From the NCBI GenBank assembly GCA_003202005.1, contig QJJF01000004.1, forward strand, positions 62,001 through 126,000: DNA of 64,000 nucleotides. The letters run 5' to 3'. Both the position numbers and the translations under genes were made by a program. The notes under the pieces were generated by a model. The model saw only the letters and a program-made list of their open reading frames with translations. It was not told where the DNA came from and searched no databases. This stretch comes from Williamsia faeni (GTDB lineage: Bacteria; Actinomycetota; Actinomycetes; Mycobacteriales; Mycobacteriaceae). Positions 1-64,000 of this stretch are shown in pieces; position 1 is the stretch's first letter; the number at the start of each line of letters is the position of its first letter.

Positions 1-1
1 C

Positions 2-769
2 GCCAGGATCCATGCCGCGGATCTGCTCGAGAGTGGGCATCCGGTGTTGCTGGAATCCTTCCTCGACGGACCTGAGGTGTCGCTGTTCTGCCTGGTCGAC
101 GGAGCCACAGTGGTCCCGCTGCTGCCGGCGCAGGACCACAAGAGGGTCGGTGACGGCGACGCCGGACCCAACACCGGCGGCATGGGTGCGTACACCCCGT
201 TGCCGTGGCTGCCCGACGCCATGGTCACGCAGATCGTGGACGACGTCGTCAAGCCTGTCGCAGCCGAGCTCCTGGCCCGCGGTATCCCGTTCTCCGGCTT
301 GCTCTATGCCGGACTCGCGATCGGCGCCGAGGGTCCGGCCGTCGTCGAATTCAACTGTCGCTTCGGCGATCCGGAGACACAGGCGGTGCTCGCCCTGCTC
401 AAGTCGCCGCTCGGTGTGGCATTGAACGCCACGGCCACCGGAACGCTCGCGGCGCTGGCGCCCCTGGAATGGGAAGACGGAGCCGCCGTGACCGTGGTCG
501 TGGCCGCCGAGAACTACCCGGGTCGGCCGCGGACCGGCGATCTGATCACCGGCTCCGACGGCGAAGGCGTCCTGCATGCGGGTACCACGATCTCCGACGG
601 TGCAGTGGTGTCCAACGGTGGCCGCGTGCTTAGTGTTGTCGGGGTCGGCGCCGACCTCGCCGCCGCGCGGGCCCAGGCCTACAGCCGGCTCGGAACGGTC
701 AAACTGGCGGGTTCACACTTCCGCACCGACATCGGGCTGGCCGCCGAAGAAGGCCGGATCAGCATCTGA
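2..769 (+). CDS. purD: Phosphoribosylamine-glycine ligase (PurD), 3' part
   Basis: C-terminal 255 residues of GAR synthetase, which joins glycine to 5-phosphoribosylamine with ATP in purine synthesis. The reading frame is already open at base 2, so the N-terminal part lies outside the window. Visible family features are the ATP-grasp segment with [17 protein letters not shown], the metal-binding stretch [14 protein letters not shown], and the C-terminal domain with [12 protein letters not shown]. The gene ends in TGA just before a long hairpin shared with the convergent esterase gene. purB, purC, purS and purQ lie downstream on the same strand, though not in one operon. Identification is secure; only the missing 5' end limits it. 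Confidence 0.97.
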
Positions 770-775
770 GGACGC

Positions 776-840
776 CCGAAAGTGGTGGGTTTTGGTGTGG
801 CCCACCTGGGCGTTTGCTCACCAGAACCCACCACTTTCGG
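776..840. terminator. Long hairpin between convergent genes (element A)
   Basis: The arms at 776-797 and 819-840 pair over 22 bp with one G-U pair, around a 21-nt loop (798-818). It sits exactly between the purD stop and the stop of the convergent esterase gene, so it probably ends transcription from both sides. The loop contains CACCTGGG and ends in TGCT, as does the loop of a second hairpin at 15028-15094. That conservation is not expected of a plain terminator. Confidence 0.75.
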
Positions 841-844
841 ACTT

Positions 845-1801
845 TCAGTCCGCGAGGCTGCGGCCGAGGAAGGCGATCTGTTCGGGGAGTACCCCACGCC
901 AGTACCGGTTGGTGTGTCCGCCAGGCGATGTGCCGAATGCCGGGGGTGGTCGGAGTCCGGCCATCCACTGGCGGGTGTAGGTGAAGAACTGGTCGCTGGA
1001 TCCGCATTCGATCAGCAGCGGTATCTGGGTGAACGAATCCTGTTGTCCGAAAAGAGAATTGGCCTGATAGTCGGCGAGGGTGTCGAAAGCTCGCGGAGGG
1101 AAGTTCGCAGGGTCGCCCCACAGTGCGGGCGAGCTGACCGCGATCGCCGCCACCCGTGGAGCGCCGAGCATCGCACCGAGGCGCAGCGCGCCGTATCCGC
1201 CCATCGACCAGCCGAAGAAGCCGATGCGATCGGTACGCAGGCCCAGCTCCGGGTTGCCTTCAAGGAGCGGGAGGAACTCGTCGAGCACCATCGCGCCGCC
1301 ATCGGTGCCGTCGGTCCGCGGGTGGTAGTAGCTGCGGACCGCATCCACCGAGGCCAGCGCAAACGGGGCGTTGCCCTCGGTTGCCCAGTCCTGCATCAGG
1401 CTCTGCATCTCCAGGCCGCCCATGAACGCGGCTCGATGGTCGGTGTTGAGAGCGTGCAGGACCACGACGACCGGGAGTTCGCCGGTCACCCCGGCGGGGC
1501 GGGCCACCATCCAGTTCGTCTCGCGCCCGAGCATCTGCGCCGATTCGAAACTGCCGGTGAATATCTCCGCGGCATCGGTGGGTGTGGGGGTCTTCGGTGC
1601 CTGGGCGGACGGATCATCGGCGCGCACCGGTTGGGGTGCGACCCGCTGAACCTTCTCGTCCGAGCATGCCGCCAGCAATCCGAGGGCTCCGGCCGCGAGC
1701 CCGGCACCCAGCAGCGCGCGACGGCCGGTCACCGGGCCACCGCGTGTCCGAGAGTCGCCGAGGGGTCCAGGCGAAGGGGCCTGGTTCGCGGAGGTAGTCA
1801 T
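845..1801 (-). CDS. Secreted lipoprotein esterase, alpha/beta hydrolase (Rv0774c-like)
   Basis: A 318-residue predicted serine esterase of the esterase D/antigen-85-like alpha/beta hydrolase fold. The N-terminus has a twin-arginine-like GRRALLGAGLAAGALGL segment followed by a lipobox LLAAC, so it is probably exported and lipid-anchored. The nucleophile elbow is GWSMGGYG with Ser199; a C-terminal GGHTNRYW supplies the likely catalytic His. I chose the ATG at 1801; starting further upstream would run into the divergent aminotransferase and add sequence with no signal-peptide character. M. tuberculosis has an exported esterase (Rv0774c) at the same place after purD, which supports orthology. The substrate is unknown. 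Confidence 0.82.
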   Translation of the reverse strand: MTTSANQAPSPGPLGDSRTRGGPVTGRRALLGAGLAAGALGLLAACSDEKVQRVAPQPVRADDPSAQAPKTPTPTDAAEIFTGSFESAQMLGRETNWMVARPAGVTGELPVVVVLHALNTDHRAAFMGGLEMQSLMQDWATEGNAPFALASVDAVRSYYHPRTDGTDGGAMVLDEFLPLLEGNPELGLRTDRIGFFGWSMGGYGALRLGAMLGAPRVAAIAVSSPALWGDPANFPPRAFDTLADYQANSLFGQQDSFTQIPLLIECGSSDQFFTYTRQWMAGLRPPPAFGTSPGGHTNRYWRGVLPEQIAFLGRSLAD

Positions 1802-1891
1802 CGCGAGACACGGTACCCGGTGGGTTGCGCCAGTTAGTCGCCGAATGGCGGTGAACTCCCGGTTTCGAAGGGGAACAGATAGTTTCGACGT

Positions 1892-3040
1892 ATGCGTTCG
1901 GAATCTCAAAGGTCCCAGGTCGAGATGTTCCATGTGATGGACGTGCAGGCCGCGATCGCTGCGCGGCGAGCCCGGGGTCTCGACGTCATCTCGCTTGCCG
2001 CCGGGCAGCCGTCGACGCCGGCGCCGGCCCCGGTCCTGGCCGCGACCACCAAGGCGCTGGGCGAATCGTTGCTCGGGTACACCGAGTCGCTGGGTATCGC
2101 GCCGCTACGCGAAGCGATCGCCGGACACTACCGCGACACCTACGACATCCCGGTGGAGCCCGACGACGTGGTGGTGACCACCGGATCCTCGGGTGCCTTC
2201 ACGCTGATCTTCCTGGCAGCGTTCGACGCCGGGGACACCGTTGCGATGGCCCGTCCCGGATACCCCGCGTACCGAAATGCGCTGTCGGCACTGGGCTGCG
2301 AGGTCATCGAACTCGATTGCGGTGCGCAGACCCGGTTCCAGCCGACGGTCGAGATGCTCGAAGCCCTGGATCGGCCGCCGGCCGGGTTGATCGTCGCGAG
2401 CCCGGCGAATCCGACGGGAACCATCCTCGACCCGGCCGAGCTGGCGGGCCTGGCGCGCTGGTGCGACGCCCACGGCACGTTGCTGATCTCGGACGAGATC
2501 TACCACGGCATCAGCTATGGCCGCGAGACGACGTGCGCGTGGAACACCTCGCGGCAGTCGGTGGTGATGGGTTCGGTGTCCAAGTACTTCAGCATGACGG
2601 GATGGCGCCTCGGCTGGATGCTGGTTCCACCGCCACTGCGCCGCCCGGTGGAACGGCTGACGGCGAATCTGACGATCTGCCCGCCGGCGATCAGTCAGTA
2701 CGCGGCGTGCGCCGCGTTCGGTCCGGAGTCGAAGATCGAGCTCGACGGTCACGTCACGCGGTACGCCAGGAATCGGGAAGTGTTGCTCGGCGGATTGGCC
2801 GATCTGGGTATCGACGACATCGCCCCACCGGATGGCGCCTTCTACGTCTATGCCGACCTCGGTGACCGGACCGACGACTCGTTGGGTTGGTGCGAGGGCG
2901 TGCTCGAACAAACCGGAGTGGCCATGGCGCCCGGGCTGGACTTCGATACCCGCCACGGAAATCGGACCGTCCGGATGAGTTTCGCCGGGGCCACCGAGGA
3001 CATCGCTCTGGCATTGGAGCGCCTCGCGCCGGTCCTCTAG
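1892..3040 (+). CDS. PLP-dependent class I/II aminotransferase
   Basis: A 382-residue aspartate-aminotransferase-fold enzyme. Seen: the Asn of SPANPTG, the Asp/Tyr of ISDEIYHGISYG, and the PLP-lysine motif SVSKYFSMTGWRLGW, all typical of fold-type I aminotransferases in the AspB/DapC group. A -10-like TAGTTT at 1880-1885 lies 6 nt before the ATG and no Shine-Dalgarno is seen, so the mRNA may be leaderless. The gene is divergent from the esterase. The amino donor/acceptor pair cannot be told from sequence; aspartate, alanine or aromatic substrates are all possible. The M. tuberculosis purD-purB interval does not have this gene as I recall it, so it may be a lineage-specific insertion. Confidence 0.85.
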   Translation: MRSESQRSQVEMFHVMDVQAAIAARRARGLDVISLAAGQPSTPAPAPVLAATTKALGESLLGYTESLGIAPLREAIAGHYRDTYDIPVEPDDVVVTTGSSGAFTLIFLAAFDAGDTVAMARPGYPAYRNALSALGCEVIELDCGAQTRFQPTVEMLEALDRPPAGLIVASPANPTGTILDPAELAGLARWCDAHGTLLISDEIYHGISYGRETTCAWNTSRQSVVMGSVSKYFSMTGWRLGWMLVPPPLRRPVERLTANLTICPPAISQYAACAAFGPESKIELDGHVTRYARNREVLLGGLADLGIDDIAPPDGAFYVYADLGDRTDDSLGWCEGVLEQTGVAMAPGLDFDTRHGNRTVRMSFAGATEDIALALERLAPVL

Positions 3041-3113
3041 CCGAAATGCTTGCGCAGCGCCAGTATTTGACGGAAACCACCCATCTCCGCGCGGCCTTTG
3101 CCACCATGACGGG

Positions 3114-3722
3114 GTGAACTCCGCAGGAACTCCCAAAGGTGCGCGCCGTCGGGCGCTGCTGATCGCTGCCGCGGGAGAGTTGCTACTGGAGGGTGGTTTT
3201 GATGCGGTCCGGCATCGTGCGGTCGCGGATCGGGCCGGACTGCCACTGGCGTCGACAACCTACTACTTTGCGTCTCTTGAAGATCTGGTCGCCGAGGCCG
3301 TCGAGCATGTCTGTGACGACGACCGGAACGCCATCGCCGAGCGAAGCCGAGCCCTCTCGCGGCGGCGTCGCGGTGCCGAGGCGACCGCGGAAGCGCTCGC
3401 TGAAGTGTTCGTCGGAGACGGCACGCCACGGGCCAGACTGACCTGTCGGTACGAAGCGGTGATCCTGTGTGCGCGGATGCCCCGCCTTCATCAGATACTC
3501 GCCGACCATCGGAACCGGATCCGGAACGTCCACTTCGACGTCCTGGAGAAGTCCGGGCGCAGCACAGACCTGTCCGGGATCGCGCAGTTGATGGCCGTCG
3601 AGGACGGTGTGGTGATCGGCGCGCTCGCCGATTCGGTCGACGATGTCGTCTCCGCGGCCAAGATCGCGCTGTGTGAAGTGATCGACCACGTGGCTCCGGT
3701 GGCACCGGTAGCGGTGGGCTGA
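3114..3722 (+). CDS. TetR-family transcriptional regulator
   Basis: A 202-residue TetR-type repressor with an N-terminal helix-turn-helix. The recognition region reads GGFDAVRHRAVADRAGLPL followed by STTYYFASLEDL, the usual TetR pattern with YYF at the end of the DNA-binding helices. The remainder is a helical ligand-binding domain. The start is a GTG at 3114. It sits between the aminotransferase and purB, at the place of Rv0775 (TetR) in M. tuberculosis. No obvious palindromic operator was found next to it, so its target is unknown; the upstream aminotransferase or the esterase are candidates. Confidence 0.85.
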   Translation: MNSAGTPKGARRRALLIAAAGELLLEGGFDAVRHRAVADRAGLPLASTTYYFASLEDLVAEAVEHVCDDDRNAIAERSRALSRRRRGAEATAEALAEVFVGDGTPRARLTCRYEAVILCARMPRLHQILADHRNRIRNVHFDVLEKSGRSTDLSGIAQLMAVEDGVVIGALADSVDDVVSAAKIALCEVIDHVAPVAPVAVG

Positions 3723-3757
3723 CCTGCGGCGGATGCGGACGGCATTCTCGGGTGCCG

Positions 3758-3763
3758 CATAAT
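3758..3763 (+). promoter_or_regulatory. -10 element of purB (leaderless start)
   Basis: CATAAT lies 6 nt upstream of the GTG at 3770, which would put the transcription start on the start codon. It would also place the alternative GTG at 3752 upstream of the transcript. Confidence 0.45.
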
Positions 3764-3769
3764 GTACGG

Positions 3770-5218
3770 GTGTCTGATACCGAGCAAACCCTGACGAAGC
3801 CCCGCGTGTCCAACGTCTTGGCCGGTCGCTATGCGTCCGTTGACCTGGTGCGACTGTGGTCGGCGGAGTACAAGATCGTCCTGGAGCGCCAGCTCTGGGT
3901 TGCGGTCCTGAAAGCGCAGCGGGAACTCGGAATCGACGTTCCGGCCGAGGCGATCGCCGACTACGAGCGGGTCCTCGACAAGATCGATCTGGAGTCGATC
4001 GCGCAGCGTGAACGGGTCACCCGGCACGACGTGAAGGCCAGGATCGAGGAGTTCAACGCCCTCGCCGGGCATGAACAGATCCACAAGGGCATGACCAGCC
4101 GCGACCTCACCGAGAACGTGGAGCAGCTGCAGATCCTGCGTTCGCTCGAACACGTCCACGCCCACGGTGTCGCCACCGCGGCCCGGCTCGCGGAACGGGC
4201 GGCTCAATACTCGTCTGTGGTGATGGCCGGACGCAGCCACAACGTCGCCGCGCAGGCGACCACGCTGGGCAAGCGTTTCGCCTCCGCTGCCGATGAATTG
4301 CTGATCGCACTGACCCGGCTGCGTGAGCTGATCAACCGCTACCCGCTGCGCGGCATCAAGGGGCCGATGGGCACCAGCCAGGACATGCTTGATCTGCTCG
4401 ATGGCGACGTGGAGAAGTTGTCGGAGCTGGAGTCGAAAGTTGCTCAGCACCTAGGCTTTTCGAAGTCGCTGACCTCGGTGGGTCAGGTCTACCCGCGCTC
4501 GCTCGACCACGATGTGGTGTCGGCACTGGTGCAGGTGGCGGCCGGACCGTCGTCGTTGGCGCAGACCATCCGCCTGATGGCCGGCCACGAGCTGGTGACC
4601 GAGGGCTTCCAGCCCGGACAGGTCGGCAGCTCGGCGATGCCGCACAAGATGAACACCCGCAGCTGTGAGCGGGTCAACGGTCTGCAGGTCATCCTGCGTG
4701 GCTATGGCTCGATGGCTGCCGAACTCGCCGGTGCCCAGTGGAACGAGGGCGACGTGTTCTGCTCGGTGATCCGCCGGGTCGCCCTGCCCGACGCGTTCTT
4801 TGCCATCGACGGATTGATGGAGACCTTCCTGACCGTCCTCGCCGAGTTCGGTGCGTACCCAGCGGTGATCGCCAACGAACTCGACCGCTACCTGCCGTTC
4901 CTCGCGACCACCAAGGTGCTGATCGCGGCAGTGCGTGCCGGAGTCGGACGTGAGGTCGCCCATGAGGCGATCAAAGAGAACGCGGTGGCCGTGGCGCTGG
5001 CGATGCGGGAAGACGGCCGCGAGCCCGACCTGCTCGACCGGCTGGCCGCCGACGACCGTCTGCCCTTGGACAAGGCGGCACTCGAAGCTGCACTCGCCGA
5101 CAAGTCGGCCTTCATCGGTGCTGCCGAACATCAGGTCGCCGCTGTGGTGGCGCAGGTCGCGGAGCTGGTCGCGCAGTACCCGGACGCCGCCGCGTATACC
5201 CCCGCTCCCATTCTCTGA
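3770..5218 (+). CDS. purB: Adenylosuccinate lyase
   Basis: A 482-residue enzyme that cleaves SAICAR to AICAR plus fumarate and adenylosuccinate to AMP plus fumarate. It shows the fumarase/aspartase-superfamily signature GSSAMPHKMN, plus GMTSRDLTENVEQ and GRSHNVAAQATTLGKRFASA, with strong resemblance to mycobacterial PurB throughout. I chose GTG 3770 over the in-frame GTG at 3752 because homologues begin near SNVLAGRYAS and a -10-like hexamer lies 6 nt upstream of 3770. The gene is followed by a repeat-rich spacer. Function is certain; the exact start is less so. Confidence 0.96.
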   Translation: MSDTEQTLTKPRVSNVLAGRYASVDLVRLWSAEYKIVLERQLWVAVLKAQRELGIDVPAEAIADYERVLDKIDLESIAQRERVTRHDVKARIEEFNALAGHEQIHKGMTSRDLTENVEQLQILRSLEHVHAHGVATAARLAERAAQYSSVVMAGRSHNVAAQATTLGKRFASAADELLIALTRLRELINRYPLRGIKGPMGTSQDMLDLLDGDVEKLSELESKVAQHLGFSKSLTSVGQVYPRSLDHDVVSALVQVAAGPSSLAQTIRLMAGHELVTEGFQPGQVGSSAMPHKMNTRSCERVNGLQVILRGYGSMAAELAGAQWNEGDVFCSVIRRVALPDAFFAIDGLMETFLTVLAEFGAYPAVIANELDRYLPFLATTKVLIAAVRAGVGREVAHEAIKENAVAVALAMREDGREPDLLDRLAADDRLPLDKAALEAALADKSAFIGAAEHQVAAVVAQVAELVAQYPDAAAYTPAPIL

Positions 5219-5228
5219 CCCGCGTCCG

Positions 5229-5428
5229 TCGAGCGTGCCCATAACGCCGCCGAGCGTGCCGAAGGTGCGGCAATAAAGGCACGCTCAACGGCAACAAAGG
5301 CACGCTCAACGGGGAGGACCGCCGAGCGTGCCCATCGAGCCGCCGAGCGTGCCGAAGGTGCGGCAATAAAGGCACGCTCAACGGCAATAAAGGCACGCTC
5401 GACGGGGACGGCCGCCGAGCGTGCCTTT
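5229..5428. repeat. GAGCGTGCC/GGCACGCTC repeat cluster 1, about 93-bp tandem unit
   Basis: The spacer after purB holds five GAGCGTGCC and four GGCACGCTC copies. A unit of about 93 bp is present roughly twice: a segment beginning CGCCGAGCGT at 5248 recurs at 5341 with few changes. The opposite orientations can form several alternative hairpins. The same core words fill the spacer at 57.2-57.6 kb, so this is a dispersed family rather than a local accident. No coding frame looks real here. Confidence 0.85.
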
Positions 5429-5449
5429 ATTGCGGGCTTCTTCAGGGGG

Positions 5450-5477
5450 TTGACACTCATCGACCTCGCAGTAGTAT
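5450..5477 (+). promoter_or_regulatory. Promoter of the arsR operon
   Basis: A perfect -35 TTGACA (5450-5455) and a -10-like TAGTAT (5472-5477) are separated by 16 nt. The operator at 5476-5510 begins inside the -10 and covers the expected transcription start, fitting autorepression. Confidence 0.65.
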
Positions 5478-5510
5478 TCAACTTGTTGGTTGATAACCAA
5501 TAGGTTGAAT
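5476..5510. promoter_or_regulatory. Operator of the ArsR-type repressor
   Basis: Two 16-nt arms, ATTCAACTTGTTGGTT and AACCAATAGGTTGAAT, flank a 3-nt GAT centre; 14 of 16 positions are complementary. AT-rich palindromes of this kind overlapping the promoter are typical binding sites of ArsR-family repressors. The site lies directly before the arsR gene. Confidence 0.7.
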
Positions 5511-5531
5511 AGCCCGGGAGGGTGGAAGCCG

Positions 5532-5888
5532 ATGGGTGCAGCAATGGCCGATCAACTCAGTGCCGTGTTCGCGGCGCTCGCTGATCCGACGCGGCGGGCG
5601 ATCTTGGAGCGACTGGCCGATGGCGAGGCCACGGTGTCGGCGCTTGCCGAACCGTTCGACATGAGTCTGGCCGCGGTGTCCAAACATCTGAAGGTCCTCG
5701 AACGCGCCGGTCTGATCTCGCGAGGTCGCGATGCCCAGTGGCGTCCGTGCTCGCTCGAGGCCCGACCGCTCGAGCAGGCCAGTGACTGGCTCGGCGAGTA
5801 CCGACGTTTCTGGGACACGAAATTCGATCGACTCGAAGAACACATCAACCGGATCGCCGGGTCCGGCAACCGAGAGGAAGAATCATGA
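5532..5888 (+). CDS. ArsR-family winged-helix repressor
   Basis: A 118-residue single-domain regulator. The helix-turn-helix reads ALADPTRRAILERLADGEATV then MSLAAVSKHLKVLERAGLI, the classic ArsR/SmtB arrangement. There is no CxC metal motif, so it is the non-metal subgroup usually encoded with an SRPBCC (AHSA1) protein. Start ATG 5532 follows a GGAGG; the upstream in-frame TTG at 5490 lies inside the operator and is unlikely. It overlaps the SRPBCC gene by 4 bp and probably represses the whole three-gene unit from the palindrome at 5476-5510. Confidence 0.9.
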   Translation: MGAAMADQLSAVFAALADPTRRAILERLADGEATVSALAEPFDMSLAAVSKHLKVLERAGLISRGRDAQWRPCSLEARPLEQASDWLGEYRRFWDTKFDRLEEHINRIAGSGNREEES

Positions 5889-6337
5889 CCGACACAGCAG
5901 ATCGAGAGTTCACGATCGTCCGCGAGTTCGCGGCGGGGCCCGAGGTGGTGTTCGACGCCTGGGTCGATCTGGACCAATTGTCGCAGTGGATGGCGCCCGA
6001 AGGCCTGACCACACCGCGTGAGCGCATGTACGGAGATCCGCGGCCCGGTGGCGGGTACGGCGCGGTGATGGTGCTCCCAGACGGACTCGAAGCATCCATC
6101 GATGGTGTTTACAAGGAGGTCGATCGCCCCGGCCGCCTGGTGTTCACGTGGCCCGATCCGACAACGCCGGAAAGTGTTTCGTTGTGCACGGTCACGTTTG
6201 TCGAATCGGCTCCGGGTCGGACCACCATGACCTTCCATCTGCTCGCGCCCGGTCCGATCAGTCCCGATGATGGCGCCAGAGTGGGCTGGAACAGCTGCTT
6301 CGACAAGCTGCACCGTCAGCTGGAGACAGCGCCATGA
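5885..6337 (+). CDS. SRPBCC (AHSA1/START-like) domain protein
   Basis: A 150-residue protein of the AHSA1 branch of the START/Bet v1-like fold, which forms a hydrophobic ligand cavity. Seen: the N-terminal TIVREFAAGPEVVFDAWVD, the QWMAPEG turn, and the C-terminal GWNSCFDKLHRQLE helix. Start ATG 5885 overlaps the arsR stop. Such proteins regularly partner ArsR regulators; the ligand and function are unknown. The following PPOX-fold gene overlaps by 4 bp, so all three are likely co-translated. Confidence 0.88.
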   Translation: MTDTADREFTIVREFAAGPEVVFDAWVDLDQLSQWMAPEGLTTPRERMYGDPRPGGGYGAVMVLPDGLEASIDGVYKEVDRPGRLVFTWPDPTTPESVSLCTVTFVESAPGRTTMTFHLLAPGPISPDDGARVGWNSCFDKLHRQLETAP

Positions 6338-6828
6338 TCACCGCCGACGCTCTACCGCAGGGAGACCTCGCGCTGCTCGAGACCGAGGTGGCGCAGGAAC
6401 TGCTGCACACGGACATCCCGGCTCGACTCGCGTACGTCGCCGCTGACGGCACACCCCGGGTGCTGCCGATGAATTTCTGGTGGAACGGCACCGAATTGGT
6501 GATGGCAACGTTCACCGGTGCCGCGAAGGTGCCGGCGCTACGACGACATCCGGCGGTTGCGCTGACGATCGACACCGTGGCCGGCAAACCCCATGTCCTG
6601 CAGATGCGCGGCGAGGCCGTCATCACCGACGTCGACGGTGTGGTCGAGGAATATGAGCTGATGATGCGCCGCGGCATGCCCGCCGAAGTGGCCGACGGAT
6701 ACTTCGCCGACCTGCGGGCCGGCGGGGCACAGATGCATCGCATCTCCGTGGTTCCGGCGTGGGTGGGTGTGCTCGACTTCGAAACACGTTTCCCGGGCGC
6801 GGCGCCGGCCGCGGTGAGGAAACGCTGA
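6334..6828 (+). CDS. Pyridoxamine 5'-phosphate oxidase-fold (split beta-barrel) protein
   Basis: A 164-residue small flavin- or F420-binding-fold protein. It shows the family pattern PARLAYVAADGTPRVLPM followed by FWWNGTELVMATFTGAAKV, with further strands through HVLQMRGEAVITDVDG. The length and N-terminal strand order fit the PPOX/F420-dependent FDOR-B type rather than true PdxH. It is the third gene of the arsR operon and converges with the Rdx-family gene 5 bp downstream. The substrate is unknown. Confidence 0.85.
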   Translation: MITADALPQGDLALLETEVAQELLHTDIPARLAYVAADGTPRVLPMNFWWNGTELVMATFTGAAKVPALRRHPAVALTIDTVAGKPHVLQMRGEAVITDVDGVVEEYELMMRRGMPAEVADGYFADLRAGGAQMHRISVVPAWVGVLDFETRFPGAAPAAVRKR

Positions 6829-6833
6829 CGGGA

Positions 6834-7124
6834 TCACTCGGGCGTCGAGTCCGCGTGGCCGAGGTTCCAGTCGGGTACGGCGATGTTCCGGACGAGCTTC
6901 TTGAGCGTCACGATGTCAGGGAAGCCGTTGTCCCGCTTGCGCTCCCAGATCAGCGTGCCGTCCACCTCGATGTGGAACACGCCGCCGGTGCCGGGAACCA
7001 GTGTGACCGAACCGAGCTCGGTGCCGAAGGTGTTGAGCAGTTCGGTGGCCATCCAGGATGCCCGGAGGACCCAGTTGCATTGGGTGCAGTAGGTGATGGT
7101 GACGGCAGCTTTCGATTCGCTCAC
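6834..7124 (-). CDS. SelT/SelW/SelH (Rdx)-family thioredoxin-fold protein
   Basis: A 96-residue protein with the Rdx-family redox motif CTQC in [15 protein letters not shown] near the N-terminus, followed by the conserved [17 protein letters not shown] and [12 protein letters not shown]. In selenoproteins the second Cys is Sec; here both are Cys. The start is GTG 7124, where homologues begin; a GACAAT hexamer 6 nt upstream could serve a leaderless transcript. A longer frame to 7220 would overlap the purC start and looks artefactual. Probably a small cytoplasmic redox protein; partner unknown. Confidence 0.85.
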
Positions 7125-7205
7125 GGGCCTATTGTCGCAGCCGTTTGCGTCGACGGTGCCGACCGAAGTGGGCCGGGCGGATACATCGCGTCCGTCGAGG
7201 GCCAC

Positions 7206-7211
7206 TAACCT
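7206..7211 (+). promoter_or_regulatory. -10 element of purC (leaderless start)
   Basis: TAACCT lies 7 nt upstream of the purC ATG at 7219 and no Shine-Dalgarno is present between them, so transcription probably begins at or next to the start codon. Confidence 0.45.
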
Positions 7212-7218
7212 TGAGGGC

Positions 7219-8112
7219 ATGCGTCCTGCTCTGGAGTCCTATGAACACCTCGCAGCCGGGAAGGTGCGGGATCTCTATTCGATCGACGACAACACCATGC
7301 TGATGGTTGCCTCGGACCGGATATCTGCGTTCGACCACATTTTGTCGACGCCGATCCCGGACAAAGGGCGCATCCTGACCGCGATGAGCGTCTACTACTT
7401 CGGTGCGCTGGGCGTTCCGCATCACCTGGCGGGCGGGCCCGAGGATCCACGGATTCCGGCGGAGCTACTAGGCCGGGCGCTGGTGGTCAAGAAGCTCGAC
7501 ATGCTGCCCGTCGAGTGCGTTGCGCGCGGATATCTCACCGGGTCGGGCCTGCTCGACTACAACGCCACCGGATCGGTCTGCGGGATCGAACTGCCGTCCG
7601 GTCTGGGCGAGTCCAGCAAGCTCCCCGAACCCATCTTCACCCCCGCGAGCAAGGCCACGATCGGAGAGCACGATGAGAACGTCAGCTTCGACGCGGTCGT
7701 GACCACCGTCGGTGAAGAGTTGGCGGTCCGTCTGCGGGACCTGACGCTCGACATCTACTCGCGTGGGTCGCAATTGGCGGCCGAGCGCGGAATCATCTTG
7801 GCCGACACCAAGTTCGAGTTCGGACTCGACGGCGACGGCACGGTGGTGCTGGCCGACGAGGTCCTCACCCCGGACAGCTCGCGATACTGGGATGCCGACA
7901 CCTACACACCCGGACAGGTGCAGCCGAGTTTCGACAAGCAGATCGTCCGCAACTGGCTCATCAGCCCCGATTCCGGATGGGATCGGGCTGCTGACACTCC
8001 ACCACCGGCTCTGCCCGACGACATCGCGCAACGCACTCGCGTCCGCTATATCGAAGCGTACGAACGTATTTCAGGCCTGTCATTCGATGATTGGCCAAGA
8101 GGAGAGCAGTGA
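7219..8112 (+). CDS. purC: SAICAR synthetase
   Basis: A 297-residue phosphoribosylaminoimidazole-succinocarboxamide synthase, which couples CAIR with aspartate using ATP. Seen: [54 protein letters not shown], and [12 protein letters not shown], all characteristic of PurC. The length equals that of the mycobacterial protein when started at ATG 7219; an upstream extension to 7093 would read through the antisense Rdx gene. It overlaps the ptrB start by 4 bp (GTGA), so both are translated from one transcript. Confidence 0.97.
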
Positions 8113-10226
8113 ACGACACCTCGAAGGATTCCGCAGCCACCGTGCCGCGCGTCGCAAAACAGGTTCCATTCGAACGTACCCATCACGGTGAGACCGTGAT
8201 CGACCACTACGAGTGGTTGCGGGACAAAGAGGATCCCGAGGTCATCGCGTTCCTCGAGCAGCAGAACGAGTACACCGCTGCCCGCACCGCCGAGCTCGCC
8301 GATCTGCGCGCCGACATCTACGGCGAGATCAAAAGCCGCACACAGGAAACCGACATGTCGGTGCCCACCCGGCGGGGTCAGTACTGGTACTACGCCCGCA
8401 CCGAGGAGGGCAAGCAGTACTCGCTGAGTGCACGCTGCCCGATCAGCGGCCCGGACGACTGGACTCCACCGACCGTGGAACCGGGGCAGCCGGTTCCGGG
8501 TGAAGAGATCCTGCTGGACTCCAATGTCGAGGCCGAGGGCACCGATTTCTTCAGTCTGGGCGCGTTATCGGTCAGCGAGGACGGCACGCTTCTGGCCTAC
8601 AGTGTCGACAACACCGGCAACGAGCGATACACGATGCGGTTCAAGGACCTTCGTACCGGTGATCTGCTCGCCGACGAGATCGCCGATACGGCGCCGGGTG
8701 CGCTGTGGTCGCTGGACGGCCGTCACGTTTTCTACCAGACGGTGGACGAGGCCTGGCGTCCCGACACGGTGTGGCGGCACGACCTCGGTGCCGGTACCCC
8801 GGACGTCAAAGTGTTCCACGAACCCGACGAGCAGTACTGGGTCGGCATCGGCGGAACCCGCAGCGACAAGTACCTGATGATCACGATCGGATCGAAGATC
8901 ACCTCGGAGGTCTGGGTCCTCGACGCCCACGATCCCACCGGTGAGTTCTCGGTGGTGTGGCCGCGCGAAGAGGGTGTCGAATACGGCGTCGAACATGCCG
9001 TCATCGAGGATCGTGATTGCTTCCTGATCCTGCACAACGCCAACGCCGAGAACTTCGAGCTGCTCGAGGCCCCGATCAGCGATCCCACCGCGACCCGCAT
9101 CCTGGTCGCGCACGACCCGGCGGTTCGCCTCGAGGACGTCGACGCGTTTGCCGGCCAGCTGGTCCTGAGCTACCGGCGTGAAGCGTTGCCGCGACTGTCG
9201 ATCGCCCCACTGACAACCGGCGACCCGGTGTTCACCGAAGTCGCCTTCGATGAGGAGCTGTACTCGGCCGGTCTCGGGGCCAATCCCGAATGGGCGGCCC
9301 CGCGACTGCGCATCGGATACACGAGTTTCATCAACCCAACAGAGGTCTTCGACCTCGATGTCGCCACCGGTGAGCGCACGCTGCTCAAACGCCAGCAGGT
9401 GCTCGGCGACTTCGATCCGGCCGACTACGAGCAGCGCCGCGACTGGGCCACCGCACCCGATGGCACCAAGATCCCGTTGTCGGTGATCCGCCGCAGCGGC
9501 GCCGCTGCCGGGCCGGCCCCGACATTGTTGTACGGCTACGGTTCCTACGAATCCAGCAACGATCCGGGCTTCTCGATCTCGCGGCTGTCACTGCTCGACC
9601 GTGGCGTCGTCTTTGTGGTCGCCCACATCCGTGGCGGTGGCGAGATGGGTCGCCACTGGTATGACAACGGCAAGACCCTGACAAAGAAGAACACCTTCAC
9701 CGACTTCGTCGCCGCGGCACGGCATCTCATCGACACCGGCGTCACCGACGCCGAACATCTGGTGGGTGAGGGCGGCAGTGCCGGTGGTCTGCTGATCGGT
9801 GCCGTCGCCAACATGGCGCCGGAACTGTTCAACGGAATCCTGGCGGTCGTGCCGTTTGTGGATCCGCTGACGTCCATCCTCGACCCCTCATTGCCCCTGA
9901 CGGTCATCGAGTGGGACGAATGGGGAAATCCGCTGGCGGACAAAGAGGTCTACGACTACATGCGGTCGTACTCACCGTACGAGAATGTCGCCGAATTGCC
10001 CTACCCCGAGATCCTGGCGGTCACCTCCCTCAATGACACCCGGGTGCTGTTCACCGAGGCGGCCAAATGGGTTGCCCGTCTTCAGGCCAACACCACCGGT
10101 GACGCCCCGATCCTGCTCAAGACCGAGATGAAAGCCGGGCACGGCGGCGTCAGTGGGCGCTACAAGCAGTGGGAAGAGGTTGCCTTCGAGTACGCCTGGG
10201 TCCTGCGGCAGACCGGCGCCGTCTGA
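8109..10226 (+). CDS. ptrB: Oligopeptidase B (S9A prolyl oligopeptidase family)
   Basis: A 705-residue serine peptidase cutting short peptides after basic residues. It has an N-terminal seven-bladed propeller and a C-terminal alpha/beta-hydrolase domain. The catalytic triad is visible as Ser557 in [10 protein letters not shown], Asp643 in SLNDTRV and His678 in AGHGGVSG. The start is GTG 8109 with AGGAG upstream, overlapping the purC stop. The purC-ptrB linkage matches M. tuberculosis purC-ptrB, where ptrB is split into two frames; here it is intact. No signal peptide, so cytoplasmic. Confidence 0.95.
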
Positions 10227-10248
10227 TCTGTCCCACAACCGAATACAG

Positions 10249-10291
10249 ACAACAGCGCCGCCCGGGAAGATTCCCCGGGCGGCGCTGTTGT
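10249..10291. terminator. Bidirectional terminator between ptrB and the MFS gene
   Basis: A G/C-rich inverted repeat with arms around ACAGCGCCGCCCGGG and CCCGGGCGGCGCTGT and a short AAGATTC-like loop. It lies between convergent stops and has T-rich or A-rich flanks on both sides. Confidence 0.8.
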
Positions 10292-10309
10292 CGTGTAGTG
10301 CGCGAATCG

Positions 10310-11764
10310 CTAGTGCATCATCACCGGCACGGGCTTGTCGTTGGTTTCGAGCACCCGGGCAACTGCCTTGCGCGGCAAGAAGAATGCCGGGATGAAGCAG
10401 AGCGCTATCAGAAGGGTGGTGACGACGAACGTGGCACCGAACCCGCCGGCCATGTCGGTCAGGTTCTCGGCGCCCTTGAGGTTGTTGACCAGGATCACCG
10501 AGGTGATGGCGGTACCCACCGAGCCGGCGGCCTGCTGAACCACATTCATCAGGGTCGAACCGTCCGGCACCTGACTGTCGGACAGGGTTCCCAGCGCGGC
10601 AGACATGATCGGCATCATCGTCATTCCCATACCGAGACCCTGCACGAACAGCGCGATGCTCAGCAGCCAGAACGAGGTGTCCGGGCCGACGTAGATGAAG
10701 GCGCCCATACCCAGGGTGATCAAGACGATGCCGATCATCACCAACTTGCCGGGGCCCTGCTTGTCGGTGAGCTTGCCCGACATCGGCATGGTGAGCATCG
10801 CGCCGAGTCCCTGCGGTGCCAGCAGCAACCCGGTCATCAGGGTCGACTCGCCGCGTACGCCGATGTAGTACTGCGGGAACAGCAGTGCGGCACCGAGGAA
10901 CGCGATCATGAAGAACGTCATGGTGGTCACGGCCATGGTGAGCTTGCGGTTCTTGAACAGGCTCAGATCGAGCAGCGGATTCGTCGCGCGGGTCGCGTGG
11001 AAGACGAACCCGATCATCAGGAGCAGTCCAATGCCGGCGGTGACGAGGACCGGGGTGTCGGTGAAGCTGCCGTGTTCGGTGCTCAGGGAGATGCCGTACA
11101 GGAACAGCGCCAAACCGGGTGAGAGCAGCAGTAGTCCGATGAAGTCGAACGAGGGTCGCGCCCTCTCTGACTGGCCGGGCAGGATGACAAACGCGTAGAA
11201 GAAGGCGGCGATGCCGATCGGCACGTTGATCAGGAAGATCCAGTGCCAGCTGGCGTATTCGATGAGTGCGCCGCCGATGATCGGGCCCATGATGGGGCCG
11301 AGCAGCATCGGGACACCGAGCATGGCCATGACCGAACCGACGCGGGCCGGACCGGCCGCCTTGGTCAAGATCATCATTCCGATGGGCATGAGCATGCCGC
11401 CACCGAGGCCCTGGAGAACGCGGAACACGGTCAGGGACGTGATGTCCCAGGCGAGCGCGCACAGTGCCGAGCCGAGCACGAACAGGACCAGCGACGTCAG
11501 ATAGACGTTCCTGGTGCCGAATCGGGCAGCGGCCCAACTGGACAGCGGGATCACGGCGGCAAGTGCCAGTGTGTAGCCGGTGATGGTCCAGGCCGCCCCG
11601 GCCTGGTTGGTGTTGAACTCTTCCTGGAATGTGTTCTGCGCCACCGATACAACGGTGGTGTCGAGGATCGCCATGATGGCGCCGAGCACGACTACTACGG
11701 CAATCTTCAGGACGGCCGGATCAAGCTTTTGACTCGGCAGCGCGGCCTTGTCGGTCGAGGTCAT
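10310..11764 (-). CDS. DHA2-family MFS drug/proton antiporter (EmrB/QacA type)
   Basis: A 484-residue, 14-helix transporter. Seen: the DHA2 motif AILDTTVVSVAQNTFQEEF in helix 1, SWAAARFGTRNVYL between helices 2 and 3, and the antiporter motif region PARVGSVMAMLGVPMLLGP around helix 5. The start at 11764 is supported by homologue N-termini. It occupies the position of emrB (Rv0783c) after ptrB in M. tuberculosis. An inverted repeat 100 bp upstream (11866-11884) could be its operator. The exported substrate is unknown. Confidence 0.88.
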   Translation of the reverse strand: MTSTDKAALPSQKLDPAVLKIAVVVVLGAIMAILDTTVVSVAQNTFQEEFNTNQAGAAWTITGYTLALAAVIPLSSWAAARFGTRNVYLTSLVLFVLGSALCALAWDITSLTVFRVLQGLGGGMLMPIGMMILTKAAGPARVGSVMAMLGVPMLLGPIMGPIIGGALIEYASWHWIFLINVPIGIAAFFYAFVILPGQSERARPSFDFIGLLLLSPGLALFLYGISLSTEHGSFTDTPVLVTAGIGLLLMIGFVFHATRATNPLLDLSLFKNRKLTMAVTTMTFFMIAFLGAALLFPQYYIGVRGESTLMTGLLLAPQGLGAMLTMPMSGKLTDKQGPGKLVMIGIVLITLGMGAFIYVGPDTSFWLLSIALFVQGLGMGMTMMPIMSAALGTLSDSQVPDGSTLMNVVQQAAGSVGTAITSVILVNNLKGAENLTDMAGGFGATFVVTTLLIALCFIPAFFLPRKAVARVLETNDKPVPVMMH

Positions 11765-11865
11765 CAAAGTGCTTTCTGCAAAAGGGTTGAAATGCTTCGT
11801 CTTCGGTATCGCCGGCGATGCCGACGCAAGCAATCACTTGGACGCCCGGTGATCGGTGCAGTCCT

Positions 11866-11884
11866 GATACCGGCTAACGGTATC
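11866..11884. promoter_or_regulatory. Candidate repressor operator upstream of the MFS gene
   Basis: GATACCG and CGGTATC form a perfect 7-bp inverted repeat around GCTAA. It lies about 100 bp upstream of the MFS start, in the 266-bp spacer shared with the divergent deacetylase-like gene. No adjacent regulator is seen, so this is only a candidate. Confidence 0.35.
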
Positions 11885-12030
11885 GTCCAGGCAACCGTCG
11901 ACTCCTACGCAAACAATGTGCGATCCACTACAGGTGGCACCAGCAGTGAGTCGGGTCACCTGCGTGTGCCGGGTGTTCGTATGTTGTCCACATCGAGGCA
12001 ACCGCCTGACCACGTCCGACGGCGATACTG

Positions 12031-12741
12031 ATGGCCGTGACCGGACAACTCATCGTGTCCATCTCGGGCATCAGAACGGAAACCCTGGAAGCGACTGCGG
12101 CCTTCACCGAACGGCTCGCCGCACGAGACGTTCCGGTCTCGTTGCTGGTCGCCCCGCGTCTGAAGGGTCGATACCGGCTGGCCGACGACGCCGCGACCTG
12201 CGAATGGCTGCGTGGGCGCCGGGCCGGGAACGACGCGATCGTGCTCCACGGATACGACCAGGCGCCGGTGCGTCGTCGTCGTGCAGAGTTCGCTGTGTTG
12301 GGTGCGCACGAGGCCGACCTGCGACTACTCGCCGCCGACCGTGTTCTCGAACGGATGGGACTGCGCACGCGCATATTCGCCGCACCCCGCTGGAACTCCT
12401 CGCCGGGTGCCCGGCAAGTGCTGCCCGGCCGGGGTTTCCGGATCGACCTGGGCCTGACGTCGATCGACAACCTCGTCACCGGTCATCGCCTGCGCGCCCG
12501 GGTGCTGGGCATCGGCGACGGATTCGGGACCGATGCCTGGTGGTGCCGGTTGCTGATCGCCAACACGGTGCGGGTGGCCCGTCGCGGAGGAATCGTCCGG
12601 CTCTCGGTGGCGGCCAAACATCTGGACACCCCGATGGCCGCCAACGCGCTGATCAACTGTGTCGATCTGGCGCTGCTGCAAGGAGCTTTGCCGACGACGT
12701 ATCGGACGGTGGAGGCATCGGCTGCCCGCAGCGCTGCCTGA
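12031..12741 (+). CDS. DUF2334/polysaccharide-deacetylase-like protein
   Basis: A 236-residue protein resembling the DUF2334 branch of the NodB-like deacetylase fold: an N-terminal strand VSISGIRTETLE, a VLHGYDQ motif where the metal His would lie, and a FAAPRWNSSPG segment corresponding to the catalytic-barrel PxW region. The usual Asp-Asp of the first NodB motif is not obvious, so catalysis is uncertain. It has no signal peptide. It sits between the MFS gene and purS, at the position of Rv0787 upstream of purS in M. tuberculosis. The substrate is unknown. Confidence 0.7.
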   Translation: MAVTGQLIVSISGIRTETLEATAAFTERLAARDVPVSLLVAPRLKGRYRLADDAATCEWLRGRRAGNDAIVLHGYDQAPVRRRRAEFAVLGAHEADLRLLAADRVLERMGLRTRIFAAPRWNSSPGARQVLPGRGFRIDLGLTSIDNLVTGHRLRARVLGIGDGFGTDAWWCRLLIANTVRVARRGGIVRLSVAAKHLDTPMAANALINCVDLALLQGALPTTYRTVEASAARSAA

Positions 12742-12821
12742 TCGGAGTCCTCCCGCCGGGAAGTCTGCCGTCAGCCGGTAGAGTTACGTCCAGCAAACCG
12801 CAGCTGAAGAGGAGTTCCGAA

Positions 12822-13070
12822 GTGGCCCGAGTCGTAGTGGACGTCATGCCCAAAGCCGAGATCCTGGACCCGCAGGGACAGGCGATCAGTGGCGCCCTGG
12901 GCCGACTCGGATTCGCCGGTGTCGCCGATGTCCGGCAGGGCAAGCGATTCGAGCTGGAGGTCGACGACTCGGTCGACGACGAGGCCCTGGACCGGATCGC
13001 CTCCGAACTCCTGGCGAACACCGTCATCGAGGACTACTCGGTGACCCGGGTCGACGGCGCATCGTCGTGA
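12822..13070 (+). CDS. purS: FGAM synthase subunit PurS
   Basis: An 82-residue small subunit of the three-part phosphoribosylformylglycinamidine synthase, which helps transfer ammonia from PurQ to PurL. Recognised by [19 protein letters not shown] near the N-terminus and [17 protein letters not shown], typical of PurS. The start is GTG 12822 with AGAGGAG upstream; a much longer open frame extends 5' but has no PurS character. The stop overlaps the purQ GTG start by 4 bp. purL is not in the window. Confidence 0.95.
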
Positions 13071-13747
13071 CCGCACGGATCGGGGTCATCACGTTCCCCG
13101 GAACACTCGACGACATCGACGCTGCCCGGGCCGTGCGCCTATCCGGCGGCGAGGCGGTTGATCTGTGGCACGGCGACAGCGACCTCAAGGGCGTCGACGC
13201 GGTTGTCGTGCCCGGCGGATTCTCCTACGGCGACTACCTGCGCGCCGGTGCGATCGCCCGATTTGCGCCCGTGATGGGTTCGCTGGTCGAGGCCGCCGGC
13301 AAGGGTTTGCCGGTTCTGGGGATCTGCAACGGTTTCCAGGTGCTGTGTGAGGCCGGGCTGCTGCCGGGTGCGCTCACCCGCAACCAGGGACTGCACTTCA
13401 TGTGCCGCGACCAGTGGCTGCGCGTCGAGTCCAACACCTCGGCCTGGAGCAGCCGCTTCGAACAGGGTGCCGAGATCCTGGTCCCGTTGAAGTCCGGTGA
13501 GGGACGGTATGTCGCTTCTGAAGCCGTGCTCGACGAGCTCGAGGGCGAAGGCCGGGTGGTCTTCCGTTACGCCGGCGACAACCCGAACGGGTCGATGCGT
13601 TCGATCGCGGGTATCTCCAGTGCCAACGGCAAGGTTGTCGGATTGATGCCGCATCCCGAGCACGCCACCGAAGCGCTGACCGGTCCCAGCGACGACGGTC
13701 TGGGTCTCTTCTACTCGGCCCTCGACGCCGTTCTCGCCAACGCCTGA
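13067..13747 (+). CDS. purQ: FGAM synthase glutaminase subunit PurQ
   Basis: A 226-residue class I glutamine amidotransferase that releases ammonia from glutamine for the fourth step of purine synthesis. Seen: the oxyanion/nucleophile stretch [11 protein letters not shown] with the catalytic Cys, [20 protein letters not shown], and the catalytic His-Glu in [10 protein letters not shown]. The start is GTG 13067 overlapping purS. The following aminopeptidase gene begins 8 bp after the stop. Confidence 0.97.
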
Positions 13748-13754
13748 GCCGCAC

Positions 13755-15026
13755 ATGGTGACAACGTCCGCCGATGCCGCCGGTCTCTGTAGTTTCGTCG
13801 ATGCGTCACCGTCGCCGTTCCACGTCTGTGAATCGGTGGCAAAAGTTCTGGAAGCCAATGACTTTCGGGAGCTGAAAGAGTCGCACCAGTGGCCGTCGCA
13901 GCCCGGTCGGCACTACGTCATCCGGGGCGGATCGATTGTCGCCTGGGACAGCACCGCCCGCGGTCGTAGCTTTCGTATCGTCGGTGGCCACACCGACAGT
14001 CCCAACCTTCGCGTCAAGCAGAACCCGGACCTGCGTTCGGCCGGCCTGCGGATGGTCGGACTGGAGAAGTACGGCGGTGCCTGGCTCAACTCCTGGCTCG
14101 ATCGTGATCTCGGCATCTCGGGCCGTCTCGCCATCCGCGAGCCCGACGGCCTGCGTGAACATCTGATCCGCATCGACGAACCGGTACTGCGCGTCCCGCA
14201 ACTCGCGATCCATCTCTCGGAGGATCGCGCCGGGGTGTCACTGGATCCGCAGCGTCACGTGAACGCGGTGTGGGGTGTCGGGGTCGATGGCCCGGGATTC
14301 ATGGAATGGATTGCGGCGCAGGCAGGTGTGGCGCTCGATCAGGTTCTCGGTTGGGAACTGATGACCCACGATCTGGCCCCGAGCCGGGTCGTCGGGGTCG
14401 GCGGCGACCTCATCAGTGCACCACGCCTGGACAACCAGGGCACCTGCTACGCGGGTACCCGAGCGCTCATCGACGCCATCGAATCGGAGTCGTCGGCAGC
14501 CATCCCGGTGCTGGCCCTCTTCGATCACGAGGAGGTCGGCAGTGGTTCGGACCGCGGTGCGTCGTCGGATCTGCTCGGTACCGTACTCGAGCGAATTGTG
14601 CTGGCCGGCGGTGGATCTCGGGAAGACTACCTGCGGTCGATGGCGATGAGTGCCTGCGCGTCCGGAGACATGGCACATGCCACGCACCCCAACTATCCCG
14701 ATCGCCACGAGCCGGCGCATCAGATCGCCATCAACGGTGGTCCGGTACTGAAGGTGAACCAGAATCTGCGTTACGCCAGCGATGCGGCCGGCGAAGCGCT
14801 GTTCGCGGTCGCGGCCGATAAGGCGGGGGTCCCGCTTCAGCGGTACGTCCATCGTGCCGACCTGCCCTGTGGTTCGACGATCGGACCGCTGACCGCCACC
14901 CGCACCGGACTCAACACCGTTGATGTCGGTGCGCCGCAGCTTGCGATGCACAGCGCCCGTGAGGTCATGGGCAGCGCCGACGTCGGTATGTACTCCGCCG
15001 CCCTCGCCGCGTTCCTCGCTCCCTGA
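13755..15026 (+). CDS. pepC: M18-family aspartyl/general aminopeptidase
   Basis: A 423-residue dinuclear zinc aminopeptidase. Metal and catalytic motifs are present: [42 protein letters not shown], and [15 protein letters not shown] with the C-terminal metal His. Length and order fit the M18 family. It lies just after purQ, as pepC (Rv0800) lies near purQ and purL in M. tuberculosis. It is followed by a long hairpin (15028-15094) and converges with the VOC gene. Cytoplasmic peptide turnover is the likely role. Confidence 0.93.
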
Positions 15027-15027
15027 A

Positions 15028-15094
15028 CCCGATGATGTGGCCTTTTGGCGGCTCTCACCTGGGGAAATGCTCGCCAAAAGGCCACATCATCGGG
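15028..15094. terminator. Long hairpin between convergent genes (element B)
   Basis: The arms 15028-15050 and 15072-15094 pair perfectly over 23 bp around a 21-nt loop (15051-15071). It lies between the stops of pepC and the VOC gene. The loop shares CACCTGGG and terminal TGCT with element A at 776-840, and both inner stems end in TTTTGG(T/C)G with a compensating change on the other arm. Confidence 0.75.
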
Positions 15095-15108
15095 GTGCGG
15101 GGTGCGGG

Positions 15109-16395
15109 TCAGTACTGGCCGAGGTAGAAGCGGGCACCCTGGTCGTCGAGGCATTCGGCGGTGATGGCGTACGGCTGCTGTGACGGTTCGGCGATCACGG
15201 TGCCGCCGCCCTCGCGTACCCGCTGCACGGCCACTTCGATGTCGTCGACGACCCACATCGGGACGGCCACCGAACGATCCTGCCCGCCGACGAAACCGGT
15301 CATCGGGTGCATACCCTCGACTTCCCAGCCGTCGTCGACACGGCCACCGTTGAATGTCCAACCCAGCACTCGGCCGTAGAAGTCGCGTAGTCGCGAACTG
15401 TCCGGGGTGTAGAACGTCATGTACGTGAGCTCTCCGTGGCCGGTGGCGTTGAGTGACGGACGCGGATCCAGCGCTGTCGGCCGATAGACGGAGAATGCGA
15501 CACCCTGGTTGTCGACGGCGTCCAGCAGTTCGCCGAAGCCGAACTCCTGCACCTGATTCGGTGTACCACCCGCCGCGATGATGTCGGCGCGGGCGGAATC
15601 GATGTCGTCGACGGCGTACACGCACAGCATGGTCGGATCGCCTGGCACCGAATAGATTCCGAGGCGATGGGACAAGTTGGTGACCTGGCCGGTGGCGGCA
15701 TTGAACTCCCAGCCCAGGACCGATCCGTAGAAGGCCGCGGCGCGGTCGACGTCCGTGGTCCACAGCGAGCAGTATCCGATGTCGCCGCGGTGGATCTGCT
15801 CGACCTTCGCACCGGTCATCGGACCGGTGATCATCCACCGATGGCCGAACGGGTCGACGATCACTCCGGTTCGAGCGCCGTGGTCTTCATACGGTTCACG
15901 CTGGACCACTGCGCCTCCGTCGCGCGCCTGGGCGAAGGTAGCGTCGGTGTCGGTGACCGTCAGCATCAGCGATACCGAAACCGATTGTGGCAGTGGTGCT
16001 CGCAGGCCCAGGTCGGGGAACTCGCCGGCCAGGTAGATCACACCTCCGCCGACCAGCAGTTCCGCATGTCCGATGGTGCCGTCATCCATCACGATCGGTT
16101 CACCGCGTAGGCGGGCTCCGAGGTGGGCGACGTACCACTCGATCGCCGCGGCCGGATCCGAGACGGTGAGGTAGGGCAGGGCCCCGGGTCGTTCCGCAAG
16201 GGTCTGGATCTCTGATGTGAGGGTCTGGGCTGTTGGCGCAGAACCGATGTCGGTGCTCATGGTGACTCCTTCGGGTAGTTCGAGTCCGCGCTCGAGACGG
16301 GTACGCAGGCGACGTGCGAAGTCGGCGTCGGGGGACACCGGCACGTCCGCTGTGGCCAGCACGGTGAACGGGTCAAAGGCGTTCGGTGCGTTCAT
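15109..16395 (-). CDS. Three-domain VOC (glyoxalase/bleomycin-resistance fold) protein
   Basis: A 428-residue protein with three consecutive VOC domains, at about residues 68-190, 203-315 and 318-428. Each starts like LPYLTVSDPAAAIEWYV, YCSLWTTDVDRAAAFYG or YMTFYTPDSSRLRDFYG. An N-terminal 60-residue segment, DADFARRLRTRLERGLELP, precedes them and is not part of the VOC fold. The start ATG at 16395 overlaps the stop of the upstream sigma-factor gene by 4 bp, so the two are translationally coupled. The ligand is unknown; a role tied to the sigma factor is inferred from the coupling. Confidence 0.82.
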   Translation of the reverse strand: MNAPNAFDPFTVLATADVPVSPDADFARRLRTRLERGLELPEGVTMSTDIGSAPTAQTLTSEIQTLAERPGALPYLTVSDPAAAIEWYVAHLGARLRGEPIVMDDGTIGHAELLVGGGVIYLAGEFPDLGLRAPLPQSVSVSLMLTVTDTDATFAQARDGGAVVQREPYEDHGARTGVIVDPFGHRWMITGPMTGAKVEQIHRGDIGYCSLWTTDVDRAAAFYGSVLGWEFNAATGQVTNLSHRLGIYSVPGDPTMLCVYAVDDIDSARADIIAAGGTPNQVQEFGFGELLDAVDNQGVAFSVYRPTALDPRPSLNATGHGELTYMTFYTPDSSRLRDFYGRVLGWTFNGGRVDDGWEVEGMHPMTGFVGGQDRSVAVPMWVVDDIEVAVQRVREGGGTVIAEPSQQPYAITAECLDDQGARFYLGQY

Positions 16396-16949
16396 GACTG
16401 GCCTCCCTTCACGATGGGCGCGGTGTGGTCGGGGTAGGCCGCGCGGAAGGCCCGCTTGGCCCGGGTGAGTAGTGCTTCGGTGGCAGTGACTGTGCGACCG
16501 AGCAATTCGGCGCACTGCGAAACGGTGCAGTCGTCGACGTATCGCAGTGTCAGAACGGAACGGTGGGTGTTCGACAGCCGGGCCAGGGTGAACTCGGCGA
16601 GCATCCGGTCGAGGTGCACGTCCCATTCATCTCCGTCCGGCTGATCCGGGACATCTTCCACCGGCGTCGGTGTGCGTTGCATCTTGCGCCAGTGGTCGGC
16701 CAGTTTGTGCCTGGCGATGCCGATGAGCCAGGGGATCGTCGGTTCGACGGGATCGTCGCCCCGAGCCCGGTCCATCGCGGCCAGGAATGTCTCCGAGGTG
16801 ACGTCCTCGGCGACGTCTCTGTCGCCGGCCCGTCTGATCACGTATCCGTACACCGCCGGCAACGCTTCGTCGTACAGAGCGAGCAGCGCGGTACCGGCCG
16901 GCGCGGCGCCGGACCGATCGTGGGGGTTCCCACCCGTTGAGCTGCTCAC
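16392..16949 (-). CDS. ECF-type RNA polymerase sigma factor
   Basis: A 185-residue extracytoplasmic-function sigma factor. Region 2 reads LYDEALPAVYGYVIRRAGDRDVAEDVTSETF (31 residues, residues ~22-52; key DVAEDVTSETF), followed by IPWLIGIARHKLADHWR; region 4 reads NTHRSVLTLRYVDDCTVSQ with ELLGRTVTATEALLTRAKR. I chose GTG 16949 since homologues begin a few residues before region 2. The downstream VOC gene overlaps by 4 bp. No classical anti-sigma gene with a transmembrane helix overlaps it, although a membrane-anchored protein gene lies just upstream. Confidence 0.88.
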   Translation of the reverse strand: MSSSTGGNPHDRSGAAPAGTALLALYDEALPAVYGYVIRRAGDRDVAEDVTSETFLAAMDRARGDDPVEPTIPWLIGIARHKLADHWRKMQRTPTPVEDVPDQPDGDEWDVHLDRMLAEFTLARLSNTHRSVLTLRYVDDCTVSQCAELLGRTVTATEALLTRAKRAFRAAYPDHTAPIVKGGQS

Positions 16950-17002
16950 ATACTCATAGTCGTCCGCGGCGCCGGTTTTCCGACGCCCAACCGACAACCT
17001 TT

Positions 17003-18286
17003 CTACGACGGTGCGAGCAGCGAGAGCGTGGTGCCCTCCTCGAGTACGAGGTAACCGTCGACAACAGCTGGCTGGCCACCGACCACGGACCGCTGCCAGG
17101 CGACCGATCCGGTGGCGATGTTGTAGGCCGTCAGCTGGGAGTTTTCGCCGAAGACGATGGTGTTCCCGCCCTGCCCGACGCATCCGAGGATGTCGATGTT
17201 GGTGGACGGACTCATCGGGTCGCTGCGGGGAAGTTCTCCCAGCTTGTCCGCTGTGGCGAGGTCGAGAACCGCGCGCGTCCCGTCTTTGCGGGCAAAGGAC
17301 ACCGTGTCACCGCAGGGTCGGGCGCCGACCTTCGACAGCTCGGCCTCGGAGACCTGCCAGAGCCTGGTCGCCTGTTGCGGGTCGTACGCGGCGTAGGTGC
17401 CCTGGGTCTGGTAGATCTGCTCGCTGCCTGCGCCCGTCGTGACGGCGAGGGTCGACGGGCCCGGCACCAATTGCTGCTTGTCGTTGTTCGATGTGCTGGT
17501 GCCGTCGGGGAGCAGGAACTCGACGCGCTGCGCATCGCGCTCGGTGAACTGGGCCGCGATGCCGGTCGGATAGATCACCAGATCGCAGGAGCATCCGAAC
17601 CGGTCGTCGCCGGTGGCTGGGTCGATGAGGTGTTGCGTGCCGTCCGACGCCCGCACGATCGCCACGTCGCCGTCCACCTCGACGGTTGCCGCGCCGGCAA
17701 AGGTTCGGGCCCAGACCTCGGTGCCGTCCGGGGTGTTCCGGCTCACCTGGTAGCCGGAGCTGTTCACCCGCAGGTAGTCGGGTCCGTACCCGGTGACGGC
17801 CTGGGTGCTGTCGAGGTCAGAGACCGAGTCGAGTTCTCCGGTGTCCAGTTCTGCGGTGTAGAAACCGTCGGGATGATCCCCGAGGCGCACCGCGCAGCCG
17901 ACCTCACCACGGGCATTGAGGGCGCAACTACCGAGCCCGGCGTCGATCGGCCGCGGCCAGAGACGCTCACCGCCTCGGCGATCGATGGCGAGGTAGGTGT
18001 TGCCGAGCCCGGATGGGTAGGAGATAAGCCAGGTGTCCTCGAACGTGCCCGCCACCAGCGGCGTGGCGCCGGCGTCGTAGGTGCGCATGTCACTGAGGTC
18101 GAGGCTCCACCGCTCTTCGGGTTCGATCGGATACGACCGGAGTTGACCATTGTCGTAGGCGGTGGTGCGCTGTGGTGGCGTATCGATCGCCATCACCGCG
18201 CCCACGGTGACCACCATGATGATCGATAGCAGGAACACGACGAATCCGATTCCCGGGGCGGACCGGCCTTTGAGCATGACGCTCAT
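17003..18286 (-). CDS. Membrane-anchored, PQQ/beta-propeller-like protein of unknown function
   Basis: About 427 residues with one N-terminal membrane helix, GIGFVVFLLSIIMVVTVGAV, and a large outside domain. Repeated motifs such as NTYLAIDRRGGERLW, LDLATADKLGELP and LTAYNIATGSVAWQ resemble the AxDxxTGxxxW strands of PQQ-type beta-propellers. Four Cys residues (in GSCALNARGEVGC and FGCSCD) could form disulfides. The start is ATG 18286 or 18277. It lies 14 bp after the araC-type gene on the same strand and 53 bp before the sigma-factor gene. A sensor role is possible but not shown. Confidence 0.65.
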   Translation of the reverse strand: MSVMLKGRSAPGIGFVVFLLSIIMVVTVGAVMAIDTPPQRTTAYDNGQLRSYPIEPEERWSLDLSDMRTYDAGATPLVAGTFEDTWLISYPSGLGNTYLAIDRRGGERLWPRPIDAGLGSCALNARGEVGCAVRLGDHPDGFYTAELDTGELDSVSDLDSTQAVTGYGPDYLRVNSSGYQVSRNTPDGTEVWARTFAGAATVEVDGDVAIVRASDGTQHLIDPATGDDRFGCSCDLVIYPTGIAAQFTERDAQRVEFLLPDGTSTSNNDKQQLVPGPSTLAVTTGAGSEQIYQTQGTYAAYDPQQATRLWQVSEAELSKVGARPCGDTVSFARKDGTRAVLDLATADKLGELPRSDPMSPSTNIDILGCVGQGGNTIVFGENSQLTAYNIATGSVAWQRSVVGGQPAVVDGYLVLEEGTTLSLLAPS

Positions 18287-18299
18287 CCAATCATGGGCC

Positions 18300-19244
18300 T
18301 CAACCGGCCAGGGACCTGCGGTAGTCGCGGGGACTGATGCCCCGCACCCGTTTGAATGCGGCGCTGAGTGCATAGGCGCCGCCGTAGCCCACCTGTGCCG
18401 CAACGGCATCGAGCGTGCGGTCGCCGCCGGCGATCAGATCGGCCGCCATCGACAGGCGCCATTCGGTCAGATAGGCCATCGGCGATTCGCCGACGAGCTC
18501 GGTGAACCGCTTGGCCAACACGGCCCGGGACACCGCACACTGTGTGGCGAGACCGGCCACCGTCCACGGATGCTGCGGGTTGTTGTGGATCAGTGTCAAT
18601 GCCCGTCCCACGACCGGGTCCGATTCGGCGGCAATCCAATTCGATCCCGACGACTCGGTGGTGGCGAACCAGGACCGCAGCGAGTCGATCAACACCAGGT
18701 CGAGGAGCCGATCCAACATCACGTCCTGTCCGGGGGCGTCGCGCAGGATCTCGGTGCCGAGGAGATCGATGAGCGGGGAACTGTTGTCGCGCAGGATGAT
18801 CAGTCGGGGCAGTGCGTTCAGGAGTCGGGTGGATACCTCGCCGGCAACACCGTACGTGCCGACCAGCGACACGGATTCGCCGTCTGCACTGTTGCCCCAG
18901 CTGCGTATCCCCAGGCGCATCGCATCGATCAGTTCGGCGCCGTCGACGCTGACACAGTGCTGCCCCTCGTCGATGATCGCGGTCACCGGAGACGTGCCGT
19001 CGCCGTAGGTGTAGGGGTCGGGGCCCCGGATGATCGCCACATCGCCGGGGAACACGGTTGCCTGCTCCCCGTCGTCGAAAGCGATGGTGGCGGTGCCGGA
19101 TACAGCCACCACCACCGTCAGCGGGGCCTGGTCCTCGACCCGGATCGACCACGGCGGCGTCATCACCACCCGCAACAGGAAGGCATCCATCGCGCGGGGT
19201 CCGTTGAGCACACTGCCTAGCGCATCCACAAGACGATTAAACAT
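18300..19244 (-). CDS. AraC-family transcriptional regulator with cupin sensor domain
   Basis: About 314 residues. The N-terminal half is a cupin_6/AraC-binding domain (VVVAVSGTATIAFDDGE, VFPGDVAIIRGPDPY). The C-terminal half carries two helix-turn-helices, WTVAGLATQCAVSRAVLAKR and LDAVAAQVGYGGAYALSAAF, then the family end VRGISPRDYRR. The ATG at 19244 fits homologue starts; ATG 19265 is also possible. It is divergent from the NmrA-like gene 19301-20137, with under 60 bp between starts. That arrangement is typical of this AraC group and suggests it controls the NmrA/DUF1772 pair. Confidence 0.87.
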   Translation of the reverse strand: MFNRLVDALGSVLNGPRAMDAFLLRVVMTPPWSIRVEDQAPLTVVVAVSGTATIAFDDGEQATVFPGDVAIIRGPDPYTYGDGTSPVTAIIDEGQHCVSVDGAELIDAMRLGIRSWGNSADGESVSLVGTYGVAGEVSTRLLNALPRLIILRDNSSPLIDLLGTEILRDAPGQDVMLDRLLDLVLIDSLRSWFATTESSGSNWIAAESDPVVGRALTLIHNNPQHPWTVAGLATQCAVSRAVLAKRFTELVGESPMAYLTEWRLSMAADLIAGGDRTLDAVAAQVGYGGAYALSAAFKRVRGISPRDYRRSLAG

Positions 19245-19300
19245 GAAATCAAGCGGATAAGCCATGGAAACGCTCGCACTTGAGCCCTGTACTGGAGTGC

Positions 19301-20137
19301 ATGACAAACACAACATTTCCCCAGCAACGTCCCTTCCTCGTTATCGGTGCCACCGGCAAAACCGGTGGCAGAGTGGTCGACCGTCTAGAGCGATCGGGTC
19401 TGCCGGTCCGGCGGGCCAGTCGCACATCGACCACAATTTTTGATTGGACCGACCGCAGTACCTGGAAGCCCGCACTCGACGGTGCGGGCGCGGTCTACGT
19501 CACCTACCAACCGGATCTGATCGCGCCGACGTCGACGGCCGACCTCACTGCATTCGTGGCAGCTGCCGAGGAAGCCGGCGTCGATCGGCTGGTGCTGTTG
19601 TCCGGGCGCGGTGAGCCGGAGGCGCTGGCCTGTGAACAGATCGTTCTCACCGGCGGTATCCCCGCAACAGTGTTGCGGTGCAGTTGGTTTGCTCAGAACT
19701 TCAGTGAGGCCTTCCTGGTCGACGGGATCCGCGGCGGTGAACTGGTTCTGCCGGTCGGATCGGTCGGTGAGCCGTTCCTGGATGCCGACGACATCGCCGA
19801 CGCCGCCGTCGAAGCGCTCACCGGCACCGGTCATACCGGACGCGTATATGAGCTGACCGGCCCGCGGTTGCTCAGTTTTGCCGACGCCACCGCCGAGATC
19901 GGGGAGGTCCTCGGCCGCGACATCGCGTTCGTGACGGTTCCCGCTGACGACTATCGCGCCGCGCTGCTGGCAGAGGGCGTCGGCGAGGAGTTCACAGAGA
20001 TGGTGATGACGCTGCTTCGAACGTCATTGGACGGTCGTAACGAATTTTTGACCGACGGCGTGCGCGAGATCCTCGGACGCGAACCGAACGACTTCTCCGA
20101 TGTGGCGAAAAGGGCTGCCCTGCAGGGAGTCTGGTGA
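19301..20137 (+). CDS. NmrA-like NAD(P)-binding protein (atypical SDR)
   Basis: A 278-residue Rossmann protein. The N-terminal dinucleotide motif is VIGATGKTGGRVVDRL, followed by LVLLSGRGEP and a substrate segment around LRCSWFAQNF, the usual NmrA/NAD(P)H-quinone-reductase layout. No catalytic YxxxK is apparent. ATG 19301 follows GGAG. It overlaps the DUF1772 gene by 4 bp, and the divergent AraC gene probably regulates both. Likely roles are redox sensing or quinone/aldehyde reduction; the substrate cannot be inferred. Confidence 0.85.
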   Translation: MTNTTFPQQRPFLVIGATGKTGGRVVDRLERSGLPVRRASRTSTTIFDWTDRSTWKPALDGAGAVYVTYQPDLIAPTSTADLTAFVAAAEEAGVDRLVLLSGRGEPEALACEQIVLTGGIPATVLRCSWFAQNFSEAFLVDGIRGGELVLPVGSVGEPFLDADDIADAAVEALTGTGHTGRVYELTGPRLLSFADATAEIGEVLGRDIAFVTVPADDYRAALLAEGVGEEFTEMVMTLLRTSLDGRNEFLTDGVREILGREPNDFSDVAKRAALQGVW

Positions 20138-20613
20138 TGACCGTCTGGCGCGAGTCGGTGCTCGTCGTCGGAGTGGTGACGGTGGGCCTGATGGCCGGGC
20201 TGTATTCGGCTTTCTCCTACGCGGTGATGCCGGCGCTCCGGCGGGTCGACGACAAGACCTTCGTGGCGGCGATCCAGCGGATCAACGTGGCAATCGTCAA
20301 TCCGTTGTTCCTGCTGATCTTCTTCGGTGGCATCGGCTTCACGGCGGTCGCCGCGGTGCTTTACCGCGACCAGCCGATGCTGTGGTGGATCGTCGCCGGC
20401 GCGGTTCTGTACGGCGTGACGCTGGTGATCACCGTCGCGTTCAACATTCCGCTGAACAACCAGATCGCGGCGGCCGGGGACCCCGATCGGATCAGCGATC
20501 TGCCCGCGGTCCGGGAGGCCTTCGAGGATTCCTGGGTGCGGTGGAACATCGTCCGGGCGGTGGCGAGCACGGCAGCGTTGGCTGTGCTCGCCACCGGTCT
20601 GGCGACCCAATAG
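20134..20613 (+). CDS. DUF1772 (anthrone-oxygenase-like) membrane protein
   Basis: A 159-residue protein with four predicted membrane helices (for example VVGVVTVGLMAGLYSAFSY, LLIFFGGIGFTAVAAVL, WWIVAGAVLYGVTLVITVAF). The pattern NVAIVNPLF, then FNIPLNNQIAA, then WVRWNIVRAVAS is characteristic of DUF1772. Start GTG 20134 (or ATG 20137) overlaps the upstream stop. This family commonly sits next to NmrA-like and AraC genes. The biochemical role is unclear; some fungal relatives are anthrone oxygenases. Confidence 0.85.
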   Translation: MMTVWRESVLVVGVVTVGLMAGLYSAFSYAVMPALRRVDDKTFVAAIQRINVAIVNPLFLLIFFGGIGFTAVAAVLYRDQPMLWWIVAGAVLYGVTLVITVAFNIPLNNQIAAAGDPDRISDLPAVREAFEDSWVRWNIVRAVASTAALAVLATGLATQ

Positions 20614-20652
20614 CCGGGGGAGATGTGAACATTCTCCGGCCACCCACCTGTT

Positions 20653-20692
20653 TTTGCTCCGCCCACCGACAATTGTCGGTGGGCGGAGCAAA
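20653..20692. terminator. Perfect 40-bp palindrome
   Basis: Both 20-nt arms (20653-20672 and 20673-20692) are exactly complementary with no spacer. It follows the DUF1772 stop by 39 bp, so termination is the simplest role. Only a run of Ts upstream and AAA downstream flank it. Confidence 0.6.
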
Positions 20693-20797
20693 CTTGGGTA
20701 GGCCGGTGGCGCGACCAAACCCCGACAACACCCGTGCCGAGATGCCCGATATCACGTGACGGGTGATTAGAGCCATCACGATCGAATGGGTGTGGCC

Positions 20798-20815
20798 CGT
20801 TCGCTGACGGCGTAT
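20798..20815. promoter_or_regulatory. Candidate ClgR binding site upstream of clpC
   Basis: The sequence TTCGCTGACGGCGTA contains CGC-N5-GCG with T before and TA after. It fits 16 of 18 positions of the actinobacterial ClgR consensus WNNWCGCYNANRGCGWWS. It lies about 260 bp upstream of the clpC start. ClgR is known to activate clpC and clpP genes in corynebacteria and mycobacteria. The remaining 20816-21074 spacer shows no gene. Confidence 0.5.
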
Positions 20816-21074
20816 CGCAGACCGAATACCCGCGCGAGCTGCGGTGTTGATGAGTTCAAGCGTCGAAAACAGGGTCCGCAGGGCGAACAGGGTGACACAT
20901 CTGCGGTGCCGGTGACCTGCGGCCATTAGAGTGGAGTCAAGGCCGCTGAGGGTGACGTTTCGTTGTTGCCGTCGGCACAGGCCCACCCTGGGAAGATCGA
21001 CGCCGATGGACCAGTCAGACTGGGACAAGAAGCTGTTAGGCCGAGGCCGACCCATTGAAACGTAAGGGAGAACA

Positions 21075-23612
21075 ATGTTCGAACGGTTCACCGACCGCGC
21101 TCGTCGGGTTGTAGTCCTGGCTCAAGAAGAAGCGCGGATGCTCAATCACAACTACATCGGTACCGAGCACATCCTGCTGGGTCTGATCCACGAGGGCGAA
21201 GGCGTTGCTGCCAAGTCCCTCGAGTCGTTGGGGATCTCCCTCGAAGGCGTACGCAGCCAGGTCGAGGAAATCATCGGCCAGGGTCAGCAGGCGCCGTCCG
21301 GTCACATTCCCTTCACCCCCCGTGCCAAGAAGGTCCTCGAGCTCTCGCTGCGTGAGGCCCTGCAGCTCGGCCACAACTACATCGGTACCGAGCACATCCT
21401 GCTCGGCCTCATCCGCGAGGGTGAGGGTGTCGCTGCCCAGGTGCTGGTCAAGCTCGGCGCCGACCTCAACCGTGTCCGCCAGCAGGTCATCCAGCTGCTC
21501 TCGGGCTACCAGGGCAAAGAGCCCCAGGAATCCGGCACCGGCGGTCGCAGCACCGAAGCGGGCACACCGTCGACGTCGCTGGTCCTCGACCAGTTCGGCC
21601 GCAACCTGACCGCCGCCGCCTCCGAGGGCAAACTCGACCCCGTAATCGGGCGCGAGAAGGAAATCGAGCGCGTGATGCAGGTGCTGAGCCGCCGGACCAA
21701 GAACAACCCGGTGCTCATCGGTGAGCCCGGCGTCGGCAAGACCGCCGTCGTGGAAGGCCTGGCCCAGGCGATCGTGAACGGCAACGTTCCCGAGACGCTC
21801 AAGGACAAGCAGCTCTACACCCTCGACCTCGGTTCGCTGGTCGCGGGCAGCCGTTACCGCGGTGACTTCGAAGAGCGCCTGAAGAAGGTTCTCAAGGAGA
21901 TCAACACCCGCGGCGACATCATCCTGTTCATCGACGAGCTGCACACGCTCGTCGGCGCAGGTGCTGCCGAAGGCGCGATCGACGCTGCCAGCATCCTCAA
22001 GCCGAAACTGGCCCGCGGTGAGCTGCAGACCATCGGTGCGACCACCCTCGACGAGTACCGCAAGTACATCGAGAAGGATGCCGCCCTCGAGCGCCGCTTC
22101 CAGCCGGTTCAGGTCGGCGAGCCCAGCGTCGAGCACACCATCCAGATCCTCAAGGGTCTGCGGGACCGCTACGAGTCGCATCACCGTGTCTCCATCACCG
22201 ACGGGGCCCTGGCTGCTGCCGCGACGCTGGCCGACCGGTACATCAACGACCGTTTCCTACCGGACAAGGCGATCGACCTGATCGACGAGGCCGGCGCCCG
22301 GATGCGCATCCGCCGGATGACCGCACCACCAGATCTGCGCGAGTTTGACGATCGCATCGCCGATGCCCGCAAGGAGAAGGAATCGGCGATCGACGCCCAG
22401 GACTTCGAGAAGGCCGCGAACCTGCGCGACAAGGAAAAGCAGCTCGTCACCGAGCGCGCCGAGCGTGAAAAGCAGTGGCGCAGTGGCGACATGGACATCG
22501 TCGCCGAGGTCGATGACAACGAGATCGCCGAGGTTCTGGGCAACTGGACCGGCATCCCGGTGTTCAAGCTGACCGAGGAAGAGACCACGCGTCTGCTCCG
22601 TATGGAAGATGAGCTGCACAAGCGGATCATCGGCCAGACCGAAGCGGTCAAGGCCGTCTCGAAGGCGATCCGCCGTACCCGCGCCGGCCTGAAGGACCCC
22701 AAGCGCCCGTCGGGTTCGTTCATCTTCGCCGGCCCGTCCGGTGTCGGTAAGACCGAGCTCTCCAAGGCACTGGCCAACTTCCTGTTCGGCGAGGACGACG
22801 CGCTCATCCAGATCGACATGGGTGAGTTCCACGACCGCTTCACCGCTTCGCGCCTGTTCGGTGCCCCTCCCGGGTACGTCGGATACGAAGAGGGCGGCCA
22901 GCTCACCGAGAAGGTGCGCCGCAAGCCGTTCTCCGTCGTTCTGTTCGACGAGATCGAGAAGGCTCACCAGGAGATCTACAACACGCTCCTGCAGGTCCTC
23001 GAGGACGGCCGTCTCACCGACGGTCAGGGTCGTACGGTCGACTTCAAGAACACCGTCCTGATCTTCACCTCGAACCTCGGTACGGGTGACATCTCCAAGG
23101 CCGTGGGTCTGGGCTTCTCGCAGTCGAATGCGGAAGGCTCGAACTACGAGCGGATGAAGCAGAAGGTCAACGACGAGCTCAAGAAGCACTTCCGCCCCGA
23201 GTTCCTCAACCGTATCGACGACGTCATCGTGTTCCATCAGCTCACGAAGGACGAGATCATCAAGATGGTCGACCTGATGATCGCTCGCGTCGAGACGCAG
23301 CTGAAGAACAAGGACATGGCCATCGAGCTGACCGAGAAGGCCAAGAGCCTGCTCGCCAAGCGTGGATTCGATCCCGTCCTGGGTGCCCGGCCGCTGCGTC
23401 GCACCATCCAGCGCGAGATCGAGGATCAGCTGTCGGAGAAGATCCTCTTCAACGAGATCGGTGCCGGCGAGATCATCCTGGTCGATGTCGACAACTGGGA
23501 CGGCGAGGGCGAAGGCGAAGACGCCAAGTTCACCTTCAAGGGTTCGAAGAAGCCGATCGAGCTTCCGGACACCCCGGTGGAGCTCGCCAAGACCGGCGAC
23601 TCAGAGAAGTAG
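21075..23612 (+). CDS. clpC: ATP-dependent Clp protease ATPase subunit ClpC
   Basis: An 845-residue AAA+ unfoldase that feeds substrates to the ClpP1P2 protease. Domains in order: two N-terminal Clp repeats (residues ~1-145, both containing [14 protein letters not shown]), AAA-1 with Walker A GEPGVGKT at 216-223 and Walker [11 protein letters not shown], a UVR/coiled-coil middle domain around 420-455, and AAA-2 with Walker A GPSGVGKT at 553-560. The ClpP-contact loop lies near the AAA-2 GLGFSQSN region. The start ATG follows GGGAG. It is monocistronic and ends in a strong terminator. Confidence 0.98.
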
Positions 23613-23622
23613 CAACTGACGC

Positions 23623-23660
23623 AGAAGGGGCGCAACCACGAAAGTGGTTGCGCCCCTTCT
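23623..23660. terminator. Rho-independent terminator of clpC
   Basis: A perfect 17-bp stem (23623-23639 with 23644-23660) closed by a GAAA tetraloop and followed by TTTG. It lies 10 bp after the clpC stop and can also stop kstR transcripts arriving from the other side. Confidence 0.9.
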
Positions 23661-23702
23661 TTGTGTCTGCGGACCGTGGCAGACAACGGTCGGGGTTGGT
23701 GA

Positions 23703-24353
23703 CTACTTGTCTGCGGCGTCGTTGTCGCGGCCGGCGAGCAGGAGGGTGATCGTCAGTTCGAGGCGGTTGGTGACGTCGGTGGCCGAGGCCCGGCGGGTCA
23801 GCCACTGGACCAGATTCGACATCCAGACGTCGGAGACGACGCGGGCGATCTTCAGGTCCATGTCGGTGGGCTCACCCTCGACCATGGCGTTGGCAAGCAG
23901 CCGGTCGATGATGGTGGCGACCTTGTCGACCTCGGCCGAGGCCGAGGCGTCGGCGAACATGAACGCCCGGGTCATGGCTTCGGTCAGCAGCGGATCCCGT
24001 TGCATCGCAAGGGTGATCATGTCCAGGACGTGGCGCAGCCGTTCGAGTGCCGTGTCGCCGCGGAGGCGGGTCTTGTCGGCGCGGGCCTCGACGGCCTCGA
24101 ACTCGCGGGCCAGAGCGGTGACGAGCAGGTGCACTTTCGACGGGAAGTACCGGTACAGGGTTCCGACGGCAACGTCGGCGCGATCGGCGACAGCACGCAT
24201 CTGCACGGCGTCGTAGCCGCCTTTGGAGGCGAGTGCGAGGGTCGCGTCGAGGATGCGGCGCCGGCGTTCGCGCTGGGCGTTGGAGCCGAGGTCGACCTCG
24301 GGAGCGACGGCAGCATTGCTGACCGAATCGCCGGTCGGATTCGGGCTAGCCAT
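23703..24353 (-). CDS. kstR: KstR, TetR-family repressor of cholesterol catabolism
   Basis: A 216-residue repressor that releases DNA on binding 3-oxo-cholestenoyl-CoA-type ligands in mycobacteria. The N-terminal helix-turn-helix AVQMRAVADRADVAVGTLYR and the segments MQRDPLLTEAMTRAFMFADA and LTRRASATDV are nearly those of M. tuberculosis KstR (Rv3574). It is divergent from fadE34, exactly as in mycobacteria. KstR-type boxes occur seven times in this window, including in the kstR-fadE34 spacer, so autoregulation and local control are likely. Confidence 0.95.
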   Translation of the reverse strand: MASPNPTGDSVSNAAVAPEVDLGSNAQRERRRRILDATLALASKGGYDAVQMRAVADRADVAVGTLYRYFPSKVHLLVTALAREFEAVEARADKTRLRGDTALERLRHVLDMITLAMQRDPLLTEAMTRAFMFADASASAEVDKVATIIDRLLANAMVEGEPTDMDLKIARVVSDVWMSNLVQWLTRRASATDVTNRLELTITLLLAGRDNDAADK

Positions 24354-24515
24354 CAGTGGTCTGACCTCTTTCGTCTCTGCGCCCCGGTGGGTCCTGGTGT
24401 GCGCCTGACCGTGAAATGCATCCGGCCAACTACACGTTAATCGCTATTACCGAAAATGCGATTTGTCGCCGCGTGCCGCAGCCCCCTTCATTCTGATGCG
24501 TCGAACGTGCAATAT

Positions 24516-24529
24516 TAGAACAGGTTCTA
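24516..24529. promoter_or_regulatory. KstR box (kstR/fadE34)
   Basis: TAGAACAGGTTCTA is a perfect match to TAGAAC-N2-GTTCTA. It lies 41 bp before the fadE34 start and about 160 bp before the kstR start. Confidence 0.9.
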
Positions 24530-24570
24530 CGACGTACCGACAACTCCGACGAGTCAGGATGTTCAGGTCT

Positions 24571-26775
24571 ATGACGATCGCTACCACTGAAGAACATACC
24601 GCTGTGGCCGACGCAATTGGTCAATGGTCCAAAAAGGTGTCGGCGATCACCTCGGTCCGTGCGGCCGAGCCCGGGTCCGACGTGCAGGCCGACGCCTGGC
24701 CTGCACTGTTCCCCGAACTGGCCGCACTCGGTGTATTCGCGGCCGCGGTTCCCGAGAGTCTCGGCGGAATGGACGCGATGTTCATCGACCTCGCCGTGAT
24801 GCTCGAGCGAACCGGTCACGATCTTGTCCCGGGCCCGGTGACGGGAACCGCGATCGGGGCTCTGCTGGCGGCGGTGGCGGGTGCTCCGAATGAGAACGCG
24901 TTACTCGGGCAGTTGCTGGCCGGGAAAGTGGGGGTTTCGATCGGTACCGGCGTGTTGACCGGTGGCGAAGCCGCCCAGGCGACCGAACCTGAACGGGGAG
25001 TCCTGTCGGCCGACGGCGATCTCGGACTGGTTGCCGGTTATGCCGACGGTGTCGCGTTGCTGGCGCAGGTGGACATTGCCGGAAGTCATCGGTGGGTCCT
25101 GCTGGAACCGAACACCCCGGGCGTGGTCGCAGAGAAGGTCGAGGGCGTCGACTTCTCGATGGACCTTTCGCGGGTCCGGTTCGAGCAGGTCCGGATACCC
25201 GCCCACGAGGTGCTGCACGTGTCGGATTCGTTTGTGCGGGCCACGGTGATCGCAGGCATTGCCGCCCAGGCGGCCGGAGTCGCCCGCTGGTGCCTCGATA
25301 CTGCTGTCGAGTACGCCAAGGTGCGCGAGCAGTTCGGGGCACCGATCGGGAGCTTTCAGGCCGTCAAACACATCTGCGCGGAAATGCTCTGCCGCAGCGA
25401 GCAGGTCGGCGCCGCGGCCTGGGACCTCGCCGAGGCCATCGACGAACTCACGGAAGCCGAAGCGGCCGACCGCGACGCGGCAACGGAGCAGTTGGAGATC
25501 AGTGCGGCGGCTGCGGCCGCGGTGGTCGCCGACCTGACGGTGGCGAACGCCAAGGATTGCATCCAGGTGCTCGGTGGCATCGGGTTCACCTTCGAGCACG
25601 ATGCGCATCTCTACCTGCGCCGGGCTCTGTCCTGGCAGGCCCAGCTCGGTGATCCGGGGCAGTGGCGCAGCCGGGTCGCGGAGTTGAATCGAGCCGGGGT
25701 GCGGCGCCGGTTCACCATCGAGCTCGGTGAGGCCGAGCGCGACCGGCCACAGGTCAGAGCACAGGTGGAATCGATTGCGGCAGAGCCGGATCGCCGGCGC
25801 GCACTGGCGGCCACCGGATACCTGACGCCCCATTGGCCCGAGCCGTACGGCCTCGGTGCCGACGCCTCGCATCAGGTGCTCATCGATTCTGAACTCGACC
25901 GGGCCGGGGTGCGGCGCCCGGATCTGGTCATCGCCGGCTGGGCGATCCCGACGATCGTCGCGCACGGCACGGACGGGCAGCGCGAACGGTTTGTGCAGGC
26001 GACGCTCGACGGTGACGTGACGTGGTGCCAGTTGTTCTCCGAGCCGGGCGCGGGTTCGGACCTCGCGTCGCTGCGCACCAAGGCCACCAAGGTCGATGGC
26101 GGATGGCGGTTGCAGGGCCAGAAGGTGTGGTCGTCGCATGCGCATGACGCCGATTGGGCCATCTGCCTGGCGCGCACGGATCCGGATGCGCCGAAACACA
26201 AGGGGATCACGTACTTCCTCGTCGATATGACATCGGCAGGCATCGAGACGCGGCCGTTGCGTGAGCTGACCGGTCGTTCCCTGTTCAACGAGGTCTTCCT
26301 CGACGACGTATTCGTCCCCGACGACTGCGTGGTGGGTGAGGTCAACAACGGGTGGCGGCTGGCTCGGACGACGCTGGCCAATGAGCGTGTGGCGATGGGT
26401 GGCTCCGCCCTGGGTAAGGAAATGGAAGCGCTTCTCGAGCAGATCGGTGACTCGGTTCTGACCGCTGCGCAAACCGAGGGTCTCGGTGAGCTGATCGTGC
26501 AGGCGCAGCTCGGTCAGGTCCTGGACCTGCGGTCGGTGCTCGGCTCGATCAACGGGACCGATCCCGGGGCGGTGGCCGGTGTCCGCAAGCTCATCGGGGT
26601 TCGGCACCGGCAATCGGTGCCGGAGTTCGCCCAGCAACTGCATGGCAGCGAAGGGCTGGCGCTGTCCGCGGCTGCCGACACTTTCCTGCTGAACCGGTGC
26701 CTGTCCATCGCGGGCGGCACCACGCAGATCCTGCTGACGGCGACGGCCGAGAGGTTGTTGGGCCTGCCCCGGTGA
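24571..26775 (+). CDS. fadE34: Fused acyl-CoA dehydrogenase FadE34 (ChsE3-like)
   Basis: A 734-residue protein holding two acyl-CoA dehydrogenase halves. It acts on steroid side-chain acyl-CoA thioesters, with FAD. The N-half (to ~380) ends in LGGIGFTFEHDAHLYLRRA but lacks the catalytic Glu. The C-half carries LFSEPGAGSDLASLRTKA (FAD/substrate motif) and Glu605 in LANERVAMG at the usual base position. The layout therefore resembles a beta-alpha heterodimer fused into one chain. I chose ATG 24571 rather than the upstream 24463 because the latter would include the KstR box. Divergent from kstR. Confidence 0.9.
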   Translation: MTIATTEEHTAVADAIGQWSKKVSAITSVRAAEPGSDVQADAWPALFPELAALGVFAAAVPESLGGMDAMFIDLAVMLERTGHDLVPGPVTGTAIGALLAAVAGAPNENALLGQLLAGKVGVSIGTGVLTGGEAAQATEPERGVLSADGDLGLVAGYADGVALLAQVDIAGSHRWVLLEPNTPGVVAEKVEGVDFSMDLSRVRFEQVRIPAHEVLHVSDSFVRATVIAGIAAQAAGVARWCLDTAVEYAKVREQFGAPIGSFQAVKHICAEMLCRSEQVGAAAWDLAEAIDELTEAEAADRDAATEQLEISAAAAAAVVADLTVANAKDCIQVLGGIGFTFEHDAHLYLRRALSWQAQLGDPGQWRSRVAELNRAGVRRRFTIELGEAERDRPQVRAQVESIAAEPDRRRALAATGYLTPHWPEPYGLGADASHQVLIDSELDRAGVRRPDLVIAGWAIPTIVAHGTDGQRERFVQATLDGDVTWCQLFSEPGAGSDLASLRTKATKVDGGWRLQGQKVWSSHAHDADWAICLARTDPDAPKHKGITYFLVDMTSAGIETRPLRELTGRSLFNEVFLDDVFVPDDCVVGEVNNGWRLARTTLANERVAMGGSALGKEMEALLEQIGDSVLTAAQTEGLGELIVQAQLGQVLDLRSVLGSINGTDPGAVAGVRKLIGVRHRQSVPEFAQQLHGSEGLALSAAADTFLLNRCLSIAGGTTQILLTATAERLLGLPR

Positions 26776-26831
26776 GGTCCGGATGCAGCTTGACGCAAGT
26801 CGAAACAGACGTCGCGTTCGTCTGATACAAC

Positions 26832-26845
26832 TAGAACAGGTTCTA
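26832..26845. promoter_or_regulatory. KstR box (fadE28 operon)
   Basis: TAGAACAGGTTCTA, a perfect match. It overlaps a -10-like TAATTT (26844-26849) and lies 22 bp before the GTG of fadE28, so KstR binding would block RNA polymerase. Confidence 0.9.
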
Positions 26846-26867
26846 ATTTCTTGGAGGGGTGTAGAAC

Positions 26868-27926
26868 GTGGATTTCACGCTGGATTCCACCGCCCAAACT
26901 GTGAGCGATGTCATGGACTCCGTGCTGGAGCGGCACGAGACGGTCTGGGACGCGGAGCTGACAGATCTCGGTGGTTTTGAGACGACATTGTGGGCGGCGC
27001 TGGCCGGTGGAGGCGTGCTCGCCCTGCCCCTGCCCGAGGATCAGGGCGGTGACGACGTCGGTGTCGGTGGGCTGATCCCGGTCGCCACCGCGCTGGGGCG
27101 CTCGGCAGGCGTCACGCCGTCCATCGGCACCCTGATCTCGGGGCTGGCTCCGCTGGCCGCGCGGGCCCCCGAACTGGCGGCCGAACTCGGTGCCGCAGTG
27201 CAATCCGGTGGGTGGCTCGCCGCAGCCATCAACGAGCCGGGCGCGGCCATGACGACCACGCCCCACACAAGGGTGTCCGGCGGGAAACTGACAGGTACGA
27301 AAACCGGTGTGCTGCATGCCGAAGGCGCCTCTGCACTGCTTGTCGCCGCCGACACAGGTGTCGCCATCGTCGCCGCGGACCACGCGGATGTGACCATCAC
27401 CCGGACGACCTCGTCGTCCGGATGGGGCGAGTACACAGTCGAATTCGACAACGTACCGGTCGAGAACGTCGTCGAGGGTGATCCGGATTGGCTCATCGAG
27501 CATCATTCGCTCGGGATCGCCGCCTACGCCGACGGGTTGATCGCCGGCGCGATGAAACTGACGGCCACCCACGTCACCGAGCGTGTTCAGTTCGACAAGC
27601 CCATCGGGACGTTCCAGGCCGTACAGCAGCAACTCGCCGACATCTACGTGGTGGCACGGTCGATGACGCTGGCAACGACGGCAGCCGGCTGGCGTCTGTC
27701 CGAAGGCCTTGATGCCGGGTCCGACCTGGCGGTGGCGACGTACTGGCTGGCACAGGAGATCCCGGCGACCATGCGGACGATGGTCCACCTCCACGGTGGC
27801 ATCGGCGTCGACCTCACATACCCGTTGCACCGGTACTTCTCGATCGCCAAGGACCTGGCGCGTCTGGTCGGGGGAGCCACGAGTCGCCTCGACGCGCTGG
27901 CCGAGCAGGTAGAGGCAGGAGCGTAA
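26868..27926 (+). CDS. fadE28: Acyl-CoA dehydrogenase subunit FadE28 (ChsE1)
   Basis: A 352-residue ACAD-fold protein. It lacks the LxxER catalytic Glu: the corresponding helix reads HSLGIAAYADGLIAGAM. It retains the partner-type C-terminal FDKPIGTFQAVQQQLAD and HLHGGIGVDLTYPLHRY. In M. tuberculosis FadE28 and FadE29 form an alpha2-beta2 dehydrogenase for the 3-carbon steroid side chain, and here fadE29 follows by 4 bp. The start is GTG 26868 with GGAGGGG upstream. It is the first gene of a KstR-controlled operon running to fadD. Confidence 0.93.
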   Translation: MDFTLDSTAQTVSDVMDSVLERHETVWDAELTDLGGFETTLWAALAGGGVLALPLPEDQGGDDVGVGGLIPVATALGRSAGVTPSIGTLISGLAPLAARAPELAAELGAAVQSGGWLAAAINEPGAAMTTTPHTRVSGGKLTGTKTGVLHAEGASALLVAADTGVAIVAADHADVTITRTTSSSGWGEYTVEFDNVPVENVVEGDPDWLIEHHSLGIAAYADGLIAGAMKLTATHVTERVQFDKPIGTFQAVQQQLADIYVVARSMTLATTAAGWRLSEGLDAGSDLAVATYWLAQEIPATMRTMVHLHGGIGVDLTYPLHRYFSIAKDLARLVGGATSRLDALAEQVEAGA

Positions 27927-27930
27927 ACCG

Positions 27931-29094
27931 ATGTTCATTGATCTCACACCCGAACAACGCGCACTGAAATTCGAGCTGCGTGAATACTTTTCGACGCTGA
28001 TCTCGCCGGACGACGCGCAGGTGATGCTCACCGAGCGCCACGGACCCACCTATCGCAAGGTGATCCGTCAGATGGGCAAGGACGGCTGGCTCGGGGTCGG
28101 GTGGCCGAAGGAGTACGGCGGCCGCGGCTTTGGCCACATCGAGCAGCAGATCTTTGTCAACGAGGCTGCGCGCGCCGACATCCCGTTGCCATCGGTGACA
28201 CTGCAAACGGTGGGACCGACGCTGCAGCTCTACGGCAACGACGAGCAGAAGCAGCGGTTTCTGCCCGCCATCCTCGCCGGCGAGGTCCACTTCGCGATCG
28301 GTTACACCGAACCCGATGCGGGCACAGATCTGGCATCGCTCAAGACAACCGCGGTCCGTCGCGGTGACGAGTTCATCGTCAACGGGCAGAAGATCTTCAC
28401 CACCGGCGGCCATGACGCCGACTTCGTGTGGCTCGCGTGCCGGACCGACAAGGACGTGGCGAAGCACAAGGGCATCTCGATCCTGATCGTCGACACCACC
28501 GACCCCGGATACAGCTGGACTCCGATCATCACCGCCGACCACGCCCATCATGTGAACGCCACGTACTACTCGGATGTGGTGGTGCCGGCGAACATGGTGG
28601 TGGGTGAGGTCAACGGTGGTTGGCGTCTGATCACCACGCAGCTCAACCACGAGCGTGTGATGCTCGGTCCCGCCGGACGACTCGACGGACTTCTGGCGCG
28701 CATCACCGAGTGGGCGCAGCGGCCGGGGCCCGACGGCACCGTACCCGCCAAGCATGGGGACGTGAAACGTGCTCTGGCCGAATTGCACGCCTATTACCGG
28801 GTCAACGAGCTGCTCAACTGGCAGGTCGCGGCCGGTGGCGACTCGATCTCGATGGCAGACGCGGCGGCGACGAAAGTCTTTGCCACCGAACGGCTACAGC
28901 ACGTGCACCGGCTGATCGACGAGATCATCGGCCGCCACGGTGACTTCTCCGATCCGGAGACCGCCGCACTCGCCGACTGGTTCGACGTCCAGGCCAAACG
29001 CAACGTCGTGATCACGTTCGGAGGCGGGGTCAACGAGGTGATGCGCGAGATGATCGCCACCGCCGGACTCGGGCTGCCCCGTGGAAAGCGCTGA
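27931..29094 (+). CDS. fadE29: Catalytic acyl-CoA dehydrogenase subunit FadE29 (ChsE2)
   Basis: A 387-residue catalytic partner of FadE28 that oxidises 3-oxo-pregnene-20-carboxyl-CoA to the enoyl-CoA. Seen: GYTEPDAGTDLASLKT (FAD and substrate contacts), WLGVGWPKEYGGRG, and the base Glu241 in QLNHERVMLG, the same residue number as in the mycobacterial enzyme. The C-terminal AKRNVVITFGGGVNEVMRE closes the FAD site. Length equals the mycobacterial homologue. Second gene of the operon, 4 bp after fadE28. Confidence 0.95.
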   Translation: MFIDLTPEQRALKFELREYFSTLISPDDAQVMLTERHGPTYRKVIRQMGKDGWLGVGWPKEYGGRGFGHIEQQIFVNEAARADIPLPSVTLQTVGPTLQLYGNDEQKQRFLPAILAGEVHFAIGYTEPDAGTDLASLKTTAVRRGDEFIVNGQKIFTTGGHDADFVWLACRTDKDVAKHKGISILIVDTTDPGYSWTPIITADHAHHVNATYYSDVVVPANMVVGEVNGGWRLITTQLNHERVMLGPAGRLDGLLARITEWAQRPGPDGTVPAKHGDVKRALAELHAYYRVNELLNWQVAAGGDSISMADAAATKVFATERLQHVHRLIDEIIGRHGDFSDPETAALADWFDVQAKRNVVITFGGGVNEVMREMIATAGLGLPRGKR

Positions 29095-29109
29095 GAGAGG
29101 AGCCTTGCC

Positions 29110-30141
29110 ATGACAACCGTTGATGCTTCAGGGATCATCGCGGCCACCGACGAGGTCCGGGCCGCCGGCACAAGCGCCCCGGTGGCCGGCCGAGATCCCA
29201 TCAACACGGCCATGATCAACAACTGGACCGAAGCCATCGGGGACACCAATCCGATCTACGTCGACGATGACGCCGCGCGCGCCGCCGGGTACGACGGCAT
29301 CGTCGCGCCACCGGCGATGGCGCAGGTCTGGACGATGCGCGGGCTGACGAGGGCGCGCGCCGACGACGACCCACTCGGTCGGGTGACCGAGATTCTCGAC
29401 GAGGCCGGCTACACGTCGGTGGTTGCGACCAACTGTGATTCGACCTATCACCGGTACACGAAGCCGGGCGAAGAGGTGACGATCGAGGCCTCTCTGACAG
29501 ATGTGGTGGGGCCCAAGCAGACCGGGCTCGGTGAAGGCTGGTTCTTCACCACCAGGAACACGTGGAAGGTCGGTGACGAAGTGGTCGCCGAAATGGACTT
29601 CCGGATTCTCAAGTTCCGGCCACCGGCCAAGGATGCGGTGTCGGACAAGGATCCTGGCCCGTCGGCCGACAACTCGGTGATCTCGTCCCTCGGGTCACCG
29701 ACCGCCGACTTCGACCCGGCGAAGATGATGCGCCCCACGCCTTCTCTCGACACGCTGTTCTTCTGGGACGGTGTCCGTGACCATGAGCTGCGCATCCAGA
29801 AGCTCGAGGACGGATCGCTCCGCCATCCGCCGGTGCCGGCGATCTGGAAAGCCAAGGGACAGGACACCGACTACGTGGTGTCGTCCGGTCTGGGCAGCGT
29901 CTACAGCTACGTGGTGCACCATGCCCCCAGGGTTCCCGGACGTTCGGTGCCGTTTGTCGTCGCGCTTGTCGAACTCGAAGAAGGTGTACGGCTCCTCGGT
30001 GAGCTCCGCGGGGTCGACCCGGCGCAGGTCAGCATCGGACTGCCGGTACGTGTTGAGTTCCTTGACTTTCCGGCTGCGGACGATACCGACGCCTGGACCT
30101 TGTACGCATGGCAACCCGCCGGAACAGGAGTGCAGTCGTGA
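29110..30141 (+). CDS. chsH2: Enoyl-CoA hydratase subunit ChsH2 (MaoC + DUF35)
   Basis: A 343-residue two-domain protein. Residues ~1-175 are a MaoC-like hot-dog domain (NNWTEAIGDTNPIYVDDDAA); residues ~200-340 are a DUF35 zinc-ribbon/OB-fold part (WDGVRDHELRIQKLEDGSL, YSYVVHHAPRVPG). In known systems ChsH1-ChsH2 hydrates the steroid enoyl-CoA, and the DUF35 part docks the aldolase Ltp2. The ATG at 29110 has GAGAGGAG upstream. The stop overlaps the chsH1 GTG by 4 bp. The typical zinc-ribbon Cys residues of DUF35 are not evident, as in other ChsH2 proteins. Confidence 0.93.
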   Translation: MTTVDASGIIAATDEVRAAGTSAPVAGRDPINTAMINNWTEAIGDTNPIYVDDDAARAAGYDGIVAPPAMAQVWTMRGLTRARADDDPLGRVTEILDEAGYTSVVATNCDSTYHRYTKPGEEVTIEASLTDVVGPKQTGLGEGWFFTTRNTWKVGDEVVAEMDFRILKFRPPAKDAVSDKDPGPSADNSVISSLGSPTADFDPAKMMRPTPSLDTLFFWDGVRDHELRIQKLEDGSLRHPPVPAIWKAKGQDTDYVVSSGLGSVYSYVVHHAPRVPGRSVPFVVALVELEEGVRLLGELRGVDPAQVSIGLPVRVEFLDFPAADDTDAWTLYAWQPAGTGVQS

Positions 30142-30623
30142 GTGTTCCCTCCGCCGTCCCTACTGATGTACCGCCCGCCATCCCGCCCGCCGTTGCCGTC
30201 GGTGTTGAACTGCCGGCCCTCACGGTGAACGCGACGCCGACATTTGTGGTCTCGACGGCCTTGGCCACCAGGGACTTTCAGGATGTCCACCACGACCGCG
30301 ACCTCGCGCACCAGAAGGGGTCGAAGGACATTTTTGTCAACATCCTCACCGACACCGGGCTGGTGCAGCGGTACATCACCGACTGGGCGGGGCAGCGCGC
30401 GCAGATCCGGTCGATCAAGCTGCGACTGGGCGTGCCCTGGTATGCCTACGACACACTGACGCTCAGCGGCACCGTGAGTGCGGTGGACAACGGTCTGGTG
30501 ACGGTCGACGTCGTCGGCAAGGACAGCCTCGGGAACCACGTGACGTCGGTGGTGACACTGGTGATGGACCACACCGAGGTCAGTGAAGCGGCCGGGAAAA
30601 GTGAAGCGGGAGTCAGTCGATGA
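30138..30623 (+). CDS. chsH1: Enoyl-CoA hydratase subunit ChsH1 (MaoC-like)
   Basis: A 161-residue hot-dog-fold hydratase partner of ChsH2. The hydratase motif region is ATRDFQDVHHDRDLAHQKG with Asp and His in the usual active-site positions; IFVNILTDTGLVQRYITDW follows. The N-terminus holds a short Pro-rich lead (PSAVPTDVPPAIPPAV). GTG 30138 is preceded by AGGAG. Stop and ltp2 start overlap (ATGA). It acts in the last side-chain cycle, before the retro-aldol step by Ltp2. Confidence 0.92.
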   Translation: MSVPSAVPTDVPPAIPPAVAVGVELPALTVNATPTFVVSTALATRDFQDVHHDRDLAHQKGSKDIFVNILTDTGLVQRYITDWAGQRAQIRSIKLRLGVPWYAYDTLTLSGTVSAVDNGLVTVDVVGKDSLGNHVTSVVTLVMDHTEVSEAAGKSEAGVSR

Positions 30624-31792
30624 GTGGGTTGTCCGGCAAGGCCGCCATCGTCGGTATCGGGGCCACCGACTTCTCCAAGAGTTCGGGTCGCAGCGAACTG
30701 AGGCTGGCTGCCGAAGCGGTGACCGCTGCGATCGCCGACGCCGGACTGACACCGGCCGACGTCGATGGGCTGGTCTCCTTCACTATGGACACCAACACCG
30801 AGATCGCCGTCGCCCGGGCCTCGGGTATCGGTGAGCTGAAGTATTTCTCTCGCATCCACTTTGGTGGGGGAGCGGCGTGTTCCACCGTGCAGCAGGCGGC
30901 GATGGCTGTGGCCACCGGCGTCGCCGATGTGGTGGTCGCTTACCGTGCCTTCAACGAGCGGTCGGGCATGCGATTCGGCCAGGTGAACACCTCACTGGTC
31001 GCGCAGGACAACTCGTCGGGCACCGACAACGCCTTCAGCTATCCGCACGGACTGAGTACCCCGGCGGCATTTGTTGCGATGGTGGCGCAGCGATACATGC
31101 ACGAATATGGCGCCACCAGCGCGGATTTCGGCCAGATCGCAGTGGTCGACCGGAAACACGCGGCCGTCAATCCCGAAGCGTTTTTCTACGGTAAACCCAT
31201 CACACTCGACGATCATCAGAGCTCGCGGTACATCGCCGAGCCCCTGCATCTCCTCGACTGCTGCCAGGAGTCCGATGGTGGCGTGGCGATTGTGGTGGTG
31301 TCGGCGGAGCGCGCGAAGGACCTTCCGCATACCCCGGCGATCATCGCGGGGGCCGCGTCCGGCAGCGGCGAGAACCAATACATCATGACCAGCTACTACC
31401 GCGACGACATCGCCGGACTTCCCGAAATGGGGTTGGTGGGCAGGCAATTGTGGGAGCAGTCGGGCCTGCGTCCCGACGACATGGACGTGGCGATCCTCTA
31501 CGACCACTTCACGCCGTATACGTTGATGCAGCTCGAGGAGCTGGGGTTCTGTGGTCGGGGAGAAGCCAAAGACCTTGTCCGCGAACCCGGTGCGCTCGAG
31601 GTCGGTGGCCGGCTGCCGCTCAACACCCACGGCGGACAGCTCGGGGAGGCGTACATCCACGGGATGAACGGCATCGCCGAAGCCGTCCGGCAGCTTCGCG
31701 GCGTATCGGTCAATCAGGTCGACGGGGCCGACAAGGTGGTTGTCACCGCCGGCACCGGAGTCCCCACGAGCGGTCTTGTCCTCACCGCATAG
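30620..31792 (+). CDS. ltp2: Steroid side-chain aldolase Ltp2 (thiolase-like)
   Basis: A 390-residue thiolase-superfamily protein that cleaves the 17-hydroxy-propionyl-CoA intermediate to a 17-ketosteroid and propionyl-CoA. The family shape is clear (AAIVGIGATDFSKSSGR, HFGGGAACSTVQQAAMAVA, LNTHGGQLGEAYIHGMNG). It lacks the usual thiolase Cys nucleophile, as expected for Ltp2, which uses Tyr residues. It overlaps chsH1 by 4 bp. Position and order fadE28-fadE29-chsH2-chsH1-ltp2 match M. tuberculosis Rv3544c-Rv3540c. Confidence 0.94.
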   Translation: MSGLSGKAAIVGIGATDFSKSSGRSELRLAAEAVTAAIADAGLTPADVDGLVSFTMDTNTEIAVARASGIGELKYFSRIHFGGGAACSTVQQAAMAVATGVADVVVAYRAFNERSGMRFGQVNTSLVAQDNSSGTDNAFSYPHGLSTPAAFVAMVAQRYMHEYGATSADFGQIAVVDRKHAAVNPEAFFYGKPITLDDHQSSRYIAEPLHLLDCCQESDGGVAIVVVSAERAKDLPHTPAIIAGAASGSGENQYIMTSYYRDDIAGLPEMGLVGRQLWEQSGLRPDDMDVAILYDHFTPYTLMQLEELGFCGRGEAKDLVREPGALEVGGRLPLNTHGGQLGEAYIHGMNGIAEAVRQLRGVSVNQVDGADKVVVTAGTGVPTSGLVLTA

Positions 31793-31829
31793 TTCTTGCT
31801 CAGTTCTCATCGCATAGGAGATTTCTCAG

Positions 31830-33464
31830 ATGGCATTCAACCTTGCCGATGTTTTCGAAACCGTCGCGGATGCTGTTCCCGAGCGGATCGCGCTGACCTA
31901 CGAGGGCGTTGATCACAGCTACCAGTTGCTCGAACGCGAGTCGAACCAGGTGGCACACCTGTTGACGGCCAATGGAATCGTGGCGGGCGAGCACGTTTCC
32001 CTGTTCCTCAAGAACAGTCTCGAGCACGTCACCACGATTCTGGGTGTCATCAAACTGCGCGCCGTTCCGATCAACGTCAATTACCGGTACACCCCGGCGG
32101 AACTGCTGTACATCTTCGAGAACTCCGACTCGGTCGCGATTGTTGTCGAGGAGACCGAACATCAGGACAACCTGGCGCAGATCATCGGGCAGGTCCCGAC
32201 CCTGCGGACCGTCCTGGTCATCGGTCAGGTCGCGGACTCGCTGGCAGATGCCGCGGCGCAGGCCGGTGTGACCGTGGCACCCTTTGCACCGGAGGGTCAT
32301 TCGGATGTGCGCGATTTCGAACCCCGGACGGGTGATGAGTTGTGGGTGCTTTACACCGGTGGCACCACCGGTTATCCCAAGGGGGTCATGTGGCGGCATG
32401 ACGACTTCTTCCACAAACCGCTGTCGGGTGGTAACCCGTACGAGGACAACAATCCGCGGAAGAACCTCGGTGAAGTTGCCGCCGCTGCAAAGGAATTCCC
32501 TGAGCTGGCGTTCCTGATCGCGGCACCGCTGATGCACGGCGCAGCACTGTATTCGTTGTTCACGTTCCTGACCCTGGGTGCGCGCCTGGTGCTGATGCGA
32601 TCATTTGACCCCGAGAAGGTCGTGCGCTCGATCGAGTCGGACAAGGTCAACGTCATCTTGATCGTCGGTGACGGCATGGGTTCGCCGCTGGCCGACGCGA
32701 TGGCCGAGTTGAAGGACGAGGTCGACATGTCGGCTCTGTTCTCGATCACCTCGGGCGGCGCGATCTGGTCGGTCGCGGTGCGGGAACGGATGCGTGCGGT
32801 AAAGCCGGATCTGTTGCTGCGAGACAACTTCGGCGCGTCGGAGTCGGGCAATGACGGCGCCTTCGAGGTCCGCGAAGACGGCACTCTGGCGATGCCTCCC
32901 TCATCGAAGATGACCGTCCTCGACGAGAAGCTCGAAGTGATCGAACCCGGCTCCGGTGAGGTCGGGATGATCGCGCGAATCGGCAATGTACCGCTGGGCT
33001 ATTACGGGGACGAGGAGAAGTCTGCGCGAACGTTCCCCACCCTGCCTGACGGCACCCGGGTATCGGTGCTCGGCGACATGGCACACGTCGAGGCCGATGG
33101 GACGATCGTCTTCCTGGGACGTGGATCTCAGTGCATCAACACCGGTGGCGAAAAGGTTTTCGCCGAAGAGGTCGAGGCCGCGCTGCACGCGCACCCCGCG
33201 GTCGCCGACGCATTGGTGGTCGCGGCGCCCGACGAGCGGATGGGCCAGAAGGTGTCCGCGGTGGTCGCGGTCCGTCCGGACAAGCCCGAACCGACGCTCG
33301 ACGACATCCAGGAACACTGCCGAACCATGCTGGCGGGCTACAAGATTCCCCGTCTCCTGGTGTTGGTCGACGAGATCAAGCGCACTCCGGCCGGCAAAGC
33401 CGACTACCGGTGGGCAAAGGAAACGGCACTGGATGCTTCTGTGTCGGGTGCCGTGAGCAGCTGA
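31830..33464 (+). CDS. Acyl-CoA synthetase, FadD19/FadD17 group
   Basis: A 544-residue AMP-forming CoA ligase. Motifs: P-loop LYTGGTTGYPKGVMWRH, A5-like DNFGASESGNDGAF, A7 GDMAHVEADGTIVFLGRG, and C-terminal catalytic Lys in RTPAGKADYRWAKE. The WRH and YRWAKE signatures are shared with steroid side-chain ligases such as FadD19, so a C24 or C22 steroid acid is the likely substrate; FadD17 is also close and I cannot separate them here. AGGAG precedes the ATG. It is the last gene of the KstR-controlled operon, converging with the ABC permease after 4 bp. Confidence 0.88.
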   Translation: MAFNLADVFETVADAVPERIALTYEGVDHSYQLLERESNQVAHLLTANGIVAGEHVSLFLKNSLEHVTTILGVIKLRAVPINVNYRYTPAELLYIFENSDSVAIVVEETEHQDNLAQIIGQVPTLRTVLVIGQVADSLADAAAQAGVTVAPFAPEGHSDVRDFEPRTGDELWVLYTGGTTGYPKGVMWRHDDFFHKPLSGGNPYEDNNPRKNLGEVAAAAKEFPELAFLIAAPLMHGAALYSLFTFLTLGARLVLMRSFDPEKVVRSIESDKVNVILIVGDGMGSPLADAMAELKDEVDMSALFSITSGGAIWSVAVRERMRAVKPDLLLRDNFGASESGNDGAFEVREDGTLAMPPSSKMTVLDEKLEVIEPGSGEVGMIARIGNVPLGYYGDEEKSARTFPTLPDGTRVSVLGDMAHVEADGTIVFLGRGSQCINTGGEKVFAEEVEAALHAHPAVADALVVAAPDERMGQKVSAVVAVRPDKPEPTLDDIQEHCRTMLAGYKIPRLLVLVDEIKRTPAGKADYRWAKETALDASVSGAVSS

Positions 33465-33468
33465 GGTA

Positions 33469-34236
33469 CTAGCTGATTTTGCGTCGGTAGACGGACATCG
33501 CGACGGTGTACGCGACGATGAGAATGCCGACGCACCAGCCCAGGGCGATCCAGATGTCGCTGCCGATCGGGTGCTGGGCGAAGATGTCGCGGATCGTGGT
33601 GACGATCGCTGTGACCGGCTGGTTGTCGGCGAACCATTTCACCGGCGCGGGCATCGATTCGCTGGGCACGAACGCGGTACTGATGAACGGCAGGAAGATC
33701 AGCGGGTAGGCGAAGGCACTCGCTCCGTCGACCGTCTTTGCGGAAAGACCGGCGATCACAGCGACCCACGTCAACGCCAGGGTGAACAGGGTGAGGATGC
33801 CGGCGACTGCGAGCCACCCCAGCACGCCCGTCCCTGTGCGGAACCCCATGACGACGGCAATGCCGATGACGATCAGGACCGAGGTCAGGTTGGCGACCAG
33901 TGAGGTCAGTACGTGTGCCCACAACGCGCTGGAGCGTGCGATCGGCATGGACTGGAATCGTTCGAAGATCCCGCCGTGCAGATCCATGAACAGGCGGTAG
34001 GCGGTGTACGCGATACCCGACGCGACCGTGATGAGCAGGATGCCGGGCAGCATGAAGTCGATGTACGACCCTGAACCGGTGTCGATCGCGCCGCCGAACA
34101 CGTAGACGAACAGCAGCATGAGTGCGACCGGGGTGATCGCAGTGGTGATGATGGTGTCCGGACTGCGCAGGATGTGGCGCAGCGACCGCCCCGTCAGGAC
34201 GGTGGTGTCGCTGTAGAAGTGTGCGGTGGTGATCAT
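33469..34236 (-). CDS. ABC-2 type permease (DrrB-like)
   Basis: About 255 residues with six predicted membrane helices, of the DrrB/ABC-2 export-permease family. Seen: SLRHILRSPDTIITTAITPVALM near the N-terminus, FMLPGILLITVASGIAYTAY, and the DLHGGIFERFQSMPIARSS segment typical of DrrB. Start ATG 34236 has GGGAGG upstream (34239 is an alternative); either way the start overlaps the ATPase stop. It is the last gene of a padR-DUF1048-ATPase-permease operon. The exported compound is unknown. Confidence 0.9.
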   Translation of the reverse strand: MITTAHFYSDTTVLTGRSLRHILRSPDTIITTAITPVALMLLFVYVFGGAIDTGSGSYIDFMLPGILLITVASGIAYTAYRLFMDLHGGIFERFQSMPIARSSALWAHVLTSLVANLTSVLIVIGIAVVMGFRTGTGVLGWLAVAGILTLFTLALTWVAVIAGLSAKTVDGASAFAYPLIFLPFISTAFVPSESMPAPVKWFADNQPVTAIVTTIRDIFAQHPIGSDIWIALGWCVGILIVAYTVAMSVYRRKIS

Positions 34237-35009
34237 CATTCCTCCCGGCTCGTAGGGGATTTGCTGACTATTGCGAGAAAGACCTCCTCGAGGGTGGGCT
34301 GCTTCTCGACGTACTCGACTTTCGCGGGCGGCAGCAATTGTTGGAGTTCGGCGAACGTGCCGCTGACGACGATCCGGCCCTCGTGGAGGATCGCGATCTG
34401 GTCGGCGAGATACTCGGCCTCGTCCAGGTGTTGCGTCGTGAGCAGCACAGTGGTGCCGGTGTCGGCGAGTTCCTTCACCGTTTGCCACACCTCAAGGCGC
34501 GCTTGGGGATCGAGCCCGGTGGTCGGCTCGTCCAGGAAGATGACAGGCGGGTTCCCGATGAGGCTCATCGCAATGTCTAGCCGGCGACGCATTCCACCGG
34601 AATAGGTCGAGGCTTTCCGGTCGCCGGCGTCGGTCAGCGAGAAGCGGTCGAGCAGTTCGTCGGCAATCGTGCCGGGGTCCTTCAGGTGCCGCAATCGGGC
34701 GACAAGTGCGAGATTCTCTCGGCCACTGAGGATTTCGTCCACGGCAGCGAACTGTCCGGTGAGGCTGATCGACTCTCGCACACTCTGTTGCTGCGTGGCG
34801 ACGTCGAAGCCGTCCACGCTTGCGGTGCCGGCGTCCTGCCGTAGCAAGGTCGCGAGGATCTTGACAACCGTGGTTTTGCCCGCCCCGTTCGATCCGAGCA
34901 GGGCGAAGATGCTGCCGGTAGGCACCGTGAAATCGACGCCGCGCAGCACATGTAAGTCGTTGTACGACTTCTCCAAACCCTGCACCCGGATCGCTGCGGC
35001 CGCGGTCAT
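34236..35009 (-). CDS. ABC transporter ATPase (DrrA-like)
   Basis: A 257-residue ABC ATPase. Walker A is LLGSNGAGKTTV, the signature TYSGGMRRRLDIAMSL, and Walker B VIFLDEPTTGLDP with LTTQHLDEAEYLADQIAI; the C-terminal extension EYVEKQPTLEEVFLAI is typical of DrrA. Start ATG 35009 overlaps the stop of the DUF1048 gene by 4 bp, and the downstream permease overlaps again. Together they form a daunorubicin-resistance-type exporter. It interrupts the steroid region and carries no KstR box. Confidence 0.92.
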   Translation of the reverse strand: MTAAAAIRVQGLEKSYNDLHVLRGVDFTVPTGSIFALLGSNGAGKTTVVKILATLLRQDAGTASVDGFDVATQQQSVRESISLTGQFAAVDEILSGRENLALVARLRHLKDPGTIADELLDRFSLTDAGDRKASTYSGGMRRRLDIAMSLIGNPPVIFLDEPTTGLDPQARLEVWQTVKELADTGTTVLLTTQHLDEAEYLADQIAILHEGRIVVSGTFAELQQLLPPAKVEYVEKQPTLEEVFLAIVSKSPTSREE

Positions 35010-35368
35010 TTCTGGCCTCGTTCCGCGTCCTCGAAGGCCTTGGTCAGGCGGGCGCGCTCCTTGTCGATCCACTGCCGCCCGTTGTAGGCCTGGGCGAATG
35101 TCTCGGCGAATTCGACCGGGTCGTCGCCGACGATGTCGCGGACCGGGGTGCCGTCGACGGCGGCTCGCTCCCAGAGGTCGACGAAGTCGCCGAGCATCTT
35201 CACGATAGTCTCGCCGTCGGTGAGGCCTCCGTAATACGTCAGGTACCGCTGGAGGGCTTTACCGGACGTGAGGTAGGGCTCGGGAAGCGAATCAATGCGT
35301 GATTGGTGTTTCTTGTACTCCCGCTTCTTCTCGAGTGAACCGACGATGTTTGTCATCCAGTTGGTCAT
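35006..35368 (-). CDS. DUF1048 family protein
   Basis: A 120-residue helical cytoplasmic protein of the DUF1048 family, with KKREYKKHQSRIDSLPEPY and LDFVDLWERAAVDGTP-like segments. DUF1048 genes regularly sit between padR and an ABC exporter in actinobacteria and firmicutes. Start ATG 35368 is 2 bp after the padR stop and overlaps the ATPase gene at the other end. Function unknown. Confidence 0.82.
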   Translation of the reverse strand: MTNWMTNIVGSLEKKREYKKHQSRIDSLPEPYLTSGKALQRYLTYYGGLTDGETIVKMLGDFVDLWERAAVDGTPVRDIVGDDPVEFAETFAQAYNGRQWIDKERARLTKAFEDAERGQK

Positions 35369-35370
35369 GA

Positions 35371-35700
35371 TCACGTCTCCTTGTCGTGAAGTCGTTCGAT
35401 ACGTTCGGTGAGGAACTTCCATGTGGTCCAGAACTCGTTGAGTTGTTCGCGCCCTTGGGCGTTGATCGAATACACCTTTCGCGGCGGTCCTTTCTCGGAC
35501 GGCACCTTCACCACATCCACGAAGCCTCGCTGCTCGATGCGAATGAGCAAGGCGTAGACGGTGCCTTCGGCGAGATCCGAGAATCCCTGCTCCCTCAGCA
35601 GCGTGGTGATCTCGTATCCGTAAGCGGGACGATCGGCCAGCAGCGCGAGCACAATGCCCTCGAGCGTGCCCTTGAGCATCTCCGTCATCTGGTTGCCCAT
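35371..35700 (-). CDS. PadR-family transcriptional repressor
   Basis: A 109-residue winged-helix regulator. The wHTH reads LLADRPAYGYEITTLLREQG followed by LAEGTVYALLIRIEQRGFV, and the wing KGPPRKVYSINAQGREQL, the PadR signature. It is first in the operon and has an inverted repeat 34 bp upstream, so it probably represses its own operon until a drug-like ligand binds. Start ATG 35700 (a GTG precedes it) has AGAGGGGG upstream. Confidence 0.9.
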   Translation of the reverse strand: MGNQMTEMLKGTLEGIVLALLADRPAYGYEITTLLREQGFSDLAEGTVYALLIRIEQRGFVDVVKVPSEKGPPRKVYSINAQGREQLNEFWTTWKFLTERIERLHDKET

Positions 35701-35733
35701 CACTCACCCCCTCTGTCTAGTCTGTGATGCTGA

Positions 35734-35766
35734 GTACTGGTACCAAGTTACGCCGAGTACCAGTAC
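35734..35766. promoter_or_regulatory. Candidate PadR operator
   Basis: GTACTGGTAC and GTACCAGTAC are exact reverse complements separated by 13 bp. They lie 34 bp upstream of the padR start. Confidence 0.55.
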
Positions 35767-35944
35767 ATAGCAATACTGAATAGCAGGTGACCGGGTGGCG
35801 GCAAGGCGTGGTACTCGGCCGGGCCAGATTCTCTTGTCCGACGGTGCTGATAGATTCGGCGCCGCAGGCTGTGTCCGCGTGAGGCGGGCGTGAGTTTCCA
35901 CGGAAGCTGTTGTGCACGAGGAAAATTGATGCAGATCAGCCCTT

Positions 35945-35960
35945 GCGAATGTATGTTCGA
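35945..35960 (+). promoter_or_regulatory. LexA-like SOS box upstream of the HNH gene
   Basis: GCGAATGTATGTTCGA matches 10 of 12 fixed positions of the mycobacterial SOS box TCGAAC-N4-GTTCGA. It is 110 bp upstream of the HNH endonuclease start. The rest of the 35767-36070 spacer is less GC-rich and shows no gene. Confidence 0.5.
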
Positions 35961-36070
35961 ATGGCTACTGTGGAATCAGTTGATCATCGAGACAACGACG
36001 AATCGAACAAAACACCTTCCGAGAGAACTGGTCAACTTTCCTGTTGCTTCTTGCCTGGAGGTGTTTTGTG

Positions 36071-37267
36071 ATGCGACTGCTCGATATGGTCGATTCCCTG
36101 GTTGACCTGGTCATACCCGATGACCCTGAATCGGTGCTCGGTATGACGAAAGACCTGATCACCCTGCGCAACGCTACCGATCATCAACTTGCGGCCATCG
36201 ATGCGTCGGGTGTGGCGCGCAAAGCGGGGTCGACTACAGCAAAGTTGTTGCAGGCCAACGGTGCCGCACCGGCATCGGCGTATCGGTGGTTGCGTATCGG
36301 TGCGGGTTTGGCGGGTTTGGATCGTACCGCTGGCTATTCGCGGGACGGGTATCTGTCCTCCGAGCATGTGGACGCGGTGGTGAGGGGTGTGGCGCATGTC
36401 GTCGACCGGTCGCGGGATCCGATGACAGACGCGGATCGGGTAGATGTTGAGCGGAAACTGTTGAGCCACGCCATCTCCGGAGCCCCACCGGCTGCGATCG
36501 GCGCGGCAGCCCGAGCCCTGGGGAACGAGGTGGCCAGGGACACCGGTGGGCCACCGCCTGCAGAAGATCGGTCACTGAACAGTGTGGATTATGCGGTCAG
36601 AGACGGGCGCCTCGTCGGCAAGTTCGATGTTGATGCGGTGATCGGGGAGAAGCTGTTCTCCGCGTTGGACTTCTGGTCCAGGGCACGTCCCGAACCGGAT
36701 GGTTCTGACGACGCGCGTACCCCGACGCAACGCCGGGCTGATGCGCTACATCAACTCCTGGACTGTGGTGGTGGCCAAACGTTGGTGTCCGCGCCGCGGA
36801 CCGAGGTGATGGTGACCGTACCCGCCGACCATCCCGAGGCTGCCTCGCTGTCCTGGATGGGTCCGGTCACCGAAGCAACTGCCGCTGCGCTGGCCTGTGA
36901 TTCGTCGATCACCTCGATCACCCTCGACGGGCAACAAGTTCCGATCGATGTGAGTCCACCGAAACGCCTGTTCACCGGACTGGTCCGGAAAGCGATCATC
37001 ATCCGCGATGCCTGCTGCGTGAAATGTGGTGCGCATGCCAGCTGGTCGGACTGCCATCACATCAAGCACTTTGTGGACGGTGGCGCCACCACCCTGGAGA
37101 ACGGATGCCTGCTGTGCCGTACCTGCCACATGGCGGTCCATAACACCGACTGGGACGTGATCATGGGCGACGACGGCCATCCGTGGCTGATCCCGCCGGC
37201 TGACGTCGATCCACTACGAAAACCGCTACCAGCCTACAACCGTCGAACGCTTACCCTCGCCGCCTGA
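36071..37267 (+). CDS. HNH endonuclease, DUF222 (13E12-like) family
   Basis: A 398-residue DUF222 protein with a C-terminal HNH nuclease domain. The HNH/zinc part reads CVKCGAHASWSDCHHIKHF then GGATTLENGCLLCRTCH with MAVHNTDW, keeping both CxxC pairs and the catalytic HH. The N-terminal DUF222 part spans ~1-290. ATG 36071 follows GGAGG. Such genes are multicopy in actinobacteria; the M. tuberculosis 13E12 relatives include SOS-induced members. It lies isolated among unrelated genes, which fits a mobile or expanded family. Target sequence unknown. Confidence 0.9.
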   Translation: MRLLDMVDSLVDLVIPDDPESVLGMTKDLITLRNATDHQLAAIDASGVARKAGSTTAKLLQANGAAPASAYRWLRIGAGLAGLDRTAGYSRDGYLSSEHVDAVVRGVAHVVDRSRDPMTDADRVDVERKLLSHAISGAPPAAIGAAARALGNEVARDTGGPPPAEDRSLNSVDYAVRDGRLVGKFDVDAVIGEKLFSALDFWSRARPEPDGSDDARTPTQRRADALHQLLDCGGGQTLVSAPRTEVMVTVPADHPEAASLSWMGPVTEATAAALACDSSITSITLDGQQVPIDVSPPKRLFTGLVRKAIIIRDACCVKCGAHASWSDCHHIKHFVDGGATTLENGCLLCRTCHMAVHNTDWDVIMGDDGHPWLIPPADVDPLRKPLPAYNRRTLTLAA

Positions 37268-37366
37268 CACAGCAGGTCGATCGAACACTGACTTCCCTTG
37301 TCGCACCCGGCTCCTCGTCGGGACCGCGCATGTACCGTTGACAACTCCATAGTGTGAAATCCGCGG

Positions 37367-37402
37367 GGTGCTGCCGTCCAGACGGGCTGCGGCGGCAGCA
37401 CC
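37367..37402. terminator. Hairpin between the HNH gene and the convergent MFS gene
   Basis: GGTGCTGCCG and CGGCAGCACC form a perfect 10-bp stem with a 16-nt loop, between convergent stops. Confidence 0.6.
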
Positions 37403-37437
37403 ACCACGGCTTGCGGCCGGGCGGCTACCCGCCGAGG

Positions 37438-39099
37438 TCACTCGGTGATGTCTGCCTTGGCCTGCTCTGCGGCGGCAGCACGTTCGGCCGTGCCGTCGTC
37501 GATCTGCTTGGGGGTCAGGAACGCCAGGCCGATTGCCGCTGCCAGACAGACGCCGCCCAATGCGATACAGGACGTGCCCATCGGACCTTCGAAGGCGTCG
37601 ATGGCACCGCTGCTGATGCGTGCGGCAAGCTCCGGATCGACCGGCGACAGGTGCGCGGCCACCTGCAGTGCTTCGGCAAGGGTGTTGGTGATGTGCTCGC
37701 CGATGGACTCAGAGGCTGTCGCAACTTCCTGGGCCTGCGCGGTTTGTCCAGCGGCGCTGAGCTGCGTGGACAGTTGTTGCATCGAGGCCTCGGCGTCTTG
37801 GGCTACGGGCGCGATGTTCTGGGTGTAACCGGCGGCCAAGAGACTTCCGCCGACCGCGATGCCGATGGCCGAGCCGAGTTCTCGGGCGGTGTCGTTCACT
37901 GCCGAACCGACACCCTGATTGCCGGTGGGTGTGTTGACCATGATCGCGGTGGTCGACGGCGCCGTCGCGATACCCAGTCCGACGGCCAGGATGAGCATGG
38001 CGACGACGATGGTCTTGTAGTCGTCGGGGTGGACCGCGCCGAGATAAATGGCGCCGACACCCATCGCCACCATGCCGAACACCAGAATGAGTCGCAGGCT
38101 TGTTTTCGTGGTCAGCCAGTTCCCGACCAGCGAGAACACCATCACCAATATGACCATCGGGAGCAGGGCGACCGCTGCCTTGAGAGGTGAGTACCCGAAG
38201 ACGAGCTGCAACTGCTGCAGCAGCACCAGGAAGATTCCGAAGATGACAAGGAATTGCACCGTGATGCTGAGGGTGCCCGCGGAGAAGGCTCGGTTGTTGA
38301 ACAGCCGGACGTCGAGCAGCGGGTCGGTGTTTTTCAGCTGCCACCACCAGAACACCCCGATGAGCACCAGTCCGCCGATCAGTGCGAGCAACGACAGTGG
38401 ATCGAGCCACCCTCGATGGGGTGCCTCGATGAGTCCGAAGACCAGTAGACCGATGCCGGCCGCCGAGGTGAACGAACCGATCCAATCGAACCTGTGGTTT
38501 GTCGAGTCCTTGGACGTCGGGATCGTGCACGCCAGCACTGTGGTGAGTGCCGCGGAGACGCCGAAGGTGAGGAAGATCGATTCCCAGCTGAAGAACTCCA
38601 GGAGCACGCCGGTCACAAAGAATCCGGCGATACCGCCGGAACCCCCGACACCGGCCCAGATGCTCACGGCGAGATGGCGTTTGGTTTCGGGGACACCGGC
38701 GGTGATGACTGATAGCGTCGCCGGCATGACAAACGCGGCCCCGACGCCGGTCAGCGCCCGGGCGGCGATGAACTGGTCAGGGTTGGACACCCAGATCGGG
38801 AGCAGTGATCCGATGGCAAAGACGACGAGTCCGCCTACGAGCACCTCTCGGCGTCCGTACCGGTCGCCGATCGCACCCGCGGGAAGCAGGAGGGCGGCGA
38901 TGGCGAGCGTGTATCCGTCGATGAGCCAGGTCACCTGATTGGAGTTGGCCCCGATTGCCGGTGCGATCTCCGGGATCGCGGTGTTCAGGGAGGCCATCGC
39001 CGCGATGACCATGCTCAGTGCGGCACAGGCCACCACGATCAGCCAGATCGCGCGAAAACCGAGCTTGTCTTGCGTCGGCGCTCCCCCAGAAGTGTCCAT
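37438..39099 (-). CDS. DHA2-family MFS exporter with KstR box
   Basis: A 553-residue 14-helix transporter. Seen: ASLNTAIPEIAPAIGANSNQ in helix 1, GAIGDRYGRREVLV between helices 2 and 3, and GVGGSGGIAGFFVTGVLLEFF around helix 5. The C-terminal tail has an outside Gln/Ala-rich loop (MQQLSTQLSAAGQTAQAQEV) between the last helices. It belongs to the EmrB/QacA group, usually drug or metabolite exporters. A KstR box lies 18 bp upstream, so it may export steroid intermediates. Direction and substrate are inference only. Confidence 0.88.
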   Translation of the reverse strand: MDTSGGAPTQDKLGFRAIWLIVVACAALSMVIAAMASLNTAIPEIAPAIGANSNQVTWLIDGYTLAIAALLLPAGAIGDRYGRREVLVGGLVVFAIGSLLPIWVSNPDQFIAARALTGVGAAFVMPATLSVITAGVPETKRHLAVSIWAGVGGSGGIAGFFVTGVLLEFFSWESIFLTFGVSAALTTVLACTIPTSKDSTNHRFDWIGSFTSAAGIGLLVFGLIEAPHRGWLDPLSLLALIGGLVLIGVFWWWQLKNTDPLLDVRLFNNRAFSAGTLSITVQFLVIFGIFLVLLQQLQLVFGYSPLKAAVALLPMVILVMVFSLVGNWLTTKTSLRLILVFGMVAMGVGAIYLGAVHPDDYKTIVVAMLILAVGLGIATAPSTTAIMVNTPTGNQGVGSAVNDTARELGSAIGIAVGGSLLAAGYTQNIAPVAQDAEASMQQLSTQLSAAGQTAQAQEVATASESIGEHITNTLAEALQVAAHLSPVDPELAARISSGAIDAFEGPMGTSCIALGGVCLAAAIGLAFLTPKQIDDGTAERAAAAEQAKADITE

Positions 39100-39117
39100 T
39101 TGTCTAATTTAGGCGAG

Positions 39118-39131
39118 TGGAACCTGTTCTA
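39118..39131. promoter_or_regulatory. KstR box (MFS exporter/small membrane protein)
   Basis: TGGAACCTGTTCTA differs from TAGAAC-N2-GTTCTA at one position. It lies 18 bp before the MFS start and faces a divergent 41-codon gene at 39297. Confidence 0.75.
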
Positions 39132-39202
39132 GCCAACTGTTGGTGTTGTGTAATTGTTATCACCGGTGTCGGGTGTCGCTCACCTGTATCACACGTCTCA
39201 TG

Positions 39203-39218
39203 TGTCACATTAATCACG
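39203..39218. promoter_or_regulatory. Candidate CRP/GlxR-like site
   Basis: TGTCACATTAATCACG fits 9 of 12 fixed positions of TGTGA-N2-TA-N2-TCACA. It lies about 80 bp before the small gene at 39297. Weak by itself. Confidence 0.25.
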
Positions 39219-39296
39219 CTGGTAACACAACTTCTCGAGGTTGCTGGTGACGACCGACCCAGCCGGGCTGGCCATGTTCATTAGAGAGGGAATCCG

Positions 39297-39422
39297 ATGG
39301 CCTCAGTTCACGTCAACAACACCCCTGTCATCAAACTACGTATCTGGCGAGTCCTCACCCTGCTGGGCTCCTTGGCCGCGATCTTCGTCGGCCTTGTCGC
39401 CATATTCATGAGTGCTGCCTGA
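39297..39422 (+). CDS. Small single-helix membrane protein (41 aa)
   Basis: An ATG with AGAGAGGG upstream opens a 41-residue frame. Its first part is polar (ASVHVNNTPVIKLRIWR) and the rest one hydrophobic helix (VLTLLGSLAAIFVGLVAIF). Good ribosome-binding site, isolated position and a clear membrane helix argue that it is real. It lies between the KstR-boxed MFS gene and the convergent Rv3538-like hydratase. Function unknown; I recognise no named family. Confidence 0.6.
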   Translation: MASVHVNNTPVIKLRIWRVLTLLGSLAAIFVGLVAIFMSAA

Positions 39423-39444
39423 CCCGAAATCGGGCCAGGAGACG

Positions 39445-40317
39445 TCAGGCCTCGTGGCCGAACGTCGTCAGCACGACATTGCCCAGCGCGGGCGCGTCAT
39501 CGCGGTCGGCCACCGTCACCGTGATGAGGAGGCGAGATCCGTCCTCCCACACCTTGATTCGCAGCGTCTCGCCGGGAAACACGACCCCGGCGAACTTGGC
39601 GCCAAATCGCTGAACTCGATCAACATCACCACCGAGCAGTGTGTCCACAACAGCGCGGCACACCGTCCCATAGGTGCACAGTCCGTGCAGGATCGGCCGC
39701 GGGAAGCCTGATTTCTCGGCGAACCCGGGGTCGGAATGCAGCGGGTTGCGGTCGCCGCACAGCCGGTAGAGCAAGGCCTGTTGTGGAAGTGTCTTCGCCT
39801 CGATGACGTGATCCGGTTCACGGTCGGGGTAGACGACCTTGTCGGACTCGCCCCGCTCGCCGCCGAAGCCGCCTTCACCCTTGGCGAAAATCGACGAGCG
39901 GGCGGTCCACAGGGGCTCACCGGCATCGTCGAAGGTGGTGAACTCCTCGATGATCACCGCGGCCGAACCCTTGTCCTGGAGTTCGATGATCCTGATCGTG
40001 GTCGTCGCGGTGCCGGCTGCCGGAATTGGCTTGTGCACCAACACTTCCTGCGATCCGTGCACTACGTTTGCGAGATCGATCTCGACGCCGGGCTTGGAGA
40101 CCTTCGGCGGTTCGGTGTCGTGGAAATGTGCCGCGACGGTGGCGAACGTCGGCAACACCTTCGGGTGATTGTCGTCGAAGTATCCCAGGGCGGCGGAATC
40201 CAGCGGATCAGCGCCGGCGCCCACCCCGAGGTTGTAGAGCGCGACATCCGAGGCGTTCCAGCTGTACGTCTCCTTCGAGACGACGGCGCCCAGCGCGATA
40301 TCCGGATCGATTGCCAT
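39445..40317 (-). CDS. MaoC-family 2-enoyl-CoA hydratase (Rv3538-like)
   Basis: A 290-residue double hot-dog R-specific enoyl-CoA hydratase. The second-half hydratase motif is YRLCGDRNPLHSDPGFAEKSGFPRPI (26 residues, ~190-215; key Asp-x4-His in GDRNPLH), followed by ILHGLCTYG. It corresponds to Rv3538 beside kstD (Rv3537) in M. tuberculosis and takes part in steroid side-chain beta-oxidation. ATG 40317 overlaps the kstD stop by 4 bp, so both are read from the KstR-controlled kstD promoter. Confidence 0.9.
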   Translation of the reverse strand: MAIDPDIALGAVVSKETYSWNASDVALYNLGVGAGADPLDSAALGYFDDNHPKVLPTFATVAAHFHDTEPPKVSKPGVEIDLANVVHGSQEVLVHKPIPAAGTATTTIRIIELQDKGSAAVIIEEFTTFDDAGEPLWTARSSIFAKGEGGFGGERGESDKVVYPDREPDHVIEAKTLPQQALLYRLCGDRNPLHSDPGFAEKSGFPRPILHGLCTYGTVCRAVVDTLLGGDVDRVQRFGAKFAGVVFPGETLRIKVWEDGSRLLITVTVADRDDAPALGNVVLTTFGHEA

Positions 40318-42059
40318 CAGCCGGCCTTCTCTTCCTGTACTCGATCCTGTTGTGCTTGTGCGGCGATGTCGAGAGCCGCAAGGTAACCGAAAACCATTGC
40401 CGGACCGATGGTTGCCCCGGGTCCGGCGTAGGTGTGACCCATCACCGGTGCGCTGGTGTTGCCTGCGGCGTACAAACCGTTGATGACCGAACCGTCCGGA
40501 CGTAGGGCGCGGCCGGCGGCGTCGGTGTTGATGCCACCCTTGGTGCCGAGGTCGCCGGGCACCATCTTGACCGCGTAGAACGGGCCCTTCTCCAGCGGGC
40601 CGAGGCTCGGGTTCGGCTTGTTGGTGATGTCGCCGTAGTAGTGGTCGTACTGGCTGACGCCGCGACCGAAGTCGTCGTCGACGCCTTTTGCGGCGAACTC
40701 GTTGAATCGCTTCGTGGTCCGGGTCAGGCCGTCGGCCGGTACGCCGATCTTCTCTGCCAATGCCTCGATGGTGTCGGCCTTGGTGATCACGCCCGACTTG
40801 AACCAGTTGCCGGGCAACGGTTGCCGTCCGGACACCGAGGCGAACATGTAGCGGTTGCGGTAGGTCTGGTCGAAGACCAGCCAGCACGGAAGGTTCTCGC
40901 CGGGGCCATCGCCCTGGCCGTACTCGCCGCCGTACATCTGATGGACCGCTTCGACATACGGCAGCGATTCGTTCATGAATCGCTGGCCGCGGTCGTTGAC
41001 CATCATGCTCCCCGGCAACGCGCGTTCGGACAGTGCAAACCAGGGGCCGCGGGGGAGTGGGATGGTCGGTCCCCACCACGCATCTTCCATAAAGCTCACG
41101 CCCGCACCGATTTTGAGACCGGCATTGATGCCGTCGCCGGTGTTGGACTCGGCTCCGGTTGTCCACTGCGAACCGATCGGCTCGCGCTGATACTTGTGCC
41201 GCATCTCGTCGTTGTGCTCAAAACCGCCGCAGGCCAGCACCACACCGTGGCGTGCGCGCAGGGTGCGCTTGACTCCGTCGGATTCGACCTCGACCCCGAC
41301 AACCTGGCCGTTCTCCGTCGCCAGGTCGACCAGTCCGGTACCCAGTAGCAACGGAATTCCGGCCTGCCGAACTCCGAGGAGCAGCTCCGACATCAGGGCG
41401 GCACCCATCGCGATCAGCTTCTTGCCGGTCAGCTTCGCCCAGATGAACCGCATGCCGACCTTGACGGCACGCAGCGGTCCCTTCCAGTGCCGCAGCCCGG
41501 TGCTCAGCCAGCGGTAGTCCGACTGCATCACCACCACGTTCAGCGGGGACTTCGTGTAGGGCGGGTGCATGGTCTTGAAGTCGGCGCCGAGTTTGCGGGA
41601 GTCGAAGGGCTTGGGTTCGCAGGAACGCCCACCGACGCGTCCACCCGGTGCCTCCGGGTAGTAGTCGGAGTAGTTCTTGACCCATTCGAGCTCCAGTGGC
41701 GAGTGCTCCATCAGGAAATCGAGCGCCTCGGGACCGCGGTCGATATAGGCGTCGATGCGGTCGGGCGAGACCACGTCTCCGACGATCGAGCGGACGTAGG
41801 TGCGGGCGGCCTCACGGTCGTCCTTCACCCCGTCACGCTGCAGGATCCGGTTGTCCGGAATCCACACGCCGCCGCCCGAGCGTGACGTCGACCCGCCCCA
41901 ATACGGGGACTTCTCGACGATGACCGTCTTCAGTCCGTGCGCCGCGGCCGTGATGGCGGCGCTCATGCCCGCGCCGCCGGCGCCGACAACGATCACGTCA
42001 TACGTTTCGTCCCCGAGGTTCGGCTCTGTGCTGCCCTGTCCGCTGTCCGGACCAGTCAT
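40317..42059 (-). CDS. kstD: 3-Ketosteroid delta1-dehydrogenase
   Basis: A 580-residue FAD enzyme that puts the C1-C2 double bond into the 3-oxo-4-ene A ring, a step before ring B opening. The N-terminal FAD motif is VIVVGAGGAGMSAAITAA, then VEKSPYWGGSTSRSGGGVW. The catalytic C-terminal motif AGNTSAPVMGHTYAGPGATIG has 21 residues; its key residues are Tyr544 and Gly548, equivalent to Tyr487 and Gly491 of R. erythropolis KstD1. ATG 42059 follows AAGGGGC. Divergent from hsaE, each with its own KstR box. Confidence 0.95.
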   Translation of the reverse strand: MTGPDSGQGSTEPNLGDETYDVIVVGAGGAGMSAAITAAAHGLKTVIVEKSPYWGGSTSRSGGGVWIPDNRILQRDGVKDDREAARTYVRSIVGDVVSPDRIDAYIDRGPEALDFLMEHSPLELEWVKNYSDYYPEAPGGRVGGRSCEPKPFDSRKLGADFKTMHPPYTKSPLNVVVMQSDYRWLSTGLRHWKGPLRAVKVGMRFIWAKLTGKKLIAMGAALMSELLLGVRQAGIPLLLGTGLVDLATENGQVVGVEVESDGVKRTLRARHGVVLACGGFEHNDEMRHKYQREPIGSQWTTGAESNTGDGINAGLKIGAGVSFMEDAWWGPTIPLPRGPWFALSERALPGSMMVNDRGQRFMNESLPYVEAVHQMYGGEYGQGDGPGENLPCWLVFDQTYRNRYMFASVSGRQPLPGNWFKSGVITKADTIEALAEKIGVPADGLTRTTKRFNEFAAKGVDDDFGRGVSQYDHYYGDITNKPNPSLGPLEKGPFYAVKMVPGDLGTKGGINTDAAGRALRPDGSVINGLYAAGNTSAPVMGHTYAGPGATIGPAMVFGYLAALDIAAQAQQDRVQEEKAG

Positions 42060-42099
42060 GAATTGCCCCTTCGCGCATTGCGGACTTCCACCCGCAAGG

Positions 42100-42113
42100 T
42101 AGAACACGTTATA
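42100..42113. promoter_or_regulatory. KstR box (kstD)
   Basis: TAGAACACGTTATA is a near match to TAGAAC-N2-GTTCTA (one mismatch). It lies 40 bp before the kstD start. Confidence 0.85.
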
Positions 42114-42179
42114 AACTGACTCAACAGGCAGGCTATACCAGCCTGGAATGGGTTGGCGAGACCTCCGATGCTCCAAAAT

Positions 42180-42193
42180 GGAAACACGTTCTA
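42180..42193. promoter_or_regulatory. KstR box (hsaE)
   Basis: GGAAACACGTTCTA keeps the AAC-N2-GTTCTA core with a degenerate left end. It lies 30 bp before the hsaE GTG. Confidence 0.7.
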
Positions 42194-42223
42194 TTCTGCT
42201 CGAACTGAGAAGCGAGGCAAGTT

Positions 42224-43012
42224 GTGACCATTTCCGATCGGCTCCGCCAGGAGATCGCCGATGGTCTGGCGGCGGCAGAGCAGCAGGCTGCGGCGATCGA
42301 TCCACCGGCCACCGCGTACCCCGATCTCGACGTGACCGACGCCTACGAGATCCAGCTGATCAACATCAGGAAGCGGCTGGCCGCCGGTGCCACGGTCGCC
42401 GGGCACAAGGTCGGTCTGGCGTCCGAGGCGATGCAGAAGATGATGGGTGTCGACGAACCCGACTACGGCCATCTGCTCGACGTGATGCAGTACCACGAGA
42501 ACACCCCGATCGACGCGGGCAAGTTCTGCTATCCCCGCGTCGAGGTGGAGGTGGGATTCATCCTCGGTGAAGATCTGCCCGGCGCCGGATGCACCAACGC
42601 AGACGTGATCGCGGCGGTGGAATGGGTTGTGCCCTCCATCGAACTCATCGACAGCCGGATCCGGGACTGGAAGATCTCGCTGCCCGACACCATCGCCGAC
42701 AATGCCTCGTCGTGCGGATGGATCCTGGGGGAGCAGCGCGTCCGGATCGCCGACATCGACACCGGCGACATCCACGCCACCCTGCACCGCAACGGCGAAC
42801 TGATCGCCGAAGGCAATTCCAGCGCGGTTCTCGGCCATCCGCTCAACGCGGTGTCGTGGCTGGCCAGGAAGGTCGAGAGTTTCGGGGTCAGACTGCGCAG
42901 AGGCGATGTGATCCTGCCCGGAACCGCGACCCGGGCGATCGATATTCGTTCAGGGGACCACTTTGTCGCCGACTTCGTCGGCTTGGGAAGTGTGACTTTG
43001 GATTTCACATAG
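42224..43012 (+). CDS. hsaE: 2-Hydroxyhexa-2,4-dienoate hydratase
   Basis: A 262-residue hydratase for the 6-carbon acid released by HsaD from rings A/B. Typical parts are the [21 protein letters not shown] segment (key GHKVGL-x2-EAMQ-x7-PD, residues ~65-85), the metal Glu in the [15 protein letters not shown] region, and SCGWILGEQ. Start GTG 42224 follows a GCGAGG-like site. It is followed by hsaG and hsaF in the same direction (gaps of 59 and 3 bp), matching Rv3536c-Rv3534c. Confidence 0.93.
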
Positions 43013-43071
43013 TAACTGCGACATCACCGGCCGACTCTCACACCGAGAACAGTTCTACGTCAGGAGGACAC

Positions 43072-43992
43072 ATGGCAGACAAGATCACCGCCGCAATTGT
43101 CGGATCGGGCAACATCGGCACCGATCTCATGTACAAACTCGCACGCTCAGAGGTCATCTCACCCCGCTGGATGGTGGGCATCGACGCGGAGTCCGAAGGC
43201 ATGAAACGGGCCGCCGACCTGGGGCTGATCACCATGTCGGGTGGCGCCGACGAACTACTCGCATCAGCCGAGAAGCCCGACATCATCTTCGAGGCGACGT
43301 CGGCGTACGTGCACCGTGAATACGCACCCAAATACGAGGCTGCCGGGATCACCGCCATCGACCTCACCCCCGCGGCCATCGGACCCGCGGTGGTGCCGCC
43401 GGCCAACCTGCGCGAGCATCTCGATGCACCGAACACCAACATGATCACCTGTGGCGGGCAGGCCACCATCCCGATGGTGCACGCCGTGTCGTCGGTGGTT
43501 CCGGTGGTGTACGCGGAGATCGTGGCGTCGGTGTCGTCCAAGTCGGCAGGCCCGGGCACCCGGGCCAACATCGACGAGTTCACCAAGACCACCTCTCGCG
43601 GTATCGAGACCATCGGCGGCGCCGATCGTGGCAAGGCCATCATCATCCTCAATCCGGCCGATCCGCCGATGATCATGCGCGACACCATCTTCTGCGCCAT
43701 TCCGGAAGATGCCGACATCGACGCCATCGCCGAAGCGATCCACAAGCGCGAGAAGGAGATCCAGGAGTATGTGCCGGGATACCGCCTGCTGCAGGATCCC
43801 CAGTTCGATGCACCGAGCGTCGGCAACGGCGGCATGGCCCGGGTGTCGATCTTTGTCGAGGTCGAAGGTGCCGGCGATTTCCTTCCCCCGTATGCGGGCA
43901 ACCTCGACATCATGACCGCCGCCGCCACGAAGGTGGGCGAAGAGATCGCCAAACAGAAGCTGGCCGCAGCGCAGAAGAAGGTAGGTGTCTGA
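43072..43992 (+). CDS. hsaG: Acylating propionaldehyde dehydrogenase
   Basis: A 306-residue NAD/CoA-dependent dehydrogenase, oxidising the aldehyde from HsaF to propionyl-CoA. Rossmann motif [16 protein letters not shown], catalytic Cys in [17 protein letters not shown], and C-terminal [14 protein letters not shown]. It channels with HsaF, encoded 3 bp downstream. ATG 43072 has AGGAGG upstream. A longer in-frame reading upstream enters hsaE and is not used. Confidence 0.95.
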
Positions 43993-43995
43993 GCA

Positions 43996-45057
43996 ATGTT
44001 CGGTATCAACGATCCTCGTAAGTTCAGCGACACACTAGACATCCGCATCACCGACTCGTCGTTGCGCGACGGTAGCCATCACAAACGGCACCAATTCACC
44101 GAACAGGAGGTCCGCGACATCGTCGGCGCCCTCGACGGTGCCGGAGTACCGGTGATCGAGGTGACGCACGGTGACGGACTGGGTGGTTCGTCCTTCAACT
44201 ACGGCTTCTCGAAAACACCTGAGCAGCAACTCATCAAGGCGGCGGTGGAAACCGCGAAGTCGGCGAAGATCGCATTCCTGATGTTGCCGGGCCTGGGCAT
44301 CAAAGACGACATTCGTGCGGCGCAGGACAACGGGGCGCAGATCTGCCGGATCGCCACCCACTGCACCGAGGCCGATGTGTCGATCCAGCACTTCGGGCTC
44401 GCCCGTGAGCTCGGTCTGGAGACGGTGGGCTTCTTGATGATGTCGCACAGTCAGCCACCGGAAGTCCTTGCCAAGCAGGCACGGATCATGGCCGACGCCG
44501 GATGTCAGTGCGTCTACGTGGTCGATTCGGCCGGTGCCCTGGTTCTCGAGCAGGTGTCGGATCGGGTGTCGGCGCTGCGGGCCGAACTCGGTGACGACGC
44601 GCAGGTCGGCTTCCACGGCCACGAGAACCTCGACATCGCTGTCGCCAATTCGGTTGCCGCCGTGCGGGCCGGGGCCCAGCAGATCGACGGGTCGGTCCGC
44701 CGGTTCGGTGCGGGTGCGGGCAATACTCCGGTGGAAGCATTCGTCGCGGTCTGCGACAAACTCGGCATCACCACCGGCGTCGACTTCATGAAAATCGCGG
44801 ACGCCGCGCAGGACGTGGTCCGGCCGGTGATGCCCACGGAATGTCTGGTCGATCGTCCGTCGATGATGATGGGCTACGCGGGTTGTTACAGCTCGTTCCT
44901 CAAGCATGCGGAAGGCCATGCCGACAAGTACGGCGTCAGCGCTGCCGACATCCTGATCGAGGCCGGAAACCGCAAACTTGTTGGCGGCCAGGAAGATCAG
45001 TTGATCGACATCGCTCTGGAACTGAAGAAGAAGCAGGACGCCAACGCCGGGGTGTAG
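43996..45057 (+). CDS. hsaF: 4-Hydroxy-2-oxohexanoate aldolase
   Basis: A 353-residue class II aldolase, cleaving 4-hydroxy-2-oxohexanoate to pyruvate and propanal. The metal/base motif [19 protein letters not shown] (19 residues) and the metal pair in [16 protein letters not shown] are intact, and the DmpG-type C-terminal domain ([17 protein letters not shown]) that contacts the dehydrogenase is present. Start 43996 lies 3 bp after hsaG. Last of the hsaEGF unit. Confidence 0.95.
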
Positions 45058-45144
45058 TCGGAGCTGCGAGCCAGGGGATCCGAAGTCGCCGGTGTTCGTG
45101 CAGCGCATCGTCACTCGAGCGACGGGTCGTGGCGGCGGGCAGGC

Positions 45145-45150
45145 TACGAT
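45145..45150 (+). promoter_or_regulatory. Candidate -10 element of the first membrane paralogue
   Basis: TACGAT sits in the hsaF-45213 spacer and suggests that the two membrane genes have their own promoter. The -35 is not clear. Confidence 0.3.
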
Positions 45151-45212
45151 TTGTCCGAATCGGCGACTCCGGAGTGAGTCGGCTGTGGTGCGAGCTGATC
45201 ACGAGGGCGCAG

Positions 45213-46022
45213 ATGACGTACGACCGGACAGGTGCCGATCTAGGTGCGAGGAGCCGAAAATCCAGCGGTGGCGGGTTGTTCGCCGCACGGTTGGGTGACT
45301 CGCGGCTACGGACAGCGGGCGTCGCTCTGGCCGTTGCCGGACTGGTGATGGTGATCTTCAGCTTCTTCCCCTGGGCATCGGCCTCAGACGACGATCTCAG
45401 TATTTCCGTGACCGGTATGGGCGCAGTGTCCCTCGACATCTCGGCCGAACGGGCCCAGGCGCTGGGCGGGGCGACCAAGGCGACCGCTGATTTGGACGAA
45501 CACAGCAAGTCGCCAGGCGTGGTCACCGCTGCCCTCGGAGTTCTCCTTGTTGCGTCGGCGGTGATGTTGTTGATCAACCGATATCCCGGGATAGGTGCTC
45601 TTGCGGGTACCGTGCTGGCACTGATTGCGGTGTTCATCTGCCTGGAATACCTCTTCGCCCCGGGATCGGCGGTGCTCGAGGGCACCGGTGATGCCGGAAT
45701 CGGTTATGCCGCTGCCGGTCTCTGGCTGGTGACGCTGGGTGCGTGTGTGGCCGCGGCGGTATCCGCGTACTCCACCGTGACGGTGTTGGGGAGCACGCCG
45801 CCGCCGGTTGCGGACAGGTCGCCCGCCACCGCGGCCAAACCAGTTCGGCGACAGCCCTACGCCGGGGCACCGCGCCCGAACCAGCGTGCGTTCCAAAGCG
45901 ATTCGACACCGTTCCCACCGATTCGACGCTCCACTTCGACTGCGGGTCCAGATCGCGGGCTACCGCCCCTCCGGCGCAATACCCCTCCGGCGCCTCGCCA
46001 CCGGGCCTCTGACAGCCAGTGA
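45213..46022 (+). CDS. Membrane protein of unknown function (paralogue 1)
   Basis: A 269-residue protein with four membrane helices (AGVALAVAGLVMVIFSFFPW, TAALGVLLVASAVMLLINRY, LAGTVLALIAVFICLEYLF, YAAAGLWLVTLGACVAAAVS) and a Pro/Arg-rich C-terminal tail. Between helices 1 and 2 is an outside loop with SVTGMGAVSLDIS. The next gene encodes a protein with the same plan and the shared words GDAG, GLWLVTLGA and TG-x-G-x-VS, so they are tandem paralogues. GAGGG precedes ATG 45213. Function unknown. Confidence 0.72.
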   Translation: MTYDRTGADLGARSRKSSGGGLFAARLGDSRLRTAGVALAVAGLVMVIFSFFPWASASDDDLSISVTGMGAVSLDISAERAQALGGATKATADLDEHSKSPGVVTAALGVLLVASAVMLLINRYPGIGALAGTVLALIAVFICLEYLFAPGSAVLEGTGDAGIGYAAAGLWLVTLGACVAAAVSAYSTVTVLGSTPPPVADRSPATAAKPVRRQPYAGAPRPNQRAFQSDSTPFPPIRRSTSTAGPDRGLPPLRRNTPPAPRHRASDSQ

Positions 46023-46159
46023 TCCAGACCTGACACGGCCAGAGCAGCAACCGAAAGTTCCGTCAGCGACCGGTGGTGGGGCGTTACGATCGTTTCGGAC
46101 ATCAATGCCCGACATCAATGCCCGCTGCCGGCGGGCGGACGACAGAGCAGGGGTACACC

Positions 46160-47194
46160 ATGACGTACGGACCGCCACCCGGTAACAGCGGTGGATATCC
46201 TTCCAACGAACCCGGTGGTCAGCCGAATCAGGGACAGCCAGGCGGATACCAGCCGCCGCAGCAACCGGGTCACCAGCAGTCATTTGGTGCTCCGGCCGGG
46301 CAGAAGAAGTCCGTCACGACTGCCTTGCTGGCCCCATCATCGGCCAACCCGACGCTGAAGTTCACCGGTATCGGACTCGTGGTCGCCGGCCTGATCATGG
46401 TGCTGTTCAGCTTTTTCAGCTGGGCCGCCAACACCGAAAATGGCAACAGCGTCTCGGTCACCGGCTTCGGCTCAGTTTCTTTCGAATTCAGCGACGATGC
46501 GGGTCTGTCTGCGGATGAGGAATCACAAGCCGAGAAGCAAACAGAGAAAGACACCACCGCTCCCGGCATCTACACCATCGTTATCGGTCTGCTCGTCGCC
46601 GGTGCCGGTGCTGCCCTGATCGTCAACAAGTTTCCCGGTATTGCGGCCGTCGCCGGCACCGTGTTCGCGTTGATCGCCGTCATCATTACGCTGCTGTTCC
46701 TCTTCGACCCGGCCGGCGCTGTGTTCGACAGTGATGCAGGTGTCGGCGACGATTCGGGCATCGGCGACGCCGGATGGGGCCTGTGGCTGGTTACCCTCGG
46801 TGCGGTTGCCGCCCTTGTTGTTTCTGCTTTTGCCACCTACCTCGCGTTGACCTCGAAGCCCGGTACCCCGGCCGCCCCCGGATCCGGCCAGGGGCAACCG
46901 GGTTACGCGCCGCCGCAGCAGCCCGGTGGTCAGGGCCGGCCTCAGGGCTACGGTCAGCAGCCCGGCGGTTACGCTCCGCCGCAACAGGGTTACGGCCAGC
47001 CTCCTGCCGGTGGGTACGGGCAGCCGCCTGCCGGCCCGCAGTACGGACAACCGCCTGCCGGGCCGCAGCACGGACAGCCACAGGATCCCGGACAGCAATA
47101 CCCGGGTCAGCAGTACCCGGGCCAGCAGTACCCGGGCCAGCAGAATCCCGGGCAGAACCCCGGAGGTCAGCAGCCCCCGTACGGACAGCAGTAG
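46160..47194 (+). CDS. Membrane protein of unknown function (paralogue 2, Gln/Pro/Gly-rich)
   Basis: A 344-residue protein. A short Gly/Pro/Gln-rich N-terminus (~50 residues) precedes four membrane helices similar to the upstream paralogue (GIGLVVAGLIMVLFSFFSW, WGLWLVTLGAVAALVVSAF). A C-terminal low-complexity tail of ~100 residues follows, with repeated PGQQY and YGQPPAG units; the matching DNA repeats run from about 46900 to 47180. Start ATG 46160 with GCAGGGG upstream. The tail probably reaches into cytoplasm or cell wall. Function unknown. Confidence 0.72.
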   Translation: MTYGPPPGNSGGYPSNEPGGQPNQGQPGGYQPPQQPGHQQSFGAPAGQKKSVTTALLAPSSANPTLKFTGIGLVVAGLIMVLFSFFSWAANTENGNSVSVTGFGSVSFEFSDDAGLSADEESQAEKQTEKDTTAPGIYTIVIGLLVAGAGAALIVNKFPGIAAVAGTVFALIAVIITLLFLFDPAGAVFDSDAGVGDDSGIGDAGWGLWLVTLGAVAALVVSAFATYLALTSKPGTPAAPGSGQGQPGYAPPQQPGGQGRPQGYGQQPGGYAPPQQGYGQPPAGGYGQPPAGPQYGQPPAGPQHGQPQDPGQQYPGQQYPGQQYPGQQNPGQNPGGQQPPYGQQ

Positions 47195-47210
47195 CTACGT
47201 CGAACATCTG

Positions 47211-47251
47211 AAAACACCATCCACGCAATCAGATTGCGTGGATGGTGTTTT
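47211..47251. terminator. Bidirectional terminator
   Basis: A 20-bp perfect stem (47211-47230 with 47232-47251) around a single A, with A-run on one side and T-run on the other. It lies between convergent genes. Confidence 0.88.
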
Positions 47252-47268
47252 GTTTACGGATCGTGAAG

Positions 47269-47625
47269 TCAGTAGTAACCGTCGGGGTCGACGTCGGGTG
47301 ATTCCCTGGGGACGATGCCCTCGCTGACCCCGTGGTCGATACTTGCCGACAGGCGTGGGCACGTCGGCAGCATCGCCGGGTTGCCGCCTTCGGCACGAAT
47401 GGCCTTGAGTTCGGCGCAGTGCTCGCGTGCCTCTTTGTTCCACTGAACGCTGGTGTGATGGGGGCTGTACTTCTTGACCAGCACCTTCGCATGACATGTG
47501 CGGCACTCGATTTCGGTCAGGCCGCCGCGGAGATAGTGCTCCTTGTCCCGGGAGGTGGCGGCGTGGACTGCAGCGCGACGCTCCGGATCTGGGAAATCCG
47601 GAGCCTTCGACCAGCCCGCAGTCAT
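47269..47625 (-). CDS. Cys/His-rich protein downstream of kshA (Rv3527-like)
   Basis: A 118-residue protein of unknown function. Seen: IECRTCHAKVLVKKYSPHHT with a CxxCH and a HH that could bind metal or heme, and further Cys in REHCAEL and LPTCPRL. It starts at ATG 47625, 13 bp after the kshA stop on the same strand, so both share the KstR-controlled promoter. M. tuberculosis has a small unknown gene (Rv3527) directly after kshA, which suggests conserved linkage. A role in electron transfer or maturation of KshA is possible but only inferred. Confidence 0.75.
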   Translation of the reverse strand: MTAGWSKAPDFPDPERRAAVHAATSRDKEHYLRGGLTEIECRTCHAKVLVKKYSPHHTSVQWNKEAREHCAELKAIRAEGGNPAMLPTCPRLSASIDHGVSEGIVPRESPDVDPDGYY

Positions 47626-47638
47626 GACCGATCGACCA

Positions 47639-48793
47639 TCAGTTCGCCGACACCGGATCTGCGGCGTCCTGTTCGGCCTTGAGTCGCAGGTTCTCCTGGA
47701 CTTCGAGGTTCCAGTTCTCGACGGCCTTGGTGGTGTCGATCTCATACTCGTAGCGCTGCGTCATCTCTTCGGTGACATCGGCGATGTCGACATAGAACTG
47801 CTCGTACCAGCGTCGTAGCTGATAGACCGGGCCGTCTTCTTCCACCAGCAGCGGATTGTCGATGCGGCTCTTGTGTTTCCAGATCTCGACATCCTGCAGG
47901 AAGCCGACTTCGATTCCGGCAGTGATCTTCTTGGCCATCTTGTCTGTCTGATCCGGAGTCAGACCCTCGGGGATCTTGGCCATGACGCCGTACATCAGGA
48001 CAAACGAGTTGTTGTCGATCGGGTAATGGCAGTTCGTCAGGATCGTCTCGATGGCAAAGCCGCCGTAGTACTGCACCATGGGGTTGAGCATGTAGGACGG
48101 ACCGTAGTAGGCGGCGATCGACTCGAGGCGGGTGTCCGCGTAGCCGGTGCCGATCTCGATGTCCGGCCGGCCATGCGAGTTCATGTACTGCGCGGCCGTC
48201 TCGCCTTCGAAAACATTCTTGAAGTAGTCGGGCAACGCGTAGTGGACGTAGAAGAAGTGTGCCATGTCGACCACGTTGTCGATGATCTCGCGGCAGTTGG
48301 AGCCCTCGATGACAATGCTGTTCCAGGTCCAGCCGGTCCACTCGTCACTGCCCAGCTCTTCGAGTTCGGGGATGACAACGGTGTCCGGCGGCGGGTTGCC
48401 CTCGGGGTCGTTGTAGACGAAGACCTGTCCGTTCCTGATCATGCCCGGCCAGGAACGGGTCTTGGCCAGCTTGGGTGCGCGCTTTGCGTAGGGCACTCCG
48501 GCGCAACGGCCGTTGCCCTTCCACCGCCAATCGTGGAACGGGCAGGCGATGTTGCCGTCCTTGATCGAGCCCTGAGACAGGTCACCGCCCATGTGCCGGC
48601 AGTACGCATCGAGGATCTTCAGCTCGCCCTCGGATACCCAGACCACCAGTTTGGTACCGAACACGTTGACCGAATGCGGCTTTCCGTCGTCATAGTCGGA
48701 CAGCAAGCCCAGGCAGTGCCAGCCCCGCGCGAAACGGGTCGGTGGGGTTCCGGTGTCGATCTCGCGGATCGCGCCGCCGTCGATGTCGGTCAT
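47639..48793 (-). CDS. kshA: 3-Ketosteroid 9alpha-hydroxylase, oxygenase subunit
   Basis: A 384-residue Rieske non-heme iron oxygenase, hydroxylating C9 so that ring B opens. The Rieske cluster ligands are Cys65-x-His67 and Cys84-x2-His87 (CRHMGGDLSQ then CPFHDW). The mononuclear iron site is at His179 and His184 within NVVDMAHFFYVHYALPDYF. Length and sequence closely match M. tuberculosis KshA. GGGAG precedes ATG 48793. The reductase gene kshB is not in the window. Divergent from hsaA, each with a KstR box. Confidence 0.96.
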   Translation of the reverse strand: MTDIDGGAIREIDTGTPPTRFARGWHCLGLLSDYDDGKPHSVNVFGTKLVVWVSEGELKILDAYCRHMGGDLSQGSIKDGNIACPFHDWRWKGNGRCAGVPYAKRAPKLAKTRSWPGMIRNGQVFVYNDPEGNPPPDTVVIPELEELGSDEWTGWTWNSIVIEGSNCREIIDNVVDMAHFFYVHYALPDYFKNVFEGETAAQYMNSHGRPDIEIGTGYADTRLESIAAYYGPSYMLNPMVQYYGGFAIETILTNCHYPIDNNSFVLMYGVMAKIPEGLTPDQTDKMAKKITAGIEVGFLQDVEIWKHKSRIDNPLLVEEDGPVYQLRRWYEQFYVDIADVTEEMTQRYEYEIDTTKAVENWNLEVQENLRLKAEQDAADPVSAN

Positions 48794-48873
48794 CTGCTGC
48801 TCCCTCGTACATTCGCTTGTCTGCCCTGTTCGGCACGTTCTGGTGCTTCCCGCCCTTAAGCGCAGACGCTTAG

Positions 48874-48887
48874 TAGAACATGTTACA
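48874..48887. promoter_or_regulatory. KstR box (kshA)
   Basis: TAGAACATGTTACA has a perfect left half and a right half with one mismatch. It lies 80 bp before the kshA start. Confidence 0.8.
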
Positions 48888-48966
48888 AAAGTGTGCGGTT
48901 TTATGCCAGTGAATCCGCGTAAACGGCGCAGGAGAAGCTGGTAAACCCGCAGTACTCGACATAAAT

Positions 48967-48980
48967 GAGAACGTGTTCTA
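48967..48980. promoter_or_regulatory. KstR box (hsaA operon)
   Basis: GAGAACGTGTTCTA differs from the consensus only at the first base. It lies 43 bp before hsaA and 79 bp from the kshA box. Confidence 0.88.
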
Positions 48981-49023
48981 ATCTCGTTTGAGTAGACGTG
49001 GAACGACAGCGAGGAGTTGCTCG

Positions 49024-51173
<2,150 letters not shown>

Positions 51174-51174
51174 T

Positions 51175-51771
51175 ATGGCTGGAGACGGAGCTCGGCCGAT
51201 TTCCGATGGCCCGCGCGGGACAGATGATTTCGATGCCCGGCAGTTCCGGACGGCCATGGGACAGTTCTGCACCGGGGTCACGGTCATCACCACAGTGACC
51301 GACGACGGTTCGCCCGTCGGATTCGCCTGCCAGTCGTTCGCCGCGCTGTCCCTGGATCCGCCGCTGGTGCTCTTCTGTCCGATGAAGTCGTCGCGCAGCT
51401 GGAAGGCCATCGAGCAGAGCAAGAAGTTCTGTGTCAACGTCCTGTCGAACAGCCAGCAGTCCGTGAGCGCCGCATTCGGTGCACCCGGTGACGACAAGTT
51501 CGCCGGCATCGAATGGGAGATTTCGCCACTGGGGCTGCCGGTCATCAAGCATTCGTTGTCCTGGGTGGATTGCACCCTTGATCGGGTCGATGACGGCGGT
51601 GACCACTTCATCGCGATCGGGCGAGTCCACACTTTGGGAGAACTGCTGCAGGACAAGCCCTTATTGTTCTACCGTGGCGGATACCTGTCCACCGAACATC
51701 CGCGGGTCACACCGGCACAAGCCGAACTGGAGAACTTCCTGACCTGGAACGGTGACGACACCTGGCTCTAG
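51175..51771 (+). CDS. hsaB: 3-HSA hydroxylase, flavin reductase subunit
   Basis: A 198-residue NAD(P)H:flavin oxidoreductase of the HpaC/split-barrel family, supplying reduced flavin to HsaA. Typical segments: FRTAMGQFCTGVTVITT, FACQSFAALSLDPPLVLF, and the C-terminal FYRGGYLS. ATG 51175 is next to the hsaC stop. The N-terminus has a 20-residue extra lead compared with M. tuberculosis HsaB. Confidence 0.94.
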   Translation: MAGDGARPISDGPRGTDDFDARQFRTAMGQFCTGVTVITTVTDDGSPVGFACQSFAALSLDPPLVLFCPMKSSRSWKAIEQSKKFCVNVLSNSQQSVSAAFGAPGDDKFAGIEWEISPLGLPVIKHSLSWVDCTLDRVDDGGDHFIAIGRVHTLGELLQDKPLLFYRGGYLSTEHPRVTPAQAELENFLTWNGDDTWL

Positions 51772-51811
51772 TGTCGGGGCACTAGGTTCCCCCGGTTCTC
51801 AAAGGAGAGAG

Positions 51812-52999
51812 ATGACACAACCATTCGCCCCCGATGTGACCGGCCCCTTCCGGGAGGCGATCGCCGAGGCCGAAAAGATGATCGCCGGAGCGGAATTCAT
51901 TCAGAACGACCAGGATCTGGCCGAGGGGTTCGACTATCTGGCCGGCAGTATCAAGGCGAGTCTGCAGATGGCGTGGGCGCACGCGAAGAGTCATCCGTAC
52001 CTCGTGACGTCCACGGGGCCGTACGCCAAGATGGGGCTCGACAACCCGGACACGTTGTACTACCACGCCAACGTGGTTCCCGACGCCGAGTACCGGATCA
52101 CCGGAACGCGCGGTGACACAGCGGATCTGAGTTTCCAGGTCCTCAAGGGCGATTACACGTCTACCAACGTTCCCGGTGGGGACGATGCGTTCGATGATCG
52201 ACGCCTGAAGATCGAGGCCGACGGCTCATTCGAATTGCGATTCGGGCCACCGAAATCCGATCCCGGTCCCAACTACTTTGTCCTCGGCGAGGGTTCGTCG
52301 ATGCTGGCGGTTCGTGAGGTCTACAACAATTGGGAACAGCGCAAGGGTTCGATCCAGATCGAGCGGGTCGACACCGTTGGTACCGCACCCGAGGAGCCGG
52401 ACCTCGCGCAGATCACCCGTCGCTACCAGATCGCCGGCAAGATGCTGTTGTCGCGGATCAACACCTGGTTCAACTTTCCCAAGTGGTTCTACCTCGACCT
52501 TCCGGTGAACACACTCACCGAACCCCGGCTGACGCCGGGCGGACTCAGTACCCAGTTCTCGTCGGTGGGGCACTATCAGCTCGCCGACAATGAGGCGATG
52601 CTCATCACTGTCCCGAAATCCGATGCGCCGTACCAAGGTTTTCAGCTCGGCAGCCTGTGGTACATCTCCCTCGACTACGTCAATCACCAGACCAGCTTGA
52701 ATGCCGCGCAGGCGCAGGTCGACCCCGACGGCATGATTCGCCTGGTGGTGAGTGCGCAGAACCCGGGGATCGCCAACTGGATCGAGACGACCGGACGGCA
52801 GCGCGGGATTGCGCAATTCCGGTGGCAGCGGGTCGATCGGACATTGACAGCCTCGGACGCACCGTCGGTGGCGATCATCGACATCGCCGACGTGCCCGCC
52901 CATCTGCCGTATCACGAGTCCAACGTCGTCACCGATGACGAGTGGAAGGCGCGGATCGCCGAGCGCCAACGAGGTTTTGGACAAAGGATGCTGGGATGA
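51812..52999 (+). CDS. DUF1214-domain protein (Rv3531c-like)
   Basis: A 395-residue protein with a DUF1214-type C-terminal part (WFNFPKWFYLDLPVNT, GYQ-like loops, YISLDYVNHQTSLNA). No signal peptide. Start ATG 51812 after AAAGGAG. The order DUF1214-SDR-sulfotransferase matches M. tuberculosis Rv3531c-Rv3530c-Rv3529c, genes that lie near kshA and the steroid cluster. Overlaps the SDR gene by 4 bp. Biochemical role unknown; an activity on a steroid-derived intermediate is inferred from the setting only. Confidence 0.8.
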   Translation: MTQPFAPDVTGPFREAIAEAEKMIAGAEFIQNDQDLAEGFDYLAGSIKASLQMAWAHAKSHPYLVTSTGPYAKMGLDNPDTLYYHANVVPDAEYRITGTRGDTADLSFQVLKGDYTSTNVPGGDDAFDDRRLKIEADGSFELRFGPPKSDPGPNYFVLGEGSSMLAVREVYNNWEQRKGSIQIERVDTVGTAPEEPDLAQITRRYQIAGKMLLSRINTWFNFPKWFYLDLPVNTLTEPRLTPGGLSTQFSSVGHYQLADNEAMLITVPKSDAPYQGFQLGSLWYISLDYVNHQTSLNAAQAQVDPDGMIRLVVSAQNPGIANWIETTGRQRGIAQFRWQRVDRTLTASDAPSVAIIDIADVPAHLPYHESNVVTDDEWKARIAERQRGFGQRMLG

Positions 53000-53790
53000 C
53001 AACTGCGGGAAGTAGATTGCTCGACGGCAAGGTGGTTGTGGTCGGGGGTGTCGGGCCCGGGCTGGGTCGGTCGATCTGTTTGCAGGCGGCCGCCGCCGGC
53101 GCCAAGGTTGTACTCGCAGCCCGCACCGCGTCGCGACTTGAAGAGGTGTCGAAGGAGATTTCCGCCACCGGCGGGGTCACGTTGCAGGTTCCGACGGACA
53201 TCACCGACGACGATGCTGTCACCGCACTCGTCGACGCGACCGTGGCCGAGTTCGGGAAAGTCGACGTATTGGTCAACAATGCCTTTGCATTGCCATCGAT
53301 GAAACCGCTGGCCCGAACGGATTTCGATCACATCCGGGCCAGTCTGGATCTCACCATCGTGGGCGGACTGCGGATGACGAAGGCGTTCACCGATGAACTC
53401 GAGAAGACGTCGGGGTCGGTCGTCATGATCAATTCGATGGTGATCCGCCACTCCGAGCCCCGGTACGGCAGCTACAAGCTGGCCAAATCGGCTTTGCTGG
53501 CGATGTCGCAGACGTTGGCCACCGAACTCGGGGACAAAGGTATCCGGGTGAACACCGTGGCTCCGGGCTACATCTGGGACGACCAGCTGAAGTGGTACTT
53601 CGGGGAGGTTGCGAAGAAATACGGCATCACACCAGAGCAGGTCTATGAGCAGACGGCGTCGAAGTCGGATCTCAAGCGGCTGCCCGAACCCGATGAGATT
53701 GCCCGGGCCGCAGTCTTTCTGGCCTCGGATTGGGCCAGCGCGATCACCGGCCAGACGCTGGATGTCAACTGCGGTGAGTACCACGTCTAG
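52996..53790 (+). CDS. Short-chain dehydrogenase/reductase (Rv3530c-like)
   Basis: A 264-residue classical SDR. Seen: Rossmann motif VVGGVGPGLGRSICLQ, NNA in DVLVNNAFALP, catalytic Ser of MINSMVIR with the Tyr-x3-Lys in GSYKLAKSALL, and the C-terminal DVNCGEYHV. ATG 52996 overlaps the DUF1214 stop. Probably oxidises or reduces a hydroxyl group on a steroid- or acid-like substrate. It is translated together with its neighbours in the hsa transcription unit. Confidence 0.88.
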   Translation: MTTAGSRLLDGKVVVVGGVGPGLGRSICLQAAAAGAKVVLAARTASRLEEVSKEISATGGVTLQVPTDITDDDAVTALVDATVAEFGKVDVLVNNAFALPSMKPLARTDFDHIRASLDLTIVGGLRMTKAFTDELEKTSGSVVMINSMVIRHSEPRYGSYKLAKSALLAMSQTLATELGDKGIRVNTVAPGYIWDDQLKWYFGEVAKKYGITPEQVYEQTASKSDLKRLPEPDEIARAAVFLASDWASAITGQTLDVNCGEYHV

Positions 53791-53799
53791 GGAGTAGTT

Positions 53800-54933
53800 G
53801 TGAGCACGAGAACGGATGTCGGAACGGTCGAAGACCTCAAGGCTTCGGCCACCAAAGCGGTTGGGCTGGACGATTTCGGCGAGGACGACTTCACCGAGGC
53901 GCTCGGGGTGCTGCTCGAATCGTATGTACGCGATGCCGGGCTGACCGAACTCGGCAGCAAAATGAATCGGTTCTTCCTGCGCGGAGCCCTGGTGGCCCGA
54001 CTACTCAGTGAAGCGTCGTGGAAGGCGAATCCGCAGTACGCGTCGGTTCCCATCGACCGGCCGATCTTTGTGACCGGGCTACCGAGAACCGGTACCACCG
54101 CGCTGCACCGGATGCTGACTGTCGATCCGGGACATCAGGGTTTGGAGATGTGGCTCGCCGAGTTCCCGCAGCCGCGTCCACCACGGGACACGTGGGAGTC
54201 CAATCCGGTGTTCCAACAGATCCAGTCGGGTCTCGAGCAGCACCACGTCGCCAACCCCGAGTTCATGGGTCTGCACTACATGAGTGCGTCCGACGTCGAA
54301 GAATGTTGGCAGCTGCTCCGGCAGACCATGAAGTCGATCTCGTACGAGTCGTTGTCGTACCTGCCGACATACTCGCAGTGGCTGCAGGAGCAGGACTGGG
54401 TCAACGCCTACGTCAGGCACAAGAAGAACCTGCAGTTGATCGGTGTGAACGAGCCGGATCATCGGTGGATTCTCAAGAATCCGAGCCACCTGTTCGCACT
54501 CGACGAACTGATGGCCGTTTATCCCGATGCGCTGATCATCCAGACCCATCGGCCACCGGCGACGATCATCCCGTCGATGTGCAGCCTCGCCGAGGCCGCC
54601 GGAGACGGATGGTCGACGGTATACAGAGGAGAGTTGATCGGCCAGTCGCAGTTGGAGTTGTGGTCGCGGGGGCTGCATCAGTTCAACACCGCCCGTGCCA
54701 AGTACGACCCGGCCCAATTCATCGACGTCGACTTCCGCGACTTCCGCGCCGATCCGATGGGCACGATGGAGAACATCTACCGGACGTTCGACATCGACCT
54801 CACTGATGGCGCGGTCGCGGCGATGCGGGCACTGGACGAAGAGAGCCAATCGGGCGACCGCAAGCCGGTTCACAAGTACTCCCTGGAGGACTACGGCCTC
54901 ACAGAGGCACAGGTCAACGACGCCTTCGCCTGA
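53800..54933 (+). CDS. Sulfotransferase-family protein (Rv3529c-like)
   Basis: A 377-residue P-loop protein of the sulfotransferase-3 type. The PAPS-binding loop is FVTGLPRTGTTALHRML (from residue ~90), and the 3'-phosphate region is WILKNPSHLFALDEL followed by IIQTHRPPATIIPS. GTG 53800 follows GGAG. Last of the DUF1214-SDR-sulfotransferase group. It could sulfate a hydroxylated steroid or other alcohol, but this family is often misannotated and activity is unproven. Confidence 0.83.
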   Translation: MSTRTDVGTVEDLKASATKAVGLDDFGEDDFTEALGVLLESYVRDAGLTELGSKMNRFFLRGALVARLLSEASWKANPQYASVPIDRPIFVTGLPRTGTTALHRMLTVDPGHQGLEMWLAEFPQPRPPRDTWESNPVFQQIQSGLEQHHVANPEFMGLHYMSASDVEECWQLLRQTMKSISYESLSYLPTYSQWLQEQDWVNAYVRHKKNLQLIGVNEPDHRWILKNPSHLFALDELMAVYPDALIIQTHRPPATIIPSMCSLAEAAGDGWSTVYRGELIGQSQLELWSRGLHQFNTARAKYDPAQFIDVDFRDFRADPMGTMENIYRTFDIDLTDGAVAAMRALDEESQSGDRKPVHKYSLEDYGLTEAQVNDAFA

Positions 54934-55026
54934 CCGACCCCCGTCCACTTTGACGGTTCGATCCCCTGATGACCTGCCGGTATCGCGGTATGCGGAGCGA
55001 CGCCTCCGTTTCGGATGCTAAGTTGT

Positions 55027-55039
55027 TCCGGTATCCGGA
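55027..55039. promoter_or_regulatory. Candidate TetR operator upstream of the MFS gene
   Basis: TCCGG-TAT-CCGGA lies just after a -10-like TAAGTT (55019-55024), at the expected transcription start of the MFS-tetR pair. Confidence 0.35.
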
Positions 55040-55073
55040 GTGATTTCTCCGCTTGTTGCCGTCAGGAGAATGA

Positions 55074-56549
55074 ATGGAAACCGCGCCCACCCGAACGCAC
55101 CATCAGGTGACTTTTGCCGTCCTGACCGTGGGTGTCGCGGCCTTCGCGCTCTTGCAGTCGCTGGTGATGCCGGTCCTGCCGACCGTCGAGGCAGCGTTGG
55201 GAACCAGCCAGACGAACGTCACCTGGGTGCTGACCGCGTATCTGCTGTCGGCATCGATCTTCACCCCGATCATGGGTCGCCTCGGTGACATGCATGGCAA
55301 GAAGCGAGTGTTTGTGATCGCTCTGGTCGCGCTCGCTGCAGGCTCGCTGCTGGCCGCGTTGGCCACATCGTTGTCGGTGATGATCATCGCTCGGGCGGTC
55401 CAGGGAATCGGCGGCGGTGTCCTGCCGCTGGCATTCGGCATCATCCGCGACGAGTTCCCCAAGGAGAAGGTGCCAGGGGCTGTGGGTTTGATCGCTGCAC
55501 TCATCTCCGTCGGCGCCGGTGCCGGCACCGTTTTGGCGGGACCGATCGTCGACTCTCTCGGTTATCGATGGCTCTTCTGGATTCCGCTGATCATCACGAG
55601 CATCGCCGCCCTGGGGGCGTTCTTTCTTGTTCCCGAGTCTCCGATTCGGTCCGAGGGAAAAATCAACTGGCTCACCGCATTCCTGCTGTCCGCGTGGCTG
55701 GTGCTGCTGCTGCTGGCCGTCAGTCAGGCGCCCAGCTGGGGTTGGGGCTCGCCGAAGGTGATCGGGATGATCGTGGCCGCGGCGATCGTGGCGGCGACGT
55801 GGATCTTCGCCGAATCCCGCTCGTCGAATCCGCTGATCGACATGAAGATGATGCGCATCCGTAGCGTGTGGGCCGCAAACCTGGTCGCACTGCTGATGGG
55901 TATCGGTATGTACGCCGGGTTGGGCTTCTTGCCGCAGTTCCTGCAGACGCCCAGTTCGGCCGGATACGGTTTCGGAGCCTCGGTCACCCACTCGGGACTG
56001 TTGTTGCTGCCCAATGCGATTGGAATGCTCACGGTCGGGCTCTTTTCAGGCCGGCTCGCGGCCAGATTCGGCTCCAAGAATCTGTTGATTGTCGGATCGC
56101 TTGTCACCGCATCGTCCTACTTCATCATCGCATTTCTGCATTCGTCCGAGATTGACATCATCGTGGCGATGTCGATTGCCGGCATCGGTTTCGGCTTGGC
56201 GTTCGCCGCGATGTCGAACGTTGTTGTCGCAGCGGTGCCGCCGGAACAAACCGGTGTCGCCAGCGGCATGAATGCGAACATCCGCACCATCGGTGGATCT
56301 CTGGGCGCGGCGTTCATGGCCAGTGTGGTGGCCGCGGGCGCATCGTCGTCGGGGCTTCCGACCGAAGCCGGATACACCAATGGTTTCATGATGCTGGGCA
56401 TAGCCGGCGGCCTCGCCGCCGTGGCCGCTCTGTTCATTCCGGCGTTGACGCGAGACAAGAAGACCCATCGCGAAGAAACTGCGGAGCTCTCGCATCCTGA
56501 GCTCGCGATGGTTGCCGGCGGTACTCTGTCGGGTGACAAATCCGAGTGA
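55074..56549 (+). CDS. DHA2-family MFS transporter
   Basis: A 491-residue exporter with 14 predicted helices. Seen: QTNVTWVLTAYLLSASIFTP, MGRLGDMHGKKRVFV between helices 2 and 3, VQGIGGGVLPLAFGIIRDEF, and the antiporter-type ISVGAGAGTVLAGPIVDSL in helix 5. AGGAG precedes ATG 55074. Its stop overlaps the GTG of a TetR gene by 4 bp, suggesting the regulator controls it. A 5-bp inverted repeat TCCGG-TAT-CCGGA at 55027-55039 lies 35 bp upstream. Confidence 0.9.
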   Translation: METAPTRTHHQVTFAVLTVGVAAFALLQSLVMPVLPTVEAALGTSQTNVTWVLTAYLLSASIFTPIMGRLGDMHGKKRVFVIALVALAAGSLLAALATSLSVMIIARAVQGIGGGVLPLAFGIIRDEFPKEKVPGAVGLIAALISVGAGAGTVLAGPIVDSLGYRWLFWIPLIITSIAALGAFFLVPESPIRSEGKINWLTAFLLSAWLVLLLLAVSQAPSWGWGSPKVIGMIVAAAIVAATWIFAESRSSNPLIDMKMMRIRSVWAANLVALLMGIGMYAGLGFLPQFLQTPSSAGYGFGASVTHSGLLLLPNAIGMLTVGLFSGRLAARFGSKNLLIVGSLVTASSYFIIAFLHSSEIDIIVAMSIAGIGFGLAFAAMSNVVVAAVPPEQTGVASGMNANIRTIGGSLGAAFMASVVAAGASSSGLPTEAGYTNGFMMLGIAGGLAAVAALFIPALTRDKKTHREETAELSHPELAMVAGGTLSGDKSE

Positions 56550-57199
56550 GGTCCGACGTGAGTGTTGGCGAGGCAGTCGGCGGAGAAAAGACGCTGCGAC
56601 GTGATGCGGCCGAAAACAGGCAGCGGTTGCTGGATGCGGCAGCAACCGTGTTCAGCGAGCGCGGCCTGGACGTGAGCGTCGACGAGATCGCCCGGGTTGC
56701 CGGCGTCGGAACCGGCACGCTGTATCGCCGGTTCCCCACCAAAGATGCGCTGATCAGCGAACTCGTCCGGCAGCTGTTGATCGACCTGGTCGCACTTGCC
56801 ACCAATGCTCTCGAGGTGACCGACGGATCCGGACTCGAGCAGGTCATGTACGGGACCGGGGAGATCCAGGCATCCCAACGGGGGTGTATTTCGCGCATGT
56901 GGAATGACGAGGAGACCGAGGTGCTCAAATTGGAGTACCGGCGGATCCTGTCCGAGCTGCTGATATCGGCGAAGGATCACGGGCGGATCCGGGAGGATGC
57001 CGCCCAGTCCGATGTGGATCTCACCTTCTGGGCGCTGCGCGGAGTCATCGAAACGACCAGGGGTGTCAGCGATACCGCCTGGCGGCGCCACCTCGCCCTT
57101 GTCATCGCCGGATTACGCCCCGGTGCCGAACCGATCGTCGAGCCGCCGTTGGACGCACATCACGTCGAGCGTGCAATCGTGCGTCTACACACTCGCTGA
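56546..57199 (+). CDS. TetR-family transcriptional regulator
   Basis: A 217-residue repressor with the TetR helix-turn-helix (VDEIARVAGVGTGTLYRRFPT, 21 residues; key VGTGTLYRRF) and a SBP-type C-terminal domain (HGRIREDAAQSDVDLTFWALR, key DVDLTFWALRG). Start GTG 56546 overlaps the MFS stop; GTG 56558 is possible. Likely represses the exporter. Its last codons lie inside a tandem duplication (57162-57673), of which the second copy holds a relic of the same 3' end. Confidence 0.87.
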   Translation: MRSDVSVGEAVGGEKTLRRDAAENRQRLLDAAATVFSERGLDVSVDEIARVAGVGTGTLYRRFPTKDALISELVRQLLIDLVALATNALEVTDGSGLEQVMYGTGEIQASQRGCISRMWNDEETEVLKLEYRRILSELLISAKDHGRIREDAAQSDVDLTFWALRGVIETTRGVSDTAWRRHLALVIAGLRPGAEPIVEPPLDAHHVERAIVRLHTR

Positions 57200-57673
57200 C
57201 CCCGCGCCTAACCACCGCCGACCGTGCCTTAAACGCCGTCGAGCGTGCCGAACGCACCGTTGACCGTGCCGAAGTTGGAGGCGCGCAATCATTTTCGGCA
57301 CGCTCGGCGGTAATGAGGGCACGCTCGGCGGCGTGTTCGGCACGCTCGGCGGAGGGGGCGGTGGCTGCGCGACTGCGTGGCTGTGTCAGAGACCGGGCTG
57401 TGGCCAATCGGGTGAGTGACTGATGACGTCGAGCGTGCAATCGTGCGTCTACACGCCCGCCTAACCGCCGTCGACCGTGCCTTAAACGCCGTCGAGCGTG
57501 CCGAACGCACCGTTGACCGTGCCGAAGTTGCAGGCGCGCAACCATTTTCGGCACGCTCGGCGGTAATAAGGGCACGCTCGGCGGCGTGTTCGGCACGCTC
57601 GACGGAGGGGCGGTGGGTTGCGTGGCTGTGTCAGAGGCCGGCGGCTGTGGCCAAACGGGTGAGTGACTGATGA
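57162..57673. repeat. Tandem duplication of a repeat-rich convergent spacer (repeat cluster 2)
   Basis: Copy 1 (57162-57426) and copy 2 (57426-57673) both begin ACGTCGAGCGTGCAATCGTG and end GGGTGAGTGACTGATGA. They align end to end with an offset falling from 264 to 247. Both contain GAGCGTGCC and GGCACGCTC words as in cluster 1. Copy 1 has the real end of tetR plus a relic of the dehydrogenase 3' end; copy 2 has the real dehydrogenase end plus a relic of tetR. No real gene is seen between 57200 and 57630. Confidence 0.85.
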
Positions 57674-58728
57674 GGCTGACCGAAGAGTTGTGCGCTGCCA
57701 TGTGCCCGTTTGAAGTATAGGTGGGCATCGTGTTCCCAGGTGATACCGATTCCGCCATGTAGTTGAATGGTCTCGCCGGCGATGTGTGAGAACGCATCCG
57801 AGCAGTACACGCGCGCCGCGGCCGCCATATCCAGGGCGTCGTCGGAACCGGAGACCAATGCGTCGACCGCTGCATAGGAGATCGAGTGTGCGGTTTCGGT
57901 GAGCGCGTACATGTCGGCCATCCGATGTTTCAGAGCCTGGAACGATCCGATGACACGACCGAACTGCTTGCGGGACTTGGTGTATTCGACCGTCAGATCC
58001 AGCGCGGCCCGAGAAGCGCCGACCTGTTCGGCACTCAGCGCGACGTAGGCGACGGCGCGAAGCCGGTCGGCCAGATCAGCCGGTGTGGGTATGGCGGTCG
58101 CGTCGACGTCGTCGAACGTGATGCTGGTCAGCGGCCGGGTGGGATCCATCGTCGGACGTGCCGAGCGTGTGATGCCGTCTGCGGTCGCATCGACGACGTG
58201 CAGGTTGACATGTCCACCGGTGCGGGCCAGAACAACCAGTACATCGGCTGTTTCGCCGTCGAGAACGTAGTGGGCGGTGCCGGAGAGGATTCCGGCGTTT
58301 GCCTCGACGCCGGGCCGGTCCCACCCGGCCTCGTTCGCCCAGCACAGGGCGGCCGTCTTCTCGCCGGAGGCAAGAGCGGGCAACGTGGCGGCGCAGTTGT
58401 CGGTGTCGCCACTGAGCAGCAGTGCCTGGGTGGCGAGCACGGCGGATCCGAGCATGGGGACCGGGGACAGTGTGCGGCCGAGTTCTTCGAGCACCAGGTG
58501 GGTCTCGTTCAGAGTCGCGCCGACACCGTCGAACTCTTCGGGGATCGACAGCGCGGCGACCCCGATCTGTTCGCACAGTGTTGCCCACAGTGCACGGTCG
58601 GTGCGGCCTTCCGACGCCATCGCCGTACGTACCGCCGAGGAGTCGCCGCTTCGACGGAGCAGGCTCGCGACCGAATCCCGTAGTGCCGATTGCTCTTCGG
58701 TGTCGATGCCGGGGGAATGGATGCTCAT
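57631..58728 (-). CDS. Acyl-CoA dehydrogenase, non-catalytic type (FadE18-like)
   Basis: A 365-residue ACAD-fold protein. The helix that normally carries the LxxER base reads AVAYVALSAEQVGASRAALD, without Glu-Arg. FGRVIGSFQALKHRMADMYA and LHGGIGITWEHDAHLYFKRA are the typical partner-subunit motifs. It is the last of the echA-fadE-fadE-fadE operon, with its start overlapping the preceding stop by 4 bp. In M. tuberculosis FadE18 is the partner of FadE17. Its final 14 codons lie in the duplicated spacer. Confidence 0.88.
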   Translation of the reverse strand: MSIHSPGIDTEEQSALRDSVASLLRRSGDSSAVRTAMASEGRTDRALWATLCEQIGVAALSIPEEFDGVGATLNETHLVLEELGRTLSPVPMLGSAVLATQALLLSGDTDNCAATLPALASGEKTAALCWANEAGWDRPGVEANAGILSGTAHYVLDGETADVLVVLARTGGHVNLHVVDATADGITRSARPTMDPTRPLTSITFDDVDATAIPTPADLADRLRAVAYVALSAEQVGASRAALDLTVEYTKSRKQFGRVIGSFQALKHRMADMYALTETAHSISYAAVDALVSGSDDALDMAAAARVYCSDAFSHIAGETIQLHGGIGITWEHDAHLYFKRAHGSAQLFGQPHQSLTRLATAAGL

Positions 58729-59699
58729 TTGGTGATCGCCTCCAATACCCGGGCCCGATGTGCGGCGGGTGTTCCCCAGGCGGTGATCAGTGCGCGAGTT
58801 TTGGTCAGGTACAACGACAGGTCGTGTTCCTGGGTGTAGCCGATCGCGCCGAGGACCTGCAGTCCGACCCTGGACGCGAGATAGGCCGCTTGGCCGGCAG
58901 CAACTTTGGCCGCCGATACATCGCGGGATGCGAGCTGCGGTTCGGGAACGGAACCGTCCAATGACAGGGCGGCGCCGTGAATCAACGGCCGCGCCATCTC
59001 CACTGCGACGGCCACGTCTGCCAGGTGGTGTTTGACCGCCTGGAACGAGCCGATCTCCCGTCCGAACTGCTTGCGGGTCTTCGCGTATTCGCCGGTGAGG
59101 GCGAGCATGGTGTCGGCCAGTCCGATCAGTTGGGCGGCAGTGGCGAGTGCGCCGAAGTCGAAGCCCCGCACCGGGTCCACCGTCCCCACCGGGGCATCGA
59201 TGTCCACCGACGACAACGTACGCGTGTGATCGACCGATGGCCTTGGATTGGTGGCGACACCGGTATTGAGGGTGTGGTCGTCAACAATGTAGACCTGCCC
59301 GACCACCGCGGCATCGACGGCGTACGGCACCAGCGGGGGGTGGGCAACGGTGGCCAATTCGCCTTCGGCCAAGGCCCCCAAGCGATCGGTGGCCCCGGCA
59401 TCAGCCAGCAGAATCGGCACTGCGGCAATGGTTTCGGCAACCGGTCCGGGTACCGCATACCGGCCGAGTTGATGCGCCGCGACCACCATCTCGATGGCCC
59501 CCGCGCCCATTCCGCCATGATCTTCACCGATCAACAGGGCGTTGACACCGGTCTCCGCCAGCTTCGACCACACAACCTCTCCGGGTTTCGTGTCACCGTC
59601 ACTCCAGGAGCGGATGACGCCGGGGAGATCGGATTTGGCCAGCATCGAATCGATGGACGCGGCCAGGTCGTGATGTTCTTCTTCGAGTAAGAATCTCAT
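58725..59699 (-). CDS. Acyl-CoA dehydrogenase, second non-catalytic type
   Basis: A 324-residue ACAD-like protein, again without the base: GALATAAQLIGLADTMLALT replaces the LxxER helix. FGREIGSFQAVKHHLADVAV and LGAIGYTQEHDLSLYLTKT are partner-subunit motifs. Start ATG 59699 is 1 bp after the preceding catalytic subunit gene. It resembles the following gene in plan, so the operon has two candidate beta subunits for one alpha. Could act as an alternative partner or in a three-component complex. Confidence 0.86.
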   Translation of the reverse strand: MRFLLEEEHHDLAASIDSMLAKSDLPGVIRSWSDGDTKPGEVVWSKLAETGVNALLIGEDHGGMGAGAIEMVVAAHQLGRYAVPGPVAETIAAVPILLADAGATDRLGALAEGELATVAHPPLVPYAVDAAVVGQVYIVDDHTLNTGVATNPRPSVDHTRTLSSVDIDAPVGTVDPVRGFDFGALATAAQLIGLADTMLALTGEYAKTRKQFGREIGSFQAVKHHLADVAVAVEMARPLIHGAALSLDGSVPEPQLASRDVSAAKVAAGQAAYLASRVGLQVLGAIGYTQEHDLSLYLTKTRALITAWGTPAAHRARVLEAITK

Positions 59700-59700
59700 G

Positions 59701-60876
59701 TCAGCGGTCCCCTCGCGGCAGGCCGAGCAGGCGTTCGGCGATGACGTTGCGCTGAATTTCGTTGGTGCCGGCATAGATCGGTCCCGACAACGAGAACAGG
59801 TATCCACCCAGCCAATCACCGGATGGCTGTCGTTGCGCGAGTTCGGCATCCGCGCCCAGCAGATCGAGTGCGGTCTCGTGGGTGGTGATGTCCCACTGCG
59901 ACCAGAACACCTTGTTGATCGATGACTCCATTCCGAGCTGGCCACCCTCGGCGAGCCGGCTGACGGTGGCGTAGGTCGAGAGCTCGTAGGCCCGGGCTCC
60001 GATCCACGCATCGGCGACCTGATCGCCGAACTCCTTGCGCGCTGTGGCATCGGTGTCATTCCACAGAGCCAGGAGCCGATCGGTGGTGGCCAGGAACCGC
60101 CCGGGGGAGCGGAGCGAGAGTCCACGTTCGTTGGCGGCGGTGCTCATTGCGACCTTCCAGCCGTTGTTCACCGAGCCGATCACGCCGGAATCGCCGGGCG
60201 CGCCCGGATCGTCGGGGACAAAGACGTTCTCCAAGAACAGTTCTGCGAAGCCGGCTTCGCCGTCGAGCTGCTTGATCGGTCGCACCGTGACGCCATCGGT
60301 CCGCAGGTCGAACATGAAATACGTGATGCCCTTGTGGCGGGCCGAATCGGGGTCGGACCGGAACAGACCGAAGCCCCAGTCGGCGAAACTGGAGCGCGAA
60401 CTCCAGGTCTTCTGGCCGTTGAGGAGCCAGCCGCCGTCGGTGCGGGTGGCGGTCGACCGCAGCGATGCCAGGTCGCTGCCGGCCTCGGGCTCGCTCCACG
60501 CCTGACCCCAGATATCGTCGGACCGCGCCATCCGTGGCATGATCCGGGCCAGCTGCTCGGGGTGTGCGTGCTCGAAAAGGGTGGGTGCCAGCAGGAATAT
60601 CCCGTTCTGGCTGACCCTGCCGGGCGCGCCGCTGCGGTAGTACTCCTCTTCGAAGATCAGCCAGTGCAACAGCGGGGCGTCGCGCCCGCCGTATTCGACG
60701 GGCCAGCTCACCACCGACATCCGCGCGTCGGCCATCTGGCGTTCCCAGCGTCGGTGCTCCTCGAAGCCCTCGGCAGTGTCCATTGAAGCCAGTGGCTCTT
60801 TCGGAACATTGTCGGCGAGCCAGCCACGGACCTCGGCGCGGAACTCGTCGGCTGCTGAATCGAAAAGTAGATCCAT
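59701..60876 (-). CDS. Catalytic acyl-CoA dehydrogenase (FadE17-like)
   Basis: A 391-residue ACAD. Seen: WSEPEAGSDLASLRSTATR (FAD/substrate), TWSSRSSFADWGF, base Glu250 in AANERGLSLR, and the C-terminal PIYAGTNEIQRNVIAERLLG. It is the alpha-type subunit for the two downstream partners. ATG 60876 overlaps the echA stop by 4 bp. The substrate may be a branched or ring-derived acyl-CoA, by analogy with the fadE17-fadE18-echA13 locus. Confidence 0.9.
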   Translation of the reverse strand: MDLLFDSAADEFRAEVRGWLADNVPKEPLASMDTAEGFEEHRRWERQMADARMSVVSWPVEYGGRDAPLLHWLIFEEEYYRSGAPGRVSQNGIFLLAPTLFEHAHPEQLARIMPRMARSDDIWGQAWSEPEAGSDLASLRSTATRTDGGWLLNGQKTWSSRSSFADWGFGLFRSDPDSARHKGITYFMFDLRTDGVTVRPIKQLDGEAGFAELFLENVFVPDDPGAPGDSGVIGSVNNGWKVAMSTAANERGLSLRSPGRFLATTDRLLALWNDTDATARKEFGDQVADAWIGARAYELSTYATVSRLAEGGQLGMESSINKVFWSQWDITTHETALDLLGADAELAQRQPSGDWLGGYLFSLSGPIYAGTNEIQRNVIAERLLGLPRGDR

Positions 60877-61781
60877 CAGGAGCTCTGCTTGTCGGCGCTC
60901 GACTTCATCGACTTGGCATCCATGCCACCCAGCGAATCTCCGCCCATGGTCTCGGCATTCGCACTGTGCGCGAAGTGATGCCAGCCGAAGACCGAATCCA
61001 TCGCATTGCGCAGACCCATCTGGTCCTCGCAGATGTTGACGGCCTTCTTGGTCAGCGCGAGCCCGAGCTGGGGCATCTGGGCGATCCGTTCGGCGATGTC
61101 CTCGACCTTGGCTTCGAGCTGATCACGCGGGACAACGTGGTTGACCATGCCCCACTCGAGCGCTTCGGCCGCGCCGAAACGTTCCCCGGTGAACAAGATC
61201 TCCTTGGCACGACGCGGGCCGAGGACAAATGCGTGGGCAAAGTACTCGACACCGGGAATGCCCATCCGGGCAACCGGATCGGAGAAGAACGCGTCGTCGG
61301 AGGCGACGATGAAGTCGCAGATCCAGGCGAGCATCAGCCCGCCCGCGATACAGGCGCCGTGGATCTGGGCGATGACCGGCTTCGGGATCTCCCGCCAGCG
61401 CCGGCACATCCCGACGTAGACCTCGGTCTCACGGGCCAGTCGCTGGTCACCGCCGACACGGTCGGTGTGGTCCCAGTAGAGAGTGGCGGTGTTGGGGTAT
61501 TTGACGTGGACATCGCGTTCTGGCGTGCCGATGTCGTGGCCGGCGGAGAAGTGTTTCCCGGCGCCGCGCAACACGATGACCTTGACGCCGGCGTCGTCGA
61601 CAGCGCGTCCGAAGGCGGCGTCGAGGGAGTAGGTCATCACCGAGTTCTGGGAATTGCGGAACTCAGGTCGATTGAGGGTGATGTATGCCGTGGCACCGAC
61701 AACGTCGTAGGCCACCGGCGAGGTGTCGGGGCCTAGTTCTGCAGCGCTCAGGGGGCTCGGGATCGTCACACCGAACACCAT
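60876..61781 (-). CDS. Enoyl-CoA hydratase/isomerase (EchA13-like)
   Basis: A 301-residue crotonase-fold protein. Oxyanion parts: LRGAGKHFSAGHDIGTPERD and IHGACIAGGLMLAWICDFIV; DPVARMGIPG follows. The usual second catalytic Glu is not obvious, so hydration, isomerisation or C-C cleavage are all possible. First of the fadE operon. ATG 61781 is one start; GTG 61769 with TATGGT 7 nt upstream would give a leaderless mRNA and is perhaps more likely. An inverted repeat lies right before. Confidence 0.88.
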   Translation of the reverse strand: MVFGVTIPSPLSAAELGPDTSPVAYDVVGATAYITLNRPEFRNSQNSVMTYSLDAAFGRAVDDAGVKVIVLRGAGKHFSAGHDIGTPERDVHVKYPNTATLYWDHTDRVGGDQRLARETEVYVGMCRRWREIPKPVIAQIHGACIAGGLMLAWICDFIVASDDAFFSDPVARMGIPGVEYFAHAFVLGPRRAKEILFTGERFGAAEALEWGMVNHVVPRDQLEAKVEDIAERIAQMPQLGLALTKKAVNICEDQMGLRNAMDSVFGWHHFAHSANAETMGGDSLGGMDAKSMKSSADKQSS

Positions 61782-61782
61782 A

Positions 61783-61798
61783 CCTAGCAAATGCTTGG
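61783..61798. promoter_or_regulatory. Candidate operator of the echA-fadE operon
   Basis: CCTAGCA and TGCTTGG form an inverted repeat around AA with one mismatch. It touches the -10-like TATGGT and the start codon. It is not a KstR box; the CAAGC/GCTTG words resemble sites of acyl-CoA-responsive TetR repressors. Confidence 0.45.
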
Positions 61799-61909
61799 TT
61801 GGTAAACCCGCGGTGATGGTCACGCCCTGTTTTCGACCACCGAACGCGGCTCTCGACATATGCTTTGCCGACGTCTGAAGGGCTCGGGCGCGCGTCTGGT
61901 GGTGATGTG

Positions 61910-62068
61910 ATGGCAAGGTTCTATTCGGCGGACGTGAAGTGTGTTTGTGGCCATCCGGAGGCTGCTCATGAGCACCTCCGACCAGGCACCGACTGTGCGC
62001 TCTGCGAGGCCGATGGGTGTCGCCGATTTCGTCGGCGCCGATTCTGGAGGCGCAAGCAAGCCCGTTGA
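61910..62068 (+). CDS. Small Cys/His zinc-ribbon-like protein (52 aa)
   Basis: A 52-residue basic protein with CVCGHPEAAHEHLRPGTDC then CALCEADGCRRF: a CxCGH, HxH, CxxC and final Cys that could bind zinc. The C-terminus is Arg-rich (RRRRFWRRKQAR). Similar tiny proteins with CxCGH-HEH-RPGTDC are common in actinobacteria. It starts at ATG 61910 with only a weak GGTGGTG upstream and converges with the response-regulator gene. Function unknown. Confidence 0.65.
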   Translation: MARFYSADVKCVCGHPEAAHEHLRPGTDCALCEADGCRRFRRRRFWRRKQAR

Positions 62069-62097
62069 TCAGCGTGTCTTCCGACTGGTGCGCCGAA

Positions 62098-62715
62098 TCA
62101 GATGGCTCCCAGTTCCCGGGCCCGCGCAATCGCCGAGGTCCGGGAATTGACACCCAGCTTCGCGTAGATGTGGACCAGGTGCGTTTTGACGGTTGTTTCG
62201 CTGAGATACAGCGCCTTACCGATGGCCCGGTTCGACATCCCCGCCTCGACGAGCCCGAGGACTTCGATTTCCCGGGGACTGAGCGACGACTCGGGTTTGC
62301 GAACCCGCGTCATGAGTTTGGATGCCACGGCGGGCGACAGGACGCTCTGGCCGACGGCAGCGGTCCGGACCGCGGCGAGTAGCTCGGCCGGTGGAGTGTC
62401 TTTGAGGAGATAGCCGCAGGCGCCGGCCTCGATGGCATTGAGGATGTCGCTGTCGGTGTCATAGTTGGTCACCACCAACACATTTGGCGCGTTCGGAAGC
62501 TCGCGGAGGGTTGCCGTGGCTTCGACTCCCGAGGTGCCGGAACCGAATCTCAAATCCATCAACACCAGATCCACGTCAGTGGTGGTGCAGTAGGCGATCG
62601 CGGCCTCTGCGGTCGCCACCTCGCCCACCACGTCGATGTCGTCGCCCTCTTCGAGGATCGCGCGCAGACCCGCCCGCACGATCGCGTGATCGTCGGCCAA
62701 CAGCAAGCGGATCAT
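62098..62715 (-). CDS. NarL/FixJ-family response regulator
   Basis: A 205-residue regulator. The receiver domain has the acidic pair ADDH, the phospho-acceptor Asp54 in VLMDLRFG, and Lys in GYLLKDTPP. The C-terminal LuxR-type helix-turn-helix is LSPREIEVLGLVEAGMSNRA with SETTVKTHLVHIYAKLGV. ATG 62715 overlaps the kinase stop by 4 bp. Target genes are unknown. Confidence 0.95.
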   Translation of the reverse strand: MIRLLLADDHAIVRAGLRAILEEGDDIDVVGEVATAEAAIAYCTTTDVDLVLMDLRFGSGTSGVEATATLRELPNAPNVLVVTNYDTDSDILNAIEAGACGYLLKDTPPAELLAAVRTAAVGQSVLSPAVASKLMTRVRKPESSLSPREIEVLGLVEAGMSNRAIGKALYLSETTVKTHLVHIYAKLGVNSRTSAIARARELGAI

Positions 62716-63899
62716 CGTGGGGTCTCCACTGCGGCGATCGGAAACGAGACCGCCAGTGCGGTGTGTCCGGGCTCGGCCTCCAGATCGAGTGAACCGTGAA
62801 GCTGTTCCACTCGTCGTCGTATTGCATTGAGACCGAACGATTCGGACGGGTCCTGGTCGAGTATTCGCACATCGAATCCGATCCCGTCGTCGACGACGTC
62901 GAGTGACACCACGTCGTCACTGTAAGTCAGCGTCACCTGGACCCTCGCCGCCTGCGCGTGCTGGACCACGTTTGCCATCGCGCTCTGCGTGATCCGCACC
63001 ATCGCCGCCTCGATCGGCATCGGCAACTGCACTGCCTCGCCCTCGACCAAGGTGTGCACGTCGAGGGTCTCCGACTGCGCCCGGGCGCAGATCCGACGCA
63101 CTGCCGACCCCAATGTCTGCCCCTCCAACGCCGCCGGAGTGAGTTCGGCGATGAGCTGACGGGTCTCGGCGAGACTGTCGGCCGCGACGTCGCGGGCCAT
63201 CCGGATCTTTTGGATCGCGGGGTGCTGCGGGTCGGCCCGTTCGGCGGCATGGAGCAGCAACTGGATGCTGCTCAGCCCCTGCGCGACGGTGTCGTGGATG
63301 TCCTGGGCCAGCCGCTCACGCTCGGCGAGTATGCCGGAGGCACGTTCCTGGGCGGCGAGAACTTCCCGGGTGGCGACGAGTTCGTCGATCAGTCGTTGAC
63401 GTTCTCTGGCCTCCCGATACAGCGTCCGGTAGCCCACGCCGATGACAACGGCGACGCAGGCCCCGATCACCGGACCGACCACCCCGGCAACCGACCAGCC
63501 CCGATGCACCCCGGTACTGACGATCGCGAGAGCAGTCGCCGCGGCGACCGCGAGTAGGTTCCACCGAGGGGGCAAGACCCGCAGGTACACAAAGAACAGT
63601 CCGAACGCGATGTAGGCGGCATCGGGTGTCAGCACGATCAGGACCAGCCACAACAGCGTCAGGGTGGCGATCCACACTCCTCGTCCCCGTCGCCCCAACC
63701 GGACCACGACACCGACGAGATACGCACCCAGGAACCCGAGCGTGAGAACGACCACCGCCATCTGATGCGGTTCATCGAGGAGCAGGGCTCGCAAAAGAAC
63801 CACCATGCTCAGCGCGACGATCAGCACATGCAGCGCGTTCTGCAGGCCGGCGAACACAGGGGTCAGGGACGAGTCGCGCACGTCTTCGAGCGTAAACAA
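62712..63899 (-). CDS. NarL-type sensor histidine kinase
   Basis: A 395-residue kinase. Five to six membrane helices without a large outside loop (residues ~20-160) precede a HisKA_3 dimerisation domain with the phospho-His in ERLAQDIHDTVAQGLSSIQ, and an HATPase_c domain with VVDDGIGFDV and SFGLNAIRRRVEQLHG. The start appears to be TTG 63899, with GGAG 6 nt before it; a downstream GTG is possible. It overlaps the regulator gene. The signal may be within the membrane. Confidence 0.9.
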   Translation of the reverse strand: MFTLEDVRDSSLTPVFAGLQNALHVLIVALSMVVLLRALLLDEPHQMAVVVLTLGFLGAYLVGVVVRLGRRGRGVWIATLTLLWLVLIVLTPDAAYIAFGLFFVYLRVLPPRWNLLAVAAATALAIVSTGVHRGWSVAGVVGPVIGACVAVVIGVGYRTLYREARERQRLIDELVATREVLAAQERASGILAERERLAQDIHDTVAQGLSSIQLLLHAAERADPQHPAIQKIRMARDVAADSLAETRQLIAELTPAALEGQTLGSAVRRICARAQSETLDVHTLVEGEAVQLPMPIEAAMVRITQSAMANVVQHAQAARVQVTLTYSDDVVSLDVVDDGIGFDVRILDQDPSESFGLNAIRRRVEQLHGSLDLEAEPGHTALAVSFPIAAVETPR

Positions 63900-63910
63900 C
63901 CATCACTCCT

Positions 63911-63945
63911 GCGCATCCATCAAAAGAAGTAGTCGCGCATCCATC
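63911..63945. repeat. Direct repeat upstream of the two-component operon
   Basis: GCGCATCCATC occurs at 63911-63921 and 63935-63945, 24 bp apart (two to two-and-a-half helix turns), 12-46 bp upstream of the kinase start. It might be a binding site of the encoded NarL-type regulator. Confidence 0.35.
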
Positions 63946-64000
63946 GTTCGACCTGCACGGACCGGCGCTTCCGTGCGATGGCGGCATCGCCCACCACCGC

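Follow-up and report, generated by a model that had tools for sequence, protein, structure and literature searches.

The window analysed here, a 64-kb stretch of DNA, contains two long hairpins, each located between the ends of two genes that converge on it (Table 1). Hairpin 1 separates the PurD gene from a putative esterase-like gene, named from reading of its translation alone; the product of the latter gave no Pfam match, and its start is uncertain, the codon-usage gene caller placing it at 1732. Hairpin 2 lies between an M18 aminopeptidase gene and a glyoxalase-domain gene. An earlier note on this DNA had placed both hairpins between converging stops, which agrees with the stops at 769 and 845 and at 15026 and 15109.

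Table 1 Features at the two hairpins of the window
Feature	Position	Strand	Remarks
Phosphoribosylamine-glycine ligase (PurD), C-terminal part	44..769	+	GARS_A, GARS_C; gene overruns window start; stop 6 nt before hairpin 1
Hairpin 1, 5′ arm	776..797	+	22 bp; class B stem ...GTGGTGGGTTTTGGTG
Hairpin 1, loop	798..818	+	21 nt; CACCTGGG..TGCT; motif on + strand
Hairpin 1, 3′ arm	819..840	+	
Convergent gene, putative esterase-like	845..1933	-	Translation reading only; stop 4 nt past hairpin 1
M18 aminopeptidase gene	13755..15026	+	Peptidase_M18; stop 1 nt before hairpin 2
Hairpin 2, 5′ arm	15028..15050	+	23 bp; class A stem GATGATGTGGCCTTTTGGCG
Hairpin 2, loop	15051..15071	+	21 nt; CACCTGGG..TGCT; motif on + strand
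Hairpin 2, 3′ arm	15072..15094	+	
Convergent glyoxalase-domain gene	15109..16395	-	Stop 14 nt past hairpin 2

Direct reading of the sequence gave a perfect 23-bp stem for hairpin 2, while the 22 bp of hairpin 1 include one G-U pair, so that the earlier wording of fully pairing stems of 22–23 bp was slightly too strong. The loops are identical at 13 of 21 positions (eye count), including CACCTGGG and the terminal TGCT, as had been described. RNA folding of the + strand yielded −48.8 kcal/mol (z −7.8) for hairpin 1 and −53.0 kcal/mol (z −10.4) for hairpin 2, and none of 200 shuffles was as stable. Low E values with a covariance model were confined within the window to these two hairpins (8e-18 and 6e-17), the next-best place reaching 0.02. 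Rfam offered no fitting family: nothing passed the gathering threshold in the window, and at E up to 5 the loci L040, L047, L168 and L229 matched solely microRNA families under their cut-offs.

A hairpin family with a conserved loop core and covarying stems

A covariance model (R1) built from 20 copies was applied to the genome that contains the window (G000). At E ≤10 it returned 110 matches at 57 separate sites, most of them matched on both strands; the best E was ≤0.002 for 56 of the 57 and 0.0055 for the last. The true number of sites is at least this high, since scoring covered 150 of the 2847 candidates from a first look. The exact architecture of a 23-bp stem enclosing a 21-nt loop is present at 51 of the 57 sites. 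The family was found in all nine genomes examined of this genus, and Tsukamurella and one further genus keep the loop core [CG]ACCTG[CG]G on different stems; absences in the large multi-genome searches are weak, as 12 or 33 candidates were scored per genome. The covariance-model search suggested in the earlier note thus yielded many further copies. The note had seen a family of structured elements, with loop conservation and stem covariation, and this view is borne out against that of two terminators without any relation: the two hairpins are members of a real family and not a chance match. No description of this family was found in a literature search covering few subscription papers.

The loop motif by itself was rejected as evidence, since its matches do not exceed a reversed control. 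With ≤2 mismatches the 16-nt motif matched 244 + 249 times genome-wide compared with 362 + 361 times for the control, and eight times in the window, where 5.65 matches were expected. It is motif and stem together that make up the family signal. Twenty of 30 loci with the loop motif were used for A1/A2, the other ten (L006, L009, L010, L011, L014, L019, L023–L026) being left out as chance motif matches. A larger set, A3, comprised 83 sequences (79 distinct), namely 51 of the 57 G000 sites, 24 from other genomes of the genus and eight of 14 Tsukamurella hits, those with 71-nt matches. The loop core letters A, C, C, T and G reach 96–100% in the 79 distinct sequences and 94–100% in a set of 154 elements, percentages that are inflated because both sets were partly selected by that motif.

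The stems covary strongly. In A3, 90.9% of 1817 stem cells are paired, double changes occur in 18 of the 23 stem pairs, and 245 double-change cells were observed compared with 83 in shuffles and 40–68 in slid controls. Beyond 23 bp pairing was at shuffle level, the flanks being merely C-rich on the left and G-rich on the right. Stem columns 9–12 take three discrete states (TGTG, TGGT and TGGG) and hardly any others; TGGG occurs in 30 of 76 elements of the genome G003, in one of 27 of G005 and in none of 51 of G000. Furthermore, the arms inside one element often bear different common variants, and their outer 7-mers differ at two or more positions in 83 of the 154 elements.

A nested terminator, made up of a small hairpin inside the loop and the TTTT behind it, was also considered. 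This small hairpin is paired to 74.1% and 77.2% in two registers, whereas shuffles give 68.4% and 68.6% and none of 500 comes up to the observed values; covariation is also seen for one pair of loop columns (z 5.5). The candidate was not adopted, although it may still hold, because neighbouring registers score nearly or equally well, A replaces the T-run in some copies, and the direction of the loop is random.

Placement behind stop codons and direction of the loop

For placement relative to genes 162 sites of G000, G003 and G005 were used; from G003 and G005 these were the matches listed at E ≤1e-7, minus three contig-edge sites and one long-loop G003 site. According to gene calls from a codon-usage script trained on this window, which differ in kind from standard annotation, 102 sites are convergent, 55 tandem and five divergent, and none is inside a gene. 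Among adjacent gene pairs in the window 8 of 55 are convergent (Fisher p about 3e-10), and among other gene pairs in the same loci 17 of 199. The distance between hairpin and stop codon has a median of 3 nt and lies between −8 and 15 nt in 230 of 259 cases. In 53 of the 55 tandem cases the hairpin is closer to the stop upstream of it (median 1 nt) than to the start downstream (median 51 nt). No other functional signal found is as strong as this position just behind stop codons. A motif scan (loop motif with ≤1 mismatch, then a stem-letter filter) retained 77 sites in G003 and 28 in G005. Of the 57 model sites in G000 it recovered 47, and the ten missed were added from the model. The five sites called divergent run against a role at gene ends, as does the thought that a selfish element might be tolerated solely in the short gaps between convergent genes.

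At the M18 junction three of the nine genus genomes carry a full family copy, one a truncated copy, four another stable hairpin and one neither type. Some hairpin seems to be needed at this junction, because four of the nine genomes put a different stable one there. Nevertheless, the family hairpin is not always needed at either junction of the window, since one genome lacks both types of hairpin at M18 and, within 150 nt downstream of purD, a family hairpin is present in G000 only, one of the nine.

The loop shows no preferred direction. At tandem genes it points in the direction of transcription in 25 cases and in the opposite direction in 30, and of 61 pairs of orthologous junctions, which stem from three genome pairs and are not independent, 34 have the same direction and 27 are flipped (32 and 27 for one-to-one pairs). 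Same and flipped pairs number 16 and 7 for G000–G003, 9 and 9 for G003–G005, and 5 and 7 for G000–G005 (21-nt loops only, hand count). Stem class A or B agrees in only 25 of 53 ortholog pairs, and the orthologous junction of G003 is occupied for 26 of the 57 G000 sites. The earlier idea of a protein-binding RNA hairpin, in the sense of a protein that reads the loop on the transcript of the gene itself, is disfavoured because the direction is random at tandem genes and differs between orthologs. Random direction, flips at orthologous junctions and a lineage-wide stem variant point to copying or rewriting as DNA. With dnaA of G005 at 401 kb and its terminus taken near 3.4 Mb, an ambiguous site at 3.45 Mb being left out, the loop follows the leading strand at 22 of 33 G005 sites among the matches listed, and at 12 of 21 on G000 contig C1 (hand count); a tracking of replication by loop direction is suggestive at most.

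A possible role at gene ends and possible copying as DNA

Judged from sequence, a role in forming or protecting the 3′ ends of transcripts is most likely, termination and mobility alike being inferences. Our preferred reading, with a probability of about 0.55, is an orientation-blind 3′-end hairpin for the genes on both sides, combined with copying or rewriting of the element at the DNA level. A transcript from either gene would fold the long stem immediately past its stop codon, and this stem would stop or stall RNA polymerase; alternatively, the transcript would be terminated by a factor and trimmed back, keeping the hairpin as protection of its 3′ end. Either route would limit read-through into the opposing gene. 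Against this reading, a terminating ribosome could partly melt hairpins located 0–3 nt from the stop codon. At the DNA level, copying or rewriting would account for the lineage-specific stem variant at many sites and for the loops reversed at many orthologous junctions, and whatever copies or binds the element in DNA form would recognise its conserved loop.

The family does not belong to the canonical intrinsic terminators. It shares with these L-shaped elements a stable hairpin shortly after the stop codon, as the folding of the window pair illustrates, but differs by its fixed 23/21/23 architecture, its conserved loop core and the lack of a U-tract, at least five T in 8 nt following the stem at just 3 of 324 ends (both strands, 162 sites). 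Mycobacterial RNA polymerase reportedly requires a U-tract. The earlier note argued that a plain terminator needs no conserved loop; a terminator-like role is compatible with such a loop. Hairpins without a poly-U stretch have been suggested, in a passage of PMC3207917, to replace classical terminators in high-GC mycolic-acid bacteria. How transcripts end in these bacteria is debated, and countable gene-end hairpins of fixed size provide a direct test set.

An ordinary terminator is hard to square with a loop core that stays constant while stems are exchanged and directions vary at random at junctions that are themselves conserved; this combination suggests copying at the DNA level. The direction data also fit a mobile or rewritten DNA hairpin, as the earlier note had considered, better than a transcript-bound one, but an enzyme, a target duplication or a clean empty site was not found. 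In a purely selfish form, an enzyme would recognise the single-stranded loop or a cruciform and copy or insert the 67-bp unit, convergent gaps being merely harmless and any effect on transcription a by-product. We regard this as possible but doubtful. The loop core as the most constant part despite its random direction, the presence of sites varying by species, the spread of one stem variant across many sites of one lineage and the recurrence of the core in other genera, where the stems differ, would all fit. However, Y1/RAYT transposases (PF01797) were detected in 0 of 24 genomes, with a control search positive in 5 of 14 well-known genomes. Class A arms never occur alone at 0–1 mismatch, all 54 such matches falling in known hairpins (eye check; class A only); overall 67 of 72 matches lie in hairpins and the remaining five have two mismatches. 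Target duplications and clean empty sites were not seen among the species compared, whose flanks are too divergent and which include no close strain pair. Moreover, occupied junctions are often common to several species, and movement is therefore not free. A parent transposon with matching ends was rejected, as was an origin as a MITE of a DDE transposon, because the search with class A arms turned up neither lone arms at 0–1 mismatch nor a longer element bearing these ends. Carriage by phages or plasmids was likewise rejected: BLAST of hairpin 2 against plasmid and phage collections gave no match at E ≤1, and two exact loop patterns had no match in viral contigs.

The copies of a conserved terminator class might instead be changed where they stand, through gene conversion or through template switching among copies or between arms, with flips arising by inversion at the inverted repeat and not by transposition. 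Junctions that remain occupied while class and direction change, the unlike arms of single elements and the three discrete states of columns 9–12 are what such rewriting would produce. It is nevertheless unlikely. For RecA-dependent conversion 67 bp lacking flanking homology are short, and sites restricted to a single genome, such as that behind purD, are left unexplained. In addition, neutral sites may be saturated, because the flanks are only about 80% identical, so that the divergence of orthologous stems may partly be ordinary paired mutation. A site for a chromosome-organising or roadblock protein, with the 23-bp arms as inverted half-sites and stem changes following the protein's specificity, would suit the inverted, strictly spaced, orientation-blind arms and the lineage-wide stem shift, but is very improbable, as double-stranded binding does not require compensated variation in 18 of 23 pairs and the genera share the loop core and not the arms.

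The closest known kinds of element appear, by analogy, to be mycobacterial TRIT terminators and REP palindromes. REP/REPIN elements are described in parts of PMC3733652 (Di Nocera et al. 2013) as dispersed extragenic palindromes, mainly between convergent or co-directional genes, that occur with RAYT transposases; stems of the GTAG type are mostly 6–9 bp, and the repeats bear a GTAG or CGTC tag. The present family is likewise dispersed and extragenic, with 157 of 162 sites convergent or co-directional, but it has 23-bp stems and 21-nt loops, no Y1 transposase in the 24 genomes and, in flank base frequencies, no conserved GTAG or CGTC tetranucleotide. In Haemophilus, inverted uptake signals form gene-end hairpins whose stem word is the repeated signal, with about 1300 genome copies (passages in PMC5217627). 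There, too, a repeated inverted sequence doubles as a gene-end hairpin, but here the class A arm is not found singly and the loop core is constant.

TRIT, the 'Tuberculosis Rho-Independent Terminator' of the RNIE work, is said to be a structured motif, conserved where genes end, in a member of the same bacterial family. Enrichment at gene 3′ ends is also seen for the present hairpins, the likeness being one of placement and not of compared sequences. A 'TRIT model' is mentioned in the methods of PMC3526491.

We tentatively propose a new class of DNA hairpins in Mycobacteriaceae that are recognised by their loops: a putative host enzyme would read the [CG]ACCTG loop and copy or re-insert the 67-bp unit at gene ends regardless of direction, the stem would drift while remaining paired, and to the host the copies would serve as signals for gene ends in both directions. 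The gene-end hairpins of mycobacteria may represent an older branch of this system. Hairpins at nine mycobacterial loci were picked by eye for a GATTT-type stem from folded motif matches in 23 loci, many others of which look like chance folds; their stems and most loops are unlike this family. They carry an apical CYCACC or CCACC with the motif on either strand, and six of the nine lie behind a stop codon according to the codon-usage gene calls.

Two hairpins and their copies in the genome

Both hairpins were confirmed at the positions proposed in the earlier note, as were their 21-nt loops, which are alike at 13 of 21 positions. Full pairing of the stem had also been claimed, which holds for hairpin 2 and is slightly overstated for hairpin 1, where one pair is G-U. 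Each hairpin lies between converging stop codons, as had been stated, and takes up nearly the whole gap. Hairpin 1 is flanked by the C-terminal part of PurD and a convergent gene which, judged from its translation alone (no Pfam match), is probably esterase-like, and hairpin 2 by convergent genes for an M18 aminopeptidase and a glyoxalase-domain protein. On each strand the folding stability of both hairpins is far above that of shuffled sequences (z −7.1 to −11.2).

The first 30 loci in the genome (G000, 5.5 Mb including the window) were collected by the loop motif, and the 20 sharing an ungapped 23/21/23 layout were used to build a covariance model (R1). The loop motif by itself showed no enrichment over a reversed control in G000; enrichment appears for motif and stem combined. 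The covariance-model search for further copies suggested earlier was run with R1 and revealed at least 57 sites in G000, with clear scores in the window at the two hairpins only. A full-length match of 71 nt (23 + 21 + 23 plus 4 flanking) was found at 51 of the 57 sites. Four sites have loops of 53–56 nt, lengthened by a related GGAGACGAAGCCG..GGAGCTCGACCC insert, and represent a repeat nested in a repeat; two others have loops of about 18 and 27 nt.

Locations of the hairpins and of other repeats (positions without contig refer to the window)
Feature	Location	Description	Basis
Hairpin 1 (class B stem)	776-840	22-bp stem, one G-U, 21-nt loop	sequence read
Hairpin 2 (class A stem)	15028-15094	23-bp stem, 21-nt loop	sequence read
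Long-loop family member	G000:C8:34621-34725
Long-loop family member	G000:C6:228266-228371
Long-loop family member	G000:C3:251709-251813
Long-loop family member	G000:C2:434163-434265
Second palindromic repeat type	L213-L216	directly after M18 gene
Second palindromic repeat type	L219-L221	after purD
CCG(T/C)CGAGCGTGCC-like unit	5226-5433	clustered, alternating inverted copies, behind purB
CCG(T/C)CGAGCGTGCC-like unit	57212-57617	clustered, alternating inverted copies
Other hairpin	10248-10292	perfect 19-bp stem, 7-nt loop (GACAACAGCGCCGCCCGGG), in convergent gap 10226-10310
Perfect inverted repeats	20653-20692, 23623-23660, 47211-47251	17-20 bp, loops 0-4 nt

Constant loop, changeable stem

In an alignment of 79 distinct sequences each position of the loop core ACCTG is conserved at 96–100%, and in 154 elements from three host-genus genomes (G000, G003, G005) at 94–100%; these values are upper estimates because both sets were partly selected by the motif. 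Better evidence of a constant loop is that elements of Tsukamurella and of genus g34 of the host family, found with the whole-element model, have different stems with the core and the 21-nt loop retained (e.g. CCGATTGAACGACGTTCTGGAG, CCCGGAAATGTGTGGTTTCGGTG). The stem covariation proposed earlier was borne out by the same alignment: 90.9% of stem cells are paired, double changes occur at 18 of the 23 pairs, and 245 cells are doubly changed vs. 83 in shuffles. The paired fraction drops to 38–49% in slid controls, and pairing ends at 23 bp.

The direction of an element is readable from its loop. Of 61 orthologous junction pairs, 34 agree in direction and 27 are flipped; among the three genome pairs, direction is kept most often between G000 and G003 (16 same, 7 flipped; hand count restricted to 21-nt loops). 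Orthologous stems have an identity of 0.72 where the direction agrees and 0.67 where it is flipped, about the same as the 0.70 of random non-orthologous pairs. The stem class is alike in 25 of 53 orthologous pairs. Flank identity is around 80%, and therefore saturation contributes to this divergence. TGGG at stem columns 9–12 is present in 30/76 elements of G003, 0/51 of G000 and 1/27 of G005, and seven orthologous sites have TGTG in G000 vs. TGGG in G003; a stem variant has thus spread across many sites of one lineage.

The occupancy of junctions is shared in part, orthologous G003 sites being occupied for 26 of 57 G000 sites. Within the first 150 nt behind purD only G000, one of nine host-genus genomes, has a family hairpin. 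At the M18 junction three of nine genomes carry a full family hairpin, one a truncated one, four a different stable hairpin and one none of these, as though the site usually called for a hairpin of some kind. In other host-genus genomes these junctions are occupied by a second type of palindromic repeat (CCTCCGACTTCGGCC ... CCTCCGGTTG ... GTCGGAGG and similar).

Distribution among relatives

The family is present in all nine host-genus genomes examined; weak matches occurred in one of 16 other genera sampled from the host family, and a single one among 16 genomes from the rest of the order. R1 matched two of 23 genomes searched. It gave 14 matches in Tsukamurella asaccharolytica, one weak site with a different loop in Lolliginicoccus lacisalsi and none in ten named genomes (8 Gordonia, 2 Williamsia). 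A broader model (R2), scoring 12 candidates per genome, matched 34 of 401 host-family genomes: nine of the host genus, 13 of g46 (among them G196, with contigs matching those of T. asaccharolytica), three of g34 and nine others, in each of which one to four weak matches occurred. For five of these nine a locus was inspected (L238, L239, L241, L243, L244), and in all five the loop lacks the motif. In a sample spanning the class, 3 of 147 other genomes had weak matches, two of which (L352, L353) are very long hairpins with GACCTGGGCATTTGC or CACCTGGGGTTTTAC within the loop, which may hint at a wider spread. Among the named genomes returned, PurB of G000 is closest to that of Williamsia herbipolensis (89%), followed by Gordonia amarae and a few others at 86–87%, and nearer relatives are possibly missing from this set.

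Placement and interpretation

Gene context was taken from our own gene caller. The 162 sites (G000, G003, G005; for the latter two among the matches listed) comprise 102 convergent, 55 tandem and 5 divergent ones and none inside genes; in the window 8 of 55 adjacent gene pairs are convergent. The median distance is 3 nt to the stop codon and 51 nt to the downstream start, and at 53 of the 55 tandem sites the hairpin is nearer the stop. Nine g46/g34 loci were six convergent, two tandem and one divergent by the same caller. Such placement is as expected for a gene-end signal. At tandem sites the loop agrees with transcription in 25 cases and opposes it in 30, and a U-tract (≥5 T of 8 nt) follows the stem at just 3 of 324 ends.

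A two-sided gene-end hairpin explains placement, pairing and indifference to direction and leaves the conserved loop unexplained. A DNA process directed by the loop explains the conserved loop, the flips and the spread; a Y1 transposase was found in 0 of 24 genomes, lone class A arms were not found, and plasmid, phage and viral sequence searches gave no match. Because the former misses the loop and no enzyme was found for the latter, we favour two layers: an upper one, a function at gene ends, to which we assign a probability of roughly 0.55, and a lower one, in which the hairpin would be copied or rewritten as DNA.

The family is filed among dispersed gene-end palindromes, and no description of it was found in the literature searched. 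Its surprising part is that direction flips with the loop constant. The nearest known kinds are REP/REPIN elements and, probably, TRIT; the family differs from REPs in stem length, tag and transposase. Hairpins were found at nine mycobacterial loci, chosen by eye from a longer list of our own scan. They have GATTT-type stems with apical CYCACC or CCACC; by our gene calls six follow a stop codon, and the remaining three have neighbours called as divergent genes. One gene looks orthologous between loci, judged from its C-terminal residues; in the hairpins at its 3′ end the minus strand carries the apical motif in L126, L131 and L160, the plus strand in L132 and L165. This change of strand resembles, at the few sites of our scan, the flipping of the family and may be the link to known kinds.

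Other repeats were also observed. The hairpin at 10248-10292 is of a different kind and does not belong to the family, and the CCG(T/C)CGAGCGTGCC-like clusters are another dispersed palindromic repeat family. Three loci of a genome from another actinobacterial family (L351, L354, L355; G466) carry hairpins between convergent genes with a common inner stem of the CCCT(T/C)CTGGCG / CGCCAGAAGGG type and a short CTAGAT-type loop.
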